This document shows, piece after piece, positions 1 to 64,000 of a stretch of DNA of 64,000 nucleotides. The stretch is from Nitrosomonas sp. (GTDB taxonomy: Bacteria > Pseudomonadota > Gammaproteobacteria > Burkholderiales > Nitrosomonadaceae). A program made the position numbers and the translations under genes. Location: NCBI GenBank assembly GCA_024281995.1, contig JAMWZW010000003.1, positions 178,591 through 242,590 on the forward strand, read 5' to 3'. Below the pieces are notes generated by a model. It did no database searches. It worked only from the letters and a program-made list of their open reading frames with translations, and had not been told where the DNA came from. How positions within the stretch are numbered: position 1 is the first letter of the stretch; every line of letters begins with the position of its first letter.

Positions 1-1
1 C

Positions 2-2224
2 GACGAAGAAAATGTACTTGCGTGGATTGAAACTGATCTTGATTCGGAATTGCGTTTTTCTAAAGGCATTGTAATTGTTACCAACCAGCGTTTACTGGCT
101 AAAATGTATACCAGTGAAATTTGGCACAGTTGGTCTTATCGGCAAGGTTTATTACTGACGCATAGAGATTATGCAGGGATTGGGTGTTTGGAACTGTTTG
201 ATGCACATGCGCGGCTTATGTATTGGCGTTACCGCGTAGGTAGTAGCGACAGGGTAGTCAATCGATTGATTGAGTCCTTTGCACAGCAGCTTGATCGCCA
301 CCTTACTGGTAAACTGCACCAAGAAGCAGATGCGGTTGTTCAGTGTCCAAACTGTGGTGCTAGTATGGCCGGTGAACAGAATGATTGCCGAGTTTGTGAG
401 AAACAAAGCCATGTTCCACCTTCTACATGGACATTATTTCGGCTATGGCGTTTTGCAAAGCCATATAAGGGGCGCTTACTGATCGGATTTTTGTTGACCT
501 TATGCAGCACGGCTGCAACATTGGTACCGCCCTATCTCACTATGCCGTTAATGGATAATGTGCTAATACCTTATCAGAATGGTCAACCAATCAATGACGA
601 ATTAGTAGCATTGTACCTTTCGGGATTGCTAGGTGCGTCAATTCTGGCTTGGATACTAGGATGGGCAAGAACCTATATGTTGGCGCTTGTGTCTGAGCGG
701 ATTGGTGCCGATCTGCGTACTACAACTTATGAGCACTTACTTAATCTTTCTCAGGAATATTTCGGTGGTAAGCGGACCGGAGATTTGATGGCGCGCATAG
801 GCGCTGAGACAGATAGAATAAATCTTTTTCTCTCTTTGCATTTACTTGATTTCGCTACTGATGTCATCATGATTGTGATGACTGCCATGATTTTGATATC
901 AATTAATCCTTCGCTGGCATTGGTGACACTTGTGCCGTTGCCAATTATCGCCTGGTTAATTCATCTGGTTCGTGATCGGTTGCGCATTGGTTTTGAGAAG
1001 GTTGATCGGATTTGGGCTGAAGTTAATAATGTGTTGGCGGATACAATTCCTGGTATTCGAGTAATTAAGGCTTTTGCGCAAGAGAAAAGAGAATCGGCGC
1101 GATTTTGTGCGGCAAATCAAAGAAATTTACAAATTAATGATCGTGTAAATAAGCTTTGGTCGTTATTTACACCAACGGTTACATTGCTGACTGAAGTTGG
1201 TTTACTGATTGTATGGATATTTGGAATTTGGCAGATTTCAAAAGATGAAATTACGGTCGGAGTACTTACAGCTTTTCTTGCTTATATTGGTCGGTTTTAT
1301 ATCAGGTTGGATTCGATGAGTCGTATTGTTTCCATCACACAGAAAGCCGCTGCTGGAACCAAACGTATATTTGATATTTTGGATCACATTTCTAGTGTTC
1401 CAGAATCTACCAGTCCTGTTCATCTACCTACAGTGCAAGGTCAGATTGAATTGCGAAATGTGGGCTTTCGTTATGGAACGCGCAGTATTACACGTGACAT
1501 TAATCTCGTTATTAAACCCGGTGAAATGATCGGTCTAGTCGGACATAGCGGCTCAGGAAAAAGTACTTTGGTAAATTTGATCTGCCGTTTCTATGATGTC
1601 AGCGAAGGCGCGATTCTGATCGACGGACATGATATTCGCTCGCTACCGATTGCTGAGTATCGGAAACATATTGGTTTGGTGCTTCAAGAACCTTTTCTAT
1701 TTTATGGCACCATTGCGGAAAATATTGCTTATGGTAAACCGGATGCAATGCCTTCCGAAATTGTGTCAGCGGCTCGCGCTGCGCATGCCCATGAATTCAT
1801 ATTACGTCTGCCGCATGGATACGATTCATTGGTTGGTGAACGTGGGCAGGCACTCTCCGGTGGTGAGCGTCAACGTATCTCAATTGCTCGTGCACTATTA
1901 ATTAATCCACGTATTTTGATATTAGACGAAGCCACATCTTCGGTAGATACAACTACAGAGAAAGATATTCAAGAAGCTCTGGATAATTTGGTGCGTGGTC
2001 GAACTACGATTGCAATTGCACATCGCTTATCGACCTTGCGAGAAGCCCATCGACTGATTGTTCTTGATCGTGGCAGTATTGTTGAAATCGGCAATCATGC
2101 AGAATTAATGGCGCGTGAAGGTTTTTATTATCGCTTGTACCAGGCTCAAGTACGTAATGTGGATACTGAAGATCGCGGATTTGTTCCAATTGTCGAGCAT
2201 AGTGTTGCAGGGGAACATAAATGA
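2..2224 (+). CDS. Cyanophycin-associated ABC transporter, fused permease-ATPase (5' end outside window)
   Basis: The reading frame is open to the left edge, so the N-terminus is missing; the TTG at 50 is not a credible start. An N-terminal region of unknown fold is followed by a four-cysteine zinc-ribbon-like motif (CPNC at 344-355, CRVC at 386-397), a six-helix ABC exporter membrane domain (about 470-1330) and a complete ATPase domain: Walker A GHSGSGKST at 1541, signature LSGGERQR at 1853, Walker B ILDEATS with its glutamate at 1928. The layout is that of the type-IV exporter half-transporter that commonly accompanies cyanophycin genes. The stop overlaps the next start (ATGA), indicating translational coupling. 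The substrate is unknown; family context suggests a role in cyanophycin metabolism, which is inference. Confidence 0.9.
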   Translation, partial: DEENVLAWIETDLDSELRFSKGIVIVTNQRLLAKMYTSEIWHSWSYRQGLLLTHRDYAGIGCLELFDAHARLMYWRYRVGSSDRVVNRLIESFAQQLDRHLTGKLHQEADAVVQCPNCGASMAGEQNDCRVCEKQSHVPPSTWTLFRLWRFAKPYKGRLLIGFLLTLCSTAATLVPPYLTMPLMDNVLIPYQNGQPINDELVALYLSGLLGASILAWILGWARTYMLALVSERIGADLRTTTYEHLLNLSQEYFGGKRTGDLMARIGAETDRINLFLSLHLLDFATDVIMIVMTAMILISINPSLALVTLVPLPIIAWLIHLVRDRLRIGFEKVDRIWAEVNNVLADTIPGIRVIKAFAQEKRESARFCAANQRNLQINDRVNKLWSLFTPTVTLLTEVGLLIVWIFGIWQISKDEITVGVLTAFLAYIGRFYIRLDSMSRIVSITQKAAAGTKRIFDILDHISSVPESTSPVHLPTVQGQIELRNVGFRYGTRSITRDINLVIKPGEMIGLVGHSGSGKSTLVNLICRFYDVSEGAILIDGHDIRSLPIAEYRKHIGLVLQEPFLFYGTIAENIAYGKPDAMPSEIVSAARAAHAHEFILRLPHGYDSLVGERGQALSGGERQRISIARALLINPRILILDEATSSVDTTTEKDIQEALDNLVRGRTTIAIAHRLSTLREAHRLIVLDRGSIVEIGNHAELMAREGFYYRLYQAQVRNVDTEDRGFVPIVEHSVAGEHK

Positions 2225-2694
2225 GTCAGTTGGTTACTTTTCAGTTAACACGCAATGCTTTTGGCCGATTGGTTTTTAACAATCAACTGGGATTGATGCA
2301 AGAAGGCGTGATTCCAGTAAGATCTTTTCCAATTACTAATCCGGATCAGGGTATTGCATTAGTTGATCCCCATGGCAAAGAGTTGGTGTGGATAGAACGC
2401 TTAACAGATTTGCCAGATGACTACCGAATACTCATTGAAGCGGAGTTAAAGGGTCGTGAATTCATGCCGGAAATAAAGCGCTTAAGCAAGGTTTCAAGCT
2501 TTATTACACCGAGTACTTGGGAAGTTGAAACAGATCGTGGAGAAGCATCCTTTATTCTTAAAGGCGAAGAAGACATTCGTCGGTTAACAACTTCATCCTT
2601 ACTGATTACAGATAGTCAGGGTATTCATTTTTGGATTCGTGATCGTATGTCCCTGGATCGTTACAGTCGTAAGTTGTTGGATCATTTTCTCTAA
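2221..2694 (+). CDS. DUF1854 family protein, cyanophycin-associated
   Basis: This is a 157-residue soluble protein without signal peptide or membrane segment. It carries the DUF1854 pattern: an N-terminal beta-rich half with 'SFPITNPDQGIALVD', a central 'LIEAELKGREFMPEIKRL' and a C-terminal 'DRMSLDRYSRKLLDHFL'. The family has no established biochemical function but repeatedly sits between a dedicated ABC transporter and cyanophycin synthetases, exactly as here. Its ATG overlaps the transporter stop by four bases, so the two are probably made together; an 87-base gap separates it from cphA'. A regulatory or adaptor role for the transporter is inference only. Confidence 0.88.
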   Translation: MSQLVTFQLTRNAFGRLVFNNQLGLMQEGVIPVRSFPITNPDQGIALVDPHGKELVWIERLTDLPDDYRILIEAELKGREFMPEIKRLSKVSSFITPSTWEVETDRGEASFILKGEEDIRRLTTSSLLITDSQGIHFWIRDRMSLDRYSRKLLDHFL

Positions 2695-2781
2695 TGTGTT
2701 TGAGAATTATTTTTCTTTTCGTGTAAACCAATCGATCTATACCGCGTTAATAGTTTCATATCTTCTACTTCATTCAAATTT

Positions 2782-5100
2782 ATGCCTAATCTAAAAAGCA
2801 CTAGTCTAAAAGATATTAAATTTCTTGAAATTAAGCATTTAAATGGTCCTAACTTATGGACTTATTACCCCGCCCTCGAAGCAACGGTTGACATTGGCGA
2901 TCTTGAAGATTTCCCTTCAGATAAAATTCCAGGATTTTATGAGCGTTTGTCAGAATGGCTGCCTACACTCATCGAGCATCGTTGCAGCTACGAAGAGCGT
3001 GGTGGTTTTTTGCGGCGAGTAGAGGAAGGTACGTGGCCTTGTCATATTCTTGAACATGTAACCTTGGAGTTGCAAAATTTAGCGGGTATGCACGGCGGTT
3101 TTGGTAGAGCACGTGAAACATCGGTACGTGGTGTGTATAAGGTTGCATTAAGTGCATGGCATGAAGAAATTACACGCTCAGCTCTGCATTCTGCGCGTGA
3201 GCTGGTATTGGCTGCCATGAACTTTCAGCAACTACAAAATCCTACATATGATGTGGATGGCGCTATTCAGAATCTTCGCGACTTGGTTGATTCGTTATGG
3301 CTCGGGCCATCAACAGCTTGCATTGTGGATGCTGCTGTGGCGCGCAATATTCCTGCTACACGACTTATTGCTAAAGGAAATCTTGTGCAGCTCGGGCATG
3401 GCGCCCGTTGTCGGCATATTTGGACGGCGGAAACGGATCGAACCCCGGCCATTGCAGAAAGCATTTCGCGCGATAAGGATTTGACAAAAGCATTATTACA
3501 ATCATGCGGAGTGCCAGTTCCACAAGGATGTATGGTTGAAAGTGCAAATGCAGCTTGGGAAGCGGCCACTGAAATCGGTTTGCCCGTTGTCATAAAACCA
3601 TGTGATGGAAATCATGGGCGGGGCGTATTTATTGAACTGAGTCAACAAGAAGAAATCGAGTCGGCTTATCAAATAGCGTTGAAAGAAGGCACTGGTGTAT
3701 TAGTTGAACAATATATTTTAGGTACTGAACATCGATTATTGATTGTTGGTGGACAGCTCATAGCTGCCACGCGAGGTGATTCGGTTTCGGTAACCGGAGA
3801 TGGTAATTCAACAATCGCAGAATTAATTGAGTCTCAAATTAATTCTGATCCGCGACGAGGAACAACGGAAGATCATCCCCTGAATATGATCCGTGTTGAT
3901 AGTGCAGCGCGGATTGAAATTGCTCGTCAGGGTTATGACAGTGATTCAATTGTTCCGGCTGGTATCAGCATTTTGATTCAACGCAATGGTAATCATGCAT
4001 TTGACGTAACGGATCAAGTTCATCCAAGCACTGCGGCTATTGCATCATTGGCTGCTCGTGTCGTAGGTCTGGATATTGCTGGTATCGATCTGGTAGCTAG
4101 CGATATTTCTCGTCCATTGAATGAACAAGGTGGGGCAATTGTTGAAGTTAACGCGGGTCCAAGTTTGTTGATGCATATTAAGCCTGCCGTGGGTACTCCC
4201 CGACCTGTGGGGGAAGCTATAGTCAATCATTTGTTTCCAAATCAAGAAAATGGGCGTATTCCTATTGTCGGTATTACCGGGAGTTATGGCAAAACAGCAG
4301 TTGCATATCTGGTTGCAAGATTATTGATTCTTTCAGGGAAGCAAACTGGGTTGGCATGTAGTGACGGACTATATTTGGATTATAGAAAAATCGATAAGAA
4401 CAACAGCGCTAACTGGGCAGCAGCAAACCGTACATTGATGAATCCGACAGTTGAAGCCGCAGTATTTGAGAATGGTTTTGATACCCTTTTAAATGAAGGA
4501 TTGGCTTACGATAGTTGCCAAGTGAGTGTCATTACTAATGTCAATCCAGATCAGCATTTTGGTGAGTATGGCATTGAAACTTCAAAGCAAGTTTTTAATG
4601 TATTTCGTACCCAAGTCGATGTGGTGACTCCTACAGCTGCAGCTATTGATGATGTTGAAAAAGATATTCAATTACCTATTGGCGCTGCAATTCTCAATGC
4701 TAAAGAAGAAATGTTAGTTGAAATGTCTGAGCTGTGTCATGGTGAAGTTATTTTCTTTAGTACTGATCCAGATTTGCCGGTGATTATGCAACACCGTAAT
4801 ACAGGAACTGGTTCTATATTGGGTAAGCGAGCTGTAATTTTGCGTAATGATTCAATCACACTTGTAACGGGTCCCTATGAGCTACCTTTGATTAAACTTA
4901 AAAAAATAACATCTGAATTTATTGAAAGTACTCAAGAAATTGAAAACATATTGGCTGCTGTTGGAGCTGCGTGGGCATTAGGCATAGAGCCCGATTTAAT
5001 ACGTGCCGGTATTGAGGCTTTTGGATTTGTTCAAGATAAATATGAGTCTGAAAATAAGAATCTTTTAATTGGCTTACAAACTCAAGGAATTAAATTATGA
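2782..5100 (+). CDS. CphA', degenerate cyanophycin synthetase paralogue
   Basis: At 772 residues it is about 85 shorter than the CphA next to it. It keeps the CphA N-terminal domain (about 1-165) and an ATP-grasp domain with 'VVIKPCDGNHGRGV' near residue 270. Its Mur-ligase part is eroded: the P-loop near residue 500 reads GSYGKTA instead of GTNGKTT, the usual ETARGGLL stretch is ENGFDTLL, the DHLG stretch is DQHFG, and the whole C-terminal Mur domain is absent. It may therefore perform only one of the two ligations or act as a partner or primer factor for CphA; this is inference. Its stop overlaps the cphA start (ATGA). No clear Shine-Dalgarno sequence precedes the ATG. CphA2-like function is an alternative reading. 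Confidence 0.88.
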   Translation: MPNLKSTSLKDIKFLEIKHLNGPNLWTYYPALEATVDIGDLEDFPSDKIPGFYERLSEWLPTLIEHRCSYEERGGFLRRVEEGTWPCHILEHVTLELQNLAGMHGGFGRARETSVRGVYKVALSAWHEEITRSALHSARELVLAAMNFQQLQNPTYDVDGAIQNLRDLVDSLWLGPSTACIVDAAVARNIPATRLIAKGNLVQLGHGARCRHIWTAETDRTPAIAESISRDKDLTKALLQSCGVPVPQGCMVESANAAWEAATEIGLPVVIKPCDGNHGRGVFIELSQQEEIESAYQIALKEGTGVLVEQYILGTEHRLLIVGGQLIAATRGDSVSVTGDGNSTIAELIESQINSDPRRGTTEDHPLNMIRVDSAARIEIARQGYDSDSIVPAGISILIQRNGNHAFDVTDQVHPSTAAIASLAARVVGLDIAGIDLVASDISRPLNEQGGAIVEVNAGPSLLMHIKPAVGTPRPVGEAIVNHLFPNQENGRIPIVGITGSYGKTAVAYLVARLLILSGKQTGLACSDGLYLDYRKIDKNNSANWAAANRTLMNPTVEAAVFENGFDTLLNEGLAYDSCQVSVITNVNPDQHFGEYGIETSKQVFNVFRTQVDVVTPTAAAIDDVEKDIQLPIGAAILNAKEEMLVEMSELCHGEVIFFSTDPDLPVIMQHRNTGTGSILGKRAVILRNDSITLVTGPYELPLIKLKKITSEFIESTQEIENILAAVGAAWALGIEPDLIRAGIEAFGFVQDKYESENKNLLIGLQTQGIKL

Positions 5101-7670
5101 AAGTACTACGTATTCGAGCATTACGCGGCCCCAATTTATGGAGCCAAAGTCCTTCTCTTGAAGTTACTATTCGTTGTAACGAATTTGGGAATGATATTAA
5201 CACTTTCTCCAGTATCGAAGAAAGGTTACGTGAGCATTGTCCAGAAATTTCTGCTTTGCTGGTTTCAGCCAGTAGTCAGCCTACTACTACGATTGCCCAT
5301 GTACTTGAACTTGCTACATTTAGTTTGCAGGTTCAAGCAGGTTGTCCAATATCGTTTAGTCAAACAGTAAAAGCTCCAGAAGCCAATACTTATAGAGTTG
5401 TTGTCGAATATAGTGAAGAAAAAGTTGGTCGCCTTGCTTTTGAATTAGCGCAATCATTATGTGATGCGGCTATCAAAAACGTCTCTTTTGAATTAGGTGA
5501 TGCTCTGCAGCGTTTACGTGAACTCAATGAAGATATACGTCTTGGGCCGAGTACAAATGCGATTGTTCAAGCTGCAGTTGCCCGCGATATTCCCTTTCGT
5601 CGCCTAACCGAAGGAAGTTTGGTGCAGTTTGGCTGGGGCAGTAAACAACGGCGTATTCAAGCATCTGAGAGCGATATGACCAGTGCTGTTGCAGAGTCCA
5701 TTGTACAAGATAAGGAATTGACCAAAATGCTGTTACATGCAGCCGGTATTCCTGTGCCCCTGGGACGTAATGTAAATAGCGCTGATGATGCTTGGTTAGC
5801 GGCTTCTGAAATTGGTACCCCGGTTGTTGTAAAGCCTCAAGATAGTAATCAAGGTAAGGGGGTAACGGTCAATCTAATCAATGCTGAGCAGGTTAGATCA
5901 GCCTATATGATAGCGGCCGAGTTCAGTGCTAAGGTTTTGGTTGAACGTTACCTGCCTGGTTGCGATTATCGAATGCTTGTCGTTGGTAACAAGCTGGTTG
6001 CGGCGGCGCGTCGTGAACCGCCGCAAGTAATTGGGGATGGGGTGCACAGTATTCGGCAATTAGTAGATCAGGTTAATCGTGATCCAAAACGTGGTGAAGG
6101 TCATGTTAGTTCATTAACTAAAATTAATTTGGATGAAATTTCATTAACACATTTAGCATCACAGGGATTAACAGCGCAATCCATTCCAGGAGAAAATGTG
6201 CGTGTTGTATTACGTAGCAATGCCAATTTGTCGACTGGCGGAACAGCAACTGATGTTACTGATGATGTTCATCCCGAATTGGCAAAGCGTGTGATTGCTG
6301 CTGCAAAAGTAGTGGGTTTAGATATCTGTGGTATTGACGTGGTTTGTGAAAATGTGGCACTTCCGCTAGAAGAGCAAGGAGGTGGTATTATCGAAGTAAA
6401 TGCTGCTCCTGGGTTACGTATGCATCTACACCCATCTTTTGGTAAAGGACGCGCTGTAGGTGAAGCCATCATTAGTAATATGTTTTCCGAGGAAGATAAT
6501 GCGCGCATCCCAGTTATCGCCGTGACCGGTACAAATGGCAAGACGACCACTGCTCGCTTGATTTCTGATATTTTGGATAAAGACAACAAACGAACGGGAC
6601 TTGCGTGTACCGATGGTGTATATATCAACGGTCAATGTATTGATACGGGTGATTGTAGTGGACCTAAAAGTGCTAGAAATATTCTCCTTCACCCAGATGT
6701 AGATGCAGCTGTCCTTGAGACTGCGCGAGGAGGGTTGTTACGTGAAGGTTTAGGTTTTGATCGTTGTGATGTTGCTGTCGTAACAAATATTGGTAAGGGT
6801 GATCATTTGGGGATGGCTTATGTCAATACTGCAGAAGAATTATCGGTTGTTAAACGAATTGTTGTCCAAAATGTAGCCTCAAGCGGCTTTGCTGTATTGA
6901 ATGCAGCCGATCCGCTTGTTGCACGTATGGCAGATCATTGTCTGGGTTCAGTTATATATTTTGCGCGTGATAGTCATCATCCCGTTATTGCATTACATCG
7001 TTTACAGCATAAGCGAGTTATCTTTTTAGAGAATCGCTGTATTGTGGCTTTAGGGAAAAATGAGGAGCATCGGTTACCCCTAAATGAGATACCACTGACA
7101 AAAAATGGTAGTATTGCTTTCCAAATTGAGAATGCGATGGCGGCTATTGGAGCAGGCTGGGCGCTTGGTTTGGACTGGTCAATTATTCGAGCTGGTTTAG
7201 CAAGCTTTGTCAACGATGCGCAGACAGCACCCGGTCGTTTCAACCTATTTAATTATCGTAATGCAACATTAATTGCTGATTATGGACATAATCCTGATGC
7301 TATACAAGCACTTGTAAGTGCTATTGATAATATTCCTTCGAAGAAACGCTCGGTAGTCATCAGTGCTGCAGGTGATCGACGTGACGAAGATATTCGTCAG
7401 CAAACTAAAATAATTGGAGATGCGTTTGATGAAGTTGTATTATATCAGGACCAATGTCAGCGTGGTCGTGCCGATGGAGAGGTATTAACATTGTTGCGAG
7501 AAGGATTAGGTAATGCAAAGCGTACGCAAAAAGTAAGTGAAATTATGGGAGAAGCTATTGCAATTGATAGAGCACTCTCAAACTTAGAAGATGGTGAACT
7601 ATGCCTTATTTTAGTTGATCAAGTAGAGCAGTCCCTTGGACAAATTAATAACCGTATAGCATTAGGTTAA
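5097..7670 (+). CDS. cphA: Cyanophycin synthetase CphA
   Basis: This 857-residue enzyme builds cyanophycin, the aspartate-backbone polymer with arginine side chains used as a nitrogen and carbon store, by two ATP-dependent ligations. It has the N-terminal domain (about 1-160), an ATP-grasp domain with 'VVVKPQDSNQGKGV' near residue 243 (aspartate addition) and a full Mur-ligase module: P-loop GTNGKTTT at residue 478, ETARGGLLREGLGF, 'TNIGKGDHLG', and the C-terminal domain starting near 'APGRFNLF' and 'ADYGHNPDA' (arginine addition). Length and motifs match active bacterial CphA. It is translationally coupled to cphA'. No cyanophycinase gene is seen downstream, so breakdown must be encoded elsewhere. 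Confidence 0.96.
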   Translation: MKVLRIRALRGPNLWSQSPSLEVTIRCNEFGNDINTFSSIEERLREHCPEISALLVSASSQPTTTIAHVLELATFSLQVQAGCPISFSQTVKAPEANTYRVVVEYSEEKVGRLAFELAQSLCDAAIKNVSFELGDALQRLRELNEDIRLGPSTNAIVQAAVARDIPFRRLTEGSLVQFGWGSKQRRIQASESDMTSAVAESIVQDKELTKMLLHAAGIPVPLGRNVNSADDAWLAASEIGTPVVVKPQDSNQGKGVTVNLINAEQVRSAYMIAAEFSAKVLVERYLPGCDYRMLVVGNKLVAAARREPPQVIGDGVHSIRQLVDQVNRDPKRGEGHVSSLTKINLDEISLTHLASQGLTAQSIPGENVRVVLRSNANLSTGGTATDVTDDVHPELAKRVIAAAKVVGLDICGIDVVCENVALPLEEQGGGIIEVNAAPGLRMHLHPSFGKGRAVGEAIISNMFSEEDNARIPVIAVTGTNGKTTTARLISDILDKDNKRTGLACTDGVYINGQCIDTGDCSGPKSARNILLHPDVDAAVLETARGGLLREGLGFDRCDVAVVTNIGKGDHLGMAYVNTAEELSVVKRIVVQNVASSGFAVLNAADPLVARMADHCLGSVIYFARDSHHPVIALHRLQHKRVIFLENRCIVALGKNEEHRLPLNEIPLTKNGSIAFQIENAMAAIGAGWALGLDWSIIRAGLASFVNDAQTAPGRFNLFNYRNATLIADYGHNPDAIQALVSAIDNIPSKKRSVVISAAGDRRDEDIRQQTKIIGDAFDEVVLYQDQCQRGRADGEVLTLLREGLGNAKRTQKVSEIMGEAIAIDRALSNLEDGELCLILVDQVEQSLGQINNRIALG

Positions 7671-7706
7671 TTGTGAGGCATTCTTTGTCTTATATTTAGG
7701 GCTTAC

Positions 7707-8130
7707 TCAGAAATTCAGCGCAGTAAAATTTCGGATTGAGATGAATTGGCAGGCACGCGCAAACCCAATTTTTCTGAGCTTGCTCTTTTTTGTCATCCAA
7801 AATGCTACTTTAACAGCAAGATTCCTCAGACAAATAAAAACACGCACGACTAGGGAAATGCTATTGATCCATGCGACAGACATATCAGCGCGCTTAGCTC
7901 GAATATTGTTGCGCCGGTAACCAAACTATCCTCCAATTGGAATGCGCTCGCGATATTCCTGTCGGCGTTGTGCTTTCAGGCGCGTCAATTCGTCTTTTTT
8001 TTCAGGTGCAATCTTTGGTGGACGCCCAGTGTGGCTTGTATCCCTCCAACCGTACCACTTACCCACATTCCTTCAACAATGCTTCAACAGCTTCCGTTGC
8101 AAACGGTAGCAATTCATCGATTCAATTATT
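7707..8130 (-). pseudogene. IS5-type transposase remnant
   Basis: The reverse strand gives transposase text scattered over several frames: 'LPFATEAVEALLKECG', then 'KWYGWRDTSHTGRPPKIAPE', 'LTRLKAQRRQEYRERIPI', then after a stop 'NNIRAKRADMSVAWINSI'. The last parts resemble the C-terminal region of IS5-family transposases (EGKFG...INSIFLVMNLL). At least two frameshifts and an internal stop make it non-functional. The 110-bp miniature element at 8131-8240 abuts its upstream end and may have inserted into it. Confidence 0.65.
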
Positions 8131-8240
8131 AAGACTTCTGCATGGCTATATTTTTGGAGTTATTTAGCTAATTTTTTGTTAATAAAATCAATTACTTAAA
8201 AATTACAAATTAACCAAAAAGCTAGTTATGCAGGAGTCTT
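8131..8240. repeat. 110-bp miniature inverted-repeat element, copy 1
   Basis: The two ends are imperfect 27-bp inverted repeats: left AAGACTTCTGCATGGCTA (continuing ATATTTTTGG), right end reading inward AAGACTCCTGCATAACTA (continuing GCTTTTTGG). The AT-rich centre has no coding capacity. A second copy of the same length lies at 15812-15921 in opposite orientation, about 85-90% alike by eye. The terminal sequence also matches the outer end of the IS5-family relic at 57381-57395, so it is probably a non-autonomous derivative of that element. No convincing target duplication is visible. Confidence 0.85.
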
Positions 8241-8542
8241 CTACATTCCACCTTGATCGCACTCCGGCAGCATTCACTGTCGTAGCCTGATCAAGGCGGT
8301 TGAATAAAAGCGTACGGGAAATGTTGTATACAAACGTTTTGAAGGAGAAAAGCTACCACCGATTGCACGGGCAATTATGACATGATGGCGAGTCTGGTCA
8401 GACCTTGAGTGGCTAAACCTGACCAGCACACAATGCATAGAGCACGTTGAGGTGATAAGGCGCTACTCAGCGAATTCCATCAGGGTAGAGGCAATGCGCC
8501 TCACACAAAGTCCGGATATATGGCTGCAATCTTTTGCCTTCT
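8241..8542. other. Intergenic stretch between two IS remnants
   Basis: About 300 bases between the miniature element and the ISNCY-like remnant. No open frame longer than about 40 codons and no recognised protein similarity; probably decayed mobile DNA. Confidence 0.5.
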
Positions 8543-9152
8543 CTAAATCAAGTAAAACGATGCAGACAATCCCCGTTCCTCAATGACTTCTTGTACACCC
8601 TGAAAGCTACTGGCTGTACCTTCCTCCTCAACGAAGAACATCGAGTAATGCTCACTGGTGGCGTCATCCATCGTGACGATCAAATCCCATTGCTGCCCCA
8701 AAACCCATTCATGCGTACTACCATCTTGATGAATCAAGCAGCGCACGTTCACACTTCTTGCGGTGCATGCCACGCTTCTTGGCGCGTTCAATCAGCCCGG
8801 CTTCTTGCAACCCGCTTTTAACCTATATGTAGCTGCGCGTACCGCTCTCTTTCCGGTACCACGCATAAAAGTGCTTAGCGTTCCAACCCAGGTGGCGGTC
8901 GCGATATCGATCTACTGCTTGTATTACTTCATCCACCAGTGCCCGGCAGTGCGATATCTGAACGAGCCGTTTATCCAGCAGCGCTTCCAGACCACCCTCG
9001 TCATATCGGTTCATATAGCGCCAGAATGTGCGATCACATTCTCCCAATAACAATGCCGCTTCCGCCTGTGTCAAGCTCCCACTTCTATACCCTTCATACG
9101 CTTTTTCAAATCTCATCTTCCTGGTCTCCTGTAGCGACTCCGTCCGTTTCAT
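8543..9152 (-). pseudogene. ISNCY-like transposase, broken
   Basis: The first 109 codons (from 9152) encode a helix-turn-helix transposase start: 'MRFEKAYEGYRSGSLTQAEA', 'ERTFWRYMNRYDEGGLEAL'-like text and 'DRHLGWNAKHFYAWYRKE'. A TAG interrupts it near 8818, after which the same frame resumes with 'VKSGLQEAGLIERAKKRGMH'. A frameshift near 8745 leads to 'CLIHQDGSTHEWVLGQQWDL', 'VTMDDATSEHYSMFFVEEEG' and ends at 8543, so the C-terminal third is lost. The DDE-type core begins at 'VTMDDAT'. Upstream, 9153-9232 (with TGTGTAGCGAGCAAATAAAC at the outer edge) looks like the element's remaining terminal sequence. It is a dead insertion sequence lying between cphA and rpsP. Confidence 0.8.
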
Positions 9153-9318
9153 TTGAAATCCTCCTCGGATTCCTTATAAAACCGGACAGATTATGTGCTA
9201 CAAACCAGGACAGTTTATTTGCTCGCTACACACTATACTTGCTAAAAATGAAGAAATTATCGTAGAATGATATGTTAAATCGAAAAATTTATATAACGGT
9301 TACAAGAAAAAACGTATT

Positions 9319-9591
9319 ATGGTTATTATTAGATTGGCAAGAGGCGGTGCTAAAAAGCGTCCGTTTTTTAATATGGTTGTTGCAGATTCACGCAATGCTC
9401 GTGATGGTCGTTTCATAGAACGAATTGGTTTTTATAACCCAAGAGCTCTTGGGGAAGAAGAAACCTTGCGAATTCATTTGGACCGCGTTATTTACTGGCA
9501 ATCCAAAGGAGCACAGTTATCAGCGACAGCGACGCGACTAATTAAGCAATTTACCAGAAATAATGAAGTAATTCAAAATAGTAAAAATTAG
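9319..9591 (+). CDS. rpsP: 30S ribosomal protein S16
   Basis: A 90-residue basic protein beginning '[20 protein letters not shown]', with '[14 protein letters not shown]', the invariant S16 signature. It binds 16S rRNA and is needed for 30S assembly. Length is normal. It is the first gene of the conserved rpsP-rimM-trmD-rplS operon; only 86 bases separate it from the terminal part of the ISNCY-like remnant, so the operon promoter must lie within or right beside the old IS end. No strong Shine-Dalgarno sequence is visible upstream of the ATG. Confidence 0.97.
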
Positions 9592-9622
9592 TAAAAATAA
9601 TCGATTCATTACATCACCTCTA

Positions 9623-10129
9623 ATGGTAGTAATGGGACATATTGTGAATTCTTTTGGTGTTTATGGCTGGGTTAAGGTATGTCCTTATACAGAGTTTATT
9701 GATGGCTTATTAAACTACCCAGTATGGTGGTTGAGTAATAAGAATAATGATTGGCAAGAAGTGCGACTCATTAGTGGATATGTTAGTGGTAGCATTTTGC
9801 ATGCAAAATTTAAAGAATGCACTGATCGTACACAGGCTTTAAAGCTTAGAGGAATGCAAATAGCAATACCTCGAAATCAACTGCCCGCCCTAACAGAAAA
9901 GGAAGATTATAGTTATTACTGGTCAGATTTAATTGGTACACATGTAATAAACTTAAATAATGAAGAGTTAGGAGAGGTCGTAGGATTACTTGAAACCGGT
10001 GCAAATGATGTTTTACGTGTATATGGTGAAAGAAAAAAAGAAATTCTTATTCCTTTCATAAAACAAGTTATTATAAAAGTAGATCCAAAGCAATCTAAAA
10101 TCATTGTTGATTGGGGCGTAGATTATTAA
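9623..10129 (+). CDS. rimM: Ribosome maturation factor RimM
   Basis: This 168-residue protein acts in late 30S maturation, binding S19 and the 16S head. The N-terminal RimM domain starts 'MVVMGHIVNSFGVYGWVKV' and contains 'LRGMQIAIPRNQLP'; the C-terminal PRC-barrel domain has 'SDLIGTHVINLNNEELGEV', 'TGANDVLRVYGERKKEIL' and ends 'KQSKIIVDWGVDY'. Length is typical. It lies 31 bases after rpsP and 11 before trmD in the ribosomal operon. A start at the second ATG three codons later is also possible. Confidence 0.96.
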   Translation: MVVMGHIVNSFGVYGWVKVCPYTEFIDGLLNYPVWWLSNKNNDWQEVRLISGYVSGSILHAKFKECTDRTQALKLRGMQIAIPRNQLPALTEKEDYSYYWSDLIGTHVINLNNEELGEVVGLLETGANDVLRVYGERKKEILIPFIKQVIIKVDPKQSKIIVDWGVDY

Positions 10130-10140
10130 GGTAATGATAA

Positions 10141-10911
10141 ATGCCTTTTTTATGTGACGTCATCACGTTATTTCCAGAAATGTTTAATGCCATTACGCAA
10201 TATGGCATAACAGGAAAAGCTTGCAAGAATGCTATCTTTCAACTTATCACATGGAATCCTCGTGATTTTACACATAATAACCATCGTACTATAGACGACA
10301 ACCCATATGGTGGTGGACCAGGCATGGTAATGATGGCTCAACCTTTAGAAGAGGCCATCATTCAAGCCCAAACCAGGCAAATTAAACTAGGCTTAAAAAA
10401 TACCAAAGTTCTTTATCTATCACCACAAGGCAAACGTCTTGATCACGAAACGGTCAAAATGCTTAGCAACTTACCAGGATTAATTCTGCTTTGTGGACGA
10501 TACAAAGGAATAGATGAACGCTTAATTATTAATCAAGTAGATATGGAATTATCTATTGGTGATTATGTTTTATCCGGTGGTGAATTAGCTGCTATGGTAT
10601 TAATCGATTGTATTATAAGACAAATACCAGGAACTCTGGGTGATCCGGAATCGGCGAATCAGGATTCGTTTACAAATGGTCTCTTAGATCATCCTCATTA
10701 TACTCGGCCTGAGCAATATAAAGGCGATTACGTACCCGAAATACTAATATCCGGTAATCACGCACATATTCGTCGCTGGCGCTTACAGCAATCCCTTGGC
10801 AGAACTTGGCTGAAACGGCCTGATTTATTTGAGTTAAAATTTGCACAAGGCATGACAAGAGAAGAAGAAATACTTTTAGAAGAATTTAAAGAATCTTATA
10901 AATCAAGGTAA
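10141..10911 (+). CDS. trmD: tRNA (guanine-N1)-methyltransferase TrmD
   Basis: TrmD methylates G37 of tRNAs with a G at position 36, preventing frameshifting. The 256-residue protein shows the trefoil-knot SPOUT fold motifs: '[17 protein letters not shown]' near residue 56, '[14 protein letters not shown]' near 98, '[14 protein letters not shown]' near 117 and '[19 protein letters not shown]' near 138, the knot region that binds SAM. '[19 protein letters not shown]' belongs to the C-terminal tRNA-binding domain. Length and order in the operon are standard. Confidence 0.97.
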
Positions 10912-10943
10912 AATATATCTTTAAAAAAGGAAGAGAAAATAAT

Positions 10944-11336
10944 ATGAATATAATTCAACAACTTGAAGCTGAAGAAATAAAACGTCTCAATAAAGATATA
11001 CCCGATTTCGCTCCGGGGGATACAGTGACTGTCAACGTCAATGTTGTTGAGGGAGATCGTAAACGTATCCAAGCCTATGAAGGTGTAGTTATAGCCAAAC
11101 GCAACCGTGGTCTAAATTCAGCCTTCATAGTGCGGAAAATATCTAGTGGGGAAGGAGTAGAACGCACATTTCAGACATATTCTCCATTGATAGCTAGTAT
11201 TGAAATTAAACGCCGAGGCGCCGTTCGTCGCGCAAAACTTTATTATCTTAGAGATCGTGCAGGTAAATCTGCTCGTATTCGTGAAAAACTCCCCACCCGC
11301 GTTGAAAATAATAGCACTAATCCTGCGGAATCATAA
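10944..11336 (+). CDS. rplS: 50S ribosomal protein L19
   Basis: A 130-residue L19 with '[20 protein letters not shown]', '[19 protein letters not shown]' and '[20 protein letters not shown]', located at the 30S-50S interface. The C-terminal tail after '[13 protein letters not shown]' is slightly longer than in many relatives. A good Shine-Dalgarno sequence (GGAAGAG) precedes the ATG. It is the last gene of the operon and is followed by a strong terminator hairpin. Confidence 0.97.
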
Positions 11337-11382
11337 TCTTTAATAGAATTGGGAAATAATCAGCTTATTGAGGCACACAATA

Positions 11383-11425
11383 ACCGTACAACTATAACGC
11401 TTTTTGTTGTACGGTCTTTCTTAAT
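11383..11425 (+). terminator. Terminator after rplS
   Basis: Perfect 10-bp stem ACCGTACAAC / GTTGTACGGT with a 13-base loop, followed by CTTTCTT. It ends the rpsP-rplS operon just before the convergent DUF2130 remnant. Confidence 0.8.
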
Positions 11426-11459
11426 AAATGCAATTCTTTAATCGGATTTCTGCGCTTTA

Positions 11460-11823
11460 TCAGCTTCTATCTTCCGTTTCAAGTGCAGGGAACTCCAACC
11501 CTCCTTCAATTTCTTGTAGAGATTTCCCAGCAATCCCCTGTAGATCACCGTACATTCCAACGGTCGCTGTCATTACTCGCTCGATTTGTTCTTCACGTTT
11601 GGCCCATTGTTTAATAATAACTTTCCGCTCTTTCTCAAGCTCCTCCTGCATAGTCGAGAAAGCCTCGACAATAGCTTCTACGCGCTGACGAAAACGTGAA
11701 CCTGTAAGATACTGATAAACCAACTCTGTTTTGGTTTGTTGACCCTCATTAGCCTGTCGTACCAATGCTACTTGCAGCAATGACTGGCGCAATATCATGG
11801 CCACCGGTAGCACCACTCGTGGA
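11460..11823 (-). pseudogene. DUF2130 protein, C-terminal fragment
   Basis: Read inward from the IS3 end, the frame gives 'VVLPVAMILRQSLLQVALVR', 'EGQQTKTELVYQYLTGSRFR', 'QRVEAIVEAFSTMQEELEKE' and 'MYGDLQGIAGKSLQEIEG', the conserved C-terminal core of DUF2130 proteins, whose function is unknown. The matching N-terminus lies 2.6 kb away at 14400-14562 in the same orientation, on the other side of an IS3 element. DUF2130 proteins are usually about 400 residues; the two pieces make up less than half, so the middle is deleted. The gene is dead. Confidence 0.85.
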
Positions 11824-11845
11824 TGTGTAACCCAAACAATGAGGT

Positions 11846-12130
11846 ATGCAATTTCGGAAGGAATCAGTTAAGTTTTTCAAAGAAAGTGGATTGACGCTAG
11901 TTGAAGCGGCGAAACGCCTGTCGTTGCCCAAGGAAACACTAAAAAACTGGGTTTATGCTGACAAACGGGGAGAACTCGCTACAGTAGGCAAGCATCAGAA
12001 GGCGCTAACTGAAGTTGAGTTAGAGCTATCCAGAGTGAAACGAGAGTTAGCCGAAGTGAAGATGGAGCGTGACTTTATAAAAAAGTGTGCAACATATTTC
12101 GCCAAGGGGTCGCGGAGAGATACGGTCTGA
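11846..12130 (+). CDS. IS3-family transposase OrfA
   Basis: A 94-residue protein with the N-terminal helix-turn-helix of IS3 elements ('ESGLTLVEAAKRLSLPKETL', 'KNWVY') and a C-terminal leucine-zipper-like coiled coil ('LTEVELELSRVKRELAEVKM'). It binds the element's ends. Near the 3' end the sequence A AAA AAG (12079-12085) stands in the zero frame, a canonical slippery heptamer for -1 programmed frameshifting into orfB. The frame itself appears intact, but the partner OrfB is broken, so the element cannot transpose by itself. Confidence 0.85.
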   Translation: MQFRKESVKFFKESGLTLVEAAKRLSLPKETLKNWVYADKRGELATVGKHQKALTEVELELSRVKRELAEVKMERDFIKKCATYFAKGSRRDTV

Positions 12131-12694
12131 TTGAATCGATGCGACAAAACTATCCGATTGCGCTCATGTGTCAGGTACTCAATGTTTCCCGAGAGTGGCT
12201 TTCATGCCCGAAGAATTCGCCCGCTCTGTAAACGTAAGCGGGAGAATACAAGACTGGAAATAGAAATACTGGCCGCACACCACCGTACACGGGAGACCTA
12301 CAGTGCCAAGCGCTTGCATCGTGACTTGACGGATCACTGCGTACAAACCACGCTATACCGCGTTCGAACATTGCGTAAGAAATTGAATTTGCGTTGTAAG
12401 CAAAAACTGAAATTCAAAGTGACGACCGATTCCAAGCATAATTTACCGGTTGTGCCCAATATTCTGAACCGGGAATTTGCTGTTAGCGCACCTGGCAAAG
12501 TGTGGGTCAGTGACATCACTTACATCCCTACGGATGAAGATTGGTTGTATTTGGCTGGCGTAAAGGATCTGTTTAATGGCGAACTGGTAGGCTATGCCAT
12601 GAATGAAAGAATGACTAAGCGTCTGGTTATACAAGCTTTGTTGCGTGCAGCTGTAAGTAAACATCCGGATAAGGGGCTAATTGCCCACTCAGAC
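12118..12694 (+). pseudogene. IS3-family transposase OrfB, 5' part
   Basis: OrfB starts in the -1 frame relative to orfA ('RYGLIESMRQNYPIALMCQV', 'LNVSR'). An extra G near 12191 shifts the frame, after which the text continues 'GFHARRIRPL', 'HHRTRETYSAKRLHRDLTDH' and the rve core 'PGKVWVSDITYIPTDEDWLY' (first catalytic aspartate). It stops at 'IAHSD' where the IS110 element enters. The remainder is at 14075-14371. It is disrupted twice, by the one-base insertion and by IS110. Confidence 0.85.
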
Positions 12695-12989
12695 AGTAAG
12701 AATGCATGAACCAGACTTCAAGAATAATTGACTCCTTCATTGCATGAGTAATTATTGGAACTCTGGTACCGTAAGAGTTGCCAAGTTACCTGACTCTCAC
12801 TCTGATCGACCATTAATGTGTCATTCCTCGGATCTATCGGTAACAAGGCAATCTGACGGTGAGGTTTCACCTCGCCATTGTCTGTGACCCAAGAAGGGCC
12901 TGATCGCTTATCTCTTTACTGTCTTGTCCCGGCAATCGGTTTCGGTGAATCCCTATCAATAACATCATTCGAAAATAGGGAGCTGAAAA
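12695..12989 (+). ncRNA. Candidate bridge RNA region of the IS110 element
   Basis: The non-coding left end can fold into clear hairpins. One spans 12711-12766: CCAGA/TCTGG, TTC/GAA, AATAATT/AATTATT and ACTC/GAGT stacked with small bulges. A second at 12858-12876 is GGTGAGGT-TTC-ACCTCGCC with eight pairs. IS110 elements of this layout are known to encode a bridge RNA here with two loops that pair with donor and target DNA. The loops were not assigned to target sequence, so the exact RNA ends are unknown. Confidence 0.5.
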
Positions 12990-14058
12990 ATGGATAACAA
13001 TCATCATGGCATTGTTGGAGGAGTGGATACCCACAAAGACCTTCATTTCGTGGCCATAGTCGACGCACATGACAGAGTTCTTGCCAGCAGTTCTTTCCCA
13101 ACAACGCGACAGAGTTATAAATCAATGTTGAATTGGATGCAATCCTTTGGTGAAGTCAAACGTATTGGTATAGAGTGTACAGGGACTTATGGTGCGGGTC
13201 TGCTAAGGTATTTGCAACAGTTCGATATCGAAATTTTAGAAGTTACCTCGCCTGACAAAACAGACCGACGCAAGCGCGGCAAAGACGACACAATCGACGC
13301 GGAAAATGCAGCCCATGCAGCATTCCCTGGAATACGCACCGTAACACCTAAAACTCGTGATGGTGGTGGAATCATTACGGGTTCTGAAGGTGTGCAGAGA
13401 AACCGCCATTGCAGCTCGCCGTATCGCACTGCAAATGATCCAAATGAATATTATTTCTGCACCAGAGTCAATTCGTGAGCCGTTGCGTACAATGACCCGC
13501 ATGCAATTAATCCGTAATCTTGCAGCCTGGCGGCCAGATCTGGGCGGATATCGTGATATTACGACTGCGTACAAAATTGCATTGAAATCACTTGCACGGC
13601 GATATCTGGAATTACATGATGAAATTGCGGATTTGGATGTAATGATCTCAGCCATTGTTGATGAACTTGCTCCCGATCTGATTGCGGCCAAAGCCATTGG
13701 ATATGAATCTGCTGCACAATTACTCATTACCGCTGGAGACAATCCAGAACGATTAAAGTCTGAGGCTAGCTTTGCGGCACTATGCGGTGTGAGTCCAATT
13801 CCAGCTTCATCAGGCAAGATCAATAGGCACAGGTTGAATCGTGGTGGTGATAGAGCAGCAAACAGTGCGCTGCATATTATTGCCATTGGGCGACTAAGAA
13901 CAGACAATACAACTAAAGAGTACGTTGAAAAACGTTTAACACAGGGCCACACGAAACTCGAAGCACTTCGATGCCTTAAACGCTATATTGCACGAGAGGT
14001 TTATTACATTCTGAGAAAACGCAATAATTTTATCAATAGTATTCAAATTGCCGCTTGA
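12990..14058 (+). pseudogene. IS110-family transposase, frameshifted
   Basis: This DEDD/serine recombinase-type transposase is split between two frames. The first 125 residues show 'GIVGGVDTHKD' (first Asp), 'RIGIECTGTYGAGLLRYL' (Glu) and 'KRGKDDTIDAENAAHA' (Asp pair). Near 13360, within GATGGTGGTGG, two bases appear to be missing compared with the family (RDG-MVES), and the text continues in the +1 frame: 'VESLRVLKVCRETAIAARRI', then the Tnp_20 domain 'ALCGVSPIPASSGKINRHRL', 'NRGGDRAANSALHIIAIGRL', to the stop at 14058. Unless the deletion is a sequencing error, the enzyme is inactive. Confidence 0.88.
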
Positions 14059-14074
14059 CATTTAGAAGGGCATC

Positions 14075-14371
14075 CGCGGCAGCCAATACTGTGCCCATGA
14101 TTACCAGGATCTATTGCAACAATTTGGCATGATCGCTTCCATGAGTCGCAAGGGTGACTGCTATGATAACGCTCCGATGGAAAGTTTCTGGGGAATACTT
14201 AAAACCAAACGGGTGCATCATCGGAGATTTAAAACACGACAACAGGCCATTCAGGAGATTACCGAATATATCGAAATATTCTATAACCGACAGCGCAAGC
14301 AAGAAAGATTGGGCTATTTATCGCCAGCACAATTTTCGCAGCAATACTATGCAAATCTACTAGCTGCTTAA
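14075..14371 (+). pseudogene. IS3-family transposase OrfB, 3' part
   Basis: After the IS110 insert the frame resumes 'RGSQYCAHDYQDLLQQFGMI', 'ASMSRKGDCYDNAPMESFWG' (with the catalytic glutamate of the DDE triad), 'TRQQAIQEITEYIEIFYNRQ' and ends 'LSPAQFSQQYYANLLAA'. It is an otherwise clean C-terminus of the rve integrase domain, separated from its first half by IS110. Confidence 0.88.
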
Positions 14372-14399
14372 ACCGATAGACTCCATATTTGACAACACA

Positions 14400-14562
14400 C
14401 CTCACTTGCTCACGCTGAGTAATCTCAGTGTCTCTCAGTGTCTTTTTGTATGAGTTGCTTCTCAAACTGTTTACAAGTCGATTCAATAAGCGGTGCCGCC
14501 AATGATTTGGTAAGTTTGATTTCAGTCCTACAGTTTGGACAAATAATTGTTGCTTCGGTCAT
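14400..14562 (-). pseudogene. DUF2130 protein, N-terminal fragment
   Basis: Starting at the ATG at 14562 the frame reads 'MTEATIICPNCRTEIKLTKS', 'LAAPLIESTCKQFEKQLIQK', the zinc-ribbon-like start of DUF2130 proteins. A 10-bp tandem duplication (GACACTGAGA twice, 14423-14442) then shifts the frame; past it the family text 'ITQREQVR' resumes up to the IS3 end at 14399. It is the front piece of the gene whose tail is at 11460-11823. Confidence 0.82.
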
Positions 14563-14565
14563 AAT

Positions 14566-15699
14566 ATGCTTTTCTCTACTAATTTTTTCCAAATGGATAG
14601 AACAGTCAATCTCGATCCGCGCCCTAAAACTGAAAAAGCAAAATTGAAGCAAAAAAACAAACGCAATCTGATGCTTAATCAAAAACAGAAACTGCCGAAG
14701 CAATCGAGAAAAAAACAATCCATTCGATTTAAAAGAAAACTATTACTGACTGGCATCGAAATCCTCAGCTTAACTCTTACAATCGTCTTATTAATTATTG
14801 TATTACTCGGCTATTCTGCAAGTAGATTTTCAGGAACCAGTTTCTTTGGTAGCTTACTGCCATTTGCCGCCAGTATATTATTCTTTACTTTGCTTAGTTG
14901 TGTTTTTTTCATTGTTTGGTGGGAAATTAGGAAAAAATTACAGCTTTATTCTGAATTTTTGACTCCTATGTTATCGTTTTCATTTGTTTTATTGATCGCT
15001 TGGTTCATTACTATTGAACAAGCGACACTCGCTTATAGTAATTTTCGCACATTAATAGGAGGTAAAGAGGAAGCTGGACGGTTGTTAGTTACCCATCAAG
15101 TATATGCTGCATATCGTCGGCATACTGCATCTCAGCTACAAAAAATGATCAACCGCTCACAGGAATATCAGCAAGCTATTCAAGATGCAGCGAAGTCTTT
15201 TGAAATTGATACCCACATATTACAAGGTATTGCTGCAGCAGAGTCATCTTTTATACCAAGAAATAGTAGTGATGGCGGACGCGGTTTATTCCAAATCACG
15301 CAAGTTCCTGAGGCAGCCATACTGCAGGCGCATAAAAAACTTGGTACTGAAGCAATCTCTCTAGACAATCATCGGCACAACGCTTTTGTCGGAGCTGCCA
15401 CACTTAAACACTACCTGACAGAAACGAAAGGTGATCTTTTCTTAGCCTTGCTAGCCTATAACATGGGTCCAGCTAATGGAGGCCTACGTTCAATTATCCG
15501 GCAATATGAAGCTTCTGATTTCACTACCATTCAGCCGTATTTACAGACCCTACCACGTGACTACCCCATACGAGTATTATCTTATTCCTTGGCGTTTCGA
15601 CTATGGCAAGAAAAAGGCAAATTGCTCGCATACGAAGAAGGAAACAATGCGATTCAGATACAACGGATGGGTATACCAGGAATACATAGCGGTTTATGA
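14566..15699 (+). CDS. Membrane-anchored lytic transglycosylase (SLT domain)
   Basis: A 377-residue inner-membrane protein: a very basic N-terminus, three predicted membrane helices (about 60-82, 92-119, 132-150), then a periplasmic SLT domain that would cleave the MurNAc-GlcNAc bond of peptidoglycan. Seen motifs are 'GIAAAESSFIPRN' with catalytic Glu226, 'GGRGLFQIT', 'NAFVGAATLKHYL' and 'LALLAYNMGPANGG'. Its ATG lies only three bases from the divergent start of the dead DUF2130 gene, so either the promoters overlap or translation starts later, at Met10 (14593) or Met36 (14671); no Shine-Dalgarno sequence decides. Three helices before SLT is an unusual layout for the family. Confidence 0.85.
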   Translation: MLFSTNFFQMDRTVNLDPRPKTEKAKLKQKNKRNLMLNQKQKLPKQSRKKQSIRFKRKLLLTGIEILSLTLTIVLLIIVLLGYSASRFSGTSFFGSLLPFAASILFFTLLSCVFFIVWWEIRKKLQLYSEFLTPMLSFSFVLLIAWFITIEQATLAYSNFRTLIGGKEEAGRLLVTHQVYAAYRRHTASQLQKMINRSQEYQQAIQDAAKSFEIDTHILQGIAAAESSFIPRNSSDGGRGLFQITQVPEAAILQAHKKLGTEAISLDNHRHNAFVGAATLKHYLTETKGDLFLALLAYNMGPANGGLRSIIRQYEASDFTTIQPYLQTLPRDYPIRVLSYSLAFRLWQEKGKLLAYEEGNNAIQIQRMGIPGIHSGL

Positions 15700-15811
15700 T
15701 TACTAGCATTATTGATTGATTAAACAATTTTATTAAGTTAAATAAAGCTATAAAACAACCTTATTTCGTCGATAAGTAACAAAAAACGTCATATCCCCAT
15801 ATTGACTCTTC

Positions 15812-15921
15812 AAGATTCCTGCATAACTAGCTTTTTGGTTAAATTGTAATTTTTAAGTGATTGATTTTATTAACCACAAATCAACTAAATAACTTCAAAA
15901 ACATAGTTATACAGAAGTCTT
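15812..15921. repeat. 110-bp miniature inverted-repeat element, copy 2
   Basis: Reverse-complement copy of the element at 8131-8240, same length. Ends: AAGATTCCTGCATAACTA on the left and, reading inward from the right, AAGACTTCTGTATAACTA. The AT-rich interior (TTAATAAAATCAATCACTTA in the other strand) is shared nearly base for base with copy 1. No coding capacity. Confidence 0.85.
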
Positions 15922-16233
15922 TCTTATTTTACTAGAACCACACCTATTTGGTAGACACTAAATACTACAACTTATCCATACATAGAACCTGTCTTTAAAC
16001 GAACTTACTTCACGCATCCAGTCGCTATTCCATAGAAAATCGCAAGAAATTGTAATTTTAAAGCTCGAACTAACTAAATCTAAATTTTTTGATAAAAATA
16101 CATCACTTAATCCCACGCCTTAACTCAAAGATTTTTCCAAACATCTTTCAGAAATCTTTAATTAATTGTTTTTATTTATTAAAATTCTATAAGAATAGAT
16201 CTTTGCAAGGGAATTACAAAATATAATTTACAT
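15922..16233. other. AT-rich intergenic region upstream of riboswitch promoter
   Basis: About 310 AT-rich bases without a credible frame. It lies immediately upstream of a sigma-54-type promoter, so it could hold binding sites for an enhancer-binding activator; no repeat motif could be singled out by eye. Confidence 0.4.
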
Positions 16234-16249
16234 TGGCGTGATTATTGCT
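16234..16249 (+). promoter_or_regulatory. Candidate sigma-54 (RpoN) promoter
   Basis: TGGCGTGATTATTGCT matches the -24/-12 consensus TGGCACG-N4-TTGCT, with GG (16235-16236) and GC (16247-16248) exactly 12 bases apart. Transcription would start near 16260, directly before the c-di-GMP riboswitch aptamer, which supports the assignment. Sigma-54 with the PrsK/PrsR two-component system is known to drive exosortase-associated polysaccharide genes in related bacteria. Confidence 0.65.
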
Positions 16250-16261
16250 TAATTAGTTTTG

Positions 16262-16357
16262 CAGTATGAAAAAGGCAAACTCTGCGAAAGCAGAGGACGC
16301 AAAGTCACTGATCTAATGGGCCCAGCCCTATGATGGCAGGACTGCCAGATAACGCAG
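16262..16357 (+). promoter_or_regulatory. Cyclic-di-GMP-I riboswitch (GEMM-I)
   Basis: The aptamer hallmarks are present in order: GGCAAAC (16274-16280), a perfect 6-bp stem CTCTGC/GCAGAG closed by a GAAA tetraloop (16280-16295), the conserved GACGCAAAG (16296-16304), a CACTGATCTAA strand, and the closing GGCAGGACTGCC hairpin (16335-16346) resembling the family's GCAGGGCUGCC. It lies in the leader of the secreted glycosidase-like gene. Downstream, TCCTT (16422-16426) can pair with AAGGA of the Shine-Dalgarno sequence (16436-16440), a possible translational on/off switch. Direction of control cannot be told from sequence. Confidence 0.9.
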
Positions 16358-16450
16358 CTCGTCTATTTACAAATTGACGAAAATCGAGCAATAAATCGAT
16401 ACACGTATCCGTGCAGTTCCGTCCTTTTAATTTTTAAGGAGGAATTAAAC

Positions 16451-17635
16451 ATGTACACCAATAATCAAGCATTACTGACAACCAGTGTGCTTTTGTCAAC
16501 CAGCATTAGCACTCACATACTTAAAGTAAGTATAAAAAGATTTCAGGTTTTCCTGATTACGTTATTGTGCTTAATTAGCGCGATCTTCATTAGCGGAAGT
16601 ACTGCGTATGCACAAACAACAACCCCACCAGTATCCACACCAGTAAAATGGCACCCAGGTCATTATTATTCACTCATGGACCATGGTAAAAACGCTTCTT
16701 GGTATCTCTCACAAGTATACAAAGAAATTCAAAGAACTCCAGCATTACGGGGAGTACACATTCGCTATTCTTGGGCAGAATTGGAAACATCGGAAGGGGT
16801 ATATAACTTCTCGGCTATTGCCAAACGTTTATCCGAACTTTCTGCGATTAATAAACGCCTTATTATTATGCTAGAGTTAAGAACATTTGATCCCACGGAA
16901 GAACTTGTTCCAGATTATATAAAAACAAGTAAATATGAAGGTGGAATTTTTGTTTATGACAGTTCAATCATTAGTAAACAAGGAAACAATATCAAACTAT
17001 GGAATCCTTATGTACGAGATCGGTTGATAGCGTTAATTAAAGCATTAGGAAATCGCTTTAACTCTAATGCTTATTTCGAGGGCATTGGTCTAACCGAAAC
17101 CGCCATTGGACAACCAGTGGTACCGCTCACCAGTGCTCAAACGGAAGGATATTACTCCAATTTAATTGTATTACAACAACAGATGCGTAAATCATTTCCT
17201 AATACAGTAACTTTTCAGTTTACAAATTTTCCAAGGTTAATTTTAGAATCATTTATTGGAGACTTGGAAACGATGGGCGCAGGTTTAGGTGGACCGGATA
17301 CTTTCATAGAAGATCCAGGACTTCATTATCCTCGAACCCCTCAAGGAGTCTATAATTACTATCCGCAATTATCTGGAGTTATACCTTTAACACCTTCTGT
17401 AATGTCAGGAAATTATAAAAATACCAGATCAGATGGAACAGGCTATCAACCCACAGTTTCAGAGCTGTTGACTTTTGCAAGAGATACGCTGAAAGCCAAT
17501 TATCTATTCTGGACACGTAACCCAGATTATTTTCCTGAGGTACTGGAATTGTTAAACATGAAAGACCAAAGAAGCACACTTTCAGGTGGATTAGATGAAA
17601 CTTGCCCTAGTTCCTATTCTTCATGCACAAATTAA
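16451..17635 (+). CDS. Secreted TIM-barrel glycoside hydrolase-like protein under c-di-GMP riboswitch
   Basis: A 394-residue protein with an excellent Shine-Dalgarno sequence (AAGGAGG, 8 bases from ATG). The long N-terminus ends in a signal peptide: basic stretch near residue 29, hydrophobic core 33-50, cleavage after 'STAYA' at about 54. The mature part has glycosidase barrel features: 'HIRYSWAELETSEGVYNFSA' near 103-122 (typical of GH5/GH42-like barrels), 'RLIIMLELRTF' and 'YFEGIGLTETAIG' with Glu216 as a candidate catalytic acid. No PEP-CTERM or other C-terminal anchor is seen. It probably acts on polysaccharide outside the inner membrane; substrate and activity are inference. It stands alone, before a terminator and a convergent exopolysaccharide gene set. 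Confidence 0.75.
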   Translation: MYTNNQALLTTSVLLSTSISTHILKVSIKRFQVFLITLLCLISAIFISGSTAYAQTTTPPVSTPVKWHPGHYYSLMDHGKNASWYLSQVYKEIQRTPALRGVHIRYSWAELETSEGVYNFSAIAKRLSELSAINKRLIIMLELRTFDPTEELVPDYIKTSKYEGGIFVYDSSIISKQGNNIKLWNPYVRDRLIALIKALGNRFNSNAYFEGIGLTETAIGQPVVPLTSAQTEGYYSNLIVLQQQMRKSFPNTVTFQFTNFPRLILESFIGDLETMGAGLGGPDTFIEDPGLHYPRTPQGVYNYYPQLSGVIPLTPSVMSGNYKNTRSDGTGYQPTVSELLTFARDTLKANYLFWTRNPDYFPEVLELLNMKDQRSTLSGGLDETCPSSYSSCTN

Positions 17636-17663
17636 AATAGTAATTTCTTAAATAAAAATGCAC

Positions 17664-17701
17664 GAATGAAGAACATGCCACCTAAAGCATGTTCTTCATT
17701 C
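17664..17701. terminator. Hairpin after glycosidase-like gene
   Basis: Perfect 15-bp stem GAATGAAGAACATGC / GCATGTTCTTCATTC with an 8-base loop, 29 bases after the stop. The tail is only moderately T-rich (CAATTAATTT). It may serve both this gene and the convergent gene set. Confidence 0.75.
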
Positions 17702-17985
17702 CAATTAATTTCCTGAATCTTCAATGTTAAAACAATAAACAACTTCTTTCTAGTCACGAACTAAGGTATCAAGCAAATAAACCAATCTAGTTTGTATATA
17801 ATTCTCCCATTTTATATAGATTTTCAGGAGCATTCTAAATGAGTGAGGCGAAAAAATTGCAAAATGAAAGCAAACTATGGTACAAAACTCTGTCACTTTA
17901 AGTTTTTCTGCTATCTCATACTCTTGATGCAGGTAATTTTCTCTTATTAATCATGACGCTAGTTACCAATATATAAAAAGCTCTC
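17702..17985. other. Intergenic region with a very short possible leader ORF
   Basis: Contains a CAGGAG ribosome-binding-like site and an ATG at 17839 opening a 20-codon frame 'MSEAKKLQNESKLWYKTLSL', perhaps the broken start of a lost gene. Otherwise nothing recognisable. Confidence 0.3.
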
Positions 17986-18906
17986 TCAAAGATCCCACGG
18001 TGTATTTTTAATGCCTACTAACACTTGCAACGCTCCAATACTTGGCAAATAATATTGTTTAAGTCTAAAGCGACTATCATCGGAAATTTTCTCGTACCCC
18101 TCTCTAGCCTCGTTAATTCTCTTGTATAAATTCACCAAGAGCTGTTTTAGCTTGGGTCTTTGTCGCAAGAAACGTTCAGATTTTACATTAAAACTAATCG
18201 CTGCCTTGTGCAACCATTTTATTCTACTTTCGTAGGTCGCATTAATTTTCTTATAGTTGTAGTCGTCAAAATAGTCTGGCGAAATATCAAGGAATTGACA
18301 TAGTTCATACATGAAGCTCACTATATCCCGATTCATATCTTCGAAAAACATTACCTTAATTTGTTCTTTCGGAAATTGTTGATAATAATACATAAGATAA
18401 TCGGCATAGCGACCGAAACTAATCACTTTTAAATACCATTCATCGATACCTAATTCCACAGGAGTTTTCTGACCGGAATCATAAGCAATACATTTATCAA
18501 TATATTCTTCGAAACTCAACCCTTTACTGAGATGTAAGTTTCCAACATGGAAATTAAATGATGAATATATGCGATCTATAGGATTCCTAAGAATAAACAG
18601 CAACTTAACATCGGGTATCATTGTATGAATACGTCTTGCAACTTCAACTCCGCTACCAAGATAACCCGGAGAAGCCTCCATTACTACCTTCGCTTGATGA
18701 GCACTATCACCAAAATATTTAGCATAACTTGCAATATCTTTTTCACGATCACCGGAATATGAATTTCGGAAGAAATCTGTTTCTTTGACAATAGAACCAC
18801 AAACCGAGGGATGCGCACTTAGATAGGTAAACACTGATGTTGTGCCAGCCTTTTCTGTACCGGCAATAATAAAATTAGCCAAACCAGTCGCACATTTTTC
18901 TTTCAT
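17986..18906 (-). CDS. Sulfotransferase domain protein (exopolysaccharide locus)
   Basis: A 306-residue PAPS-dependent sulfotransferase. The 5'-phosphosulfate loop is 'GTEKAGTTSVFTYL' (residues 16-29, Lys19) and the 3'-phosphate site is 'RNPIDRIYSSF' (107-117). 'MEASPGYL' follows the typical heparan-sulfotransferase-like pattern. It would transfer sulfate to a sugar hydroxyl, most plausibly on the polysaccharide made by the neighbouring genes. No signal peptide or membrane helix, so it acts in the cytoplasm. It is the last gene of the minus-strand cluster; 128 bases separate it from the WecG-like gene. Confidence 0.9.
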   Translation of the reverse strand: MKEKCATGLANFIIAGTEKAGTTSVFTYLSAHPSVCGSIVKETDFFRNSYSGDREKDIASYAKYFGDSAHQAKVVMEASPGYLGSGVEVARRIHTMIPDVKLLFILRNPIDRIYSSFNFHVGNLHLSKGLSFEEYIDKCIAYDSGQKTPVELGIDEWYLKVISFGRYADYLMYYYQQFPKEQIKVMFFEDMNRDIVSFMYELCQFLDISPDYFDDYNYKKINATYESRIKWLHKAAISFNVKSERFLRQRPKLKQLLVNLYKRINEAREGYEKISDDSRFRLKQYYLPSIGALQVLVGIKNTPWDL

Positions 18907-19034
18907 GTACTACACACCTTCTTCAAAAGCAGAGAATTAGATTTAATAATTCAAAAAGTAACGTTATATAACGTCTACTTAAGTATTTAATTAACTACAT
19001 ATAAAGAGCAAGATTAATCACAGTAATACGTTAG

Positions 19035-19814
19035 TTATTCCACGCTATTAATCAGCGATGTTTTTTGCAAAAATTCTTGGCCTCGCAAACGCCTCCATAA
19101 TAATCGAATGATGAAAACTGGATTACCTATTACGTAGCGCACAAACATTCTTCGTGGCTCAAGAATAAATCGAAATAACCATTCTAAACCTAGTTTGCGC
19201 ATTTGATAGGGGGCACGTGGCATCTCACCAGAATAAAAATCAAATAATGCTCCCACCCCAAGAATAACAGGTACGCAGATCTTATCAGCATTACGAGCAA
19301 TCCATAATTCCTGCATAGGTACTCCCATCGCCACGAAAAGGATCTGTGCATCACTCTCATTAATAGCTTTGATCACCTCCATTTCATTACTCGCATTAAA
19401 GTAACCATCATGAGTCCAGACAATATCTAAATTAGGAAACGATTTTTTCATATTGTCTGCACATCGCTGGGCAATTCCAGGGCGTGCTCCAAGCAAAGCT
19501 AACCTAATTCCTGAGTTTGCTGCATCGCGACAAACTAATGGAAACAGATCTGTTCCATTAACATTATCCTTAAGCGAAAAACCTGCCAACTTAGAAGCCA
19601 TCCGCATACCGCTGCCATCCGCGAATAACACTCCACCTCCCCTCTGTAATACACAAAAATAGTTAGCATTTACAGCGGCCATATTAACGCAATGAGCATT
19701 AACAAAATAAATCTTGCGTCGCAAACCTAACTGAGCATCGTGAACAATATTTGCACTTGCGTCAATTAATGTTGTATCTTCAATATTCAATCCAAATAAG
19801 AAAACGCGACTCAT
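19035..19814 (-). CDS. WecG/TagA/CpsF family glycosyltransferase
   Basis: This 259-residue GT26-type enzyme transfers a sugar, in known members ManNAc(A) or glucose, to an undecaprenyl-linked sugar. Seen are 'IYFVNAHCVNMAAVNANY', 'FADGSGMRMASKLAG', 'VNGTDLFPLV', 'LLGARPGIAQRCADNM', 'DIVWTHDGYF' and the typical C-terminal 'GVGALFDFYSGEMPRAPYQM' plus 'LGLEWLFRFILEPRRM'. It acts at the inner face of the inner membrane in repeat-unit assembly. The Asp and Thr/Asn residues of the active site region are present. The exact sugar cannot be told. Confidence 0.93.
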   Translation of the reverse strand: MSRVFLFGLNIEDTTLIDASANIVHDAQLGLRRKIYFVNAHCVNMAAVNANYFCVLQRGGGVLFADGSGMRMASKLAGFSLKDNVNGTDLFPLVCRDAANSGIRLALLGARPGIAQRCADNMKKSFPNLDIVWTHDGYFNASNEMEVIKAINESDAQILFVAMGVPMQELWIARNADKICVPVILGVGALFDFYSGEMPRAPYQMRKLGLEWLFRFILEPRRMFVRYVIGNPVFIIRLLWRRLRGQEFLQKTSLINSVE

Positions 19815-19868
19815 GATATATTTTTTATCTTGCAGTTATCAACGTCATGACCCAAACATTTATTACTA

Positions 19869-21017
19869 TCACTTATTAAGAATCGTATCATAAACATGAG
19901 CCACGCCCTGCGCCATACTATGATCTGAAAAGCTAGTCACCTGAAGTCGATAAGCTTCTTCACGAATTGTGCTCCACTTATATTTTCCATTTATCAATTC
20001 TACAAGTACATTAGTCAATTGCTCCGCATCACCTGGAGTAGTAATTAAACCGGTACGTCCGTGTTCCAATATCTCAGGAATTCCTTCTATATCTGATGCC
20101 ACTACTGGTACTCCCATCGCCATGGATTCCAAAATCACCATCGGCATACCCTCTCCGAAAAGGCTAGGTAAGACCAACACACTCATTTTATCAAACTCAG
20201 CATTCACATCTTTGGCAAAGCCAATCCAGTCAATGACATTTGAAACACCCAGATCCTCCGACATTTTTTTAATTGCTTTTTCGTATTCTATTGTCTCAAA
20301 TGGGCCTACTGCTCGCAGGCGTACAGTTTTTCCCATCTTGCACAAATTTGCTAACGCTTGAATCAAAACTTCCATACCTTTGCGTGGACGAAACAATGCT
20401 ACGCTTCCTATCACCCATTCAACATTTGGTTTAGATCGATTAGATAAGGGTCCAGGTGTTACTACCCCATTAGCTACCATATTTATTCGCGCTTCTGACC
20501 ATCCTTGTTTTTTCAAATAACACTCAAGACTCTTTGACACTGGGATCAAGCGCGCAACTCCAATAAGACTCAAGCGCTCCATAATTGCATTTTTGCGATT
20601 TCGCCAGACACTTTCGGTATCGCGTGTAGTAGGACTATGTACATGATGCACGAGTGGCACACCAGCCAACCAAGCCGCTATTCTTCCCACTAAAACCGCT
20701 CGAGGAGTATGCGTATGCAACAGAACATATCCATCTCGCCTTATAATACGCGCAATCTCCCACGCTGGCGCCAAATCATATTTCGATTTCATACCTAACT
20801 CGAATAATGGCCCAGTAGAATTGCGGCAAGCTGAAAACTTCTCTGGTTTAACACACGCAAAACTCACTTCATACCCATAATCAGGCAAACGCAGCGCCAA
20901 AACATCTTGTACTCGCTCTGCACCGGAGAAAAATTCTCCATTGATAACGTGCATAATTTTTGTCTTCTTTTCACTAGCGTTCATAGTAGAGTGTATAGTT
21001 AAAAAAGCTTTTGGCAA
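19869..21017 (-). CDS. Glycosyltransferase family 4 protein
   Basis: A 382-residue GT-B fold enzyme. The N-terminal acceptor domain has 'IMHVINGEFFSGAERVQDVL' (glycine-rich loop) and 'YVLLHTHTPRAVLVGRIAAW'; the C-terminal donor domain shows 'VIGSVALFRPRKGMEVLIQA' and the EX7E region 'GEGMPMVILESMAMGVPVVA' followed by 'SDIEGIPEILEHGRTG'. It would add a nucleotide-activated sugar to the lipid-linked repeat. The first codon in frame is TTG at 21017; ATG at 20984 (MNASEKKTK) is an equally good start. Upstream lie about 317 bases without genes. Confidence 0.93.
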   Translation of the reverse strand: MPKAFLTIHSTMNASEKKTKIMHVINGEFFSGAERVQDVLALRLPDYGYEVSFACVKPEKFSACRNSTGPLFELGMKSKYDLAPAWEIARIIRRDGYVLLHTHTPRAVLVGRIAAWLAGVPLVHHVHSPTTRDTESVWRNRKNAIMERLSLIGVARLIPVSKSLECYLKKQGWSEARINMVANGVVTPGPLSNRSKPNVEWVIGSVALFRPRKGMEVLIQALANLCKMGKTVRLRAVGPFETIEYEKAIKKMSEDLGVSNVIDWIGFAKDVNAEFDKMSVLVLPSLFGEGMPMVILESMAMGVPVVASDIEGIPEILEHGRTGLITTPGDAEQLTNVLVELINGKYKWSTIREEAYRLQVTSFSDHSMAQGVAHVYDTILNK

Positions 21018-21334
21018 ATCGAACTCTCACGCATTAAAATAAATACTGAAAACAGATAACATATATAAATTCTAATTGGAGAAGCAAAATTCAGTTAACT
21101 TTACGATGACTTGCACTGAATTCTAAGCGGATTAACACTATTCTTTTGTCGTTTAGCTAGATCAATATCAATTATGTAGCTAAATGTAACGTTTATCACA
21201 TCTGGTAAAAACAAATTTCATATTAATCAGTGTCATGGCAATTCTATCACGCAATTTTCAAATTATTACTTTCAAAAGTTTATCTTAAATTCTCAAAATC
21301 CAATTCTAGCTTAGCATCGCTTCTAACTGCGTTA
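21018..21334. other. Non-coding gap in the polysaccharide cluster
   Basis: 317 AT-rich bases between the glycosyltransferase and the flippase gene. No frame, repeat or convincing promoter seen; it probably holds the promoter of the downstream glycosyltransferase gene. Confidence 0.4.
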
Positions 21335-22855
21335 TCAATTCTTCCATACAAAAGGATTAAGAAGATAAGCACGACGCCGCAATCCGCGGCCTAATAATGC
21401 CCTATCATACTGATTTAATGGCTTTGCTAACATTAGCCCTGGTACATATCCTAGCAATACCGCGGCCAACCCCCACCATATCCCTAGTTTATCTCCAATT
21501 ATTAAACCCAGAACTGCTAATAGCGCAGCTATACCAATACCCCGACAAATACCAAACCAATCCAACTTCATACTCCCAGCTTGATGATTTAACCACGTCA
21601 GAGTAAGACTATTTAACAGCCAAACAGACAATAAAACCCCGCAAACTACCCCGATCAACCCCCAATTTGAGCCATAAATTACTGCTAATGGTGTTAGCAC
21701 AGACAAAAAACTAAAATATCTCAACTGGCGGGTGTAAGGATATATTTGCATGATCATAATAACCATTTGTCCCTGGCTCGTAGCACCCAAGCTTAACAAC
21801 ATAATAAGCATTATTATTCCAGCGTTCTCAAACCTCCCGTCACTTGCAATTGAAATAAGAGAATCGCCTGCTACAATGATTGTTACTACACAAATAGCGA
21901 TGACAAGTAGATTGCTCTTCCATAACAATGCCATGCCTTGTTTAACTGCATCAATTTCTCCTGCCACATACCGAGAAATTAGCATAGGCCGAATAACATT
22001 TCCTAATAACCTGGCTGGCAAATAGCGTGCAACCATGAATAGTAGTTGTTGAATAAAGGCAAACATCCCTGCCGCTTCAAGCCCTAATGTGCGTGCCACA
22101 AGAATACGTAGCGTACCCGCATTTGCAGCAGCCTGGAGTAAATTAACACCTGCCATGTGCCATGCAAAATTTAATATCTCATTTTTTTTTAGCTTAAGAT
22201 TACCTTTATCTGGCATTATCCGCAGTTTTTTTATTAAGAAAAATTCGGCTAATAAAAGACATCCAAGTGAAACAATCAAATCTACCCAAAGTAAATACTC
22301 TAGTGTTAGATGCTGGGTAACCATTAGTATAGTTATTCCAATCAATCGCCCAAACGGCATAAGTGCTTGAGTCAATTGTGACCATCGTTGCTCCAGCAGG
22401 CACTCGAGCATTTCTGCGACAAAGCGAAATCCAAGAACAGTAATAATCAACCCGACTGCGAGCAAATTAGCATTCTGCTGGGGCATATCAAAACCCACCC
22501 ATGTAGCAATATCCGCCCAAAAATAAGCAATGAGCACTGCCCAAATTGCCGTAAGGGCAAATCTAATTAGCATCATCCAGCGAACAAATTGAATCGCGTC
22601 ACTTGATGCCCCTTTTGCGGCCAACTCCGGTAAATAGCGTCGCACTGCTTCCAGCATTCCCAATGAGCTTAGCGGTACCATCATTTCTATCATTCCCCAC
22701 AATACCATGTACGTACCATAATCTATGGGCATTAACAAACGTACCAGCCACAACGTAAGAATGAAAGATGCAATCGCTTGTGCAGTCCGCCCTAACAGAA
22801 AATGTTGGATAGCTTGACGAAAACGTTTACCAGAATAAGGATTGGGATTATTCAA
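21335..22855 (-). CDS. Polysaccharide flippase, Wzx-like (MOP/PST superfamily)
   Basis: A 506-residue integral membrane protein with 12-14 hydrophobic segments across its whole length. The start 'KRFRQAIQHFLLGRTAQAIA' and 'PIDYGTYMVLWGMIEMMVPL' and the 'YLPELAAKG' loop are typical of oligosaccharide flippases, which carry undecaprenyl-linked repeat units across the inner membrane. 'LNFAWHMAGVNLLQAAANAG' opens the second half. It begins only five bases after the upstream glycosyltransferase stop, so the pair is co-transcribed. Together with the O-antigen-ligase-like gene at 27510 it points to a Wzx/Wzy-type pathway. Confidence 0.9.
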   Translation of the reverse strand: MNNPNPYSGKRFRQAIQHFLLGRTAQAIASFILTLWLVRLLMPIDYGTYMVLWGMIEMMVPLSSLGMLEAVRRYLPELAAKGASSDAIQFVRWMMLIRFALTAIWAVLIAYFWADIATWVGFDMPQQNANLLAVGLIITVLGFRFVAEMLECLLEQRWSQLTQALMPFGRLIGITILMVTQHLTLEYLLWVDLIVSLGCLLLAEFFLIKKLRIMPDKGNLKLKKNEILNFAWHMAGVNLLQAAANAGTLRILVARTLGLEAAGMFAFIQQLLFMVARYLPARLLGNVIRPMLISRYVAGEIDAVKQGMALLWKSNLLVIAICVVTIIVAGDSLISIASDGRFENAGIIMLIMLLSLGATSQGQMVIMIMQIYPYTRQLRYFSFLSVLTPLAVIYGSNWGLIGVVCGVLLSVWLLNSLTLTWLNHQAGSMKLDWFGICRGIGIAALLAVLGLIIGDKLGIWWGLAAVLLGYVPGLMLAKPLNQYDRALLGRGLRRRAYLLNPFVWKN

Positions 22856-22860
22856 ATTGT

Positions 22861-24084
22861 TTATCCCAGCAATTCTTTGTATTTTGATTCCACCAAATCA
22901 GCTATCACGTCGTATGTACGGTTCGCTTTTACCCACTCGGGACCTTTTGCTGCCATTATCCGTGCACATTCTGGGTCATTTAATAAGTGACAAACCTCAT
23001 CGGCGAAAGCTTGTTCGCTCCATGGAATACATCTTCCCACTCCACTTGCTTCCACTACCTCTCCTTGCTCAGGATGTTCATTGGCCACAATGCACTTAGC
23101 CATTGCCATGTATTCGATGAGTTTGGTAGGTGAGGTAGATAATAAAACAGGAGTCGGGTAAAAAGGAGAAAAACATATATCTGCACGCCTCACTAATTGC
23201 CACGCTTCATCCATAGGCAAGAAGCCTGTAATGGTTACGGCATCTAACAATCCCAATCGTGATGCCTCTTCTTCCACCGCCTTTCGATCACTTGGTAATT
23301 GACCATCACCCACATATAATAAACGGGCAGCAGGATAAAATACCCGTACTCGCTGCAGTACTCGCACTAGCATTTCTGAATGGCGTAACTTCATAATAAT
23401 GCCAAGATGAAGTAAAAGAGGGGCATTTGTGTTTGGTGCAACAGCATCTTCTGCTTTCCCTACTTGATTAGTTCGAATACCCATTGGAACAGAAGTCATT
23501 TTAGTAGGTGAGATACCTTCGTGTGTTACATCTTTCTTCATACGTTCACTCTGAACAAAGATATGATCTGCTCGTGGCAAAATTACCTTATAGAGTAAAA
23601 CTCGAATAACTTGTCCTTTTAACCAAACCAAACGATGATTAGGTACGAGCCTATTTTTAGCTTGATATAATTTGGATTCAGCAAATGGATAAGACATCCA
23701 ATAGATAAAACGGGCGTTTGTCAATCGAGCAGCTAACCAAGCTATTAAACCAGCAAAAAACTTGTCCCTTACCTGAATTACGCTGTACTGACCTTTAAAG
23801 GCAAGGGGAAGAATCATTAAATCTCCCCACATACCCAATAAGTTATTTAGTATCCTCCCCAATAATCCTTTATATCTACTTCGAGGTGTAAGGTAAACTA
23901 TATTATCTAACCAATTTGTTGGCGTAGATAAACTCAATACTTCCGGTCCTCTCTGCATTAGCCAATCAATTTGATGACCTCTTGCTGGCATTTGTATAGC
24001 AAATAATTCCACTACATCTGCCCGAAATGGCGGGAAAGTATCTTCTACTACGTAAAGCATTTTCATAGTAGTTCCACTACTCAT
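22861..24084 (-). CDS. Glycosyltransferase family 4 protein
   Basis: A 407-residue GT-B enzyme. Seen: 'LYVVEDTFPPFRADVVELFA' at the N-terminus, 'YSVIQVRDKFFAGLIAWLAA', the Rossmann donor domain 'PLLLHLGIIMKLRHSEMLVR', 'RLLYVGDGQLPSDRKAVEEE' and the C-terminal 'FSPFYPTPVLLSTSPTKLIE' with 'YMAMAKCIVANEHPEQGEVV' in the nucleotide-sugar-binding E-X7-E position. Codon 7 (ATG) could also be the start. It stands directly upstream of the flippase gene, with a five-base gap. Confidence 0.92.
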   Translation of the reverse strand: MSSGTTMKMLYVVEDTFPPFRADVVELFAIQMPARGHQIDWLMQRGPEVLSLSTPTNWLDNIVYLTPRSRYKGLLGRILNNLLGMWGDLMILPLAFKGQYSVIQVRDKFFAGLIAWLAARLTNARFIYWMSYPFAESKLYQAKNRLVPNHRLVWLKGQVIRVLLYKVILPRADHIFVQSERMKKDVTHEGISPTKMTSVPMGIRTNQVGKAEDAVAPNTNAPLLLHLGIIMKLRHSEMLVRVLQRVRVFYPAARLLYVGDGQLPSDRKAVEEEASRLGLLDAVTITGFLPMDEAWQLVRRADICFSPFYPTPVLLSTSPTKLIEYMAMAKCIVANEHPEQGEVVEASGVGRCIPWSEQAFADEVCHLLNDPECARIMAAKGPEWVKANRTYDVIADLVESKYKELLG

Positions 24085-25342
24085 CTTTGATAAAAGCTCA
24101 ATGTATTAACATAAAAAAACTGCATGCTCATTTATTATCACCAAAAAAGTTAAAAAGAAACACACCGTTTATCTTAGAAAATGGCATGCATTTATATCAC
24201 CACATTTCTGGAGCTTGGTTCATTAAACAAGAAAAACTTAATTCCATCTACTTTTATAGGCTTATAAACTGAGTTAAACAAAAATCTTCCTGCCACTCAC
24301 TTTCAGTCACCTAATATATATACTATAAATAATGCAGCGCCTACAAAAGATGAAAGTGAGGCACATTCTCCTTTTTCATCCAACTTATAACTTTTTCAAG
24401 ATATGATATTAGAATTAACCTAATCGATGATTCAAAAATCACACTATCTACGTATAAATAAAGCCCCGCATGACAAGCAGCAGAGTATTTAACCACGCTT
24501 TTCAATGAAGTAGTTTTCAACCACTTTTCGCTTCAAGAGGCAGGAATAGAATCTGTGCAAAGATTAACGCTAATAAATTTCTCTCTCTTAACACCGCATT
24601 CCCAGAATAAATCCAGTGATGAAACAATGCCATACGTGAGATGTTGAATAAATGAATGTACATAAAAATTTTATTACTAATCGGGAAGTATTAAGTTCGT
24701 AAGAAATATAATTAATCATAAATTAAATTACTTCCAGCAAAACGAGAAGCTTATTTTTGTTAGCCCTTAAAGGAGAAAGAGCTAACAATGCAGTTTTAAG
24801 GAAGCATCCAACATCAGGTTTGAGTTAATCATAATTATCGTCTTCATTCTCTGGTTACGAATGTATTATTTCCGTACCATCTCTTTATTAAATCCAACAG
24901 TTGATACAAAAAACCTTGTGCTCAGAAATTATCACCTGTAAAGTTATTCACCTTGCCCATAAATTGCCGCACTATATAAATCATACTCTTTGCTTTGATA
25001 TAACCTATTTATGCGCTACCAAATATTTCGGTGATAGACTTTATGCATATGATCTAGCATCAAGCCCGTTTCTAATGCTTGGTACTCCTTTTGACTCCGA
25101 TGCATCATGCAGCTCTTTCCTTAGATACTTACGCATCCCTCAAATATTACCTTCTTCTACTTCATTGAAATAAAAGCAGCATGGTACTTGCGGCCTCATG
25201 TCGTGGGCATCAGTCTCTGGTAATCTCTCATTCGATTCTCCTAGCTCTTGGTCAAGCTAAAAAAATCAAGGTGGCCGCTCCTCTCAGTGAAACCTTTAGC
25301 AACCTTCGGATATAGCCGGAAGATTACCTTATTTATACACAC
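24085..25342. other. 1.26-kb gene-free region with IS5-type relic
   Basis: No credible gene. The stretch 24816-24885 matches 36449-36515 at roughly 80% (shared TATCGTCTTC...ATGTATTATT...CCATCTCTT), which at the second site is the leader and start of an IS5-type transposase remnant. After it come only stops in every frame. The rest is AT-rich and unrecognised; two segments resemble eroded coding sequence but could not be assigned. Confidence 0.55.
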
Positions 25343-26260
25343 CTATATACTTGAACAAAAATTCCAACGTTCCAAAGTCTCTTGTTGTATATCAAGTACC
25401 ATCTTCAATTCCGCTTCCGTCCAATTACGAGCCCATGCTTCCTGCTTTGGAGAAAGATGCAAAGATTCAATAGTACCCCAAAACGAAGCATTGTTTTTTG
25501 CAGTAATTCCCATAAAATCCAAGATACGTTGTAGCTGTTCACGTGGATTACTTAATAATTCATCATAGCGAACCTCTAATAACAGGCCACCATCAATTAA
25601 TGCAGTTCCTTGCTCCAAGGACTGCATTTCCTCTACCCAATTCTGCGCTGCGAGTTCCAATGGATTAAAACCATCCCTCATCATCTGTTGAGGTGTTTTA
25701 CCGGTCCAATACAAAATATGGTCATTCCACCATGCTACCCGTAGTAAAGAATAAGCAACTGCACGCCCATCTCTGATTAAATGAATAAACTTTGCATCAG
25801 GAAAAATTTTCTTGAGGAGCGGTATTCGGCGATTATTAGCCGTACGCTTAGTCAACAGCACTTCTCCACGAGAAGCCTGACGAATACGCTCAAATTTGTC
25901 TTCCAAGCATTGAGCTATTTGTTGTTGAAAAGAATAATCAGCAACCAGTGTTAAAGGAATACCACAACTAGTATATACTGATTCTGCCTCTGATGGGGTG
26001 GGCACAATAGAGTGCAGCCAATCACGTCTCTCGTTGAAGTAAGCCCCCCCCTCTTTTTTAAACCAAGTTCGACGTTTATATTCTGGAAACTGATTAAGTA
26101 TATAATGCAAATAAGACAAAAGCGGCCAATTAGGAAAAGTTTTTTGGTAATTACTTAAATACGCCACACTCTGATGAACAGATAGTATCTTATATAATAA
26201 TGTAGTCCCTGAACGCCCCGCTCCTAAAAGAAACACTACGCTATTTTCCTTTTTGCTCAT
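25343..26260 (-). CDS. Sulfotransferase family protein
   Basis: A 305-residue PAPS-dependent sulfotransferase of a different subgroup from the other two here. Its 5'-phosphosulfate loop is 'LLGAGRSGTTLLYKILS' (residues 11-27; Arg in place of Lys as in Stf0/TPST-like members) and the 3'-phosphate site is 'IHLIRDGRAVAYSLLRVAWW' near 155-175. 'FQQQIAQCLEDKFERIRQAS' and 'LLEVRYDELLSNPREQLQRI', 'LDFMGI' are typical C-terminal features. Likely sulfates the polysaccharide or a cell-surface component. It follows the sulfotransferase at 26382-27260 by 121 bases. Confidence 0.9.
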   Translation of the reverse strand: MSKKENSVVFLLGAGRSGTTLLYKILSVHQSVAYLSNYQKTFPNWPLLSYLHYILNQFPEYKRRTWFKKEGGAYFNERRDWLHSIVPTPSEAESVYTSCGIPLTLVADYSFQQQIAQCLEDKFERIRQASRGEVLLTKRTANNRRIPLLKKIFPDAKFIHLIRDGRAVAYSLLRVAWWNDHILYWTGKTPQQMMRDGFNPLELAAQNWVEEMQSLEQGTALIDGGLLLEVRYDELLSNPREQLQRILDFMGITAKNNASFWGTIESLHLSPKQEAWARNWTEAELKMVLDIQQETLERWNFCSSI

Positions 26261-26381
26261 GATTCCCTTTAAGATATACGTCTTAACATACTGTTTATTA
26301 TTGTTGCTATTCCATATTGCCTTACAGTAGTATTTCCTAAAAATAAAATTGCATTAGATGACAATATCATAATCAATATTC

Positions 26382-27260
26382 TTATCTTGTGTTAGTTTTA
26401 TCGTGTAATGCGCGCCAGCTTGGCCACGGCAAATTCTCTAGATCGAGTTGTCGGGCCAGTTCATGCATATCATCAGCCAACATACACTGTAACCGTACCT
26501 TCGTTTCATCACGCATTGGTGGAACAATTTGACGTAAGTCAATCTGGTTATGTTTACGTCGCATGTGACGAACTAAGTTGGTTTTCTTGATGGTTTCAAT
26601 TATGTCACCAACCCCTGCCGATCTACCCAATTTCCCTAATCGCTTCAGCAAATAATCTACTTTTGTATGCTTTATCACTAAACTCTCATTTACTTTTTTC
26701 TCCAGAAACCAGGATTGATGATCTTCTGAAACACCTAAGAAACGGTACAAGTTTCGTGCTTGAACAGAGGAATCACCACGAATATCCTCCTGAAAAATCA
26801 CCATTAATTGATTGCGGGGAAACACAGCTAACCAACGTGCAAGCTGCTGCGCATAATACGATTGCATTAAATACATGGGATTATTCATTAGTCCGTTCTC
26901 GAATTCCAAATTCCGTCCACTTACATGACCAAGTCTTACCTCATGCAAATGATTTGAATATGCCCGCTCTATCGGATCCCGAAGCGAAAGTACTATTTTC
27001 ATATTTGGATTATAAAGAAACACGCGTTCAGGCGTTTCAACATCCGCAAAATATGAAGGAGATACCTCTCCTACCATTTCTGCAGAATTAATCTCACTAG
27101 TATGCCGCTCATACCATTCATATCCAAAATTATAATAATAAGAGAAGAAATCAATCTCTTTTCCAGGAAGAACTGCTACCCCTGGATGATCGGAGAGAAC
27201 ACGATGCACCCATGTAGATGCACATTTCTGCGCACCAATACCTATAAAATTAATTTTCAC
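26382..27260 (-). CDS. Sulfotransferase domain protein
   Basis: A 292-residue heparan-sulfotransferase-like enzyme with 'FIGIGAQKCASTWVHRVLSD' (PAPS 5' loop, Lys12) and 'VLSLRDPIERAYSNHLHEV' (3' site, residues 90-108). 'VGEVSPSYFAD' holds the conserved Glu-x-Ser-Pro-x-Tyr stretch of the family. No signal peptide. With the genes at 17986 and 25343 it makes three sulfotransferases in one polysaccharide cluster, a strong hint that the product is sulfated at several positions. Confidence 0.9.
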   Translation of the reverse strand: MKINFIGIGAQKCASTWVHRVLSDHPGVAVLPGKEIDFFSYYYNFGYEWYERHTSEINSAEMVGEVSPSYFADVETPERVFLYNPNMKIVLSLRDPIERAYSNHLHEVRLGHVSGRNLEFENGLMNNPMYLMQSYYAQQLARWLAVFPRNQLMVIFQEDIRGDSSVQARNLYRFLGVSEDHQSWFLEKKVNESLVIKHTKVDYLLKRLGKLGRSAGVGDIIETIKKTNLVRHMRRKHNQIDLRQIVPPMRDETKVRLQCMLADDMHELARQLDLENLPWPSWRALHDKTNTR

Positions 27261-27509
27261 ATTGACAACCTTTCTATAAACAAAAGCATAAACTTAATAT
27301 CAGCGGGGCAAATCCAAGATTAAGAAGTAATTTCAATGAATGTAGAACTTCAAATTTTTAAGTAATTATTTTTTAAATGTTTTACTGCACCCAATACTGC
27401 ATAATTTAGCAATTATATAGAGCATTTTTTTGCTTAAAGTTTTGAGTCCTTACGGTAAATTTAATATTTTATAATTTAAAAACAACATACTAAATAATAA
27501 AAACTATTC

Positions 27510-29036
27510 TTACTTGTTTGAAGCTGTATTTTTTACAAATCGCGCCCAATAAGCTGCTTGACCAAGCATAAACATTATAAGAAATTGAATTGGATTAGAG
27601 TATAAATGGAAATTTTTATAAGGTAGTGTTATAGCCAGCAGCAATAAACTAATTGCCGCAACTCTTAATAAAATACGATTAACCTCGGGAACCATCTCAT
27701 TCCTAGCAATTTGTCTAGAAACTTGAGCTCCAGAAAGTAGCACAATAAGAAAAACAAAATGTCCTAAGATACCTGTTTCCCAAAGAAGAATAATTGAAGT
27801 AGATGTGTTAATTTGATAAGGAAAACGGTTTACTAATTCACCCATACCAATTCTAGTAGTAGATGTTGCCCCCATACCATAACCAAATAAGCTATGCTGT
27901 ATATCTCCTTTCATGACATTTAAGTTCCACCAACTAACTAAAAGATTAACACGCCCCAATTCACTCCCCCCCGAAGCTTCTGCTTCTGGATCCAATGCTC
28001 TCATTATACGGTCATAGGTTGAAGTAGCCTGATTCGGGTTAAAGGAATGCGTTGAAGGATTTCCATAATGAAGTTTTTCATACGCTGTGAAAATACCGCC
28101 CACCAATAGAATTGTACCAATCATGACAACTATAGATTCAATCGGACGATGCAATAATTGCTTACGATAATAAAAACCAATAATAATAGGTAACAGTATT
28201 ACTGCCGCTTTTACTTCAGCCAGAGCTATTGTACCCAAGCTAGTCACTATAACCATTATCATCCATTTTCCCTGCAGTTTACGTCCGTGCCACAATGCAA
28301 CAGCTGTCAAGATTGCAATTAGTAACATAATAGCCATAGCAGCACTACTGCCACCGCCTTCAATAGAGCCTTCAAATGTCCCAATCACAGCATCCCAGGG
28401 AGAAAGTCGCATATTCTTTTTAGCTACAAAAAGATATTGATAAATTGACATTGGTAATTGCAATACCGCTACAATCATTAAAGCTTTCCATAATTGCAAT
28501 TGTATCTCTTGTCGAATCAAGCCAAGCATAAAAACAAGCATTAACGGCCAGAACAATAGATAATAGCGAGATGCATTTACAACTTCTGAAATTTTTGGTT
28601 GATCAATTACTGTAGAGAAAATTACCAGCAAAAGAAATGCAGCAGGCCAAAAGAAATCATGTGGAATTTTTGCAGTTAAAATATTCGCCTTATTACGTAA
28701 TAAATAGAACAAGACAGGCAATATTAACGCAGCACTCATCAAAACTGTAAACCATTGAAGTTGAGAAAACCGTAAAAAGTAAGCAATTGGCCCAGTAATC
28801 AAAAATGCTACCCAAAAAATTAACCATACTGTCCAACTGAGAGGAGCTGTTAGAACAAAAAAAAGACCATACACAGCTAACAACGCAATCAAAAGAATTA
28901 CATTGCCGAAAGCAGCTAATACGCCACTAACTACTGCTAAAAATATAACACTAATGAATAATAAAACGTTAGACAAAGTCTTAGTGTTCCGATCACTGTT
29001 GATTGATGGTCGTATTAATGATGCTTTTACTTCCAT
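27510..29036 (-). CDS. O-antigen ligase family protein (polysaccharide polymerase)
   Basis: A 508-residue polytopic inner-membrane protein with 11-12 hydrophobic segments and a large periplasmic loop about residues 330-400 ('TSTYDRIMRALDPEAEASGG', 'GRVNLLVSWWNL', 'LFGYGMGATSTT'), the Wzy_C layout. It would polymerise or ligate lipid-linked repeat units on the outer side of the inner membrane. It follows epsI by 73 bases, in the position of the polymerase gene of the methanolan-type eps cluster. Whether it is the polymerase or the ligase cannot be decided from sequence. Confidence 0.88.
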   Translation of the reverse strand: MEVKASLIRPSINSDRNTKTLSNVLLFISVIFLAVVSGVLAAFGNVILLIALLAVYGLFFVLTAPLSWTVWLIFWVAFLITGPIAYFLRFSQLQWFTVLMSAALILPVLFYLLRNKANILTAKIPHDFFWPAAFLLLVIFSTVIDQPKISEVVNASRYYLLFWPLMLVFMLGLIRQEIQLQLWKALMIVAVLQLPMSIYQYLFVAKKNMRLSPWDAVIGTFEGSIEGGGSSAAMAIMLLIAILTAVALWHGRKLQGKWMIMVIVTSLGTIALAEVKAAVILLPIIIGFYYRKQLLHRPIESIVVMIGTILLVGGIFTAYEKLHYGNPSTHSFNPNQATSTYDRIMRALDPEAEASGGSELGRVNLLVSWWNLNVMKGDIQHSLFGYGMGATSTTRIGMGELVNRFPYQINTSTSIILLWETGILGHFVFLIVLLSGAQVSRQIARNEMVPEVNRILLRVAAISLLLLAITLPYKNFHLYSNPIQFLIMFMLGQAAYWARFVKNTASNK

Positions 29037-29109
29037 AACTATTTAACATCAAAACTAACACAATGAAATAACATTTAGAATTCAATAAGCTACTTTAGTT
29101 AAGCAATTT

Positions 29110-29799
29110 CTAAGTTTCAAAGGTTCCGATTAATCTAACACGATCTTTCGTATTGATTGTCAATAGTAAATCCTCTATAAAAGCAACTTGGAGTCGATAA
29201 GCCTTACTTTCATCAAATGATATAGAAGAAATACGCACTAACATTCCATCAGGTACACTACCAGTCAAACCATAGCGTAGCTGTTGCAGCTTCTGATCAA
29301 AACCAGGTAAAACTGCTTTATTTCCAATAGTAATCCAGTAAGTAATTGGCTCACTTCTATTACCTTTAATTGCCAACAAGCGTTTAATAGGTAATTTCCC
29401 ATATTGAGTAAACACTTCATCAGAAAAGGTCTTAATTATTTCAAAACCTTGAACGTAGTAGCACACTTCGGGTTTATGTACTGCGAGATTATCGCTTTGA
29501 TCTCCACCATAAGCTATAGAAAGCATGATATGCTCACCTAGTGAATTAACATAAGTTCTTGCTAATGTTTGGTTATATATCTTGTCAAGACTAGTTTGTA
29601 CTTCAGTATCAACCTGAAGTGGCAAAATTGATTTATCAATTTTCCAATCACCAAATTTCTCGGGAATCATAATCTCAAGGTCAAATCTTTCTTGCTGATC
29701 AGCGACTCTTGTAGTTGGCGTTAGAGCCATGGTTAATGCACCAGACAACACCATCATTACCCCTATTATTAAACTAGTCATTAATGATTCTTTCATCAA
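29110..29799 (-). CDS. epsI: EpsI, exosortase-B-associated protein
   Basis: A 229-residue protein with one N-terminal membrane helix (about 8-26) and a periplasmic EpsI domain. The family hallmark 'HKPEVCYYVQGF' with His108 and Cys113 is present, after 'LSIAYGGDQSDNLAV'. EpsI domains occur fused to, or next to, exosortases and are thought to help in their processing or polysaccharide role; the reaction is unknown. It follows the exosortase gene by 96 bases. A start at the second Met is equally possible. Confidence 0.93.
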   Translation of the reverse strand: MMKESLMTSLIIGVMMVLSGALTMALTPTTRVADQQERFDLEIMIPEKFGDWKIDKSILPLQVDTEVQTSLDKIYNQTLARTYVNSLGEHIMLSIAYGGDQSDNLAVHKPEVCYYVQGFEIIKTFSDEVFTQYGKLPIKRLLAIKGNRSEPITYWITIGNKAVLPGFDQKLQQLRYGLTGSVPDGMLVRISSISFDESKAYRLQVAFIEDLLLTINTKDRVRLIGTFET

Positions 29800-29895
29800 T
29801 CTCTCTTTTTCTTAATCTGAAATAAAATCTAATTCCATTATTTACAAATTTATTATTAAAAATAATTTCTACTAAAAAAGTGATTTAATCCAACA

Positions 29896-30792
29896 TTAGT
29901 TATTGCCAACTCTTGGAACAGTTATTGGTTGCGCTTTTACAAAATACTGTAAAAATCTATCCGTACTAAGGATTAATATTAGTGCACTTATAAACAAAAC
30001 CATTCCTGCAAACCCATGCAAGAACCCTTGACCAGCTGCATCGCCATAGTGATATGTAATTAAAGTAAGTACGATTACACGAATAACATTAGCAGTGAAT
30101 GAAATAGGTATTACAAGAATAGCTAATGCTACATTACGAAAAACTGAAGTATGATGAACCACATTTAAATAAAACAATCCTAACGCTTCTAATGTAAGTA
30201 ACGTTTGCAATCCTGCACAGGCATCTGCTACTAAAAGTTGATATTGACCGATTTGTAATATAACTCCAGTTCGTGCTATTGGATAATTTGCCCAAAATAA
30301 AATATTTTCTGCCACATATGATACTGCTATCTTCATTGGCATAGTAAGCAAGCTAACTACTTGTCCCGGCAGCGGAATCATGAACAGCAAAAAGAAAAGA
30401 GGAAACCACATAGCTTTCAATGCACTACCACCTCGTTTAATTAGTAATATTGCTGTAAGTACTGCGATAAATGATCCTATTTCAAATACTAATATCTGTT
30501 GAGAACGTCCAATGATATATACAAGAAGAGCTATAAAAAAAAATAACCACCCCAAAACTACGGAAGTCGATTTACCTTCACTTTTCTCAGTCATCTCTGC
30601 CCATTGTCGATAGAGAAGCCAAAGCGCTAGAAATAAAATAATTGGACCATGTGCTTGCTCTTCTGTAGACCATAATCCAATAAATAAGCTATAGAAAGTT
30701 GGAACATACAAAACACATAATCCCAACAAAATTGGCCACCATTCCGATGTATTAGGACTTGAAATATCTTGTTTAGATAATAAAGAAAACAT
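29896..30792 (-). CDS. xrtB: Exosortase B (XrtB/EpsH)
   Basis: A 298-residue, eight-helix inner-membrane protease/transpeptidase that recognises PEP-CTERM tails. The catalytic triad region is intact: Cys192 in 'LLVADACAGLQTLLTLEALG', Arg238 in 'ANVIRVIVLTLITYHYGDAA' and His259 in 'GQGFLHGFAGM'. Its place between epsG and epsI identifies the exosortase-B subtype seen in Methylobacillus and Nitrosomonas polysaccharide loci. No protein with a convincing PEP-CTERM tail is encoded inside this window, so substrates lie elsewhere. Confidence 0.95.
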   Translation of the reverse strand: MFSLLSKQDISSPNTSEWWPILLGLCVLYVPTFYSLFIGLWSTEEQAHGPIILFLALWLLYRQWAEMTEKSEGKSTSVVLGWLFFFIALLVYIIGRSQQILVFEIGSFIAVLTAILLIKRGGSALKAMWFPLFFLLFMIPLPGQVVSLLTMPMKIAVSYVAENILFWANYPIARTGVILQIGQYQLLVADACAGLQTLLTLEALGLFYLNVVHHTSVFRNVALAILVIPISFTANVIRVIVLTLITYHYGDAAGQGFLHGFAGMVLFISALILILSTDRFLQYFVKAQPITVPRVGNN

Positions 30793-30806
30793 AGTAAAGT
30801 TACCAA

Positions 30807-31715
30807 CTAAAAATCAATCAAAACAGAACCCACTATTTCACTTCCACTAGATTTTAGCTGTTCACTCATAGCATTAATATCACTCAATCGTGAATTATTC
30901 TTATGTGCAACCATTAATACTCCCTCCGTGCGCGCAGCTATAGCTAATGCATCAACACCACTTGAGAAAGCCAACGTATCGTAAAGAATAACATCAAACT
31001 GTCTTGTAAGCTCATCATTTAGTTCATCAAACGAATTACGATTTAGAAGTTCCAACGGATTAGGCGGAGTAGTACCTGCTGGCAAGACTGATAAATCTAC
31101 AAAAGACTCTATTTTAGAAATTACTTCGAATATATTTGCTCGATCCGCAAGTACATCCGACAAGCCTTGTTTATTCCTTAAGTTAAATATTCTATGTTGT
31201 TGTGGAGCACGCAAATTAGCATCAATCAATAATGTTCTCTCTCCAAGCTGTGAAAACACTACCGCAAGATTAGCCGCAAAAAGACTCACTCCATCGTCGG
31301 AGTTATAACTTACAATCGCTAGCGCTCTCCCCCCCGACGTAAACCAACGTAACATTAATTGACTTCGCACGGCACGGAAAACTTCCACTTGAGGGCCAAA
31401 TGGTTGATAAGCAACCACCAGTTCTGGTGGATGATTTCCCTGTCCGGGCAATAAATATGGATAATCAAATTGCTGGGCCAATACCAACTGAATATCAGCT
31501 TCCGTAATTAACCCCAATTTAAGTGCCGCATCCCCAAACCGAAGACCACTTTCTTTCTGCAAACGTAATACACGTTCAGCTTCAACTGGTGTAATCTTAC
31601 CCATGTCAAGTAGAATATGACCTATACTAAATTTACGGAATGAAGAAGATGTATTTGGATTAACTGATCTCAAATTAGAAGCATTTGTAGTTTCTGAAGA
31701 ATCGGAAGTATTCAT
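30807..31715 (-). CDS. epsG: EpsG, chain-length-determinant tyrosine kinase family
   Basis: A 302-residue BY-kinase-like partner of EpsF. The first 100 residues contain a MshEN/GspE-N-like segment ('IGHILLDMGKITPVEAERVL', 'LRFGDAALKLGLITEADI'). The kinase domain has Walker A' 'RTLLIDANLRAP' (161-171) and Walker B 'FDVILYDTLAF'. The Walker A itself is unusual: residues 138-146 read NSDDGVSLF, so the normal basic residue before Ser/Thr is Val143. No tyrosine cluster at the C-terminus. ATP hydrolysis may thus be impaired. It lies nine bases after epsF. Confidence 0.9.
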   Translation of the reverse strand: MNTSDSSETTNASNLRSVNPNTSSSFRKFSIGHILLDMGKITPVEAERVLRLQKESGLRFGDAALKLGLITEADIQLVLAQQFDYPYLLPGQGNHPPELVVAYQPFGPQVEVFRAVRSQLMLRWFTSGGRALAIVSYNSDDGVSLFAANLAVVFSQLGERTLLIDANLRAPQQHRIFNLRNKQGLSDVLADRANIFEVISKIESFVDLSVLPAGTTPPNPLELLNRNSFDELNDELTRQFDVILYDTLAFSSGVDALAIAARTEGVLMVAHKNNSRLSDINAMSEQLKSSGSEIVGSVLIDF

Positions 31716-31724
31716 TCTTTTTTC

Positions 31725-33110
31725 CTATTTTGAGCGTAAGTTAATTTTTTGCATTAATTGTGTCCACTCAAATCCCCCAATTTTCTGCTCATGTATTTTC
31801 CACTTTATCACCCCAAGTACAGGCACCTTTAACGCATCTACCAGATCTTCAGGTGAGCGCACACGTTGATCAATCATTTCTGCGAGTAAACCGGCCCCTA
31901 GTCCAAGCAAAGTTCCTAAAAATACAGATAAAACCAAGTTAAGTAATACCTTAGGGCTATCAGGTTTATCAGGAACCTTTGCCATATCAAGAACAGATAC
32001 ACTTGATAAATTTGATTGTCCCTCAAGAGTTGTTTGATTCAAGCGTTGCATAGCACTATCGTAAGCCTGTTGAGCACCCTCAACTTCTCGAGTCAAAAGC
32101 TGAAGGTCATCTCTAGAGCGATTAAGTAAGAGTACTTTCTTTTTTTGCTCTTCAAGCGCAGCACGAATTTCGGCTTCTTGATTAACAACACTATCTGTTG
32201 CAGCTTTAATATGCTTGTTAAGCTCCAACCGCAATTTGTCTACCTCCGCCTTCGCGCCAATGTAGCTTGGATGATTACGTCCCAATTTTTGCGATACTTC
32301 TGAGAATCTAGATTCCGCTTGAGCCAAATCAAGTTTAAGACTATTAATCATTGAATTTCTTACGACAGTATGTGTTTCATTGCTACGCTGACTACTTTCC
32401 TTTTCTGAGATTGTTCCCAACAACTCTCCTTGAACAAGTACTAGTTGACTAGAAAGATCATTAAGTCGTCTTGTTTCGACATCAAGACGGAGATCTGCAT
32501 CAATGATTCCTTTATCATGTTGGTATGCCGATAGTTTTTTTTGAGCTGCCTCTAATCTTTCGCGTAATAAATTAAGTTGGTCTGAGAAATAGACTGCTGC
32601 TTTTTGTGAAGGATCAACTGTAAGATGGATATTTATTTCTTGAAAAGCGTGCGCAAAAGCATTGGCAATAAGTGAAGCAAAATTAGGATCTCCACTCGTA
32701 AAACTTATATAGATTACACTGCTATCTCGAGCAGTTTCGACAAAAAGGTTCCTGAGAAGAGCATTAGCGAACCAATCACGTAATTCCATATTCGTCTTAC
32801 TTGCCTCATAATTTTCCTTAATAATCTCACTTTGGTCGAGTTTAAGCTGATCAATTACCATCAACGCAGTCTTAGTACTTTTAATGATATCTAGTTGAGT
32901 AGCCATATATCCTGTCGTCTGCTGTGCAGATAAGGTTACTCCTGTTACTGGATCAGGGCCCTTATGAGTCAATACCACTGTTGCTGTAGATTTGTAACTT
33001 TTAGGTAATAATAAGCTTACTACTAGAGTAGTCAATACTGTGACAATTAGCGTAAACAAAATGATCTTACGACGAGCTAATACTATAAGAAGAAATCGAG
33101 AATAATTCAT
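31725..33110 (-). CDS. epsF: EpsF, chain length determinant (Wzz/PCP family)
   Basis: A 461-residue polysaccharide co-polymerase. It has an N-terminal membrane helix (about 15-34), the Wzz domain 'PKSYKSTATVVLTHKGPDPV', a long periplasmic coiled coil (about 160-360, with 'LNLLRERLEAAQKKLSAYQH'), the conserved 'PDKPDSPKVLLNLVLSVFLG' start of the second membrane helix (about 390-412), and a short cytoplasmic tail. It sets chain length with EpsG and contacts the exporter EpsE. A 1.2-kb gap separates it from epsE, so it probably has its own promoter. Confidence 0.93.
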   Translation of the reverse strand: MNYSRFLLIVLARRKIILFTLIVTVLTTLVVSLLLPKSYKSTATVVLTHKGPDPVTGVTLSAQQTTGYMATQLDIIKSTKTALMVIDQLKLDQSEIIKENYEASKTNMELRDWFANALLRNLFVETARDSSVIYISFTSGDPNFASLIANAFAHAFQEINIHLTVDPSQKAAVYFSDQLNLLRERLEAAQKKLSAYQHDKGIIDADLRLDVETRRLNDLSSQLVLVQGELLGTISEKESSQRSNETHTVVRNSMINSLKLDLAQAESRFSEVSQKLGRNHPSYIGAKAEVDKLRLELNKHIKAATDSVVNQEAEIRAALEEQKKKVLLLNRSRDDLQLLTREVEGAQQAYDSAMQRLNQTTLEGQSNLSSVSVLDMAKVPDKPDSPKVLLNLVLSVFLGTLLGLGAGLLAEMIDQRVRSPEDLVDALKVPVLGVIKWKIHEQKIGGFEWTQLMQKINLRSK

Positions 33111-34326
33111 GATATTAAAAACTCAAAGAATATTAAATATAAATAACTAACAAACGTTTACTTTCAAAACTTATCTATTTTATTTTCCAGTTTCATATTT
33201 TGATCATATAACTCTCGGCTTTCTTTCTTACCCACGAATATAGCCTAACTTCAAATCTCATTAAAACAATAAATATAATCAATATATTATAATTTATGCA
33301 TCACTTGTTGCTACGATATGCGAATACAAATATAAAATCTTTCCTCTAAAGTAAGATACCAAAGTAGTGATATTAAGAAAGTTAATAAAGTACAAGCTAT
33401 TTATCTTTGCAAATCTATACTCTTATATCTGTTTTCTATTGTTACCGTATACTTTTAGCTATATCGACCATTTAATAATTTTTGCAAAGCAATCACACTC
33501 TTCCAGCTCACCATTTCTGAGTTGTTACTTAATGCTCGATCATCCAAATATCTCAGTTGTTGTAACACACTTACTTGCAATCATCACCAACAATACTATT
33601 ATTATCCTATATAACGATGACGTTACAGAAACACATCCAGCAATATCTTATCAACAACCATATTACATCAATCAATATTGACAAAAATCATTCAGGAATA
33701 AAAAATGTTATATACGTTAATTAACGTGAGCATAATCAACTCAGACATTTTTTTACTCTCTATCAAGTAGATATTAAACCTCAACAAGGCTAAATTACTT
33801 CTAGCAAATATGAACAATGAATATTTTTACCACTCAGGGGGGTATTTATGGTCACATCTACTTTCTACACTTCAACCACTTATAACGTTTATATCTTTCC
33901 TAATTTCGTATCCACTTGATCTCTAATATTATTCATTTCCTCTTATGCTAAGATTAATCTAGATATTTATAAAATCTATTTCTTCAATTGACTTACTAGG
34001 GTTGGTGAGCTTTTTCTGATTCACGCATAAATCATGCAACATTTTCTTGCTTTTCTAAGCTTTAAGATAATGATTTATTTATCCGTTTTGAGTATAGTTA
34101 CACAATCTCAACGTGTATTATACAAACTTTGATACTCCTTCATATTTGACTCTGTCTTATAAGTAGTAAAAGAAAAAATGCAAAAATTACCATAATGAGC
34201 AAATTCTTAAGAATTCTCACAAACATTAGAAAAGTTCACAATTTTTTTCTTAATCAACTACCTCAATATTATTTATTAAGCTTTCCATATTAAATCTTAA
34301 GAAAAATTTACAAATCCATAAAAATA
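33111..34326. other. 1.2-kb non-coding gap between epsE and epsF
   Basis: Very AT-rich. The longest frame (about 100 codons at 33367-33681) is low-complexity with no Shine-Dalgarno sequence and is not believed. No IS relic, repeat or riboswitch motif was recognised. The gap must contain the promoter for epsF and downstream genes. Confidence 0.45.
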
Positions 34327-35139
34327 TCAGAATAAACTTTCTTTGATATATATTACGTCATCTGGTTGAACCACATCACTAGAATTGACATTCAATATTT
34401 GGAGATTTCCTTCACTATCACGACGTTGAATTCTTAAACCGCGTTCAGTACCTCTTTGAGTTAACCCCCCTCCTACTGATAATGCCTGTATAACCGTCAT
34501 ATTCCGTTCGAGTCTATACGCTCCAGCACGTTGCACTTCCCCGTAGATGTAAAAACGTGGAGCCCGCTCAACATAAATTAAGTCATCACTCCGTACCGCC
34601 ATATTCCGAGACAAATCGCCTGAACGGATCATCTCTAATACATCTATTGATTCCTTAATAGACTTATCTCCATCAACACGAATCAAGGTAACTATTTCTC
34701 CCCCCTCTGAAATTATTCCACCGGCCATAGCGAGAATATCCGTCAAACTACGTTTCCCTTCTATAGGATAACGTCCTTGATTACGAACATAGCCTAGAAT
34801 TGATATCATTTGACTTTGCAGGGATGCAGCCAAAATATTAACTTGAGGTTTGCGAATAATGTCACGAATTTCTAGCAAATTTGCTATTTTTCTTTCAGCT
34901 ACAGATTGAGTTAATCCACCAACAAGTATCTCACCTAATAGTGGAAAAGTAATGTTCCCTGATTCACTTACTTTTGTATCTGTTGTAAGATCGGGATGGC
35001 CGTATACAAAAATTTTTAGCGTATCACCAGGCCCAAGAACACTTTCCTTTACTAAATTTCCAGCAGCCCAACTACTAACACTTATCATCCCCAACAATAC
35101 GCAGATCAATATTAATATTAGTCTCTTTTTATTGTTCAT
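34327..35139 (-). CDS. epsE: EpsE, outer-membrane polysaccharide export protein
   Basis: A 270-residue Wza-type exporter. Signal peptide about 1-26 ('LILILICVLLGMISVSSWAA'); no lipobox cysteine, unlike E. coli Wza. The poly-export domain has 'LGPGDTLKIFVYGHPDLTTD' and 'ITFPLLGEILVGGLT'; two SLBB domains follow ('SILGYVRNQGRYPIEGKRSL', 'FYIYGEVQRAGAYRLERNMT'). It forms the channel for polymer crossing the periplasm and outer membrane, working with EpsF. epsD lies 71 bases upstream. Confidence 0.94.
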   Translation of the reverse strand: MNNKKRLILILICVLLGMISVSSWAAGNLVKESVLGPGDTLKIFVYGHPDLTTDTKVSESGNITFPLLGEILVGGLTQSVAERKIANLLEIRDIIRKPQVNILAASLQSQMISILGYVRNQGRYPIEGKRSLTDILAMAGGIISEGGEIVTLIRVDGDKSIKESIDVLEMIRSGDLSRNMAVRSDDLIYVERAPRFYIYGEVQRAGAYRLERNMTVIQALSVGGGLTQRGTERGLRIQRRDSEGNLQILNVNSSDVVQPDDVIYIKESLF

Positions 35140-35210
35140 AAATTATCCATTTGCTCACAATTTTACATATCAATTATTCTATTAGAAACCTTCCTACGAT
35201 TAATGAAATC

Positions 35211-36173
35211 TTATTTTAATCCTATAATACCACGTTCAATTACACCCTCTGAAATTGACTCAGATAGAAAATTACTTGCAGAACTAGACCCTATTCCTAT
35301 TGATTGAGTAGCAAATTGTTCTGTGTTACTTGCTTCTTGCGCTTTTACATTAAAATATTCAATTTTTGCTAATGCCCGTAAACGATCAATTTCTGTATCA
35401 GTTGCTTGCTTATATTTTTGACTTATTAAATATCTCTCAATTTTCGGCACAGCATCTTCAAGTGTGATTGGATTATTTTTGATCGCATTCACGGAAATTA
35501 AAAAACTATTTTCTTGCTCATTAATAACAAAAATACGATCCTTACCTTTCTCTTGTATGATTTCTACTACTTGAGATGGAAAATCAGTGGTACTGCGCAA
35601 CATAACATCGCGAAAATACTGCACATTTCTTTTGTCAAGCCATGCAATTACATCGCTAATAGACTTATCCGCATTAACAATTGCATTTAGTTCACTACCA
35701 AAATCTTTAGTGGCAATTCTTAGTACTGTCAAATCAAACTGTTTGCGTTGTGAAAAATATTCTGGATGTTTTTGGAAATATTCATTAACCTCATCTTTAG
35801 ATGGTTTAGTTACTTTATTCACTATGCTTTGTAAATATGCTTGTGCAATAATCTGTGCATTAGCTCGCTCGCGCGCGCGCATAACTTCTGGAGTCCGATC
35901 AATTTTATTGCGAATGGCTTCATCAACGATTAATTGACGTGCAATTAATGATTCTAGTAATCGCTTACTAACCATTTCATATTGATCGGCATGTACGCCA
36001 GAACGTCTAATTTCATCATTTAGTTGAAGTGTCGTAACTTCTTGACCATTTACACTAACAAGCGCCTGTCCGGATTTCTTTGCCTTAGACTGATTATTAT
36101 TGCACGCAGTAATAAACAAAATAGAAATTACGATTAGTGATATCAGTTTTATTTGTGCATTTGTCGTTACCAT
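35211..36173 (-). CDS. epsD: EpsD, peptidyl-prolyl cis-trans isomerase family lipoprotein
   Basis: A 320-residue protein with a lipoprotein signal (lipobox LFITAC, Cys24). A SurA-N-like helical domain follows ('VSVNGQEVTTLQLNDEIRRS', 'LLESLIARQLIVDEAIRN') and then a parvulin-like region ('PSKDEVNEYFQKHPEYFSQR'). EpsD family proteins head the eps operon and are thought to assist folding of secreted or outer-membrane components of the export machine. The C-terminus is Ser-rich. It is the first gene of the minus-strand cluster, with promoter presumably at 36174-36260. Confidence 0.92.
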   Translation of the reverse strand: MVTTNAQIKLISLIVISILFITACNNNQSKAKKSGQALVSVNGQEVTTLQLNDEIRRSGVHADQYEMVSKRLLESLIARQLIVDEAIRNKIDRTPEVMRARERANAQIIAQAYLQSIVNKVTKPSKDEVNEYFQKHPEYFSQRKQFDLTVLRIATKDFGSELNAIVNADKSISDVIAWLDKRNVQYFRDVMLRSTTDFPSQVVEIIQEKGKDRIFVINEQENSFLISVNAIKNNPITLEDAVPKIERYLISQKYKQATDTEIDRLRALAKIEYFNVKAQEASNTEQFATQSIGIGSSSASNFLSESISEGVIERGIIGLK

Positions 36174-36448
36174 AGAATTTTATCCCTTTAAAATCAAAAA
36201 TAATAAAGCAACTCTAAACAAACTAAACGATCATATTTTTATAGCAATAATCATAATTAAATATTTATAATAACCTGAGATTTTGGTTACGACAATTGTA
36301 CAGAAAACTTTAATATTCAAAGTGTATTACTAAAAATTGTATAAACACAAATTTAAATAACCTCCGGAAAAATCGGAAGTGTGTATTTGTTGGCACCTCA
36401 AAGAAACGAACGCAAGCGCTACCTGAAAGACAACATCAAACACCGAGT

Positions 36449-37120
36449 ATGGTTTGATCACAACTATCGTCTTCGTTCTCTTGGCTACGTATGTATTATT
36501 CTCGCTCCATCTCTTCTTCTGTACTAGTTTTCAGCCATTCTACTCTACAAGTTCTCGATGCTATTTTGTATGTTACAGAACAGGCTGCAAGGCGCGGACT
36601 GCCCAAACACTTCGGTAATCGACATACCATCTACACACGAATGAATCGATAAGCGAAAAGTGGCATGCTTCAAAAAGTTTTTGAGCAATTGCGGCAGCAA
36701 CAAATCATTCGCATCAAAATTTAAGCCGTTTCCATGGATAGTACCAGTATCAAAGTGCAACCCTGATGGTAATAGTGCATATATGCAGAATGCAGACGCA
36801 CCGGAAGAACGGCTACTCCTGCTAGCATTTGGCCTTCTGTCTCTTCACCTACTCATCTACTAATAAATCGTGCTTATAAAGATGATAAACCAGGCAGCTT
36901 GTATTGAAGCTCGGCTATACTCAAGTCGTTCCACCCAAAACTAATCGATCGGAATCTTGAAAAGATGATCGCGTCATGTACAAAAACACTATAGAATAAA
37001 AAGATTATTCCGAAGACTCAAGGATTTGTCGAATATTCTCCAGATTCGAAAAATTGGATGCTATCTTCCTTTCATTCATCCATTTTGCTCTTATCATCTA
37101 AGCACTTATTAGCTAGTATT
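36449..37120 (+). pseudogene. IS5-family transposase remnant
   Basis: The plus strand gives, with stops and gaps, transposase text in order: 'LQVLDAILYVTEQ', 'GLPKHFGNRHTIYTRMNR', stop, 'AKSGMLQKVFEQLRQQQIIR', stop, 'AVSMDSTSIKVQPDG' (first DDE aspartate), 'DAPEERLLLL' and finally 'RIKRLFRRLKDLSNILQIRK' plus 'LPFIHPF' (the C-terminal ERLFRRLK...IHFAL motif). At least five stops and several deletions. The leader (36449-36515) recurs at 24816-24885. Confidence 0.8.
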
Positions 37121-37144
37121 AACAGGCCCTAAGACACTTTAAAA

Positions 37145-37489
37145 CTACTTAAGCAATTCTAGAATATTCTCTGGCGGCCTGCACAATTTAGCACTCTCAC
37201 CTCGCACAACGATAGGCCGCTGAATTAAATCTGGATTTCTTATCATTGCTTCGATTATTTCATCATCTGAAGCATCACTTAAACTAATCGCAGATGGCTC
37301 ATCTTTACGCAGAACTTCATGCACCGACACATTTAGCTTTCTAATTAACTCTCGTAACTTGTTAGCTGATAGTGGAGTTTCATAATAATTAACTGACTCA
37401 AATTCTTTTCCGCTATCCTTTAGCAACGATAATGCTGTTCTACATTTACTACATGTAGGCTTTTGATAAATAATTATTTTATCATCCAT
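37145..37489 (-). CDS. ArsC/Spx-like arsenate reductase family protein
   Basis: A 114-residue thioredoxin-fold protein with 'IIIYQKPTCSKCRTALSLLK' (Cys13 and Cys16), 'VNYYETPLSANKLRELIRKL' and 'IQRPIVVRGESAKLCRPPEN', the RP-x-V signature. Known ArsC enzymes reduce arsenate with glutaredoxin; many chromosomal relatives without an ars operon have other thiol roles. No arsenic genes are nearby, so the function is open. The ATG at 37489 fits the family N-terminus better than the TTG seven codons upstream. Confidence 0.88.
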   Translation of the reverse strand: MDDKIIIYQKPTCSKCRTALSLLKDSGKEFESVNYYETPLSANKLRELIRKLNVSVHEVLRKDEPSAISLSDASDDEIIEAMIRNPDLIQRPIVVRGESAKLCRPPENILELLK

Positions 37490-37542
37490 AGTGAACACCA
37501 ATCCTACCAATCACAACAAATTTAACCACCTATTATTTATAC

Positions 37543-38058
37543 TTATTTCACACCACATTCTGAAGAAATGGCTTTATAAGCAGAAGATGATCCACTGAGA
37601 CCAAAAGTATCTACTGTTTCAGTTCCTCGTGCCGAGAGGCCTTTTATAACCAAAGAACTGCCACGTTTTATTGCATCAGTAATTTTATTGTCAGTTGCCT
37701 CATCAGAAGCCCAAGCCGAATCATCTTGGGTAAAAAGACGAAAATTCTGATTATTAACTATAACAGTTGCTTCACTTCCAGTTTTGTAAGAATAACCAGC
37801 AATATAGCTAAAGACATTTTTACTTTTTTCTGCAGGTCGATGTGTTACTAAAGCAAATACATCACCTCGTTTTGTATAGTTACCAGAAGTTTTTTTTGGT
37901 TGACTGACCATATAACAAACTTTATTATTATTTTCCATAAACGTATAAGCTATCCAATCACCGTGTTCTGCAATCAACTTTGGCTCTGTAGCTTGCGCAG
38001 TACCACATAAAATAAAAATAGCACTAGAAATTAGCATTTCTCGACATTTAAACTTCAT
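37543..38058 (-). CDS. Invasion-associated locus B (IalB) family periplasmic protein
   Basis: A 171-residue exported protein. Signal peptide to about residue 24 ('MLISSAIFILCGTAQA'), then the IalB domain: 'HGDWIAYTFMENNNKVCYMV', 'GDVFALVTHRP', 'FSYIAGYSYKTGSEATV', 'FRLFTQDDSAWASDEATDNK', 'RGSSLVIKGLSARGTETVDT', 'FGLSG' and a C-terminal Cys near the end. The role is unknown outside pathogens. AAGG eight bases before this ATG favours it over the GTG five codons earlier. Confidence 0.88.
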   Translation of the reverse strand: MKFKCREMLISSAIFILCGTAQATEPKLIAEHGDWIAYTFMENNNKVCYMVSQPKKTSGNYTKRGDVFALVTHRPAEKSKNVFSYIAGYSYKTGSEATVIVNNQNFRLFTQDDSAWASDEATDNKITDAIKRGSSLVIKGLSARGTETVDTFGLSGSSSAYKAISSECGVK

Positions 38059-38128
38059 TTCGAAAACCTTCACAATTATGTGTGATGTGAGCGATATCTT
38101 TTAGATTATTTTATAAACAATCTATCGA

Positions 38129-38383
38129 TTAACAACCTTCCATTTTATAAATATAGAAACCGTTTTCATTAATCTCATCAATGACATTTTCAGGTGCACT
38201 CTGACTATGACAAAAACTACATTCCTTACTTGTCACAATTGCATTCTCCTCACCTATTGAACTCAGCCATTGTTTTGCATATTCAACTGCTTTCTGATCA
38301 TCTTTTACTGCAGTGAAAACATCAAAATGCATAATGTGTCCATCTTTAGCTTTAACATAAGTATCATAAACATGAATCTGCAT
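38129..38383 (-). CDS. DUF2024 family protein
   Basis: An 84-residue protein 'MQIHVYDTYVKAKDGHIMHF', then 'DVFTAVKDDQKAVEYAKQWL' and a two-cysteine motif 'SKECSFCHSQ', ending near 'GFYIYKMEGC'. This is the DUF2024 pattern, structurally known but without assigned function. The AAGGAAA site upstream selects this ATG. It lies 71 bases upstream of the IalB gene and may be co-transcribed. Confidence 0.88.
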   Translation of the reverse strand: MQIHVYDTYVKAKDGHIMHFDVFTAVKDDQKAVEYAKQWLSSIGEENAIVTSKECSFCHSQSAPENVIDEINENGFYIYKMEGC

Positions 38384-38554
38384 AATAATTTCCTTAAAAT
38401 TCAAAACAATAACTTACCATACATAACAAATTTTGTTACAAAAAATCGACTCTATGTAACTATACCAATTAATTAACTATACCGCTATGAAAACGATACA
38501 ACTTATATATACTACAAACCCACTGATATCTCCATAATATTGCTAATTGATTAT

Positions 38555-39238
38555 TTATTTTTTTCTTGCAACAATTACCCCATCACGTACTGGATTAATA
38601 AATGCATCAAATGCAGTATCTTGGAATATGAGCTGATTGTGTTCCAAAATAGCTTCAGATGAAGGCGATAATGCATCAGCAGTGTTCTCTCTAATAACAC
38701 GACCATGCCACAATACATTGTCAGCAATATAAAGACCGCCAGAGCGTATACGTTTTTTGGCCATTAACCAAATCTCTGGATAATCGCATTTATCTACATC
38801 GTTATAACAAATATCAAATAAGCCTTCTGTTTGCGCAAAAACATCCTGTGCGATGTTCACGTTAAATTCAATCTGTTGCCATAAATCGACAGCGGAAAGA
38901 AACTTATCTGCGCGCTCTAGATTTGCCACATCAGTATCGCTACAAATTACACACCCGTCGCTACCAACAGCTTTTGCAAACCAATACGCCGAATAACCAA
39001 ATCCACTACCGAACTCAAACACACGTTTTGCATTAATCATTTTCGCCTGAGTATAAAGGAAAACGCCAACCAAGCGATTAACTATAGGAAAATTTCTCAC
39101 TCGAGCAAACTCTTCCATTTCGGTAAGAATTGAGTGGTCAGTTGATGAAACCAAATCACGCATATATCGTTCAATTAAAGGGTTAACGGGCTTAATCTCT
39201 GCGGAACTATTAATTAGCGAAGATTGAATTCTCTCCAT
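38555..39238 (-). CDS. O-methyltransferase (class I SAM-dependent, family 3)
   Basis: A 227-residue caffeoyl-CoA-type O-methyltransferase. Motif I is 'KRVFEFGSGFGYSAYWFAKA', followed by 'VICSDTDVANLERADKFL' and 'FDICYNDVDKCDYPEIWLMA' (metal-binding aspartate stretch), then 'GGLYIADNVLWHGRVI'. The substrate is unknown; members methylate catechol-like groups with a divalent metal. No operon partners. Confidence 0.88.
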   Translation of the reverse strand: MERIQSSLINSSAEIKPVNPLIERYMRDLVSSTDHSILTEMEEFARVRNFPIVNRLVGVFLYTQAKMINAKRVFEFGSGFGYSAYWFAKAVGSDGCVICSDTDVANLERADKFLSAVDLWQQIEFNVNIAQDVFAQTEGLFDICYNDVDKCDYPEIWLMAKKRIRSGGLYIADNVLWHGRVIRENTADALSPSSEAILEHNQLIFQDTAFDAFINPVRDGVIVARKK

Positions 39239-39414
39239 GCTTACTCCAGCAACATCAAAATATAAAATACTTTTAAAAAATGCGAAGATTTAACGCTAAG
39301 GCACAATACTTTAACTGAATGAAATATTCTTATGAAAAAATTATTAAACTATAAAATGAAACTGAGTAATCCACAAGAATCGAGAGCGTTCAGAACGATT
39401 CACAAGGAGCAGCT

Positions 39415-39700
39415 AACGGACAAAAATAAACTTTATGCACTGTACACCCTACGATTTCAGTGTTAAAGCCAGTATCGCTGTTACACACAAAAGTGACCTA
39501 ATCCTTAGCGCCAAAACCTTTTCCGGCAATCCTTACGACGATCACATTCTTTATGAACAACCCGAACAAACCCGGATGCTACTGAAAAACACCGGTTCAA
39601 CACCGAAACAGGTTATTGCCGACCTTGCGTTTCGCATCATAGTTGACGACAAAAAGCTTCATCGCGGCTCGCGTTCTTCAGTTGATTAATAGCTTTACGC
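39415..39700 (+). pseudogene. IS5-family transposase fragment
   Basis: Middle portion only: 'DKNKLYAL' in one frame, then after a small deletion 'PYDFSVKASIAVTHKSDLIL', 'SAKTFSGNPYDDHILYEQPE', 'TPKQVIADLAFR' and 'LHRGSRSS'. These match the catalytic-core region of IS1106/IS5-like transposases. Both ends are missing. Probably the same subgroup as the N-terminal remnant at 57100-57318. Confidence 0.82.
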
Positions 39701-39745
39701 AGACGGCATAGTTTTCAACGCAATCATTAGCAAATGGTAGGTAAA

Positions 39746-40399
39746 TCATTTCTCTGCCAAAAAATGTTCAACCATCGCTTGTTTGTAATCAATCTGACCG
39801 AACGATACATCTTTTAATTCACCTTTGCGATCAAACAGAATACACGAAGGTGTACCTTGCAACGCAAAACGCTCGAAGGTTACAGCGCGCATGGATTTTT
39901 GTTCCAAGTAGTGCTTCACCTGCTGGAGTATCGCTTTCTTCTCTTTATCGCTTCTACTTTCAAAATCAGGAAGAACCTGAGTAGCGTAACGGCAAACTCG
40001 CTCTTCGGTAACTGGCTCGGTTTCAACCACAACCCGATCCATGCCAACCGGAAAAGGCATTTGCCATTTCAACTTGCCTTGCGATAGCTGGTCATAGCGA
40101 TTGAGCGCCTTATAGGTTTCGCCGATAACCTCACCCGTTGATACTAATTTCTGCAAATTCTCCAACGTATTCTTATCATAATCTTCAAAAGCAGTTGCCA
40201 GACCAATTACAGCCAATCCTTGTGTTGCATAGCGATTATGCAAGTCGATGGCTCGCGGTAATGCGTGCAGAAAGCACCCTGGACAATTCACCTGAAAAAC
40301 CTCAATCATGACAACCGACCCAAGCAAATCATCCAGATCAATAGGTCCACCCTGCACCCATGCATCCACTACAACATCAGAAAGTTTGTAATTATTCAT
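39746..40399 (-). CDS. Thioredoxin-like/redoxin protein with CPGC motif
   Basis: A 217-residue TlpA/AhpC-like protein with 'VVMIEVFQVNCPGCFLHALP' (Cys39-Pro-Gly-Cys42), 'QGLAVIGLATAFEDYDKNTL' and, near the C-terminus, 'FALQGTPSCILFDRKGELKD' containing the conserved cis-proline (TP). No signal peptide or membrane helix, so probably cytoplasmic. It would act as a disulfide reductase or peroxidase; the partner is unknown. It is divergent from the EVE gene. Confidence 0.87.
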   Translation of the reverse strand: MNNYKLSDVVVDAWVQGGPIDLDDLLGSVVMIEVFQVNCPGCFLHALPRAIDLHNRYATQGLAVIGLATAFEDYDKNTLENLQKLVSTGEVIGETYKALNRYDQLSQGKLKWQMPFPVGMDRVVVETEPVTEERVCRYATQVLPDFESRSDKEKKAILQQVKHYLEQKSMRAVTFERFALQGTPSCILFDRKGELKDVSFGQIDYKQAMVEHFLAEK

Positions 40400-40514
40400 T
40401 GTAAAAAATAGTTAAAATGGGAAAATAAATGTGTGCACAAAAATAGCATACCTACAAAACCTTATCGCAACAATTTGCAATCTCAATTACTTCACACTGA
40501 TAACTTATCGAGAA

Positions 40515-40970
40515 ATGCGTTACTGGCTCATGAAATCAGAACCCTATGAATTCAGCATCGATGATTTTTCAGCACGGTCCGATCAGACAGTAGCCTGGGA
40601 AGGTGTGCGCAATTATCAGGCACGTAATTTTATGCGCAACCAAATGAATATTGGTGATCAGGTTTTTTTCTACCACTCGTGCTGCAAAGATCCCGGCATC
40701 ATGGGCATCGCGACTGTCAGCAAAACAGCCTATCCGGATGCCACACAATTTAACCCTAGTAATAAATATTTTGATGCCAAAGCAACGCAAGATAATCCGC
40801 GCTGGTATAACGTTGAAATTACTTTGACCCAAAGAACGCGCCTAATTCCCATCAAAGAGCTCAGACAATACCCGGAGTTACGCAAAATGCGGGTGCTGCA
40901 AACCGGCAACCGCTTATCGATCACGCCAGTTGATCCGGCGGAATGGCAATTTATCCTAAGTATTCTATGA
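40515..40970 (+). CDS. EVE domain protein
   Basis: A 151-residue protein filling a single EVE (PUA-like) domain: 'MRYWLMKSEPYEFSIDDF', 'WEGVRNYQARNFMRNQMNIG', 'DQVFFYHSCCKDPGIMGIAT', 'RWYNVEITLTQRTRLIPIKE' and 'LQTGNRLSITPVDPAEWQFI'. EVE domains bind modified bases in DNA or RNA; the stand-alone bacterial form has no settled role. The ATG at 40515 fits the family start; 28 upstream in-frame codons are not believed. TauE/SafE follows after 20 bases. Confidence 0.93.
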   Translation: MRYWLMKSEPYEFSIDDFSARSDQTVAWEGVRNYQARNFMRNQMNIGDQVFFYHSCCKDPGIMGIATVSKTAYPDATQFNPSNKYFDAKATQDNPRWYNVEITLTQRTRLIPIKELRQYPELRKMRVLQTGNRLSITPVDPAEWQFILSIL

Positions 40971-40990
40971 TTTCTTGTCGTGGCTGAATT

Positions 40991-41788
40991 ATGGAATGGT
41001 GGCTGATTTATCTCTTGACCGGCGCTTTTGTGGGTTTTTTCGCCGGTTTACTCGGCATCGGTGGCGGGCTGATCATCGTACCGATTCTGATTAGCGTATT
41101 CACCGCTCAGGATTTTCCTGCGGATCGCATTGTTCACATGGCGCTGGGCACTACCATGGCCACCATCGTTTTCACCTCGGTAGCTAGCCTGCGCACACAT
41201 CACCAACATGGTGCCGTAAACTGGCAGATCGTTAAAAACATTACCCCTGGCATATTTCTTGGCACTTTCGCTGGAGCGGCTCTGGCAAGCTCAATGACAG
41301 GACAGCTATTAAGCCTCATTTTTGTCATTTTCATTTTTTACGCCGCTACGCAAATGCTACTGCAATTCCGGCCCAGTCCAATGTTCCAACTACCCGGAAA
41401 AATCGGTATGCTATTCGTAGGAAGCGTTATCGGCGCCCTTTCCAGCCTGGTCGCCATTGGTGGTGGACTACTGTCGGTACCATTTCTGACACTGTGCAAA
41501 GTAAAACTGCAACACGCAATCGGTACTGCCGCCGCTATTGGTTTTCCCATTGCACTGGCGGGTACTATTGGTTACATCGTAAATGGTTACCTAAAACCGG
41601 AACCTTTGCCTTCCTATAGTTTGGGGTATGTTTATTTACCGGCGTTAATCTGGCTGGTTCTGGCCAGTATGCTGACAGCGCCACTCGGCGCAAGACTCAC
41701 CCATTCGACTAAGACTACTATTTTACGAACGATTTTTGTTGTATTGTTGTATGGCCTAGGCATCAGGATGATAGTAAGCTTATTTTAG
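40991..41788 (+). CDS. TauE/SafE family sulfite/organosulfonate exporter-type permease
   Basis: A 265-residue membrane protein with about eight helices in two similar halves. Each half begins with a glycine-rich helix: 'GAFVGFFAGLLGIGGGLIIV' and 'GSVIGALSSLVAIGGGLLSV', the family hallmark. TSUP members export sulfite, sulfonates or related anions; the substrate here is not indicated. It is probably co-transcribed with the EVE gene and converges on ppa. Confidence 0.92.
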   Translation: MEWWLIYLLTGAFVGFFAGLLGIGGGLIIVPILISVFTAQDFPADRIVHMALGTTMATIVFTSVASLRTHHQHGAVNWQIVKNITPGIFLGTFAGAALASSMTGQLLSLIFVIFIFYAATQMLLQFRPSPMFQLPGKIGMLFVGSVIGALSSLVAIGGGLLSVPFLTLCKVKLQHAIGTAAAIGFPIALAGTIGYIVNGYLKPEPLPSYSLGYVYLPALIWLVLASMLTAPLGARLTHSTKTTILRTIFVVLLYGLGIRMIVSLF

Positions 41789-41879
41789 ACAAATTTTGAT
41801 TGTGCATCCCGCTAGGTTATACTTGGTCTTTTGTCGCATTGCGTAGCCGATCCATCCTCGCTGCAGGCACAGTGGCTGT

Positions 41880-42413
41880 TCAACCTGTGGCTTTCGCCAT
41901 TTCGATCGCTCGCATCACCATATCACGCGCCTCGGCAGCATTACCCCAGTGTCCGACACGTACCCATTTTTCTGGCTCGAGATCCTTATAATGCGTAAAA
42001 AAGTGCTCAATCTGCTGAAACACAATATCAGGCAGATCCTCCCGCTCGCAGACATGGGCGTAATAAGGAAAAGTCTTGGTATCCGGTACACAGATTAGCT
42101 TTTCATCACCACCATGTTCATCTTCTAGGTGCAGAAGCGCGACCGGTCTGGCGCGCACCACACAACCGGCGAGGAATGGTGAGCGGGCGATGACAAGCGC
42201 ATCAAGTGGATCGCCATCATCACATAAAGTATGCGGAATAAAACCATAATTGGCCGGATAGCGCATTGGAGTATGCAGAATGCGATCAACGAACAATGCA
42301 CCGGATCGTTTATCAAATTCATATTTAACGGGCTCGCCACCAGTCGGTACTTCGATGATAACGTTGACATTGCTGGGCACATTGCCACCTACGGGAATAG
42401 CGTTGATATCCAT
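41880..42413 (-). CDS. ppa: Inorganic pyrophosphatase
   Basis: A 177-residue family I soluble pyrophosphatase that hydrolyses PPi to phosphate with Mg2+. Seen: 'VIIEVPTGGEPVKYEFDKRS', 'PMRYPANYGFIPHTLCDDGD' and 'PLDALVI' (the D-G-D-P-L-D-x-L active site), 'DEKLICVPD', 'HFFTHYKDLEPEKWV'. The start is MDINAIP at 42413; upstream codons lack family similarity. Confidence 0.97.
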   Translation of the reverse strand: MDINAIPVGGNVPSNVNVIIEVPTGGEPVKYEFDKRSGALFVDRILHTPMRYPANYGFIPHTLCDDGDPLDALVIARSPFLAGCVVRARPVALLHLEDEHGGDEKLICVPDTKTFPYYAHVCEREDLPDIVFQQIEHFFTHYKDLEPEKWVRVGHWGNAAEARDMVMRAIEMAKATG

Positions 42414-42573
42414 AGAATTTGTTTTACTCGCTATATTTGAAGAGATTAGAAGAAGCAATTAGCATAAAATTGCACTTCAAAATTTAGTGTACTGAAGCTT
42501 AAATAGGGTGTCAAACATAAGCTTTAGTTGTATAGAATATAAATAAAACAGCATGATTGGATTATGGCTATCG

Positions 42574-43446
42574 TCATCCCGATCTATTGATCTTTCCTTT
42601 CTCAGACGTAGTCAAAGGTGACCACGGATAATCTTTCACGTGCGCTTGCAACTCTTCTTCGCGGTAGCGATTGATCCGCAACACGGCCAAAACAATCACC
42701 ATGACGATTGGCAGCGTAAAAATCAATATACCTGTTAACGCAATCAGATTTTCACCAATCCACAACGTGACCGCCCAGTTAAAAGTCAGCACCGATAGAT
42801 AAAGTACCGGTCCCATTAACGAGCGAAATGGTATCGCCAATATCCCATAGGGCATTTTCTCATCGCGTTTATGGTCAATCTGTTGGAAAGCGGCCACCAG
42901 CAGGAAACTGGTTAACAGCCAGCCGATATAATTTGAAATCGGCACGCCAAAATGCAATCCTTCTTCGTAGTAACCGTATATTTGTCCAAGAAACCAGCGA
43001 TTGCCCTGCAACGCCACCGGATCAATGATGATGTCCAGAAATGTCTGTAGAAAAGCGCCCAGTACCAGCGCAGCCCACGAATGCCGGATGACGCGTGTTT
43101 CCAGCGTAATCAGATCCGCACCTTTGGTTGCCAGCGGCGACAAAATGAACAGCGCCGTGGTGTAGCTGCAATACGTTAGAAAAACATACGACAGCGAATC
43201 GAAAAAAGGCACCCCCCACACCCATAATTCGCGATGACTGGTATCGTCGATGTAATAGTACCAACCGTAAGGAAATCCGGTGGTAATCGAAAGCTTCTCC
43301 GACGCAAATGCAATCAGGTAGCCAGCGACAGTAAATCGCAAAGTCTTGCGCCAGCCCACATGCGGCACGCAAGCCAGTAAAAATACCGCAAAAAAGGTAA
43401 ATACATAGGGCCGCATGACAAGGGTGTCAATGGCGATATCAAACAT
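42574..43446 (-). CDS. CruF/DUF422-like carotenoid-biosynthesis membrane protein
   Basis: A 290-residue polytopic membrane protein with seven to eight helices. Motifs of the carotenoid 1',2'-hydratase (CruF, DUF422) family are visible: 'ASEKLSITTGFPYGWYYYID', 'FLDIIIDPVALQG' and 'GLHFGVPISNYIGWLLTSFL'. In known members it adds water to a psi end group of carotenoids. No other carotenoid gene is nearby, so the actual substrate is uncertain. A good Shine-Dalgarno sequence (AAGGAG) precedes the ATG. Confidence 0.82.
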   Translation of the reverse strand: MFDIAIDTLVMRPYVFTFFAVFLLACVPHVGWRKTLRFTVAGYLIAFASEKLSITTGFPYGWYYYIDDTSHRELWVWGVPFFDSLSYVFLTYCSYTTALFILSPLATKGADLITLETRVIRHSWAALVLGAFLQTFLDIIIDPVALQGNRWFLGQIYGYYEEGLHFGVPISNYIGWLLTSFLLVAAFQQIDHKRDEKMPYGILAIPFRSLMGPVLYLSVLTFNWAVTLWIGENLIALTGILIFTLPIVMVIVLAVLRINRYREEELQAHVKDYPWSPLTTSEKGKINRSG

Positions 43447-43635
43447 GAACAGCTCCTTGGCTGATGAAAAGTATTAGAAATAAACAGACTTCAGCCTGGC
43501 AGGCTGAGGAAAATCGCCAAACCCCAGCAATTAGAAGTAACCGTTGGAATTCCTAATGTCATCCCAATCTACCGTGCTGTTGACTCGAGATGGCTAATGG
43601 GTAACATTAGATACTTTGCAGATTCTCTTAGCCTG

Positions 43636-44052
43636 TTAAACAGGAATAATCTGCACACCAATATTCATACCCGCACTTCGCAACCGCTTATCGTTGGTCG
43701 CAAGAGGTAATCCACGCCTGATTGCAAGTTCCAGGTAAGTGGCATCATAAGTAGTCAGGTTTTGTGCACGCGCAAGTGCGAGGATCTCGTGCAATGCCCG
43801 AGGTGATGTTTCATTATCAATCACAATGGGTAAATCGCCAATCAGTTCAAGCCGGATTGATACATCGGCCGGCATGATCCTCCCTCTACGTTCGGCTTGA
43901 ATCATGACATTTCCCAACTCAAGATACCATAAGGAAGGCACGAATGCGCCCTCATCTCTGGCACGCTCTAATAACGCATCGCAAATTTCGGATGCCTCAT
44001 CTTCAAAACACCAAGCGACTGCAATCGAGCAATCAAGAATAAACCCTGTCAT
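43636..44052 (-). CDS. vapC: PIN-domain toxin, VapC family
   Basis: A 138-residue PIN ribonuclease with the acidic residues of the family in place: 'FILDCSIAVAWCFEDE' (Asp7), 'LWYLELGNVM' (Glu), 'QNLTTYDATYLELAIRRGLP' (Asp) and 'LATNDKRLRSAG' (Asp). VapC toxins cleave tRNA or rRNA when not bound by antitoxin. Its ATG overlaps the stop of the antitoxin gene by four bases, the standard type II arrangement. Confidence 0.92.
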   Translation of the reverse strand: MTGFILDCSIAVAWCFEDEASEICDALLERARDEGAFVPSLWYLELGNVMIQAERRGRIMPADVSIRLELIGDLPIVIDNETSPRALHEILALARAQNLTTYDATYLELAIRRGLPLATNDKRLRSAGMNIGVQIIPV

Positions 44053-44288
44053 CGACGATCCGCATCACGAAGTTCTTGCCACGATATACCACCTAACGTG
44101 CAATTCTGTCGAAGCGCCTTTAATTTTCCAATCGCGTGGTCAATTCGGGAACGGTCTACCACATTGACGGGAACAAGCCGCGCCAAAGGCTTCCCATGAC
44201 GGGTAATAATGATTTCCTCGCCTTGAGCCACGCGCTCAAGCAGTGAGGACAAATGAGTTTTAGCTTCAAAAGCGCCGATAGTAATCAT
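44049..44288 (-). CDS. vapB: Phd/YefM-type antitoxin partner of VapC
   Basis: A 79-residue protein starting 'MITIGAFEAKTHLSSLLERV', 'AQGEEIIITRHGKPLARLVP', the Phd/YefM DNA-binding fold, followed by a short C-terminal toxin-binding arm ending 'ISWQELRDADRR'. It would neutralise VapC and repress the operon. It is the upstream gene of the pair and overlaps vapC by four bases. Confidence 0.93.
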   Translation of the reverse strand: MITIGAFEAKTHLSSLLERVAQGEEIIITRHGKPLARLVPVNVVDRSRIDHAIGKLKALRQNCTLGGISWQELRDADRR

Positions 44289-44494
44289 ATGTCAATACAC
44301 GATTCTGGTTTAATTTATAAACCAGTTTATCATGTGATGTTGATTTTGTCAGTGCATCGATTGATTTAGCGGAATAATAGAAATGCAAAACCGAAAAGCC
44401 TGACATAAGCCTTTAATTGCTTTGCATTTGCACAATGCAATCTCAAGTAGATGTTGGCGTTCCTGGTGTCACTCCAACCTACCAACCCTCCGCG

Positions 44495-45025
44495 TTACTC
44501 ATGATCTGCCGTAGCAATGATTTTCTTATCATATCTAACCTTTAGATCCTCTAAATAAGGTCTGGCCACCTTAGCTTTGAATCCAGTTAAAGAGGTCAAT
44601 GCTTGTATTGCAACGGGCATGAGAATTTCATGCTTGCAGCCCAGTGCCCAAATTGCACAGATTGCTGCGTCCTGAGCAGCGACTCCTATCGGATGGATGA
44701 TTACACTATTCGTCAGTATTTCGTGAAGATTCTCGTACGATATACCCAAATCCTTCATCGTTTCGGGTGACAGAATTCGTTCAATCACTTTATCCGAAAC
44801 TTGGGTATTACCGCGCGCATGTGCAATAGTCATAATTTCGGTAAATAATTTGAGCAATTTTACATCCGCTTCAAGTTCTGAACTTCGAGTAAGACGTATT
44901 TCAGCCTTGACTTTCAAGCGGTACTCCCGCAATGACAACCAGCCTCCAACTGATGCAGTAATCAGTGTAACAAATGTGGAAATCGGAATAAGCCAATCCT
45001 TGATCGCAGCGATATCAGTAATCAT
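44495..45025 (-). CDS. Unknown protein with one N-terminal membrane helix
   Basis: Not recognised. From the ATG at 45025 (AAGGAA site upstream) the frame codes for 176 residues: a membrane helix at about 11-30 ('LIPISTFVTLITASVGGWLS'), a basic stretch 'REYRLKVKAEIRL', then a soluble, mostly helical region with HEAT-like hydrophobic spacing. The only Cys residues lie in 'DAAICAIWALGCKHEIL'. The gene begins 17 bases after the purC stop in the same direction, so it may be read from the pur operon, though it has no evident purine role. A start 38 codons upstream overlapping purC is less likely. Confidence 0.65.
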   Translation of the reverse strand: MITDIAAIKDWLIPISTFVTLITASVGGWLSLREYRLKVKAEIRLTRSSELEADVKLLKLFTEIMTIAHARGNTQVSDKVIERILSPETMKDLGISYENLHEILTNSVIIHPIGVAAQDAAICAIWALGCKHEILMPVAIQALTSLTGFKAKVARPYLEDLKVRYDKKIIATADHE

Positions 45026-45042
45026 AGTTATTTCCTTACTCT

Positions 45043-45933
45043 CTAACACACCAACAACCGCAACGCCTCCCGATACTTTTCCACCGTTTTTTGCAAAATA
45101 TCTTCTGGCAATTCCGGCGCCGGGGCTTTTTTGCTCCAATCCTGTTTTTCCAGCCAGTCGCGCACGAATTGTTTGTCGAAGCTCGGTGGATTTTGGCCGG
45201 GTTGGTATTGGTCGGTGGGCCAGAAGCGGGACGAGTCGGGGGTTAATACTTCGTCGATTAAGTACAATTCACCGGCGTCATCTTGCCCGAATTCAAATTT
45301 GGTGTCGGCGATGATGATGCCGCGTTGCAGCGCATAGTCTGCGGCCTCGGTATAGAGCCGGATGGCTTTTTCGCTGACTTTGGCTGTTAATTCCTTGCCG
45401 AGCAGTTTTTCCACTTCAGCAATGGAGATGTTCTCGTCGTGCGCACCGGCTGGGGCTTTGGTCGATGGCGTAAAAATCGCACCATCAGGCAGTTTGTCGG
45501 CCAGTTTCAAGCCGGAGGGCAGTGCAATACCGCAAATCGCGCCGGTTTGTTGGTAATCCTTCCAGCCGGAACCCACCACATAACCGCGCACAATCACTTC
45601 AATCGGCAATGGTTTTAAGCGCCGGATGACAAAGGCACGCTCCGACACTTGTTCGCGCTCGTCTTCAGCAACCACCGATTCCGGCGCGATGCCGGTCAAG
45701 TGGTTGGGCATGATATGCACAAGTTTATCAAACCAGAGCTGCGACAGCGCAGTGAGGATTTTTCCCTTGTCCGGCACTGGGGTAGGTAAAATCACATCAA
45801 AAGCGGACAAGCGATCAGTTTGCACAATCAACAGCTTGTCATCGCCCACGGTATAAATGTCTCTCACTTTGCCGCGGTGCAGCAATGGCAAGCTTTTGAT
45901 GCTGGTTTCAAATAAAGCGGATGGTTGCGTCAT
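45043..45933 (-). CDS. purC: SAICAR synthase
   Basis: A 296-residue phosphoribosylaminoimidazole-succinocarboxamide synthase, the longer form found in many proteobacteria and yeast. Motifs: '[20 protein letters not shown]' (ATP-binding), '[20 protein letters not shown]', '[20 protein letters not shown]', '[20 protein letters not shown]' and '[10 protein letters not shown]'. It joins aspartate to CAIR in purine synthesis. It follows purK by 12 bases as the third gene of purE-purK-purC. Confidence 0.97.
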
Positions 45934-45945
45934 GGATTTCAGAAG

Positions 45946-47079
45946 TCAATGCTCGAGTTGTTTTTTAATGTGGATAGCCTGTTGTAATGCCACATCGACA
46001 CTGGCATTTAACACAGTAAAGTGCCCCATTTTTCGTCCCGGACGCGCTTCGGCTTTACCGTACAAATGCAATTTCGCGGCTGGATGCCGCAACACCAGAT
46101 TCCAATTGGGTTCGCCGTGTTGCCATAAATCACCCAGCAAATTCACCATGACAGCCGCACTATGTTGTGCGGTTTCTCCCAGCGGAAGGCCGCACAAGGT
46201 ACGAACTTGCTGTTCAAATTGTGACGTGATGCAGGCATTGATGGAGAAATGCCCGCTGTTATGAGGCCGCGGTGCGATTTCATTGATCAGCAATTCATTA
46301 TCCTTCAACACAAAAAATTCCACGCATAGCACGCCTTGGTAATTCAGCCGCTCAACTACCTGGCAAGCAATCGTTTGCGCTTGCTGTGCCAATTGTTGCG
46401 GGATTCTTGCCGGAACGATGCTGATGTCCAAAATACCATTAACATGCTGATTCTCAGAAACCGGAAAAATGCTGATGTCTCCGTCGCCGCCGCGTGCCAC
46501 CACAACGGATATTTCGCATTTGAGAGGCATGAATTTTTCTAATACGCAAACCGGATGGCCTAATTGCGCATACGCAGCTATTAGCTGCGCTTGATCGGCA
46601 ACTGATTTTTGCCCTTTGCCGTCATAACCGAACTGGCTGACTTTCACAATACCGGGAAGAAAGTGTGCAATATCTTGTGTAAAAATATCCTCATGTTGTT
46701 CGATGATTGCAAACGACACCACGGCAAAGCCGCTATTGACCAAGAATTGTTTTTCCAGTATTCGGTTTTGCGCAATGGCGATACTGTCGGCATCCGGACT
46801 GACGCGGCAGGAGTGGGCTAGCTTACGCAGCGAATCGGCAGGAATGTTTTCAAATTCGGTGGTAATCGCTGCGCATTGCGAGCCTAGTTTTTCCAGCGCG
46901 GCCTGATCCGCATAATCTTCACAGATAAAGTCATTTGCAATGCGCCCAGCGGGACTGTCAACCGCTGGATCCAGCACCGTAACCAAATAACCCATTTGCT
47001 GAGCCGCTTGCGCGAACATGCGTCCAAGCTGCCCGCCACCCACCACACCTAGCATGGCCCCTGGCATGATGCGCATCAT
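45946..47079 (-). CDS. purK: N5-carboxyaminoimidazole ribonucleotide synthase
   Basis: A 377-residue ATP-grasp enzyme that converts AIR to N5-CAIR with ATP and bicarbonate. N-terminal Rossmann loop '[20 protein letters not shown]', '[20 protein letters not shown]', ATP-grasp loop '[16 protein letters not shown]', and '[20 protein letters not shown]' typical of PurK. The start overlaps the purE stop by four bases. The true Met may be the second one (MRIMPG). Confidence 0.97.
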
Positions 47080-47564
47080 TTAGGCAACTCGCTTGTGACA
47101 ACCATTTCAACTTGTTTATGGCGGTAAGCATTCAACTGTACGCTCAGCTCGCTATTATGAATAGCCAGCAATTCGACCGCAAATAATCCGGCGTTGGCTG
47201 CACCTGCCTCGCCAATAGCGAATGTGGCGACGGGCACCCCTTTTGGCATCTGCACGATGGAAAGCAGTGAATCCAGTCCTTGTAAATGGCGGGAATTTAC
47301 CGGAACCCCTAACACTGGCACAGTGGTTTTTGCTGCAATCATGCCGGGCAGATGCGCCGCACCACCCGCCCCTGCGATAATGCATTGGATGCCGCGCGGC
47401 TTGGCTTGTTCTGCAAACTGGAACATCAGATCGGGCGTGCGATGTGCAGAAACGACTTTGGCTTCATACGACACATGAAACTCATCCAATATTGCTACGG
47501 CATGCTGCATCACATCCCAATCGCTTTTGCTACCCATTACTACACTCACCACTGGCTTAACCAT
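47076..47564 (-). CDS. purE: N5-CAIR mutase PurE
   Basis: A 162-residue class I PurE. The N-terminus '[20 protein letters not shown]' carries the CAIR-binding Ser/Asp pair; '[16 protein letters not shown]' and '[20 protein letters not shown]', '[20 protein letters not shown]' complete the active site. It moves the carboxyl group of N5-CAIR to give CAIR for purC. ATG at 47564 fits the family start; a TTG six codons earlier is possible. A 234-base gap divides it from the divergent exbD. Confidence 0.97.
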
Positions 47565-47816
47565 GTTATTTGAATTCTTCAAAATTGATCATGACCATGA
47601 AATATTTCCTGCATCAATTGAGTGATATAAGTGAAGCTCGGTATTTTATAAGTCTGTGCGATAATTGTGTGATTTATTTCACCGCTTTCTAAAACTATCA
47701 GATTGCTATTATACTCATCACACTGGATAATGATTTTTGGAAGCGCGCTTATTGTAGTTAGTCGCTAGAGTAGAATTAGAAAGCTTTTTGAAATCAATTT
47801 AAAAAACTCATAGTTT

Positions 47817-48248
47817 ATGAATTTTCAACGAGGAAAACACAGCGACGAACCTGAGATTAATCTGGTTCCCATGATTGATGTGTTACTGGTGATACTAATA
47901 TTCCTAGTAGTCACGACAACTTATTCGAAATTTGCCGAACTTGAAATCAGTTTGCCCCAAGCAAATACAGAAGAAGTCGACAAGAATGTTGAGAAACCCA
48001 ATAGTATTGACATTACTGTCAATGCAACCGGGGAATACACCATCAATCGCGTACCGATTAAATTTTCCAGTATAGAAAACTTGCGCGATGCGCTACAATC
48101 CTCTGCTCAAGATCTTGAAGATCCATTCATAATTATCAATGCCGATGCAAAAGCTACGCATCAATCAGTTATCACTGTCATGGAGGCAGCGCGTTTGGCA
48201 GGGTACAATAAAATAACTTTTACTACTGAAACGCACCGCGCACAATAG
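47817..48248 (+). CDS. exbD: Biopolymer transport protein ExbD/TolR
   Basis: A 143-residue inner-membrane protein with a short cytoplasmic start, one helix (about 17-39, 'INLVPMIDVLLVILIFLVVT') holding the essential Asp21, and a periplasmic domain ('SLPQANTEEV', 'PFIIINADAKATHQSVITVM'). It works with ExbB/TolQ to use proton motive force for TonB or Tol systems. No exbB or tolQ gene lies next to it here, which is unusual; the partner must be elsewhere. A TolR role cannot be excluded. Confidence 0.93.
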   Translation: MNFQRGKHSDEPEINLVPMIDVLLVILIFLVVTTTYSKFAELEISLPQANTEEVDKNVEKPNSIDITVNATGEYTINRVPIKFSSIENLRDALQSSAQDLEDPFIIINADAKATHQSVITVMEAARLAGYNKITFTTETHRAQ

Positions 48249-48332
48249 CCGATCTGACGCAATACAATATTTTGGCATAAAATGACATCATTTATTTATC
48301 GTATCCGCAATCTATTCTTTAAGGAGAAAATA

Positions 48333-48974
48333 ATGTCCACTTATAACCTTGAAAACTTCTCTAAAAATGCGCAATCGGGTTCGCAATATATTCTGGCGCC
48401 CTTACCGTATGCAAACAATGCGCTAGAACCGGTGATATCTGCTAATACACTCAGCTTTCACTATGGCAAGCACCATAAAACTTATGTTGATAATCTCAAT
48501 AACCTCGTGGCAAACAGCGATCTGGCAGGGCAATCGCTGGAGCAGATTATTAAGGCTACGGCTGGACAAGCAGATAAAGCAGCCATTTTCAACAATGCCG
48601 CGCAAATATGGAACCATATGTTCTATTGGCATAGCCTGAAACCAAACGGTGGCGGTGAGCCGCCTGCGGCCCTCAAGCAAAAAATTGAAGCAGCGTTTGG
48701 CAGCGTAGACGCATGCAAAAAGGAATTTGCCCAAGCAGCCGTGACGCAATTTGGCAGTGGCTGGGCGTGGTTAGCATTGGATGGCGACAAAATTACCGTT
48801 GTCAAAACCGCGAATGCCGACACGCCGATCACAAAAAATGTCCGTCCGTTGTTGACCATCGATGTATGGGAGCATGCGTATTATCTGGATTTCCAGAATC
48901 GCCGCGCGGATTATGTCAATATGGTATTGGATAAACTGATTAATTGGGATTTCGCCGCGGCTAATCTTGGATAA
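48333..48974 (+). CDS. sodB: Superoxide dismutase (Fe/Mn type)
   Basis: A 213-residue SOD with an N-terminal extension of about 20 residues before the domain start '[20 protein letters not shown]'. Metal ligands are in '[20 protein letters not shown]' (first His), '[20 protein letters not shown]' (second His) and '[20 protein letters not shown]' (Asp and His). '[18 protein letters not shown]' fits the Fe form. The AAGGAG site just upstream selects the ATG at 48333 over the upstream one at 48282. hisG follows after 11 bases. Confidence 0.96.
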
Positions 48975-48985
48975 TCTCCGAATTC

Positions 48986-49630
48986 ATGACTGACATTACA
49001 ATCGCCCTGTCAAAAGGGCGGATTTTTGACGATACCGCGCCGCTGCTCAAAGCGGCTGGCATAGAAGCACTGGATGATCCTGAATCCTCGCGCAAACTGA
49101 TTCTTGCTACCAACCGCAACAACGTTCGCCTGATCATTGTACGTGCATCGGATGTTCCAACGTATGTGCAATATGGTGCGGCAGACATTGGTATCGCAGG
49201 TAAAGACGTCCTTCTGGAACATGGTGGCACGGGTCTTTATCAACCACTAGATCTTAATATTGCACGTTGCCGCATGATGGTAGCAGCTCCGCAAAATTTC
49301 GACTATCATTCTGCGGTACGGCAAGGTGCGCGATTACGAATTGCTACCAAATATGTGCAGACCGCCCGCGAACACTTTGCAGACAAGGGCATGCACGTTG
49401 ATCTGATCAAGTTGTATGGATCGATGGAACTAGCGCCATTAGTAGGTTTAGCCGATGCCATTGTTGATCTTGTCTCCAGCGGAAATACTTTAAAAGCCAA
49501 TCATCTTAAAGCCGTTGAAGAAATTATGCCGATCTCATCCAGATTGATTATTAACCAGGCAGCATTAAAATTAAAAAGAAATATCATTCAACCGGTATGG
49601 GAAGCGTTTTCTGCAGCGACCAAAGAATAG
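48986..49630 (+). CDS. hisG: ATP phosphoribosyltransferase, short form
   Basis: A 214-residue HisG_S catalysing the first step of histidine synthesis (ATP plus PRPP). Motifs: '[20 protein letters not shown]', '[20 protein letters not shown]', '[16 protein letters not shown]', '[20 protein letters not shown]' and '[15 protein letters not shown]' (PRPP-binding loop). The C-terminal regulatory domain of long forms is absent, so it requires HisZ, which is not encoded here. hisD follows after 42 bases. Confidence 0.97.
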
Positions 49631-49672
49631 TAATAGTATTTTTCCTCCCTATTAGGAATTCAGACGCATATC

Positions 49673-50977
49673 ATGATTCAAATCAAACGATTCAGCTCAA
49701 CCGATTCCGATTTTAGTTCCAAACTCGACAAATTGCTGGCTTTCGAAAATGCCCAAGATGACGCGGTTGAATCAACAGTCGCAAAAATTCTGGCAAATAT
49801 TCGTAATCGCAAAGATGCAGCGCTGATTGAATACACCAATCAACTTGATCGATTAAGCGTAAAATCCGCTCAAGAACTCGAACTGACGCCCAGTCATTTG
49901 CAGAAATCGTTAGCAGCTTTACCTTCTGTGCAACGATCAGCGCTCGAACAAGCCGCTGAACGGGTTCGAAGTTATCATGAGAAACAACAAGTTCAATCAT
50001 GGCATTACACTGATGCTGACGATACGCTATTAGGCCAAAAAGTGACGCCACTCGATCGCGTAGGTCTATATGTTCCGGGCGGCAAAGCTTCCTATCCTTC
50101 GTCGGTGCTGATGAATGCCATCCCTGCCAAAGTGGCTGGTGTACAAGAACTCATCATGGTGGTACCGACACCTGGAGGAGAAAGAAATGATATGGTTTTG
50201 GCCGCGGCTGCAATTAGCCAAGTGGATCGTGTTTTTACCATTGGTGGTGCGCAGGCAGTGGGTGCATTGGCCTATGGCACTGAAACGATACCGCCAGTCG
50301 ACAAAATCGTCGGTCCTGGAAATGCTTATGTTGCTGCCGCCAAGCGGCGGGTATTTGGCATTGTCGGTATTGATATGGTTGCCGGTCCTTCTGAGATTCT
50401 GATTGTTTGCGATGGCCAAACCAACCCGGATTGGATCGCCATGGATCTTTTCTCTCAGGCGGAACATGATGAACTGGCGCAATCCATCTTGTTATCTCCC
50501 AATACCGCTTTTCTCGATCAGGTGATAAGCAGCATAGACCGCTTATTAGTTAAAATGCCGCGTCAACATGTCATTCGTGCTTCATTGGAAAATCGCGGTG
50601 CTTTGATTGCGGTGCAAAGTCTCGATGAAGCTTGCGCGATTGCCAACAAAATCGCACCTGAGCATTTGGAATTATCCATCGATCAACCGGAAAACTGGGT
50701 AACCAAAATCCGCCATGCTGGCGCTATTTTTCTCGGCCGCCATGCCTGCGAAGCTTTGGGAGATTATTGCGCGGGTCCTAACCACGTGTTGCCAACCTCA
50801 CGTACTGCACGATTTTCTTCGCCATTGGGTGTCTATGATTTTCAAAAGCGCAGCAGTCTTATTCAGGTTTCTCAGCAAGGTGCTGCAAAACTAGGAGAAA
50901 TTGCTTCCATTCTGGCGCATGGAGAAGGTTTACAGGCGCATGCTCTATCCGCAGAATTTCGTTATAAGCATCACTAA
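49673..50977 (+). CDS. hisD: Histidinol dehydrogenase
   Basis: A 434-residue zinc enzyme that oxidises histidinol to histidine in two NAD-dependent steps. Seen: '[20 protein letters not shown]', '[20 protein letters not shown]', '[20 protein letters not shown]', '[17 protein letters not shown]', '[19 protein letters not shown]' (zinc-ligand Gln/His) and '[20 protein letters not shown]' (catalytic and zinc residues). Length is normal. Confidence 0.98.
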
Positions 50978-51026
50978 ACACAGAGCAATGTTACAGTAGC
51001 TCACTGATAAAATGCGGGATTGAAAC

Positions 51027-51851
51027 ATGCCGGTTATTACTTCACGCAACCACCCGCTTATCAAGCAACTGATCAAGTTGGAAGAATCGTCACACTATCG
51101 TAAAAAGATAGGCTTAACTGTGCTCGATGGCATACATCTCATTCAGATCTATTGCTCGGTACTGGGTATACCAAAGAATCTGATTGTCAGTCAATCTTAT
51201 TTTGAAGATGTCGAGAACAAGCGCTTTTTAAAAATAATCTTTGGCCATGCGCTACCGGAAATAACTATCGTCAACAATGCACTCTTTCGCGCCATATCGC
51301 CGGTAAAAACACCAACGGGAATTCTCGCGCTTATAGTTAGACCTGAAATGAATAAAGAGACAATGAGTGGGAAAGAAATTTTTAGTGTGTTGCTGGAAGC
51401 GATTCAAGACCCCGGAAATCTCGGTTCCATTTTACGCTCAGCAGCCGCGGCCAACGTCAGAGATGTTTATCTTTCCAGTCAATGCGCCGATGCTTGGTCG
51501 CCCAAAGCGTTGCGCGCTGCTATGGGTGCACATTTCTTTTTGAATATCCATGAAAACAGCGACTTGCAAAATATTGCACAACAATTCCCTGGAACAGTCA
51601 TTGCCACATCTATCCAAGCTTCGAAAAATCTTTTTGAAATTTCATTAGCCGGGCCTGTCGCATTCGTATTTGGCAATGAAGGTGCAGGATTGTCCAAAGA
51701 AATGATACAAGCCGCTGATGAAAACATTGTCATCCCCATGCCGGGCAAAACTGAATCACTGAATGCAGCCGCCGCCGCCGCTATTTGTTTTTTTGAGAAG
51801 GTACGCCAGGATAGTGCAGCGCTTACGTCCGGGGGAATTGGAACAAAATAG
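51027..51851 (+). CDS. TrmH/SpoU-family RNA 2'-O-methyltransferase
   Basis: A 274-residue SPOUT methyltransferase with an N-terminal RNA-binding part ('SRNHPLIKQLIKLEESSHYR', 'GLTVLDGIHLI') and the knotted catalytic domain with motif I 'IQDPGNLGSILRSAAAANVR', motif II 'VAFVFGNEGAGLS' and motif III 'VIPMPGKTESLNAAAAAAIC'. It methylates a ribose in rRNA or tRNA; the target site is not clear from sequence. Starts 49 bases after hisD. Confidence 0.94.
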   Translation: MPVITSRNHPLIKQLIKLEESSHYRKKIGLTVLDGIHLIQIYCSVLGIPKNLIVSQSYFEDVENKRFLKIIFGHALPEITIVNNALFRAISPVKTPTGILALIVRPEMNKETMSGKEIFSVLLEAIQDPGNLGSILRSAAAANVRDVYLSSQCADAWSPKALRAAMGAHFFLNIHENSDLQNIAQQFPGTVIATSIQASKNLFEISLAGPVAFVFGNEGAGLSKEMIQAADENIVIPMPGKTESLNAAAAAAICFFEKVRQDSAALTSGGIGTK

Positions 51852-51902
51852 TGCAACCATGTATCATTACGGCCTTCAATTACTTAACCGCTATGGACTA
51901 TC

Positions 51903-52253
51903 ATGAAAATTTCTTCTTTATCCTTATTTGTTTTGCTTGGATGCCTATTTCTCAATCCAGCCAATGTCATGGCTTTACATCATGAGCCTCAAAAGGAATC
52001 AGACCAGCAGCAGGGAAAAATGCAAAGCAATGAAGGAATTGTCGTTTCCTTTATTGACGCTGGCGGTTACACCTATATGGAATTAGAAAACAGCGGCAAT
52101 AAATTCTGGATCGCAGCACCCACCACAAAAGTCAACAAAGGCGATCATATTCGTTTCGTTGAAAACATGGTGATGACGAACTTTACCAGCAAAACTCTAA
52201 ATCGTACATTCAGCACACTAATCTTCGTTACTTCTACAGAAGTTAAGAAATAA
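51903..52253 (+). CDS. Small periplasmic NrfJ-like protein
   Basis: A 116-residue exported protein with signal peptide about 1-24 ('LFVLLGCLFLNPANVMA'). The mature part is one small OB-like domain: 'VVSFIDAGGYTYMELENSGN', 'FWIAAPTTKVNKGDHIRFVE', 'VMTNFTSKTLNRTFSTLIFV'. The AGGYTY, W-A/I-A-x-P and M-x-N-F-x-S-K-T-L-x-R-T motifs resemble NrfJ-type proteins linked to nitrite reductase systems, but the function is not established. It ends five bases before the convergent uvrB stop. Confidence 0.8.
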   Translation: MKISSLSLFVLLGCLFLNPANVMALHHEPQKESDQQQGKMQSNEGIVVSFIDAGGYTYMELENSGNKFWIAAPTTKVNKGDHIRFVENMVMTNFTSKTLNRTFSTLIFVTSTEVKK

Positions 52254-52257
52254 TTTC

Positions 52258-54288
52258 TCAAACCACGTCAGTAAAACCTATCAGCAGCTTATTCTTGAGG
52301 CTTTTGAGTTCATCCCGGTATTGGGCTGCTTGTTCAAATTCAAGATTCTTGGCAGCGCTGAGCATTTTCTTTTCAATGCGTTGAATTTCTTTAGCCAGTT
52401 GCGATTCACTCATGGCGTCGTATCGCGCTTGTACTTGGGCAGCTTTGAGGTTTTGTTGCGCTGATTCGTAATTATAGACACCATCGATCAAGTCTTTTAT
52501 TCGTTTATGCACTGATCTTGGCGTGATGTTATTTTGTACATTAAATTGCATTTGCTTTTGACGTCGGCGATTGGTTTCATCTATTGCCAAACGCATCGAT
52601 TTAGTGACGGTATCGGCATAGAGAATTGCGGTGCCATTGATATGACGAGCCGCACGCCCAATAGTTTGAATCAACGATCTTTCCGAACGCAGAAAACCTT
52701 CCTTGTCGGCATCCAATATGGCTACCAATGAAACTTCGGGAATATCCAATCCTTCGCGCAACAAGTTAATACCTACGAGAACGTCAAACTGTCCCAGACG
52801 TAAATCACGGATAATTTCAACCCGTTCAACGGTATCGATATCTGAGTGCAAGTAGCGGACTTTAATCTGGTGATCGGAAAAATAATCGGTTAAATCCTCT
52901 GCCATGCGCTTGGTCAATGTGGTAACCAGTACGCGTTCATTCTTAGCAACGCGGAAATTGACTTCAGACATCAAATCATCAACTTGTGTAGCCACTGGAC
53001 GTACTTCGATGATTGGATCGACCAAACCCGTCGGCCTTACTACCTGCTCTACCACCTGACCACTGTTTAATTTTTCATAATCGGCAGGCGTTGCCGAAAC
53101 AAATACAGTTTGCGGCATCCTTTTTTCAAATTCCTCAAATCGCAAGGGGCGATTATCTAAAGCGGATGGCAGGCGGAAGCCATAATTCACCAGATTTTCT
53201 TTGCGCGAGCGATCGCCGCGATACATGCCACCGATCTGCGGTACGGTGACATGACTCTCATCAATGATCATCAACGCATTCCGCGGCAGATAGTCCAGTA
53301 AAGTTGGTGGTGGCTCACCCGGTTTCTTACCCGAAAGGTGGCGTGAATAATTTTCAATGCCTTTACAAAAACCCAATTCATTGAGCATTTCCAGATCAAA
53401 GCGTGTGCGTTGCTCAAGACGTTGCGCTTCCACCAATTGCTGTTCATGATAAAAATATTCCAGCCGGTCACGCAATTCGGTTTTGATTGTTTCCATCGCA
53501 CGCAATGTAGTACTTCGCGGTGTAACATAGTGACTGGAAGGATAAACAGTAAAACGCGATAATTTTTGTAGCAGGCGACCCGTCAGTGGATCGAAGAGTG
53601 ACATGCTGTCAACTTCATCATCGAATAATGTTACCCGAACCGCCGCTTCCGAATTCTCAGCTGGAAAAACATCAACTACTTCGCCTCTGACACGAAAAAC
53701 TCCACGCTTGAATTCCAATTCATTGCGATCATATTGCATCTCTGTCAATCGCTTGATGATATCACGTTGAGAAATTTTTTCACCGCTGCGTAAATGCAGA
53801 ATCATGCCATGGTAGTCGACGGGATCACCGATACCGTAGATGCAGGATACGGTAGCGACGATTATGGCATCGTCGCGTTCCAGTAACGATTTTGTCGCGG
53901 ATAAACGCATTTGCTCAATGTGTTCATTAATGCTGGAATCTTTTTCGATGAATAAATCGCGTGCCGGCACATAGGCTTCTGGTTGATAATAATCATAATA
54001 AGAAACAAAATATTCAATGGCATTTTCAGGAAAAAATTCGCGCATTTCAGCATATAGCTGTGCCGCGAGGGTTTTATTCGGTGCCATTAAAATTGCTGGA
54101 CGACCCAAGCGAGCAATCATATTGGCGATGGTATAAGTTTTACCCGAACCGGTAACACCCAATAAAGTTTGAAATGCCAGCCCATCATTAATACCTTCCA
54201 CCAAACGTGTAATCGCATTTGGTTGATCACCCGCTGGCTCAAATGCCTGGTGTAATTTGAACGGACTATTGGGGAAGGTTATGATCAC
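52258..54288 (-). CDS. uvrB: Excinuclease ABC subunit UvrB
   Basis: A 676-residue DNA-damage verification helicase of nucleotide excision repair. Walker A '[20 protein letters not shown]', beta-hairpin region '[20 protein letters not shown]', helicase motifs '[20 protein letters not shown]', '[10 protein letters not shown]', '[20 protein letters not shown]' and '[10 protein letters not shown]', and a C-terminal UVR motif ('[20 protein letters not shown]') for UvrC contact. The GTG at 54288 gives the family start '[16 protein letters not shown]'; the TTG seven codons upstream is less likely. Confidence 0.98.
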
Positions 54289-54366
54289 GAGTATAATTGC
54301 ATCATTCAATTTTTTCGTTGTGTCATTTTATCATGCTACCCCAGCTATTTTCATGTGAGGAATTTT

Positions 54367-55560
54367 GTGAAACTTTCTAACCGCGTTCAAACCATTAAGC
54401 CATCGCCAACGCTCGCTGTTACTGCTCGTGCTGCGAAATTAAAAGCTGAAGGCAAAGATATTATCGGGTTAGGAGCAGGCGAACCCGATTTTGATACGCC
54501 TCAGCATATAAAAGATGCCGCGATTGATGCGATCAACAAAGGTTTGACGAAATATACCGCAGTCGGGGGAACACCCGGTTTAAAAAATGCCATTTCAGCG
54601 AAGTTTAAACGCGAGAATGGCTTTGATTTTGATACCAAGCAAATTCTTGTATCTTGCGGTGGAAAGCAAAGTTTTTTTAATCTAACACTATCGGTTATCA
54701 ATCCTGGCGATGAAGTTATCATTCCGGCTCCCTATTGGGTTTCTTATCCCGATATCGTTTTGATCGCTGAAGGCCGACCTGTATTCATTAATACCGGTAT
54801 TGAACAAAATTTCAAAATTTCAGCGCAGCAATTGGAAGCAGCAATTACACCCAAAACAAAAATGTTTGTGATCAATAGCCCCAGTAATCCATCGGGAGCA
54901 GTTTATTCTATGGAAGAACTCAAAGCGTTAGGTGAGGTACTTCGTCAACATCCACAAATATTGATTGCTAGCGATGATATGTATGAACATATCTTATTAT
55001 CACGTCAGAAATATATTAACATTGCCAATGCCTGTCCTGAATTATTGCCACAATGTGTAGTGCTAAATGGTGTTTCTAAGGCTTATTCAATGACGGGATG
55101 GAGAATTGGTTATTGCGGAGGTCCTGCATACATCATAACGGCAATGGAAAATGTCCAATCGCAAAGCACGTCTAATCCAAGTTCTATTTCTCAAGCAGCA
55201 GCTGAAGCTGCATTAAATGGGGATCAGTCTTGTATTACTCCGATGATTGCTGCTTTCAAAGAACGCAATAGCTTTGTAACCGAGCAACTTAATCAGATCA
55301 ATGGCATTCACTGCTTACCCTCGGAAGGCGCTTTTTATGCATTTGCTGATATACGACAAGCGATACAAGATATCCATAAGAAAGGATTGATAAGTAACTG
55401 CAACGATCTTGCATTCAGCGAGTATCTTTTGGAACACGCTGGAGTAGCTGTTGTCCCAGGTTCAGCTTTTGGATGTGAAGGATATATGCGCCTATCATTC
55501 GCTACTTCGTTAGAAAATCTTAGGCAGGCGCTAAGCCGTATCAAAAATTTACTTAAATAA
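54367..55560 (+). CDS. Pyridoxal-phosphate aminotransferase, class I (aspartate aminotransferase type)
   Basis: A 397-residue fold-type I enzyme close to class Ib aspartate/prephenate aminotransferases. The start is GTG at 54367 after a GAGGA site, giving 'MKLSNRVQTIKPSPTLAVTA'. Seen: 'GLGAGEPDFDTPQHI' (substrate loop), 'VINSPSNPSGAVYSMEEL', 'ASDDMYEHILL' and 'VLNGVSKAYSMTGWRIGYCG' with the Schiff-base lysine (SKAY) and 'MRLSFATSLENLRQAL' with the carboxylate-binding arginine. Divergent from uvrB, convergent with flhC. Confidence 0.95.
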   Translation: MKLSNRVQTIKPSPTLAVTARAAKLKAEGKDIIGLGAGEPDFDTPQHIKDAAIDAINKGLTKYTAVGGTPGLKNAISAKFKRENGFDFDTKQILVSCGGKQSFFNLTLSVINPGDEVIIPAPYWVSYPDIVLIAEGRPVFINTGIEQNFKISAQQLEAAITPKTKMFVINSPSNPSGAVYSMEELKALGEVLRQHPQILIASDDMYEHILLSRQKYINIANACPELLPQCVVLNGVSKAYSMTGWRIGYCGGPAYIITAMENVQSQSTSNPSSISQAAAEAALNGDQSCITPMIAAFKERNSFVTEQLNQINGIHCLPSEGAFYAFADIRQAIQDIHKKGLISNCNDLAFSEYLLEHAGVAVVPGSAFGCEGYMRLSFATSLENLRQALSRIKNLLK

Positions 55561-55578
55561 AAAACTACCCAATATTCA

Positions 55579-56115
55579 CTAATGGTATCCCGCCATCGCA
55601 GCTTTTTTAGTTTTTCCTGCTCTTGAGGGCACATTACACAAGCCACATACATGATTGGAATGAATTTCCAATGAATGCACCACGAACTTTCCGTGACAAC
55701 TGACACATGGAGTTATGCACAACACGCCACTGTCAACAAACCGTATTAGAGTCCAAGCCCGAGTCAAACTTAAAACTTTTTCCAACTGATGGACTTTAAT
55801 ATGCTCAATATACAGTCGATAACTTTTTATTAGCGCATCAATACCATCAATTCCGGTGTTTTGTATTATATAGTGATATATATTGATAAATAGTGACGAG
55901 TGCATATTAGGTTGCCAGCTCATAAACCAATCTTCTGAATAAGGCAACATACCTTTGGGCGGAGATATTCCGCGAATCTCTTTATAGAGTTTAACAAGGC
56001 GTTCACGACTTAAATTCGTGTTCATCTCTAACACTTGTAATCGTGCACCCAATGAAATTAATTCTGTTGCAAGCTGAATCTGCTTGGCTTCGGTAATAAT
56101 GCTTCGATTGCGCAT
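55579..56115 (-). CDS. flhC: Flagellar transcriptional activator FlhC
   Basis: A 178-residue subunit of the FlhD4C2 master regulator of flagellar genes. The zinc-binding cysteines are in place: 'CVSCHGKFVVHSLEIHSNHV' with Cys137/Cys140 and Cys157/Cys160 shortly after. 'ELISLGARLQVLEMNTNLSR' and 'IRGISPPKGMLPYSEDWF' are typical N-terminal elements. It follows flhD by 33 bases. No flagellar structural genes lie in the window. Confidence 0.96.
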   Translation of the reverse strand: MRNRSIITEAKQIQLATELISLGARLQVLEMNTNLSRERLVKLYKEIRGISPPKGMLPYSEDWFMSWQPNMHSSLFINIYHYIIQNTGIDGIDALIKSYRLYIEHIKVHQLEKVLSLTRAWTLIRFVDSGVLCITPCVSCHGKFVVHSLEIHSNHVCGLCNVPSRAGKTKKAAMAGYH

Positions 56116-56148
56116 AATTTGTATCCTTTCCGTAATAAAGGAAGAAAG

Positions 56149-56466
56149 CTATGCTATAGCTTCTGCTGGTTTCCCAGCCATAAGAATGGCTGCATGTGAT
56201 TTTGTTACTGCTTGATCTCGGTTATCATTAGATAACATTTCAGCAATCAAGCGATCATCAAAGCGGAAACGACAAAGTAGCATATTAGAAGCAGCCATCT
56301 TAACCAGCTGCGCTGAAGTCAATCTGTCTAAGATCTCAGCTACATCTTTATTAATACCTAATCGATACATTGCGGATACCTTGTCTTCACGTAGCATCTG
56401 TTTTGCAAGCAACATATAGCTTAAGTTAATATCTCTTATTTCTTCAATAATTTGATCTGCTTCCAT
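56149..56466 (-). CDS. flhD: Flagellar transcriptional activator FlhD
   Basis: A 105-residue helical protein: 'IIEEIRDINLSYMLLAKQML', 'SAMYRLGINKDVAEILDRLT' and 'AQLVKMAASNMLLCRFRFDD' are characteristic. With FlhC it activates class II flagellar promoters. A strong AAGGAG site precedes the ATG. First gene of the flhDC operon; the 570-base gap upstream presumably holds its regulated promoter. Confidence 0.96.
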   Translation of the reverse strand: MEADQIIEEIRDINLSYMLLAKQMLREDKVSAMYRLGINKDVAEILDRLTSAQLVKMAASNMLLCRFRFDDRLIAEMLSNDNRDQAVTKSHAAILMAGKPAEAIA

Positions 56467-57099
56467 TTTAAACTCCTTCCTGTTAATTAAAAAATCATTA
56501 AATGAGTGATACTCGAATCATCTGTGCAGATTTTCAATCATCACTAGGAGTAAGTAAATGGAAATTGAACCTAAACAATGCTAGGTAATTTTCTTATCTG
56601 AATGTAAGAATATTGCCTACACACTTGTAGATACTAAGGTAATAAATTCAATTATTGATGTTAACTGATTTGAAGTTACGAGATTTTTGATCGATCAATT
56701 TGCTACATGAAATTATTAATTTGTATTATGAGCAAGAATCGCATATTCATATAACGTGTTGAGTAAAGATAATTTTATTTTTATGTTGCAGTTGTATTCA
56801 AAGCAAGCAAATTCATTCATTTCAATTACTATAGCAAACAGTGAGGAAAATATTTCTAACCCACTATTGCTATTCGAGATAGCAATAATGTATCACGTAA
56901 ATAATAACAATCGATTCCTTAAAAAAAGATAAAAAAATGCTTTTATTTTAATCAGTATACTTATCTTATCGAAGACCGCTGCACAAACGCATAAATCTTC
57001 CTGTGGTGACGAAAAAAATATTCAAATGACAGTTGTCATGCATTATTTTGGTAAAAAGTGAAGTTTCTTCCCTTTTTTAGGGAGTTTTCCCCCTTATGC
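56467..57099. other. AT-rich intergenic region upstream of flhDC
   Basis: About 630 bases without a credible gene. It must contain the flhD promoter region and probably binding sites for its regulators; none could be identified by eye. Confidence 0.45.
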
Positions 57100-57318
57100 A
57101 GCATTTGGACGGATTGCTCCCACTCTGGTTGGGGGGCAGTGTGAACCCCGCGCACATAGCCATCCTGTGTGTCCACCACCATGCGGTAACTCCCGCTTGT
57201 ATAAACCCGTAAGCTTCGGTCGCAACGCCTCCCATTCAATCAGGGCATCAATTTTCATCAGCACACTGTCTCGCTTCAATCGTTGCGACAATTCCAATGT
57301 TCCAAAACTCATCTGCAT
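57100..57318 (-). pseudogene. IS5-family transposase remnant, N-terminal
   Basis: From 57318 the reverse strand reads 'MQMSFGTLELSQRLKRDSVL', 'IDALIEWEALRPKLTGLYKR' and 'ELPHGGG', the start of IS1106/IS5-like transposases. It then shifts frame into 'YRMVVDTQDGYVRGVHTAP', a mid-protein segment, so an internal deletion fused two distant parts. The remainder is gone. The element's outer end is at 57381-57395. Confidence 0.85.
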
Positions 57319-57380
57319 CGTTTACATCAGCTGTCTTTTAACTGCCTCTATTTTAATCGGTTATTCGACTAATGGGGAAG

Positions 57381-57395
57381 TTGTGCAGGAGTCTT
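57381..57395 (-). repeat. Terminal inverted repeat end of the IS5-family relic
   Basis: Reading toward the transposase the end is AAGACTCCTGCACAA, then CTTCCCC. The first twelve bases equal the ends of the 110-bp miniature elements at 8131 and 15812. The transposase remnant starts 63 bases inside. Integrase text begins immediately outside it, so the element inserted into the integrase gene. Confidence 0.7.
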
Positions 57396-57785
57396 TTCAA
57401 GATGGTGCCATAACCGTTACTCAGAATAAAACAGGCGTACGGGCTCCGAATCAGCATAGAAGACGAATTAGCTGTATTGATGCAAAGAATTATGTCTCGC
57501 AAGGCTTGCCATAAAATACGTAGTTCCTACTTAGTAGTCGATAACAACGGGCAGCGAATCACGTTAAGAACATTGCAAGAGCATTTCTTCAGAGCTAGAG
57601 AAGCTGCCGGGGTTAGTCAGGAGGCATTTCAATTTAGGGATCTGCGCGGAAAAGCAGCCATAGATAAAACCGAATCTAGCGGTGATATCCGGCAAGCATA
57701 GAGGCAACTTGGGCATACAACAATAACGATGGCCGAGCGATATGTACGAGAAAGAAAAGGCGATAAAGTTACGCCTACGAAATAA
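57396..57785 (+). pseudogene. Tyrosine-recombinase integrase, C-terminal remnant
   Basis: The text 'FQDGAITVTQNKTG' is followed by a frame change and then 'EDELAVLMQRIMSRKACHKI', 'RITLRTLQEHFFRAREAAGV', 'FQFRDLRGKAAIDKTESSGD' (catalytic Arg), 'IRQA', an in-frame TAG, 'RQLGHTTITMAERYVRERKG' (catalytic His in LGH and Tyr) and 'DKVTPTK'. The TAG at 57699 replaces a Gln codon. The 5' half is missing, replaced by the IS5 relic. It ends 73 bases from the 3' end of tRNA-Leu, typical for an element integrated in that tRNA. Confidence 0.88.
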
Positions 57786-57858
57786 GAAATTGCGGAATAA
57801 ATTGTTTTTTTGCGAAACAAATAAGAGAATTAAAAAAGATGAAAACCAGCGTTTTTAT

Positions 57859-57945
57859 TGGTGCCGAGAGGGGGAATCGAACCCCCATGATGTCACCATC
57901 GCGGGATTTTGAGTCCCGTGCGTCTACCAATTCCGCCATCTCGGC
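57859..57945 (-). tRNA. tRNA-Leu (anticodon CAA), CCA encoded
   Basis: The reverse strand folds as a type II tRNA: acceptor GCCGAGA pairing TCTCGGC, D arm GGCGGAATTGGTAGACGC, anticodon stem CGGGA/TCCCG with loop CTCAAAA (anticodon CAA), a long variable arm, T arm GGGGGTTCGATTCCCCC and an encoded CCA. The class II variable arm and anticodon both indicate leucine. Its 3' end faces an integrase remnant. Confidence 0.96.
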
Positions 57946-58053
57946 TTACATGACTTTTTTGTGAAAAAAAGCAGAAGGCGCAATTATTACTGAAAACCCA
58001 CATCGCAGCAAGCCACATGGGCGAAAACATCCTGCATCGGTATAATTGCGAGC

Positions 58054-60170
<2,117 letters not shown>

Positions 60171-60221
60171 GCGGTCATCATGCTAATATGTGCTTTTTTA
60201 TAACAGTTTTAGGAGAATTTT

Positions 60222-60680
60222 ATGCTGATTAGTGATGCATTTGCTCAAGCTGCTGCGCCGGCACAGACTGAGGCGGGTTTATTAAGTTTATTACCGATGA
60301 TCGGTATACTTATTTTATTTTACTTTCTGCTCATACGCCCACAATCCAAGCGCGCAAAAGAGCACAAACAAATGACGGAAGCTTTACAAAGAGGCGATGA
60401 AGTGATCACTAATGGCGGAATCTTAGGCACTATCATGAATGTGAGCGAAAGCTATGTCATTATTGAAATCTCACCAGAGGTAGAAGTTACAGTACTTAAA
60501 TCATCCGTACAAACACTGTTGCCCAAAGGAACACTGCGGAGCATTGAACCCAAAGGTGGAAAAACACAAAAAACCAAAATAGCAAAAGCATCACCTACCG
60601 AAAACAACCAACCCGAAAATATCAGCAAAGCTTCGGAAAATAAAGAAACTGAAACACAGAGTGATATTGATAAGAAATAG
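60222..60680 (+). CDS. yajC: Preprotein translocase subunit YajC
   Basis: A 152-residue small membrane protein with one helix (about 20-40, 'LLSLLPMIGILILFYFLLIR') followed by the YajC core 'RPQSKRAKEHKQMTEALQRG', 'DEVITNGGILGTIMNV'. After about residue 105 there is an extra charged tail rich in Lys, Thr, Glu and Asn, longer than in E. coli (110 residues). It accompanies SecDF and boosts their contact with SecYEG. An AGGAGAA ribosome site precedes the ATG. Confidence 0.95.
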   Translation: MLISDAFAQAAAPAQTEAGLLSLLPMIGILILFYFLLIRPQSKRAKEHKQMTEALQRGDEVITNGGILGTIMNVSESYVIIEISPEVEVTVLKSSVQTLLPKGTLRSIEPKGGKTQKTKIAKASPTENNQPENISKASENKETETQSDIDKK

Positions 60681-60765
60681 TTGTTCATAATTATTCCAAC
60701 AATTGCTTTTTAGCATCAATCTTTGCTATCAATTATTACCTCATTCAAATAATTAACGAATACCC

Positions 60766-62838
60766 ATGAACCGCTACGCACTTTGGCAATACCTGATTAT
60801 TGTAATTTCGCTTATTCTCGGATTACTCTACACCTTACCGAATTTTTATGGCGAATCACCCGCAGTGCAAATTTCGCCGCTACGCAGTTCTGTCAGTGCT
60901 GATAGCGCCTTATTGCAACGAGTCGAAGATACATTAAAGCAAGATGGTCTTATCACTGATGGCCTTCTTCTTGAGGGTAACAGTATCAAGGCACGTTTTG
61001 TGGATACTGACACACAAATTAAAGCTAAGGACCTGCTGGAATCTACACTTGGCACTGATTACATTATTGCATTGAACCTACTGCCTAATTCTCCTCGGTG
61101 GTTAACCGGCCTTGGCGCATTACCCATGTATCTGGGTCTTGATTTACGTGGCGGTGTACATTTTATGCTTGAAGTCGATATGAAGGGCGCGCTTGAGAAG
61201 TCACTGGAACGATATAGCTCTGATATTCGCAGTACTTTACGCGAACATAAAATTTCATACACAGGACTTGAAAAACTAGAAAAAAAACTGATCCTAAAAT
61301 TTCGCGACAGTGAATCACGCACAAAAGCCCAAGCCGAATTGAAAACCAACTATCCGGATCTTGGTTTCAGTGAGGAGCAAGTTGATAGCCGATATCACCT
61401 CATCGCTATAATTAAACCTGAAGCGCAGGTACGCATGCAAGATTCCGCAGTGATGCAAAACATCACAACATTACGTAATCGCGTCAATGAATTAGGCGTT
61501 GCTGAACCCATCATTCAAAAAGCTGGGGCAGATCGTGTCATTGTGCAATTACCGGGCGTACAAGACACTGCCAAGGCAAAAGATATTCTAGGGCGAACTG
61601 CTACGTTAGAAATACGCATGGTCGATGATGAACGCGACATCGATTCAGCCTTACGCGGCCAAGTCCCATTTGGCACGGAATTATATGAAGAACGTGGTGG
61701 CAGCCCGTTATTAGTTAAAAAGCAAGTCCTGCTAACGGGTGAACATATTACTGATGCTCAACCGGGTTTTGACAAAGACAATCAGCCAGCAGTGCATATC
61801 AATTTAGATAGTAGTGGATCACGTATTTTTAAACAACTGACACGTGATAATGTCGGTAGAAGAATGGCAATTCTTTTGATCGAGAAAAATCAAGCAGAAG
61901 TGGTTACTGCACCAGTAATCCGTGAAGAAATAGGTGGTGGACGCGTTCAGATCAGTGGACGTATGACTAGCACGGAAGCTCGCGATGTTGCATTGTTACT
62001 CCGTGCCGGCGCGCTTGCAGCACCAATGGATATTATTGAAGAGCGCACGGTCGGCCCAAGCCTAGGTGCAGAAAATATTGAACGGGGATTTAATTCCACG
62101 CTGTATGGATTCTTAGCGGTAGCCATTTTTGTAATGATTTATTACACAGCATTTGGTGTAATTTCTGTTCTTGCTCTCACTTTTAATCTATTGCTGTTGG
62201 TGGGTTTATTATCCATCCTGCAAGCCACGCTGACTCTGCCAGGGATGGCTGCATTGGCATTAACTGTGGGTATGGCAATTGATGCTAACGTTTTGATTAA
62301 TGAGCGTATTCGCGATGAATTACGCGCCGGTGTCTCGCCACAGCTTGCAATCCATGCAGGATACGAACGTGCATTTGGCACCATTCTGGATTCCAATATC
62401 ACTACTTTAATCGCCGGTATTGCGCTTTTTGCTTTTGGTTCCGGACCCGTCAAAGGATTTGCTGTTGTGCTTTGCTTAGGAATATTAACTTCTGTATTTA
62501 CGGCAACCTTTGTTTCACGAGGCATGGTAAATCTCATATATGGCAGTCGTCGCAAATTAAATTACGTTCCTATCGGTAAAATATGGATACCCGAGCCAAG
62601 CGCTACCATCAATATAATCCCATCTCATGATATGGATGACAATCAACAAGCAGCCATAGCAAAAGGAAAAATCGATGAACCGATAGTTGAAAACATTGCG
62701 CCTCAAGCCAGCAATCAAAATCACAATGCCGATGAAATCATCAATCAAGCGTCTGGCAATACCACAAACCCATCTGAGGAAAAAAGTGCCCGTAAAAAAG
62801 GCAAACGCAAATCCTCAATTAGCAAACAATCTAAGTAA
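60766..62838 (+). CDS. secD: Protein translocase subunit SecD
   Basis: A 690-residue inner-membrane RND-like protein that uses proton motive force late in Sec export. N-terminal helix about 8-25, first periplasmic domain ('LPMYLGLDLRGGVHFMLEVD' D1 motif; 'RNRVNELGVAEPIIQKAGAD'), then five further helices in the C-terminal half including 'ALTVGMAIDANVLINERIRD' (D4) and 'DSNITTLIAGIALFAFGSGP' (D5 with conserved Asp). An Asn/Gln/Lys-rich cytoplasmic tail of about 90 residues after the last helix makes it longer than E. coli SecD (615). Confidence 0.97.
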   Translation: MNRYALWQYLIIVISLILGLLYTLPNFYGESPAVQISPLRSSVSADSALLQRVEDTLKQDGLITDGLLLEGNSIKARFVDTDTQIKAKDLLESTLGTDYIIALNLLPNSPRWLTGLGALPMYLGLDLRGGVHFMLEVDMKGALEKSLERYSSDIRSTLREHKISYTGLEKLEKKLILKFRDSESRTKAQAELKTNYPDLGFSEEQVDSRYHLIAIIKPEAQVRMQDSAVMQNITTLRNRVNELGVAEPIIQKAGADRVIVQLPGVQDTAKAKDILGRTATLEIRMVDDERDIDSALRGQVPFGTELYEERGGSPLLVKKQVLLTGEHITDAQPGFDKDNQPAVHINLDSSGSRIFKQLTRDNVGRRMAILLIEKNQAEVVTAPVIREEIGGGRVQISGRMTSTEARDVALLLRAGALAAPMDIIEERTVGPSLGAENIERGFNSTLYGFLAVAIFVMIYYTAFGVISVLALTFNLLLLVGLLSILQATLTLPGMAALALTVGMAIDANVLINERIRDELRAGVSPQLAIHAGYERAFGTILDSNITTLIAGIALFAFGSGPVKGFAVVLCLGILTSVFTATFVSRGMVNLIYGSRRKLNYVPIGKIWIPEPSATINIIPSHDMDDNQQAAIAKGKIDEPIVENIAPQASNQNHNADEIINQASGNTTNPSEEKSARKKGKRKSSISKQSK

Positions 62839-62870
62839 TAATAAACAGTTAGTAATAAGGAACAAGAATT

Positions 62871-63809
62871 ATGGAATTTTTTAGATTTAAACAAGATATT
62901 CCCTTCATGAGCTGGAGGCGAACAGGGGCTGTCATTTCAATCGTTACATTTATTCTTTCTGTTTATTTCATTGCCACAAAAGGATTGAATCTCGGTGTGG
63001 ATTTCACCGGAGGAACGGTTCTGGAAGTTAGCTATAATCAGACGGCTGATCTTGGAAAAATAAGAAACGTGCTTGCTGATCTCCAAATGTCCGACGCCAG
63101 TGTGCAAAACTTCGGTACATCCCGAGATGTCATGATACGTTTGCCGATGAAACCGGAAACTTCCAGTGCGCAGCTTTCAGAGATCGTTATGAATGCTCTA
63201 CGACAAGCTGATTCATCAGTAGAAATGAAGCGCGTAGAATTCGTTGGCCCGCAGGTCGGTAAAGAATTACTGGAAAACGGTGCGCTAGCGCTTCTATTTG
63301 TCTCATTAGGTATCGTAGCGTACTTGGCTATGCGATTTGAATGGAAATTCGGTATTGCAGGCATCATCGCCAATCTTCACGATGTGATTATCATTGTTGG
63401 CTTCTTTGCGTACTTTCAATGGGAGTTCTCATTAACCGTTTTAGCTGCTGTGTTAGCAATATTAGGTTATTCAGTGAATGAATCCGTTGTCATTTTTGAT
63501 CGTATCCGGGAAAATTTCCGCAAGCTTCGCAAGGCTTCTATCGCTAAAGTAATTGATAGCGCCATTACACAAACCATGTCTCGTACAATTATTACGCACG
63601 GCAGTACGCAACTTGTTGTTATTTCAATGCTATTATTCGGTGGTGAGACACTTTATTATTTTTCCCTGGCACTAACTATTGGGATCCTTTTTGGTATTTA
63701 TTCATCGATTATGGTCGGTAGCTCAATTATCATGTTGCTTGGAGTTAAGCGGGAGGATCTCGTTAAAATTGAAAAGAAACCTTTGGAAAATGATGGAGCT
63801 GTCGTTTAG
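62871..63809 (+). CDS. secF: Protein translocase subunit SecF
   Basis: A 312-residue partner of SecD with six membrane helices. Seen: 'LNLGVDFTGGTVLEVSYNQT' (F1), 'RVEFVGPQVGKELLENGALA', 'LAILGYSVNESVVIFDRIRE' (F4) and 'SAITQTMSRTIITHGSTQLV' (F5). An AAGGAA site precedes the ATG. It lies 32 bases after secD and closes the operon. Confidence 0.97.
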   Translation: MEFFRFKQDIPFMSWRRTGAVISIVTFILSVYFIATKGLNLGVDFTGGTVLEVSYNQTADLGKIRNVLADLQMSDASVQNFGTSRDVMIRLPMKPETSSAQLSEIVMNALRQADSSVEMKRVEFVGPQVGKELLENGALALLFVSLGIVAYLAMRFEWKFGIAGIIANLHDVIIIVGFFAYFQWEFSLTVLAAVLAILGYSVNESVVIFDRIRENFRKLRKASIAKVIDSAITQTMSRTIITHGSTQLVVISMLLFGGETLYYFSLALTIGILFGIYSSIMVGSSIIMLLGVKREDLVKIEKKPLENDGAVV

Positions 63810-63852
63810 ACAGTTATAACGTAGAACGCAAAAATAAGACCTGAAATAAAAT

Positions 63853-63878
63853 AGCACAGCAAAATAATTTACTGTGCT
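63853..63878. terminator. Possible terminator hairpin after secF
   Basis: Seven-bp stem AGCACAG/CTGTGCT with a 12-base AT-rich loop, 43 bases after the secF stop. The tail (TAAGAATG) is poor, so it may act with Rho or only stabilise the mRNA. It also lies downstream of the convergent partial gene. Confidence 0.45.
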
Positions 63879-63923
63879 TAAGAATGTATCTCTCTAAAGA
63901 AATTTTATTTTCCTATTCGTCTC

Positions 63924-64000
63924 TTACGCTACATTTGTATTATTTTTATTTTTGCGCATAAAGAAGAAAGCACCAAGAGCAATTACCAATACTATTGGTG
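63924..64000 (-). CDS. C-terminal end of a membrane-anchored protein (gene continues past right edge)
   Basis: The last 24 codons on the minus strand read 'PIVLVIALGAFFF' followed by 'MRKNKNNTNVA' and TAA: one hydrophobic helix followed by a basic, Asn-rich tail. This is the shape of a C-terminal membrane anchor or a sorting signal, but the diagnostic part would lie outside the window. A second, less hydrophobic frame is also open. The gene cannot be identified. Confidence 0.45.
   Translation of the reverse strand, partial: PIVLVIALGAFFFMRKNKNNTNVA

Follow-up and report, generated by a model that had tools for sequence, protein, structure and literature searches.

Release of cells from their own matrix is, to our knowledge, known mainly from Vibrio and Pseudomonas; RbmB, as well as PslG and PelA of Pseudomonas aeruginosa, are encoded with their exopolysaccharide (EPS) genes. 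In Clostridioides difficile, the protease gene zmpI lies under a class I cyclic di-GMP (c-di-GMP) riboswitch. A review describes how ZmpI (PPEP-1) frees the cell's own surface proteins that c-di-GMP has induced, and reports the functional class I switches of this species to be uniformly OFF (PMC6366702). RbmB of Vibrio cholerae digests the cell's own matrix polysaccharide during dispersal, and the paper contains no occurrence of the word “riboswitch” (PMC7768729). Carbohydrate-active proteins under the same aptamer class have also been described: the Vc1 c-di-GMP-I riboswitch activates gbpA in V. cholerae (PMC4744006), and in Aeromonas hydrophila another precedes a putative chitinase gene (PMC6366702).

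The locus reported here lies in a 64,000-nucleotide stretch of Nitrosomonas sp. DNA (the window) and, like Vc1-gbpA and the A. hydrophila chitinase gene, places this aptamer class before a predicted secreted, carbohydrate-active protein. The two earlier systems concern chitin or N-acetylglucosamine surfaces, whereas the gene in the window neighbors the cell's own EPS cluster, is predicted to be switched OFF, and encodes a different protein family. The ZmpI system combines a protease with transcription termination, in contrast to the glycosidase-like barrel and Shine-Dalgarno hairpin found here, and RbmB, PslG, and PelA are either different from the barrel protein or only distant relatives of it, PslG matching its sequence faintly (E 0.68). 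Literature searches, which covered mostly titles and the beginnings of abstracts along with few subscription papers, returned no account of a c-di-GMP riboswitch for an enzyme encoded next to the EPS locus of the same cell, and nothing relevant that links c-di-GMP riboswitches to Nitrosomonas or to glycoside or glycosyl hydrolases.

The initial annotation had proposed a c-di-GMP-I (GEMM-I) riboswitch aptamer in the leader of the gene that starts at position 16451. The Rfam covariance model RF01051 matches positions 16264..16349 of the + strand over its full length (1–87 of 87) with 83.6 bits against a gathering score of 35 (E 5.3e-15), a score that rules out a chance match, and the printed alignment contains each of the motifs named at the time (GGCAAAC, a GAAA-capped 6-bp P2, GACGCAAAG, and GGCAGGACTGCC). 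P2 of the window aptamer has six pairs under a GNRA cap, with GAAA as the loop. A genome-wide search found this single RF01051 match in the window's genome, and none was found in 14 control genomes. Across 26 aligned aptamers, the GACGCAAAG junction columns are invariant or at least 90% conserved, and both G11 and G12 are invariant (26/26), one of which may be the base that, as G rather than A, distinguishes c-di-GMP from c-AMP-GMP. The same genome contains 26 GGDEF matches and 21 EAL matches (20 over the cut-off), so this organism very probably makes c-di-GMP.

Element 1 of the leader (GGACTGC, 16339..16345, + strand), assigned from sequence and duplex energy, belongs to the 3′ strand of the aptamer and is a potential alternative partner of element 2. 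Element 2 (GCAGTTCC plus GTCCTT, 16413..16426, +), recognized by its conservation in leaders, is the anti-Shine-Dalgarno strand and is complementary to element 1 as well, while element 3 (AAGGAGGAA, 16436..16444, +) is the Shine-Dalgarno region that, from hairpin energy and covariation, would be the partner of element 2 in the shut form. A pairing able to hide the Shine-Dalgarno sequence had been anticipated, and the analysis agrees: the hairpin at 16408–16455 folds with −13 kcal/mol (z −3.2; 1 of 200 shuffles equally low), and its pairs covary among relatives, with both-sided changes in four pairs against a shuffled mean of 1.3 (5 of 500 shuffles equally high). The element 2:element 3 hairpin of the window has −10.4 kcal/mol, or −5.5 after removal of the first 8 nt of element 2. 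Among 31 distinct leaders, 28 hairpins lie between −9.1 and −16.0 kcal/mol (the remainder at −3.8, −5.2, and −7.9), and the range without these 8 nt is −2.8 to −7.9. A search of 99 leaders located the elements in 46, of which 34 belong to the barrel family and 12 to other genes; all 53 in which they were missed likewise precede other genes. One weak aptamer match (L025, 34 bits) was excluded from leader analyses. A transcription terminator in the leader was considered and rejected, as the terminator scan has no + strand entry between aptamer and gene.

The GCAGTT of element 2 is nearly invariant in 34 leaders despite being only partly paired in the hairpin (in the window, G1 and C2 have no partner there, and A3 is paired in only 14 of 29 cells), which suggests a second partner; the TGC of the aptamer fits. 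All five tested pairs between elements 1 and 2 are present in 36 of 46 leaders, four in 8, and three in 2. This complementarity is only moderate, with at most 10 of 200 shuffles equally low in 21 of 34 leaders (median 7 of 200 over the 34), and the window duplex of −11.1 kcal/mol is not rare (19 of 200). Elements 1 and 2 hardly vary among leaders, leaving a covariation test of their pairing little power. Full-ensemble folding gives the pairing a probability of 0.79 in two leaders and 0.01 in the window. Folding likewise predicts no open ribosome site: mean access of the window Shine-Dalgarno is 0.02 for the whole leader or the post-aptamer part alone, and whole-leader access is below 0.25 in 33 of 34 leaders. 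An OFF switch is predicted because of complementarity and conservation, not ensemble energies. With c-di-GMP bound, the aptamer would retain GGACTGC and free GCAGTTCC, which would close the hairpin over AAGGAGGAA and stop translation. At low c-di-GMP, GGACTGC would pair with GCAGTTCC and weaken the hairpin from roughly −10 to roughly −5 kcal/mol, so that the enzyme would be made, exported, and trim or loosen the cell's own sulfated matrix. The arrangement of the leader elements suggests that c-di-GMP shuts off translation; we hold control at the level of translation to be a strong probability, and the OFF direction is on balance likely.

The gene itself (16451..17635, +) encodes a 394 aa glycosidase-like (β/α)8 protein, predicted to be secreted, and looks monocistronic given the terminator-like hairpin that a terminator scan places 3′ of it (17664..17701, +). 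Residues 1–54 (16451..16612, +) are probably a Sec signal peptide whose N-region is long, recognized by eye from a hydrophobic stretch ending in AYA, and AlphaFold2 predicts a barrel (pLDDT 95.4, pTM 0.93), in keeping with the earlier proposal of an exported TIM barrel. Long N-termini of unrelated switch-led proteins looked alike. The best Foldseek rows, reaching E 3.6e-9, are β-amylases, GH35 β-galactosidases, and further barrel glycosidases, at 7–13% identity to GH14 and GH35 structures. No Pfam family matches the window protein up to E 10; weak matches to PF02449 (Pfam GH42) occur in 74 of 93 relatives, not including the window protein (E ≤ 0.1, best 4.9e-6), and the sequence match to GH35 spans only residues 15–101 of the model.

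A glutamate ending strand 7 is taken as defining for glycosidases of clan GH-A (GH42, GH35) or GH14. By alignment and predicted strands rather than coordinates, the strand 7 end of the window protein carries no glutamate or other carboxylate. Judged from the predicted structure and the alignment, the protein has the (β/α)8 barrel and post-strand-4 glutamate in common with GH35/GH42 β-galactosidases and GH14 β-amylase, and the barrel family also has the strand-2 region and the N-terminal sequence match in common with GH35/GH42; it lacks the strand-7 glutamate and a curated Pfam match, is not filed as a member of GH-A (GH42, GH35) or GH14, and belongs to an unnamed, uncharacterised family. The catalytic glutamates suggested at first thus hold in part: E210 and E216 each persist in 92 of the 93 aligned sequences, but strand 7 of the window protein ends without a glutamate. 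E216 (codon 17096..17098, +), located after strand 4, is the candidate acid/base, and D283 (codon 17297..17299, +), which ends strand 6 and is kept in 92 of 93, is a candidate second carboxylate. The protein set comprised 113 distinct full-length sequences, of which 104 were not near-identical and 93, the window included, were aligned; four paralogs from the same genome were added for the tree. The protein is likely a glycosidase, and catalytic activity is fairly probable.

Family searches confirmed the polysaccharide cluster noted on the opposite strand, at 17986–36173. Its last gene, convergent with the riboswitch gene, is a sulfotransferase (17986..18906, −; PF00685, E 8.5e-18). Polysaccharide-specific genes occupy 19035..29036 (−) and encode a WecG/TagA/CpsF transferase, two glycosyltransferases, two further sulfotransferases, and two ORFs that match no Pfam family and appear multi-membrane by eye. 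The core (29110..36173, −) consists of EpsI, exosortase XrtB, EpsG, EpsF, EpsE, and EpsD, all six over NCBIfam cut-offs, and has the composition of an XrtB/Eps locus (exosortase B and type B EpsI with EpsD, E, F, and G). The cluster has three sulfotransferase genes, and its predicted product is a sulfated exopolysaccharide. The N-terminus of EpsG (residues 31–82; 31470..31625, −) bears a predicted MshE-type c-di-GMP-binding motif (NF053729, 44.3 bits, cut-off 38), and one signal could, we infer, drive the making and breaking of the polysaccharide in opposite directions. Control of the cluster itself by the riboswitch was rejected, since the cluster is on the other strand and convergent and a terminator-like hairpin follows the riboswitch gene.

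Comparative genomics strengthened the supposed link between gene and cluster. Homologs of the neighboring sulfotransferase (E 1e-60 or better) occur in 23 of 125 family genomes, one of these matches (G020) being only 39% identical; the barrel family is present in all 23, with a copy within 10 kb in 16. Genomes that lack the barrel protein commonly carry XrtB. The leader–gene pairing was also sought in relatives and recurs there: among 150 listed family copies (the family total being at least 150) in 32 of the 36 positive genomes, 37 copies in 27 of the 32 genomes have a same-strand aptamer no more than 900 nt upstream, counts that come from related genomes and are not independent. No aptamer is listed for the other 113 copies, some of which lie at contig ends and which include 7 of the 16 copies near a sulfotransferase. 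The pairing count used the RF01051 places within the genus, omitting 12 of the 76 listed, which lie outside it; 68 aptamers have no family copy behind them, and the retrieved DNA covers 65, with 3 left out. The barrel family reaches up to 14 matches in one genome.

Judged by its sequence, the aptamer is almost certainly in working order. That it is a relic whose leader no longer switches is scarcely credible: functional behavior is reported for only 7 of 12 class I elements of C. difficile (PMC6366702), yet here the score is high, the ligand-pocket letters are kept, and the expression platform is conserved and covaries across many genomes. The same parts might form an ON switch, in which c-di-GMP would expose the ribosome site and the enzyme would serve to mature or remodel the matrix during biofilm building, like Vc1-gbpA of V. 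cholerae. Vc1 acts positively (PMC4744006), regulatory attributes are not extrapolable between species according to the review (PMC6366702), and thermodynamic folding offers no ligand-free open state. We nevertheless regard an ON switch as rather unlikely, given that element 2 is complementary to both the aptamer strand and the Shine-Dalgarno side, for which the simple logic leads to OFF.

The preferred reading, in which a secreted carbohydrate-active barrel acts on the sulfated exopolysaccharide of the adjacent cluster and is regulated at translation by a c-di-GMP-I riboswitch, has in our estimate about even chances as a whole; taken by itself, the cell's own polysaccharide is the probable substrate. 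It is unlikely that the secreted barrel is instead a pseudo-glycosidase that binds sulfated polysaccharide, with the riboswitch tuning matrix stickiness. Alignment position 260, just after strand 7, speaks for such a non-enzyme: the window has Met there, and of the 30 relatives (of 93) with Glu, only 3 are among the 27 aptamer-led rows of that set. Against it, the retention of E112, E210, E216, and D283 in 92 or 93 of 93 sequences, and likewise of several strand-end Trp, Arg, Asn, and Gln, resembles an active site with another acid pair. Degradation of other organisms' polysaccharide for nutrition or competition, with an accidental position beside the EPS cluster, is a distinctly improbable role. 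It would accommodate the incomplete proximity (16 of 23 sulfotransferase-bearing genomes), the many family copies that sit elsewhere, and the presence of the family in Nitrospira and Niabella, but it sits poorly with the 23/23 co-occurrence, with the eight named loci in which cluster genes surround the aptamer-led gene, and with the life of ammonia oxidisers on CO2 and ammonia.

If a riboswitch does control an enzyme acting on the cell's own matrix, a c-di-GMP-sensing RNA would directly govern the release step in an ammonia-oxidising genus of soils and wastewater biofilms. The pairing suggests a built-in means of biofilm loosening or trimming, and the substrate of the barrel family can now be guessed to be the sulfated exopolysaccharide of the same locus. 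The leader could then report c-di-GMP in ammonia oxidisers and the enzyme could serve as a tool against nitrifier biofilm. With the pairing present in 27 of 32 genomes for which copies are listed, many natural variants are available for testing.

In one relative, the XrtB cluster carries a different set of sugar genes, a UDP-glucose dehydrogenase among them, and ends with a possible lyase gene that has the same leader as the barrel gene; element 2 also occurs in the leaders of possible lyase genes. We tentatively consider, with more doubt than confidence, a plug-in control cassette, in which the same riboswitch and ribosome-site hairpin would be joined across Nitrosomonas to a secreted enzyme that fits the local exopolysaccharide (a barrel without the usual second catalytic glutamate where there are sulfotransferases, a lyase-like protein where there is a uronic-acid dehydrogenase, one case), c-di-GMP turning the making on and the breaker off. 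Tandem c-di-GMP-I aptamers are familiar, with 347 doublets already counted in PMC9481103. Two aptamers in tandem precede six copies of the barrel family, and in the four such leaders examined the first unit retains its own hairpin, Shine-Dalgarno, ATG, and an ORF of 5–6 codons before the second aptamer. These first units carry GGACCGC or GGGCCGC, with four of the five tested element 1:element 2 pairs.

The leader of the riboswitch gene (window 16451–17635, forward strand) contains a full-length c-di-GMP-I aptamer at 16264–16349 on the same strand, which scored 83.6 bits against the Rfam model RF01051 (gathering score 35; E 5.3e-15), confirming the riboswitch class proposed in the initial annotation. 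No other RF01051 match occurs in the genome (2.88 Mb on 21 contigs searched). Because the same genome encodes 26 GGDEF and 21 EAL domain matches, 20 of the latter over cut-off, c-di-GMP is very probably present in the cells of this organism. The leader–gene pairing is also found in relatives. The unnamed family of the encoded protein, here the barrel family, is present in 36 of 125 genomes in a family-wide search, some with many copies, and an aptamer lies on the same strand within 900 nt upstream of 37 of the 150 listed copies (27 of 32 genomes); some of the 113 listed copies without an aptamer lie at contig ends. On a tree of 97 rows, including four paralogs from the window's own genome, the 27 aptamer-led rows require 12 changes of state (shuffled mean 23.8; 0 of 500 shuffles as low), and none falls among the nine Nitrospira rows. 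Aptamer-led copies are clustered on the tree, yet with many gains or losses. The barrel copy at L067, on a contig binned as Saprospiraceae, falls inside the Nitrosomonas clade, and the contig is probably misbinned.

Between the aptamer and the start codon, folding and covariation identify a hairpin covering the Shine-Dalgarno sequence (16413–16444, forward strand). The region 16408–16455 folds at −13 kcal/mol (z −3.2; equally low in 1 of 200 shuffles). Across 31 distinct leaders, four pairs change on both sides (1.3 on average in shuffles; at least as many in 5 of 500), and 90.0% of hairpin cells are paired, vs. 62.2 and 62.3% after a one-column slide. The 5′ half opens with GCAGTTCC, which is near-invariant across 34 leaders (GCAGTT: G 32, C 34, A 33, G 34, T 34, T 34), with greater variation in the three bases directly 5′ of GCAGTT. 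The first bases of GCAGTTCC contribute little to the hairpin: the window-type fold leaves G1 and C2 without partners, and among the leaders A3 pairs in 14 of 29 cells, whereas G4 pairs in 31 of 31. Six of the 37 aptamer-led copies carry two tandem aptamers (genomes G007, G030, G033, G097, G115, and G116). In the four tandem leaders examined (L021, L022, L017, and L030), two complete c-di-GMP-I units follow in succession, and the first retains its hairpin, Shine-Dalgarno sequence, and ATG, with an ORF of 5–6 codons (MNIIP, MNIIPQ, or MNIILR) preceding the second aptamer.

The element GGACTGC in the 3′ strand of the aptamer (16339–16345) is complementary to GCAGTTCC with one bulge, and this duplex and the Shine-Dalgarno hairpin are mutually exclusive as complete pairings. 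Since GCAGTTCC can pair either with the aptamer strand or within the hairpin, the predicted choice of pairing fits an OFF switch acting on translation. With c-di-GMP bound, GGACTGC would be retained in the aptamer and the hairpin would close; without the ligand, GGACTGC could capture GCAGTTCC and leave a hairpin about half as strong (−10.4 kcal/mol for the window-type sequence vs. −5.5 once GCAGTTCC is taken). Against OFF control, folding found no open Shine-Dalgarno state, the site being closed in both cases (access 0.02 in the window), and the window's own GGACTGC duplex was equalled by 19 of 200 shuffles, with an ensemble probability of 0.01. In other leaders this probability rises as high as 0.79, and across 34 leaders a median of 7 of 200 shuffles equal the duplex.

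The 394 aa product has a long N-terminus resembling, by eye, a Sec signal peptide, and its closest named relatives are in Nitrosomonas (93% identity at L002), which places the window in that genus or one near to it. The mature part is predicted as a (β/α)8 barrel (pLDDT 95.4, pTM 0.93; input alignment of 93 sequences). Among the best 50 Foldseek rows, the model lies closest to solved structures of beta-amylases, of GH35 and other beta-galactosidases, and of an alpha-galactosidase, BlMan5B, and a GH164 mannosidase (E 3.6e-9 to 1.1e-7; 7–13% identity). The family profile matches GH35 enzymes at residues 15–101 only (E 1.7e-4), and 74 of 93 relatives have a Pfam GH42 match at E 0.1 or better, which is absent in the window protein. 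Acids conserved in 92 or 93 of 93 rows are E112, E210, E216, which follows strand 4, and D283, at the end of strand 6. In clan GH-A the nucleophile sits after strand 7. The window protein has Met instead of an acid at the aligned position, and for this reason was not assigned to GH-A or GH14. Conservation suggests that E216 and D283 may form its catalytic pair; alternatively, it may be a binding protein instead of an enzyme. Across the 93 rows, the residue after strand 7 is Met in 56, Glu in 30, Gln in 6, and Lys in 1. This exchange, at alignment position 260, goes hand in hand with one at position 223, close to strand 6, and possibly reflects a switch of catalytic mechanism inside the family.

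The riboswitch gene, followed by a terminator-like hairpin, converges with a polysaccharide cluster (17986–36173, reverse strand). Profile matches identify three sulfotransferases, two glycosyltransferases, and one WecG-type transferase, along with a core of EpsI type B, exosortase XrtB, EpsG, EpsF, EpsE, and EpsD, each over its cut-off. EpsG is predicted to bind c-di-GMP, as residues 31–82 match an MshE-type model (44.3 bits; cut-off 38). The adjoining sulfotransferase occurs in 23 of 125 genomes at E 1e-60 or better (the G020 copy is only 39% identical), and all 23 contain the barrel family (hypergeometric 3e-16, uncorrected for kinship); XrtB by itself is common also where the family is absent. 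A barrel copy lies within 10 kb of the sulfotransferase in 16 of the 23, nine with an aptamer and seven without, and in three of the remaining seven the sulfotransferase is <2 kb from a contig start. Besides the window, eight named loci place an aptamer-led gene amid cluster genes (L003, L007, L011, L020, L027, L045, L054, and L077), and at L034 and L038 a barrel copy without an aptamer lies inside the cluster.

Many aptamers not ahead of the barrel family precede other proteins with export signals (N-termini inspected; some downstream ORFs unnamed). A domain scan of ten representatives, with L185 and L194 from another genus of the family, recovered two subtilases, one reprolysin-like protease, one serralysin-type RTX metalloprotease, three PEP-CTERM proteins, a beta-helix protein with a carbohydrate-binding domain, a protein with a marginal PD40 match and nothing else, and a 449 aa protein with a weak polysaccharide-lyase match below cut-off (PF14099, E 5.6e-5). 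Judging by these annotations, c-di-GMP-I riboswitches here appear to act on genes for the matrix and for exoproteins. Five possible-lyase leaders (L141 and L143–L146) have the GCAGTTCC hairpin as in the window. Nitrosomonas aptamers ahead of secreted proteases or PEP-CTERM proteins occur at L186, L159, L176, L189, L168, and grouped loci; since the GCAGTTCC elements were not found in most such leaders, these likely use another expression platform.

Genome G022, a single case, appears to be a telling exception. It retains the EpsD–EpsI core (63–80% identity to the window's), and the window's three sulfotransferases have no match on its contig at E 1e-10. Its sugar part contains a heparinase II/III-like gene and a UDP-glucose dehydrogenase, the latter a contrast covering the scanned ORFs of the window. 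At the far end of this contig, a possible lyase gene carries the same riboswitch leader; nothing in Pfam matches this copy at 0.01, and the weak match belongs to its homologue L144 alone. G022 also holds two distant barrel-family matches (best E 5.6e-14).

The most likely scheme is that high c-di-GMP would turn polysaccharide synthesis on, as inferred from EpsG, and shut translation of the enzyme, and that at low c-di-GMP the leader would open and the exported enzyme would trim or loosen the sulfated matrix. V. cholerae RbmB (PMC7768729) and C. difficile ZmpI (PMC6366702) work in a partly similar way. Vc1 acts positively (PMC4744006), so switch direction can differ between systems. As far as our searches go, the literature searched shows no earlier genus-wide riboswitch coupling to this family beside a sulfated-EPS locus, nor one leader type shared by different enzymes.

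Of the four other barrel copies in the genome of the window, two each have an EAL-domain gene (a 411 aa frame) about 3.4 kb away (L139, G000:C11:101370-102077; L137, G000:C19:29087-29794). Another copy in this genome (L138:5544-7286) comes right after a gene for an alginate-export-type porin (PF13372, E 8e-114), another polysaccharide setting. Within the window, a lytic-transglycosylase-like (SLT) gene with membrane segments judged by eye (14566–15699) also recurs near the riboswitch gene at L002, L003, L070, and L077. An IS110-type transposase at 12990–14058, spread over two overlapping frames, is probably a split copy, and a tandem pair of cyanophycin-synthetase-like genes occupies 2782–7670.
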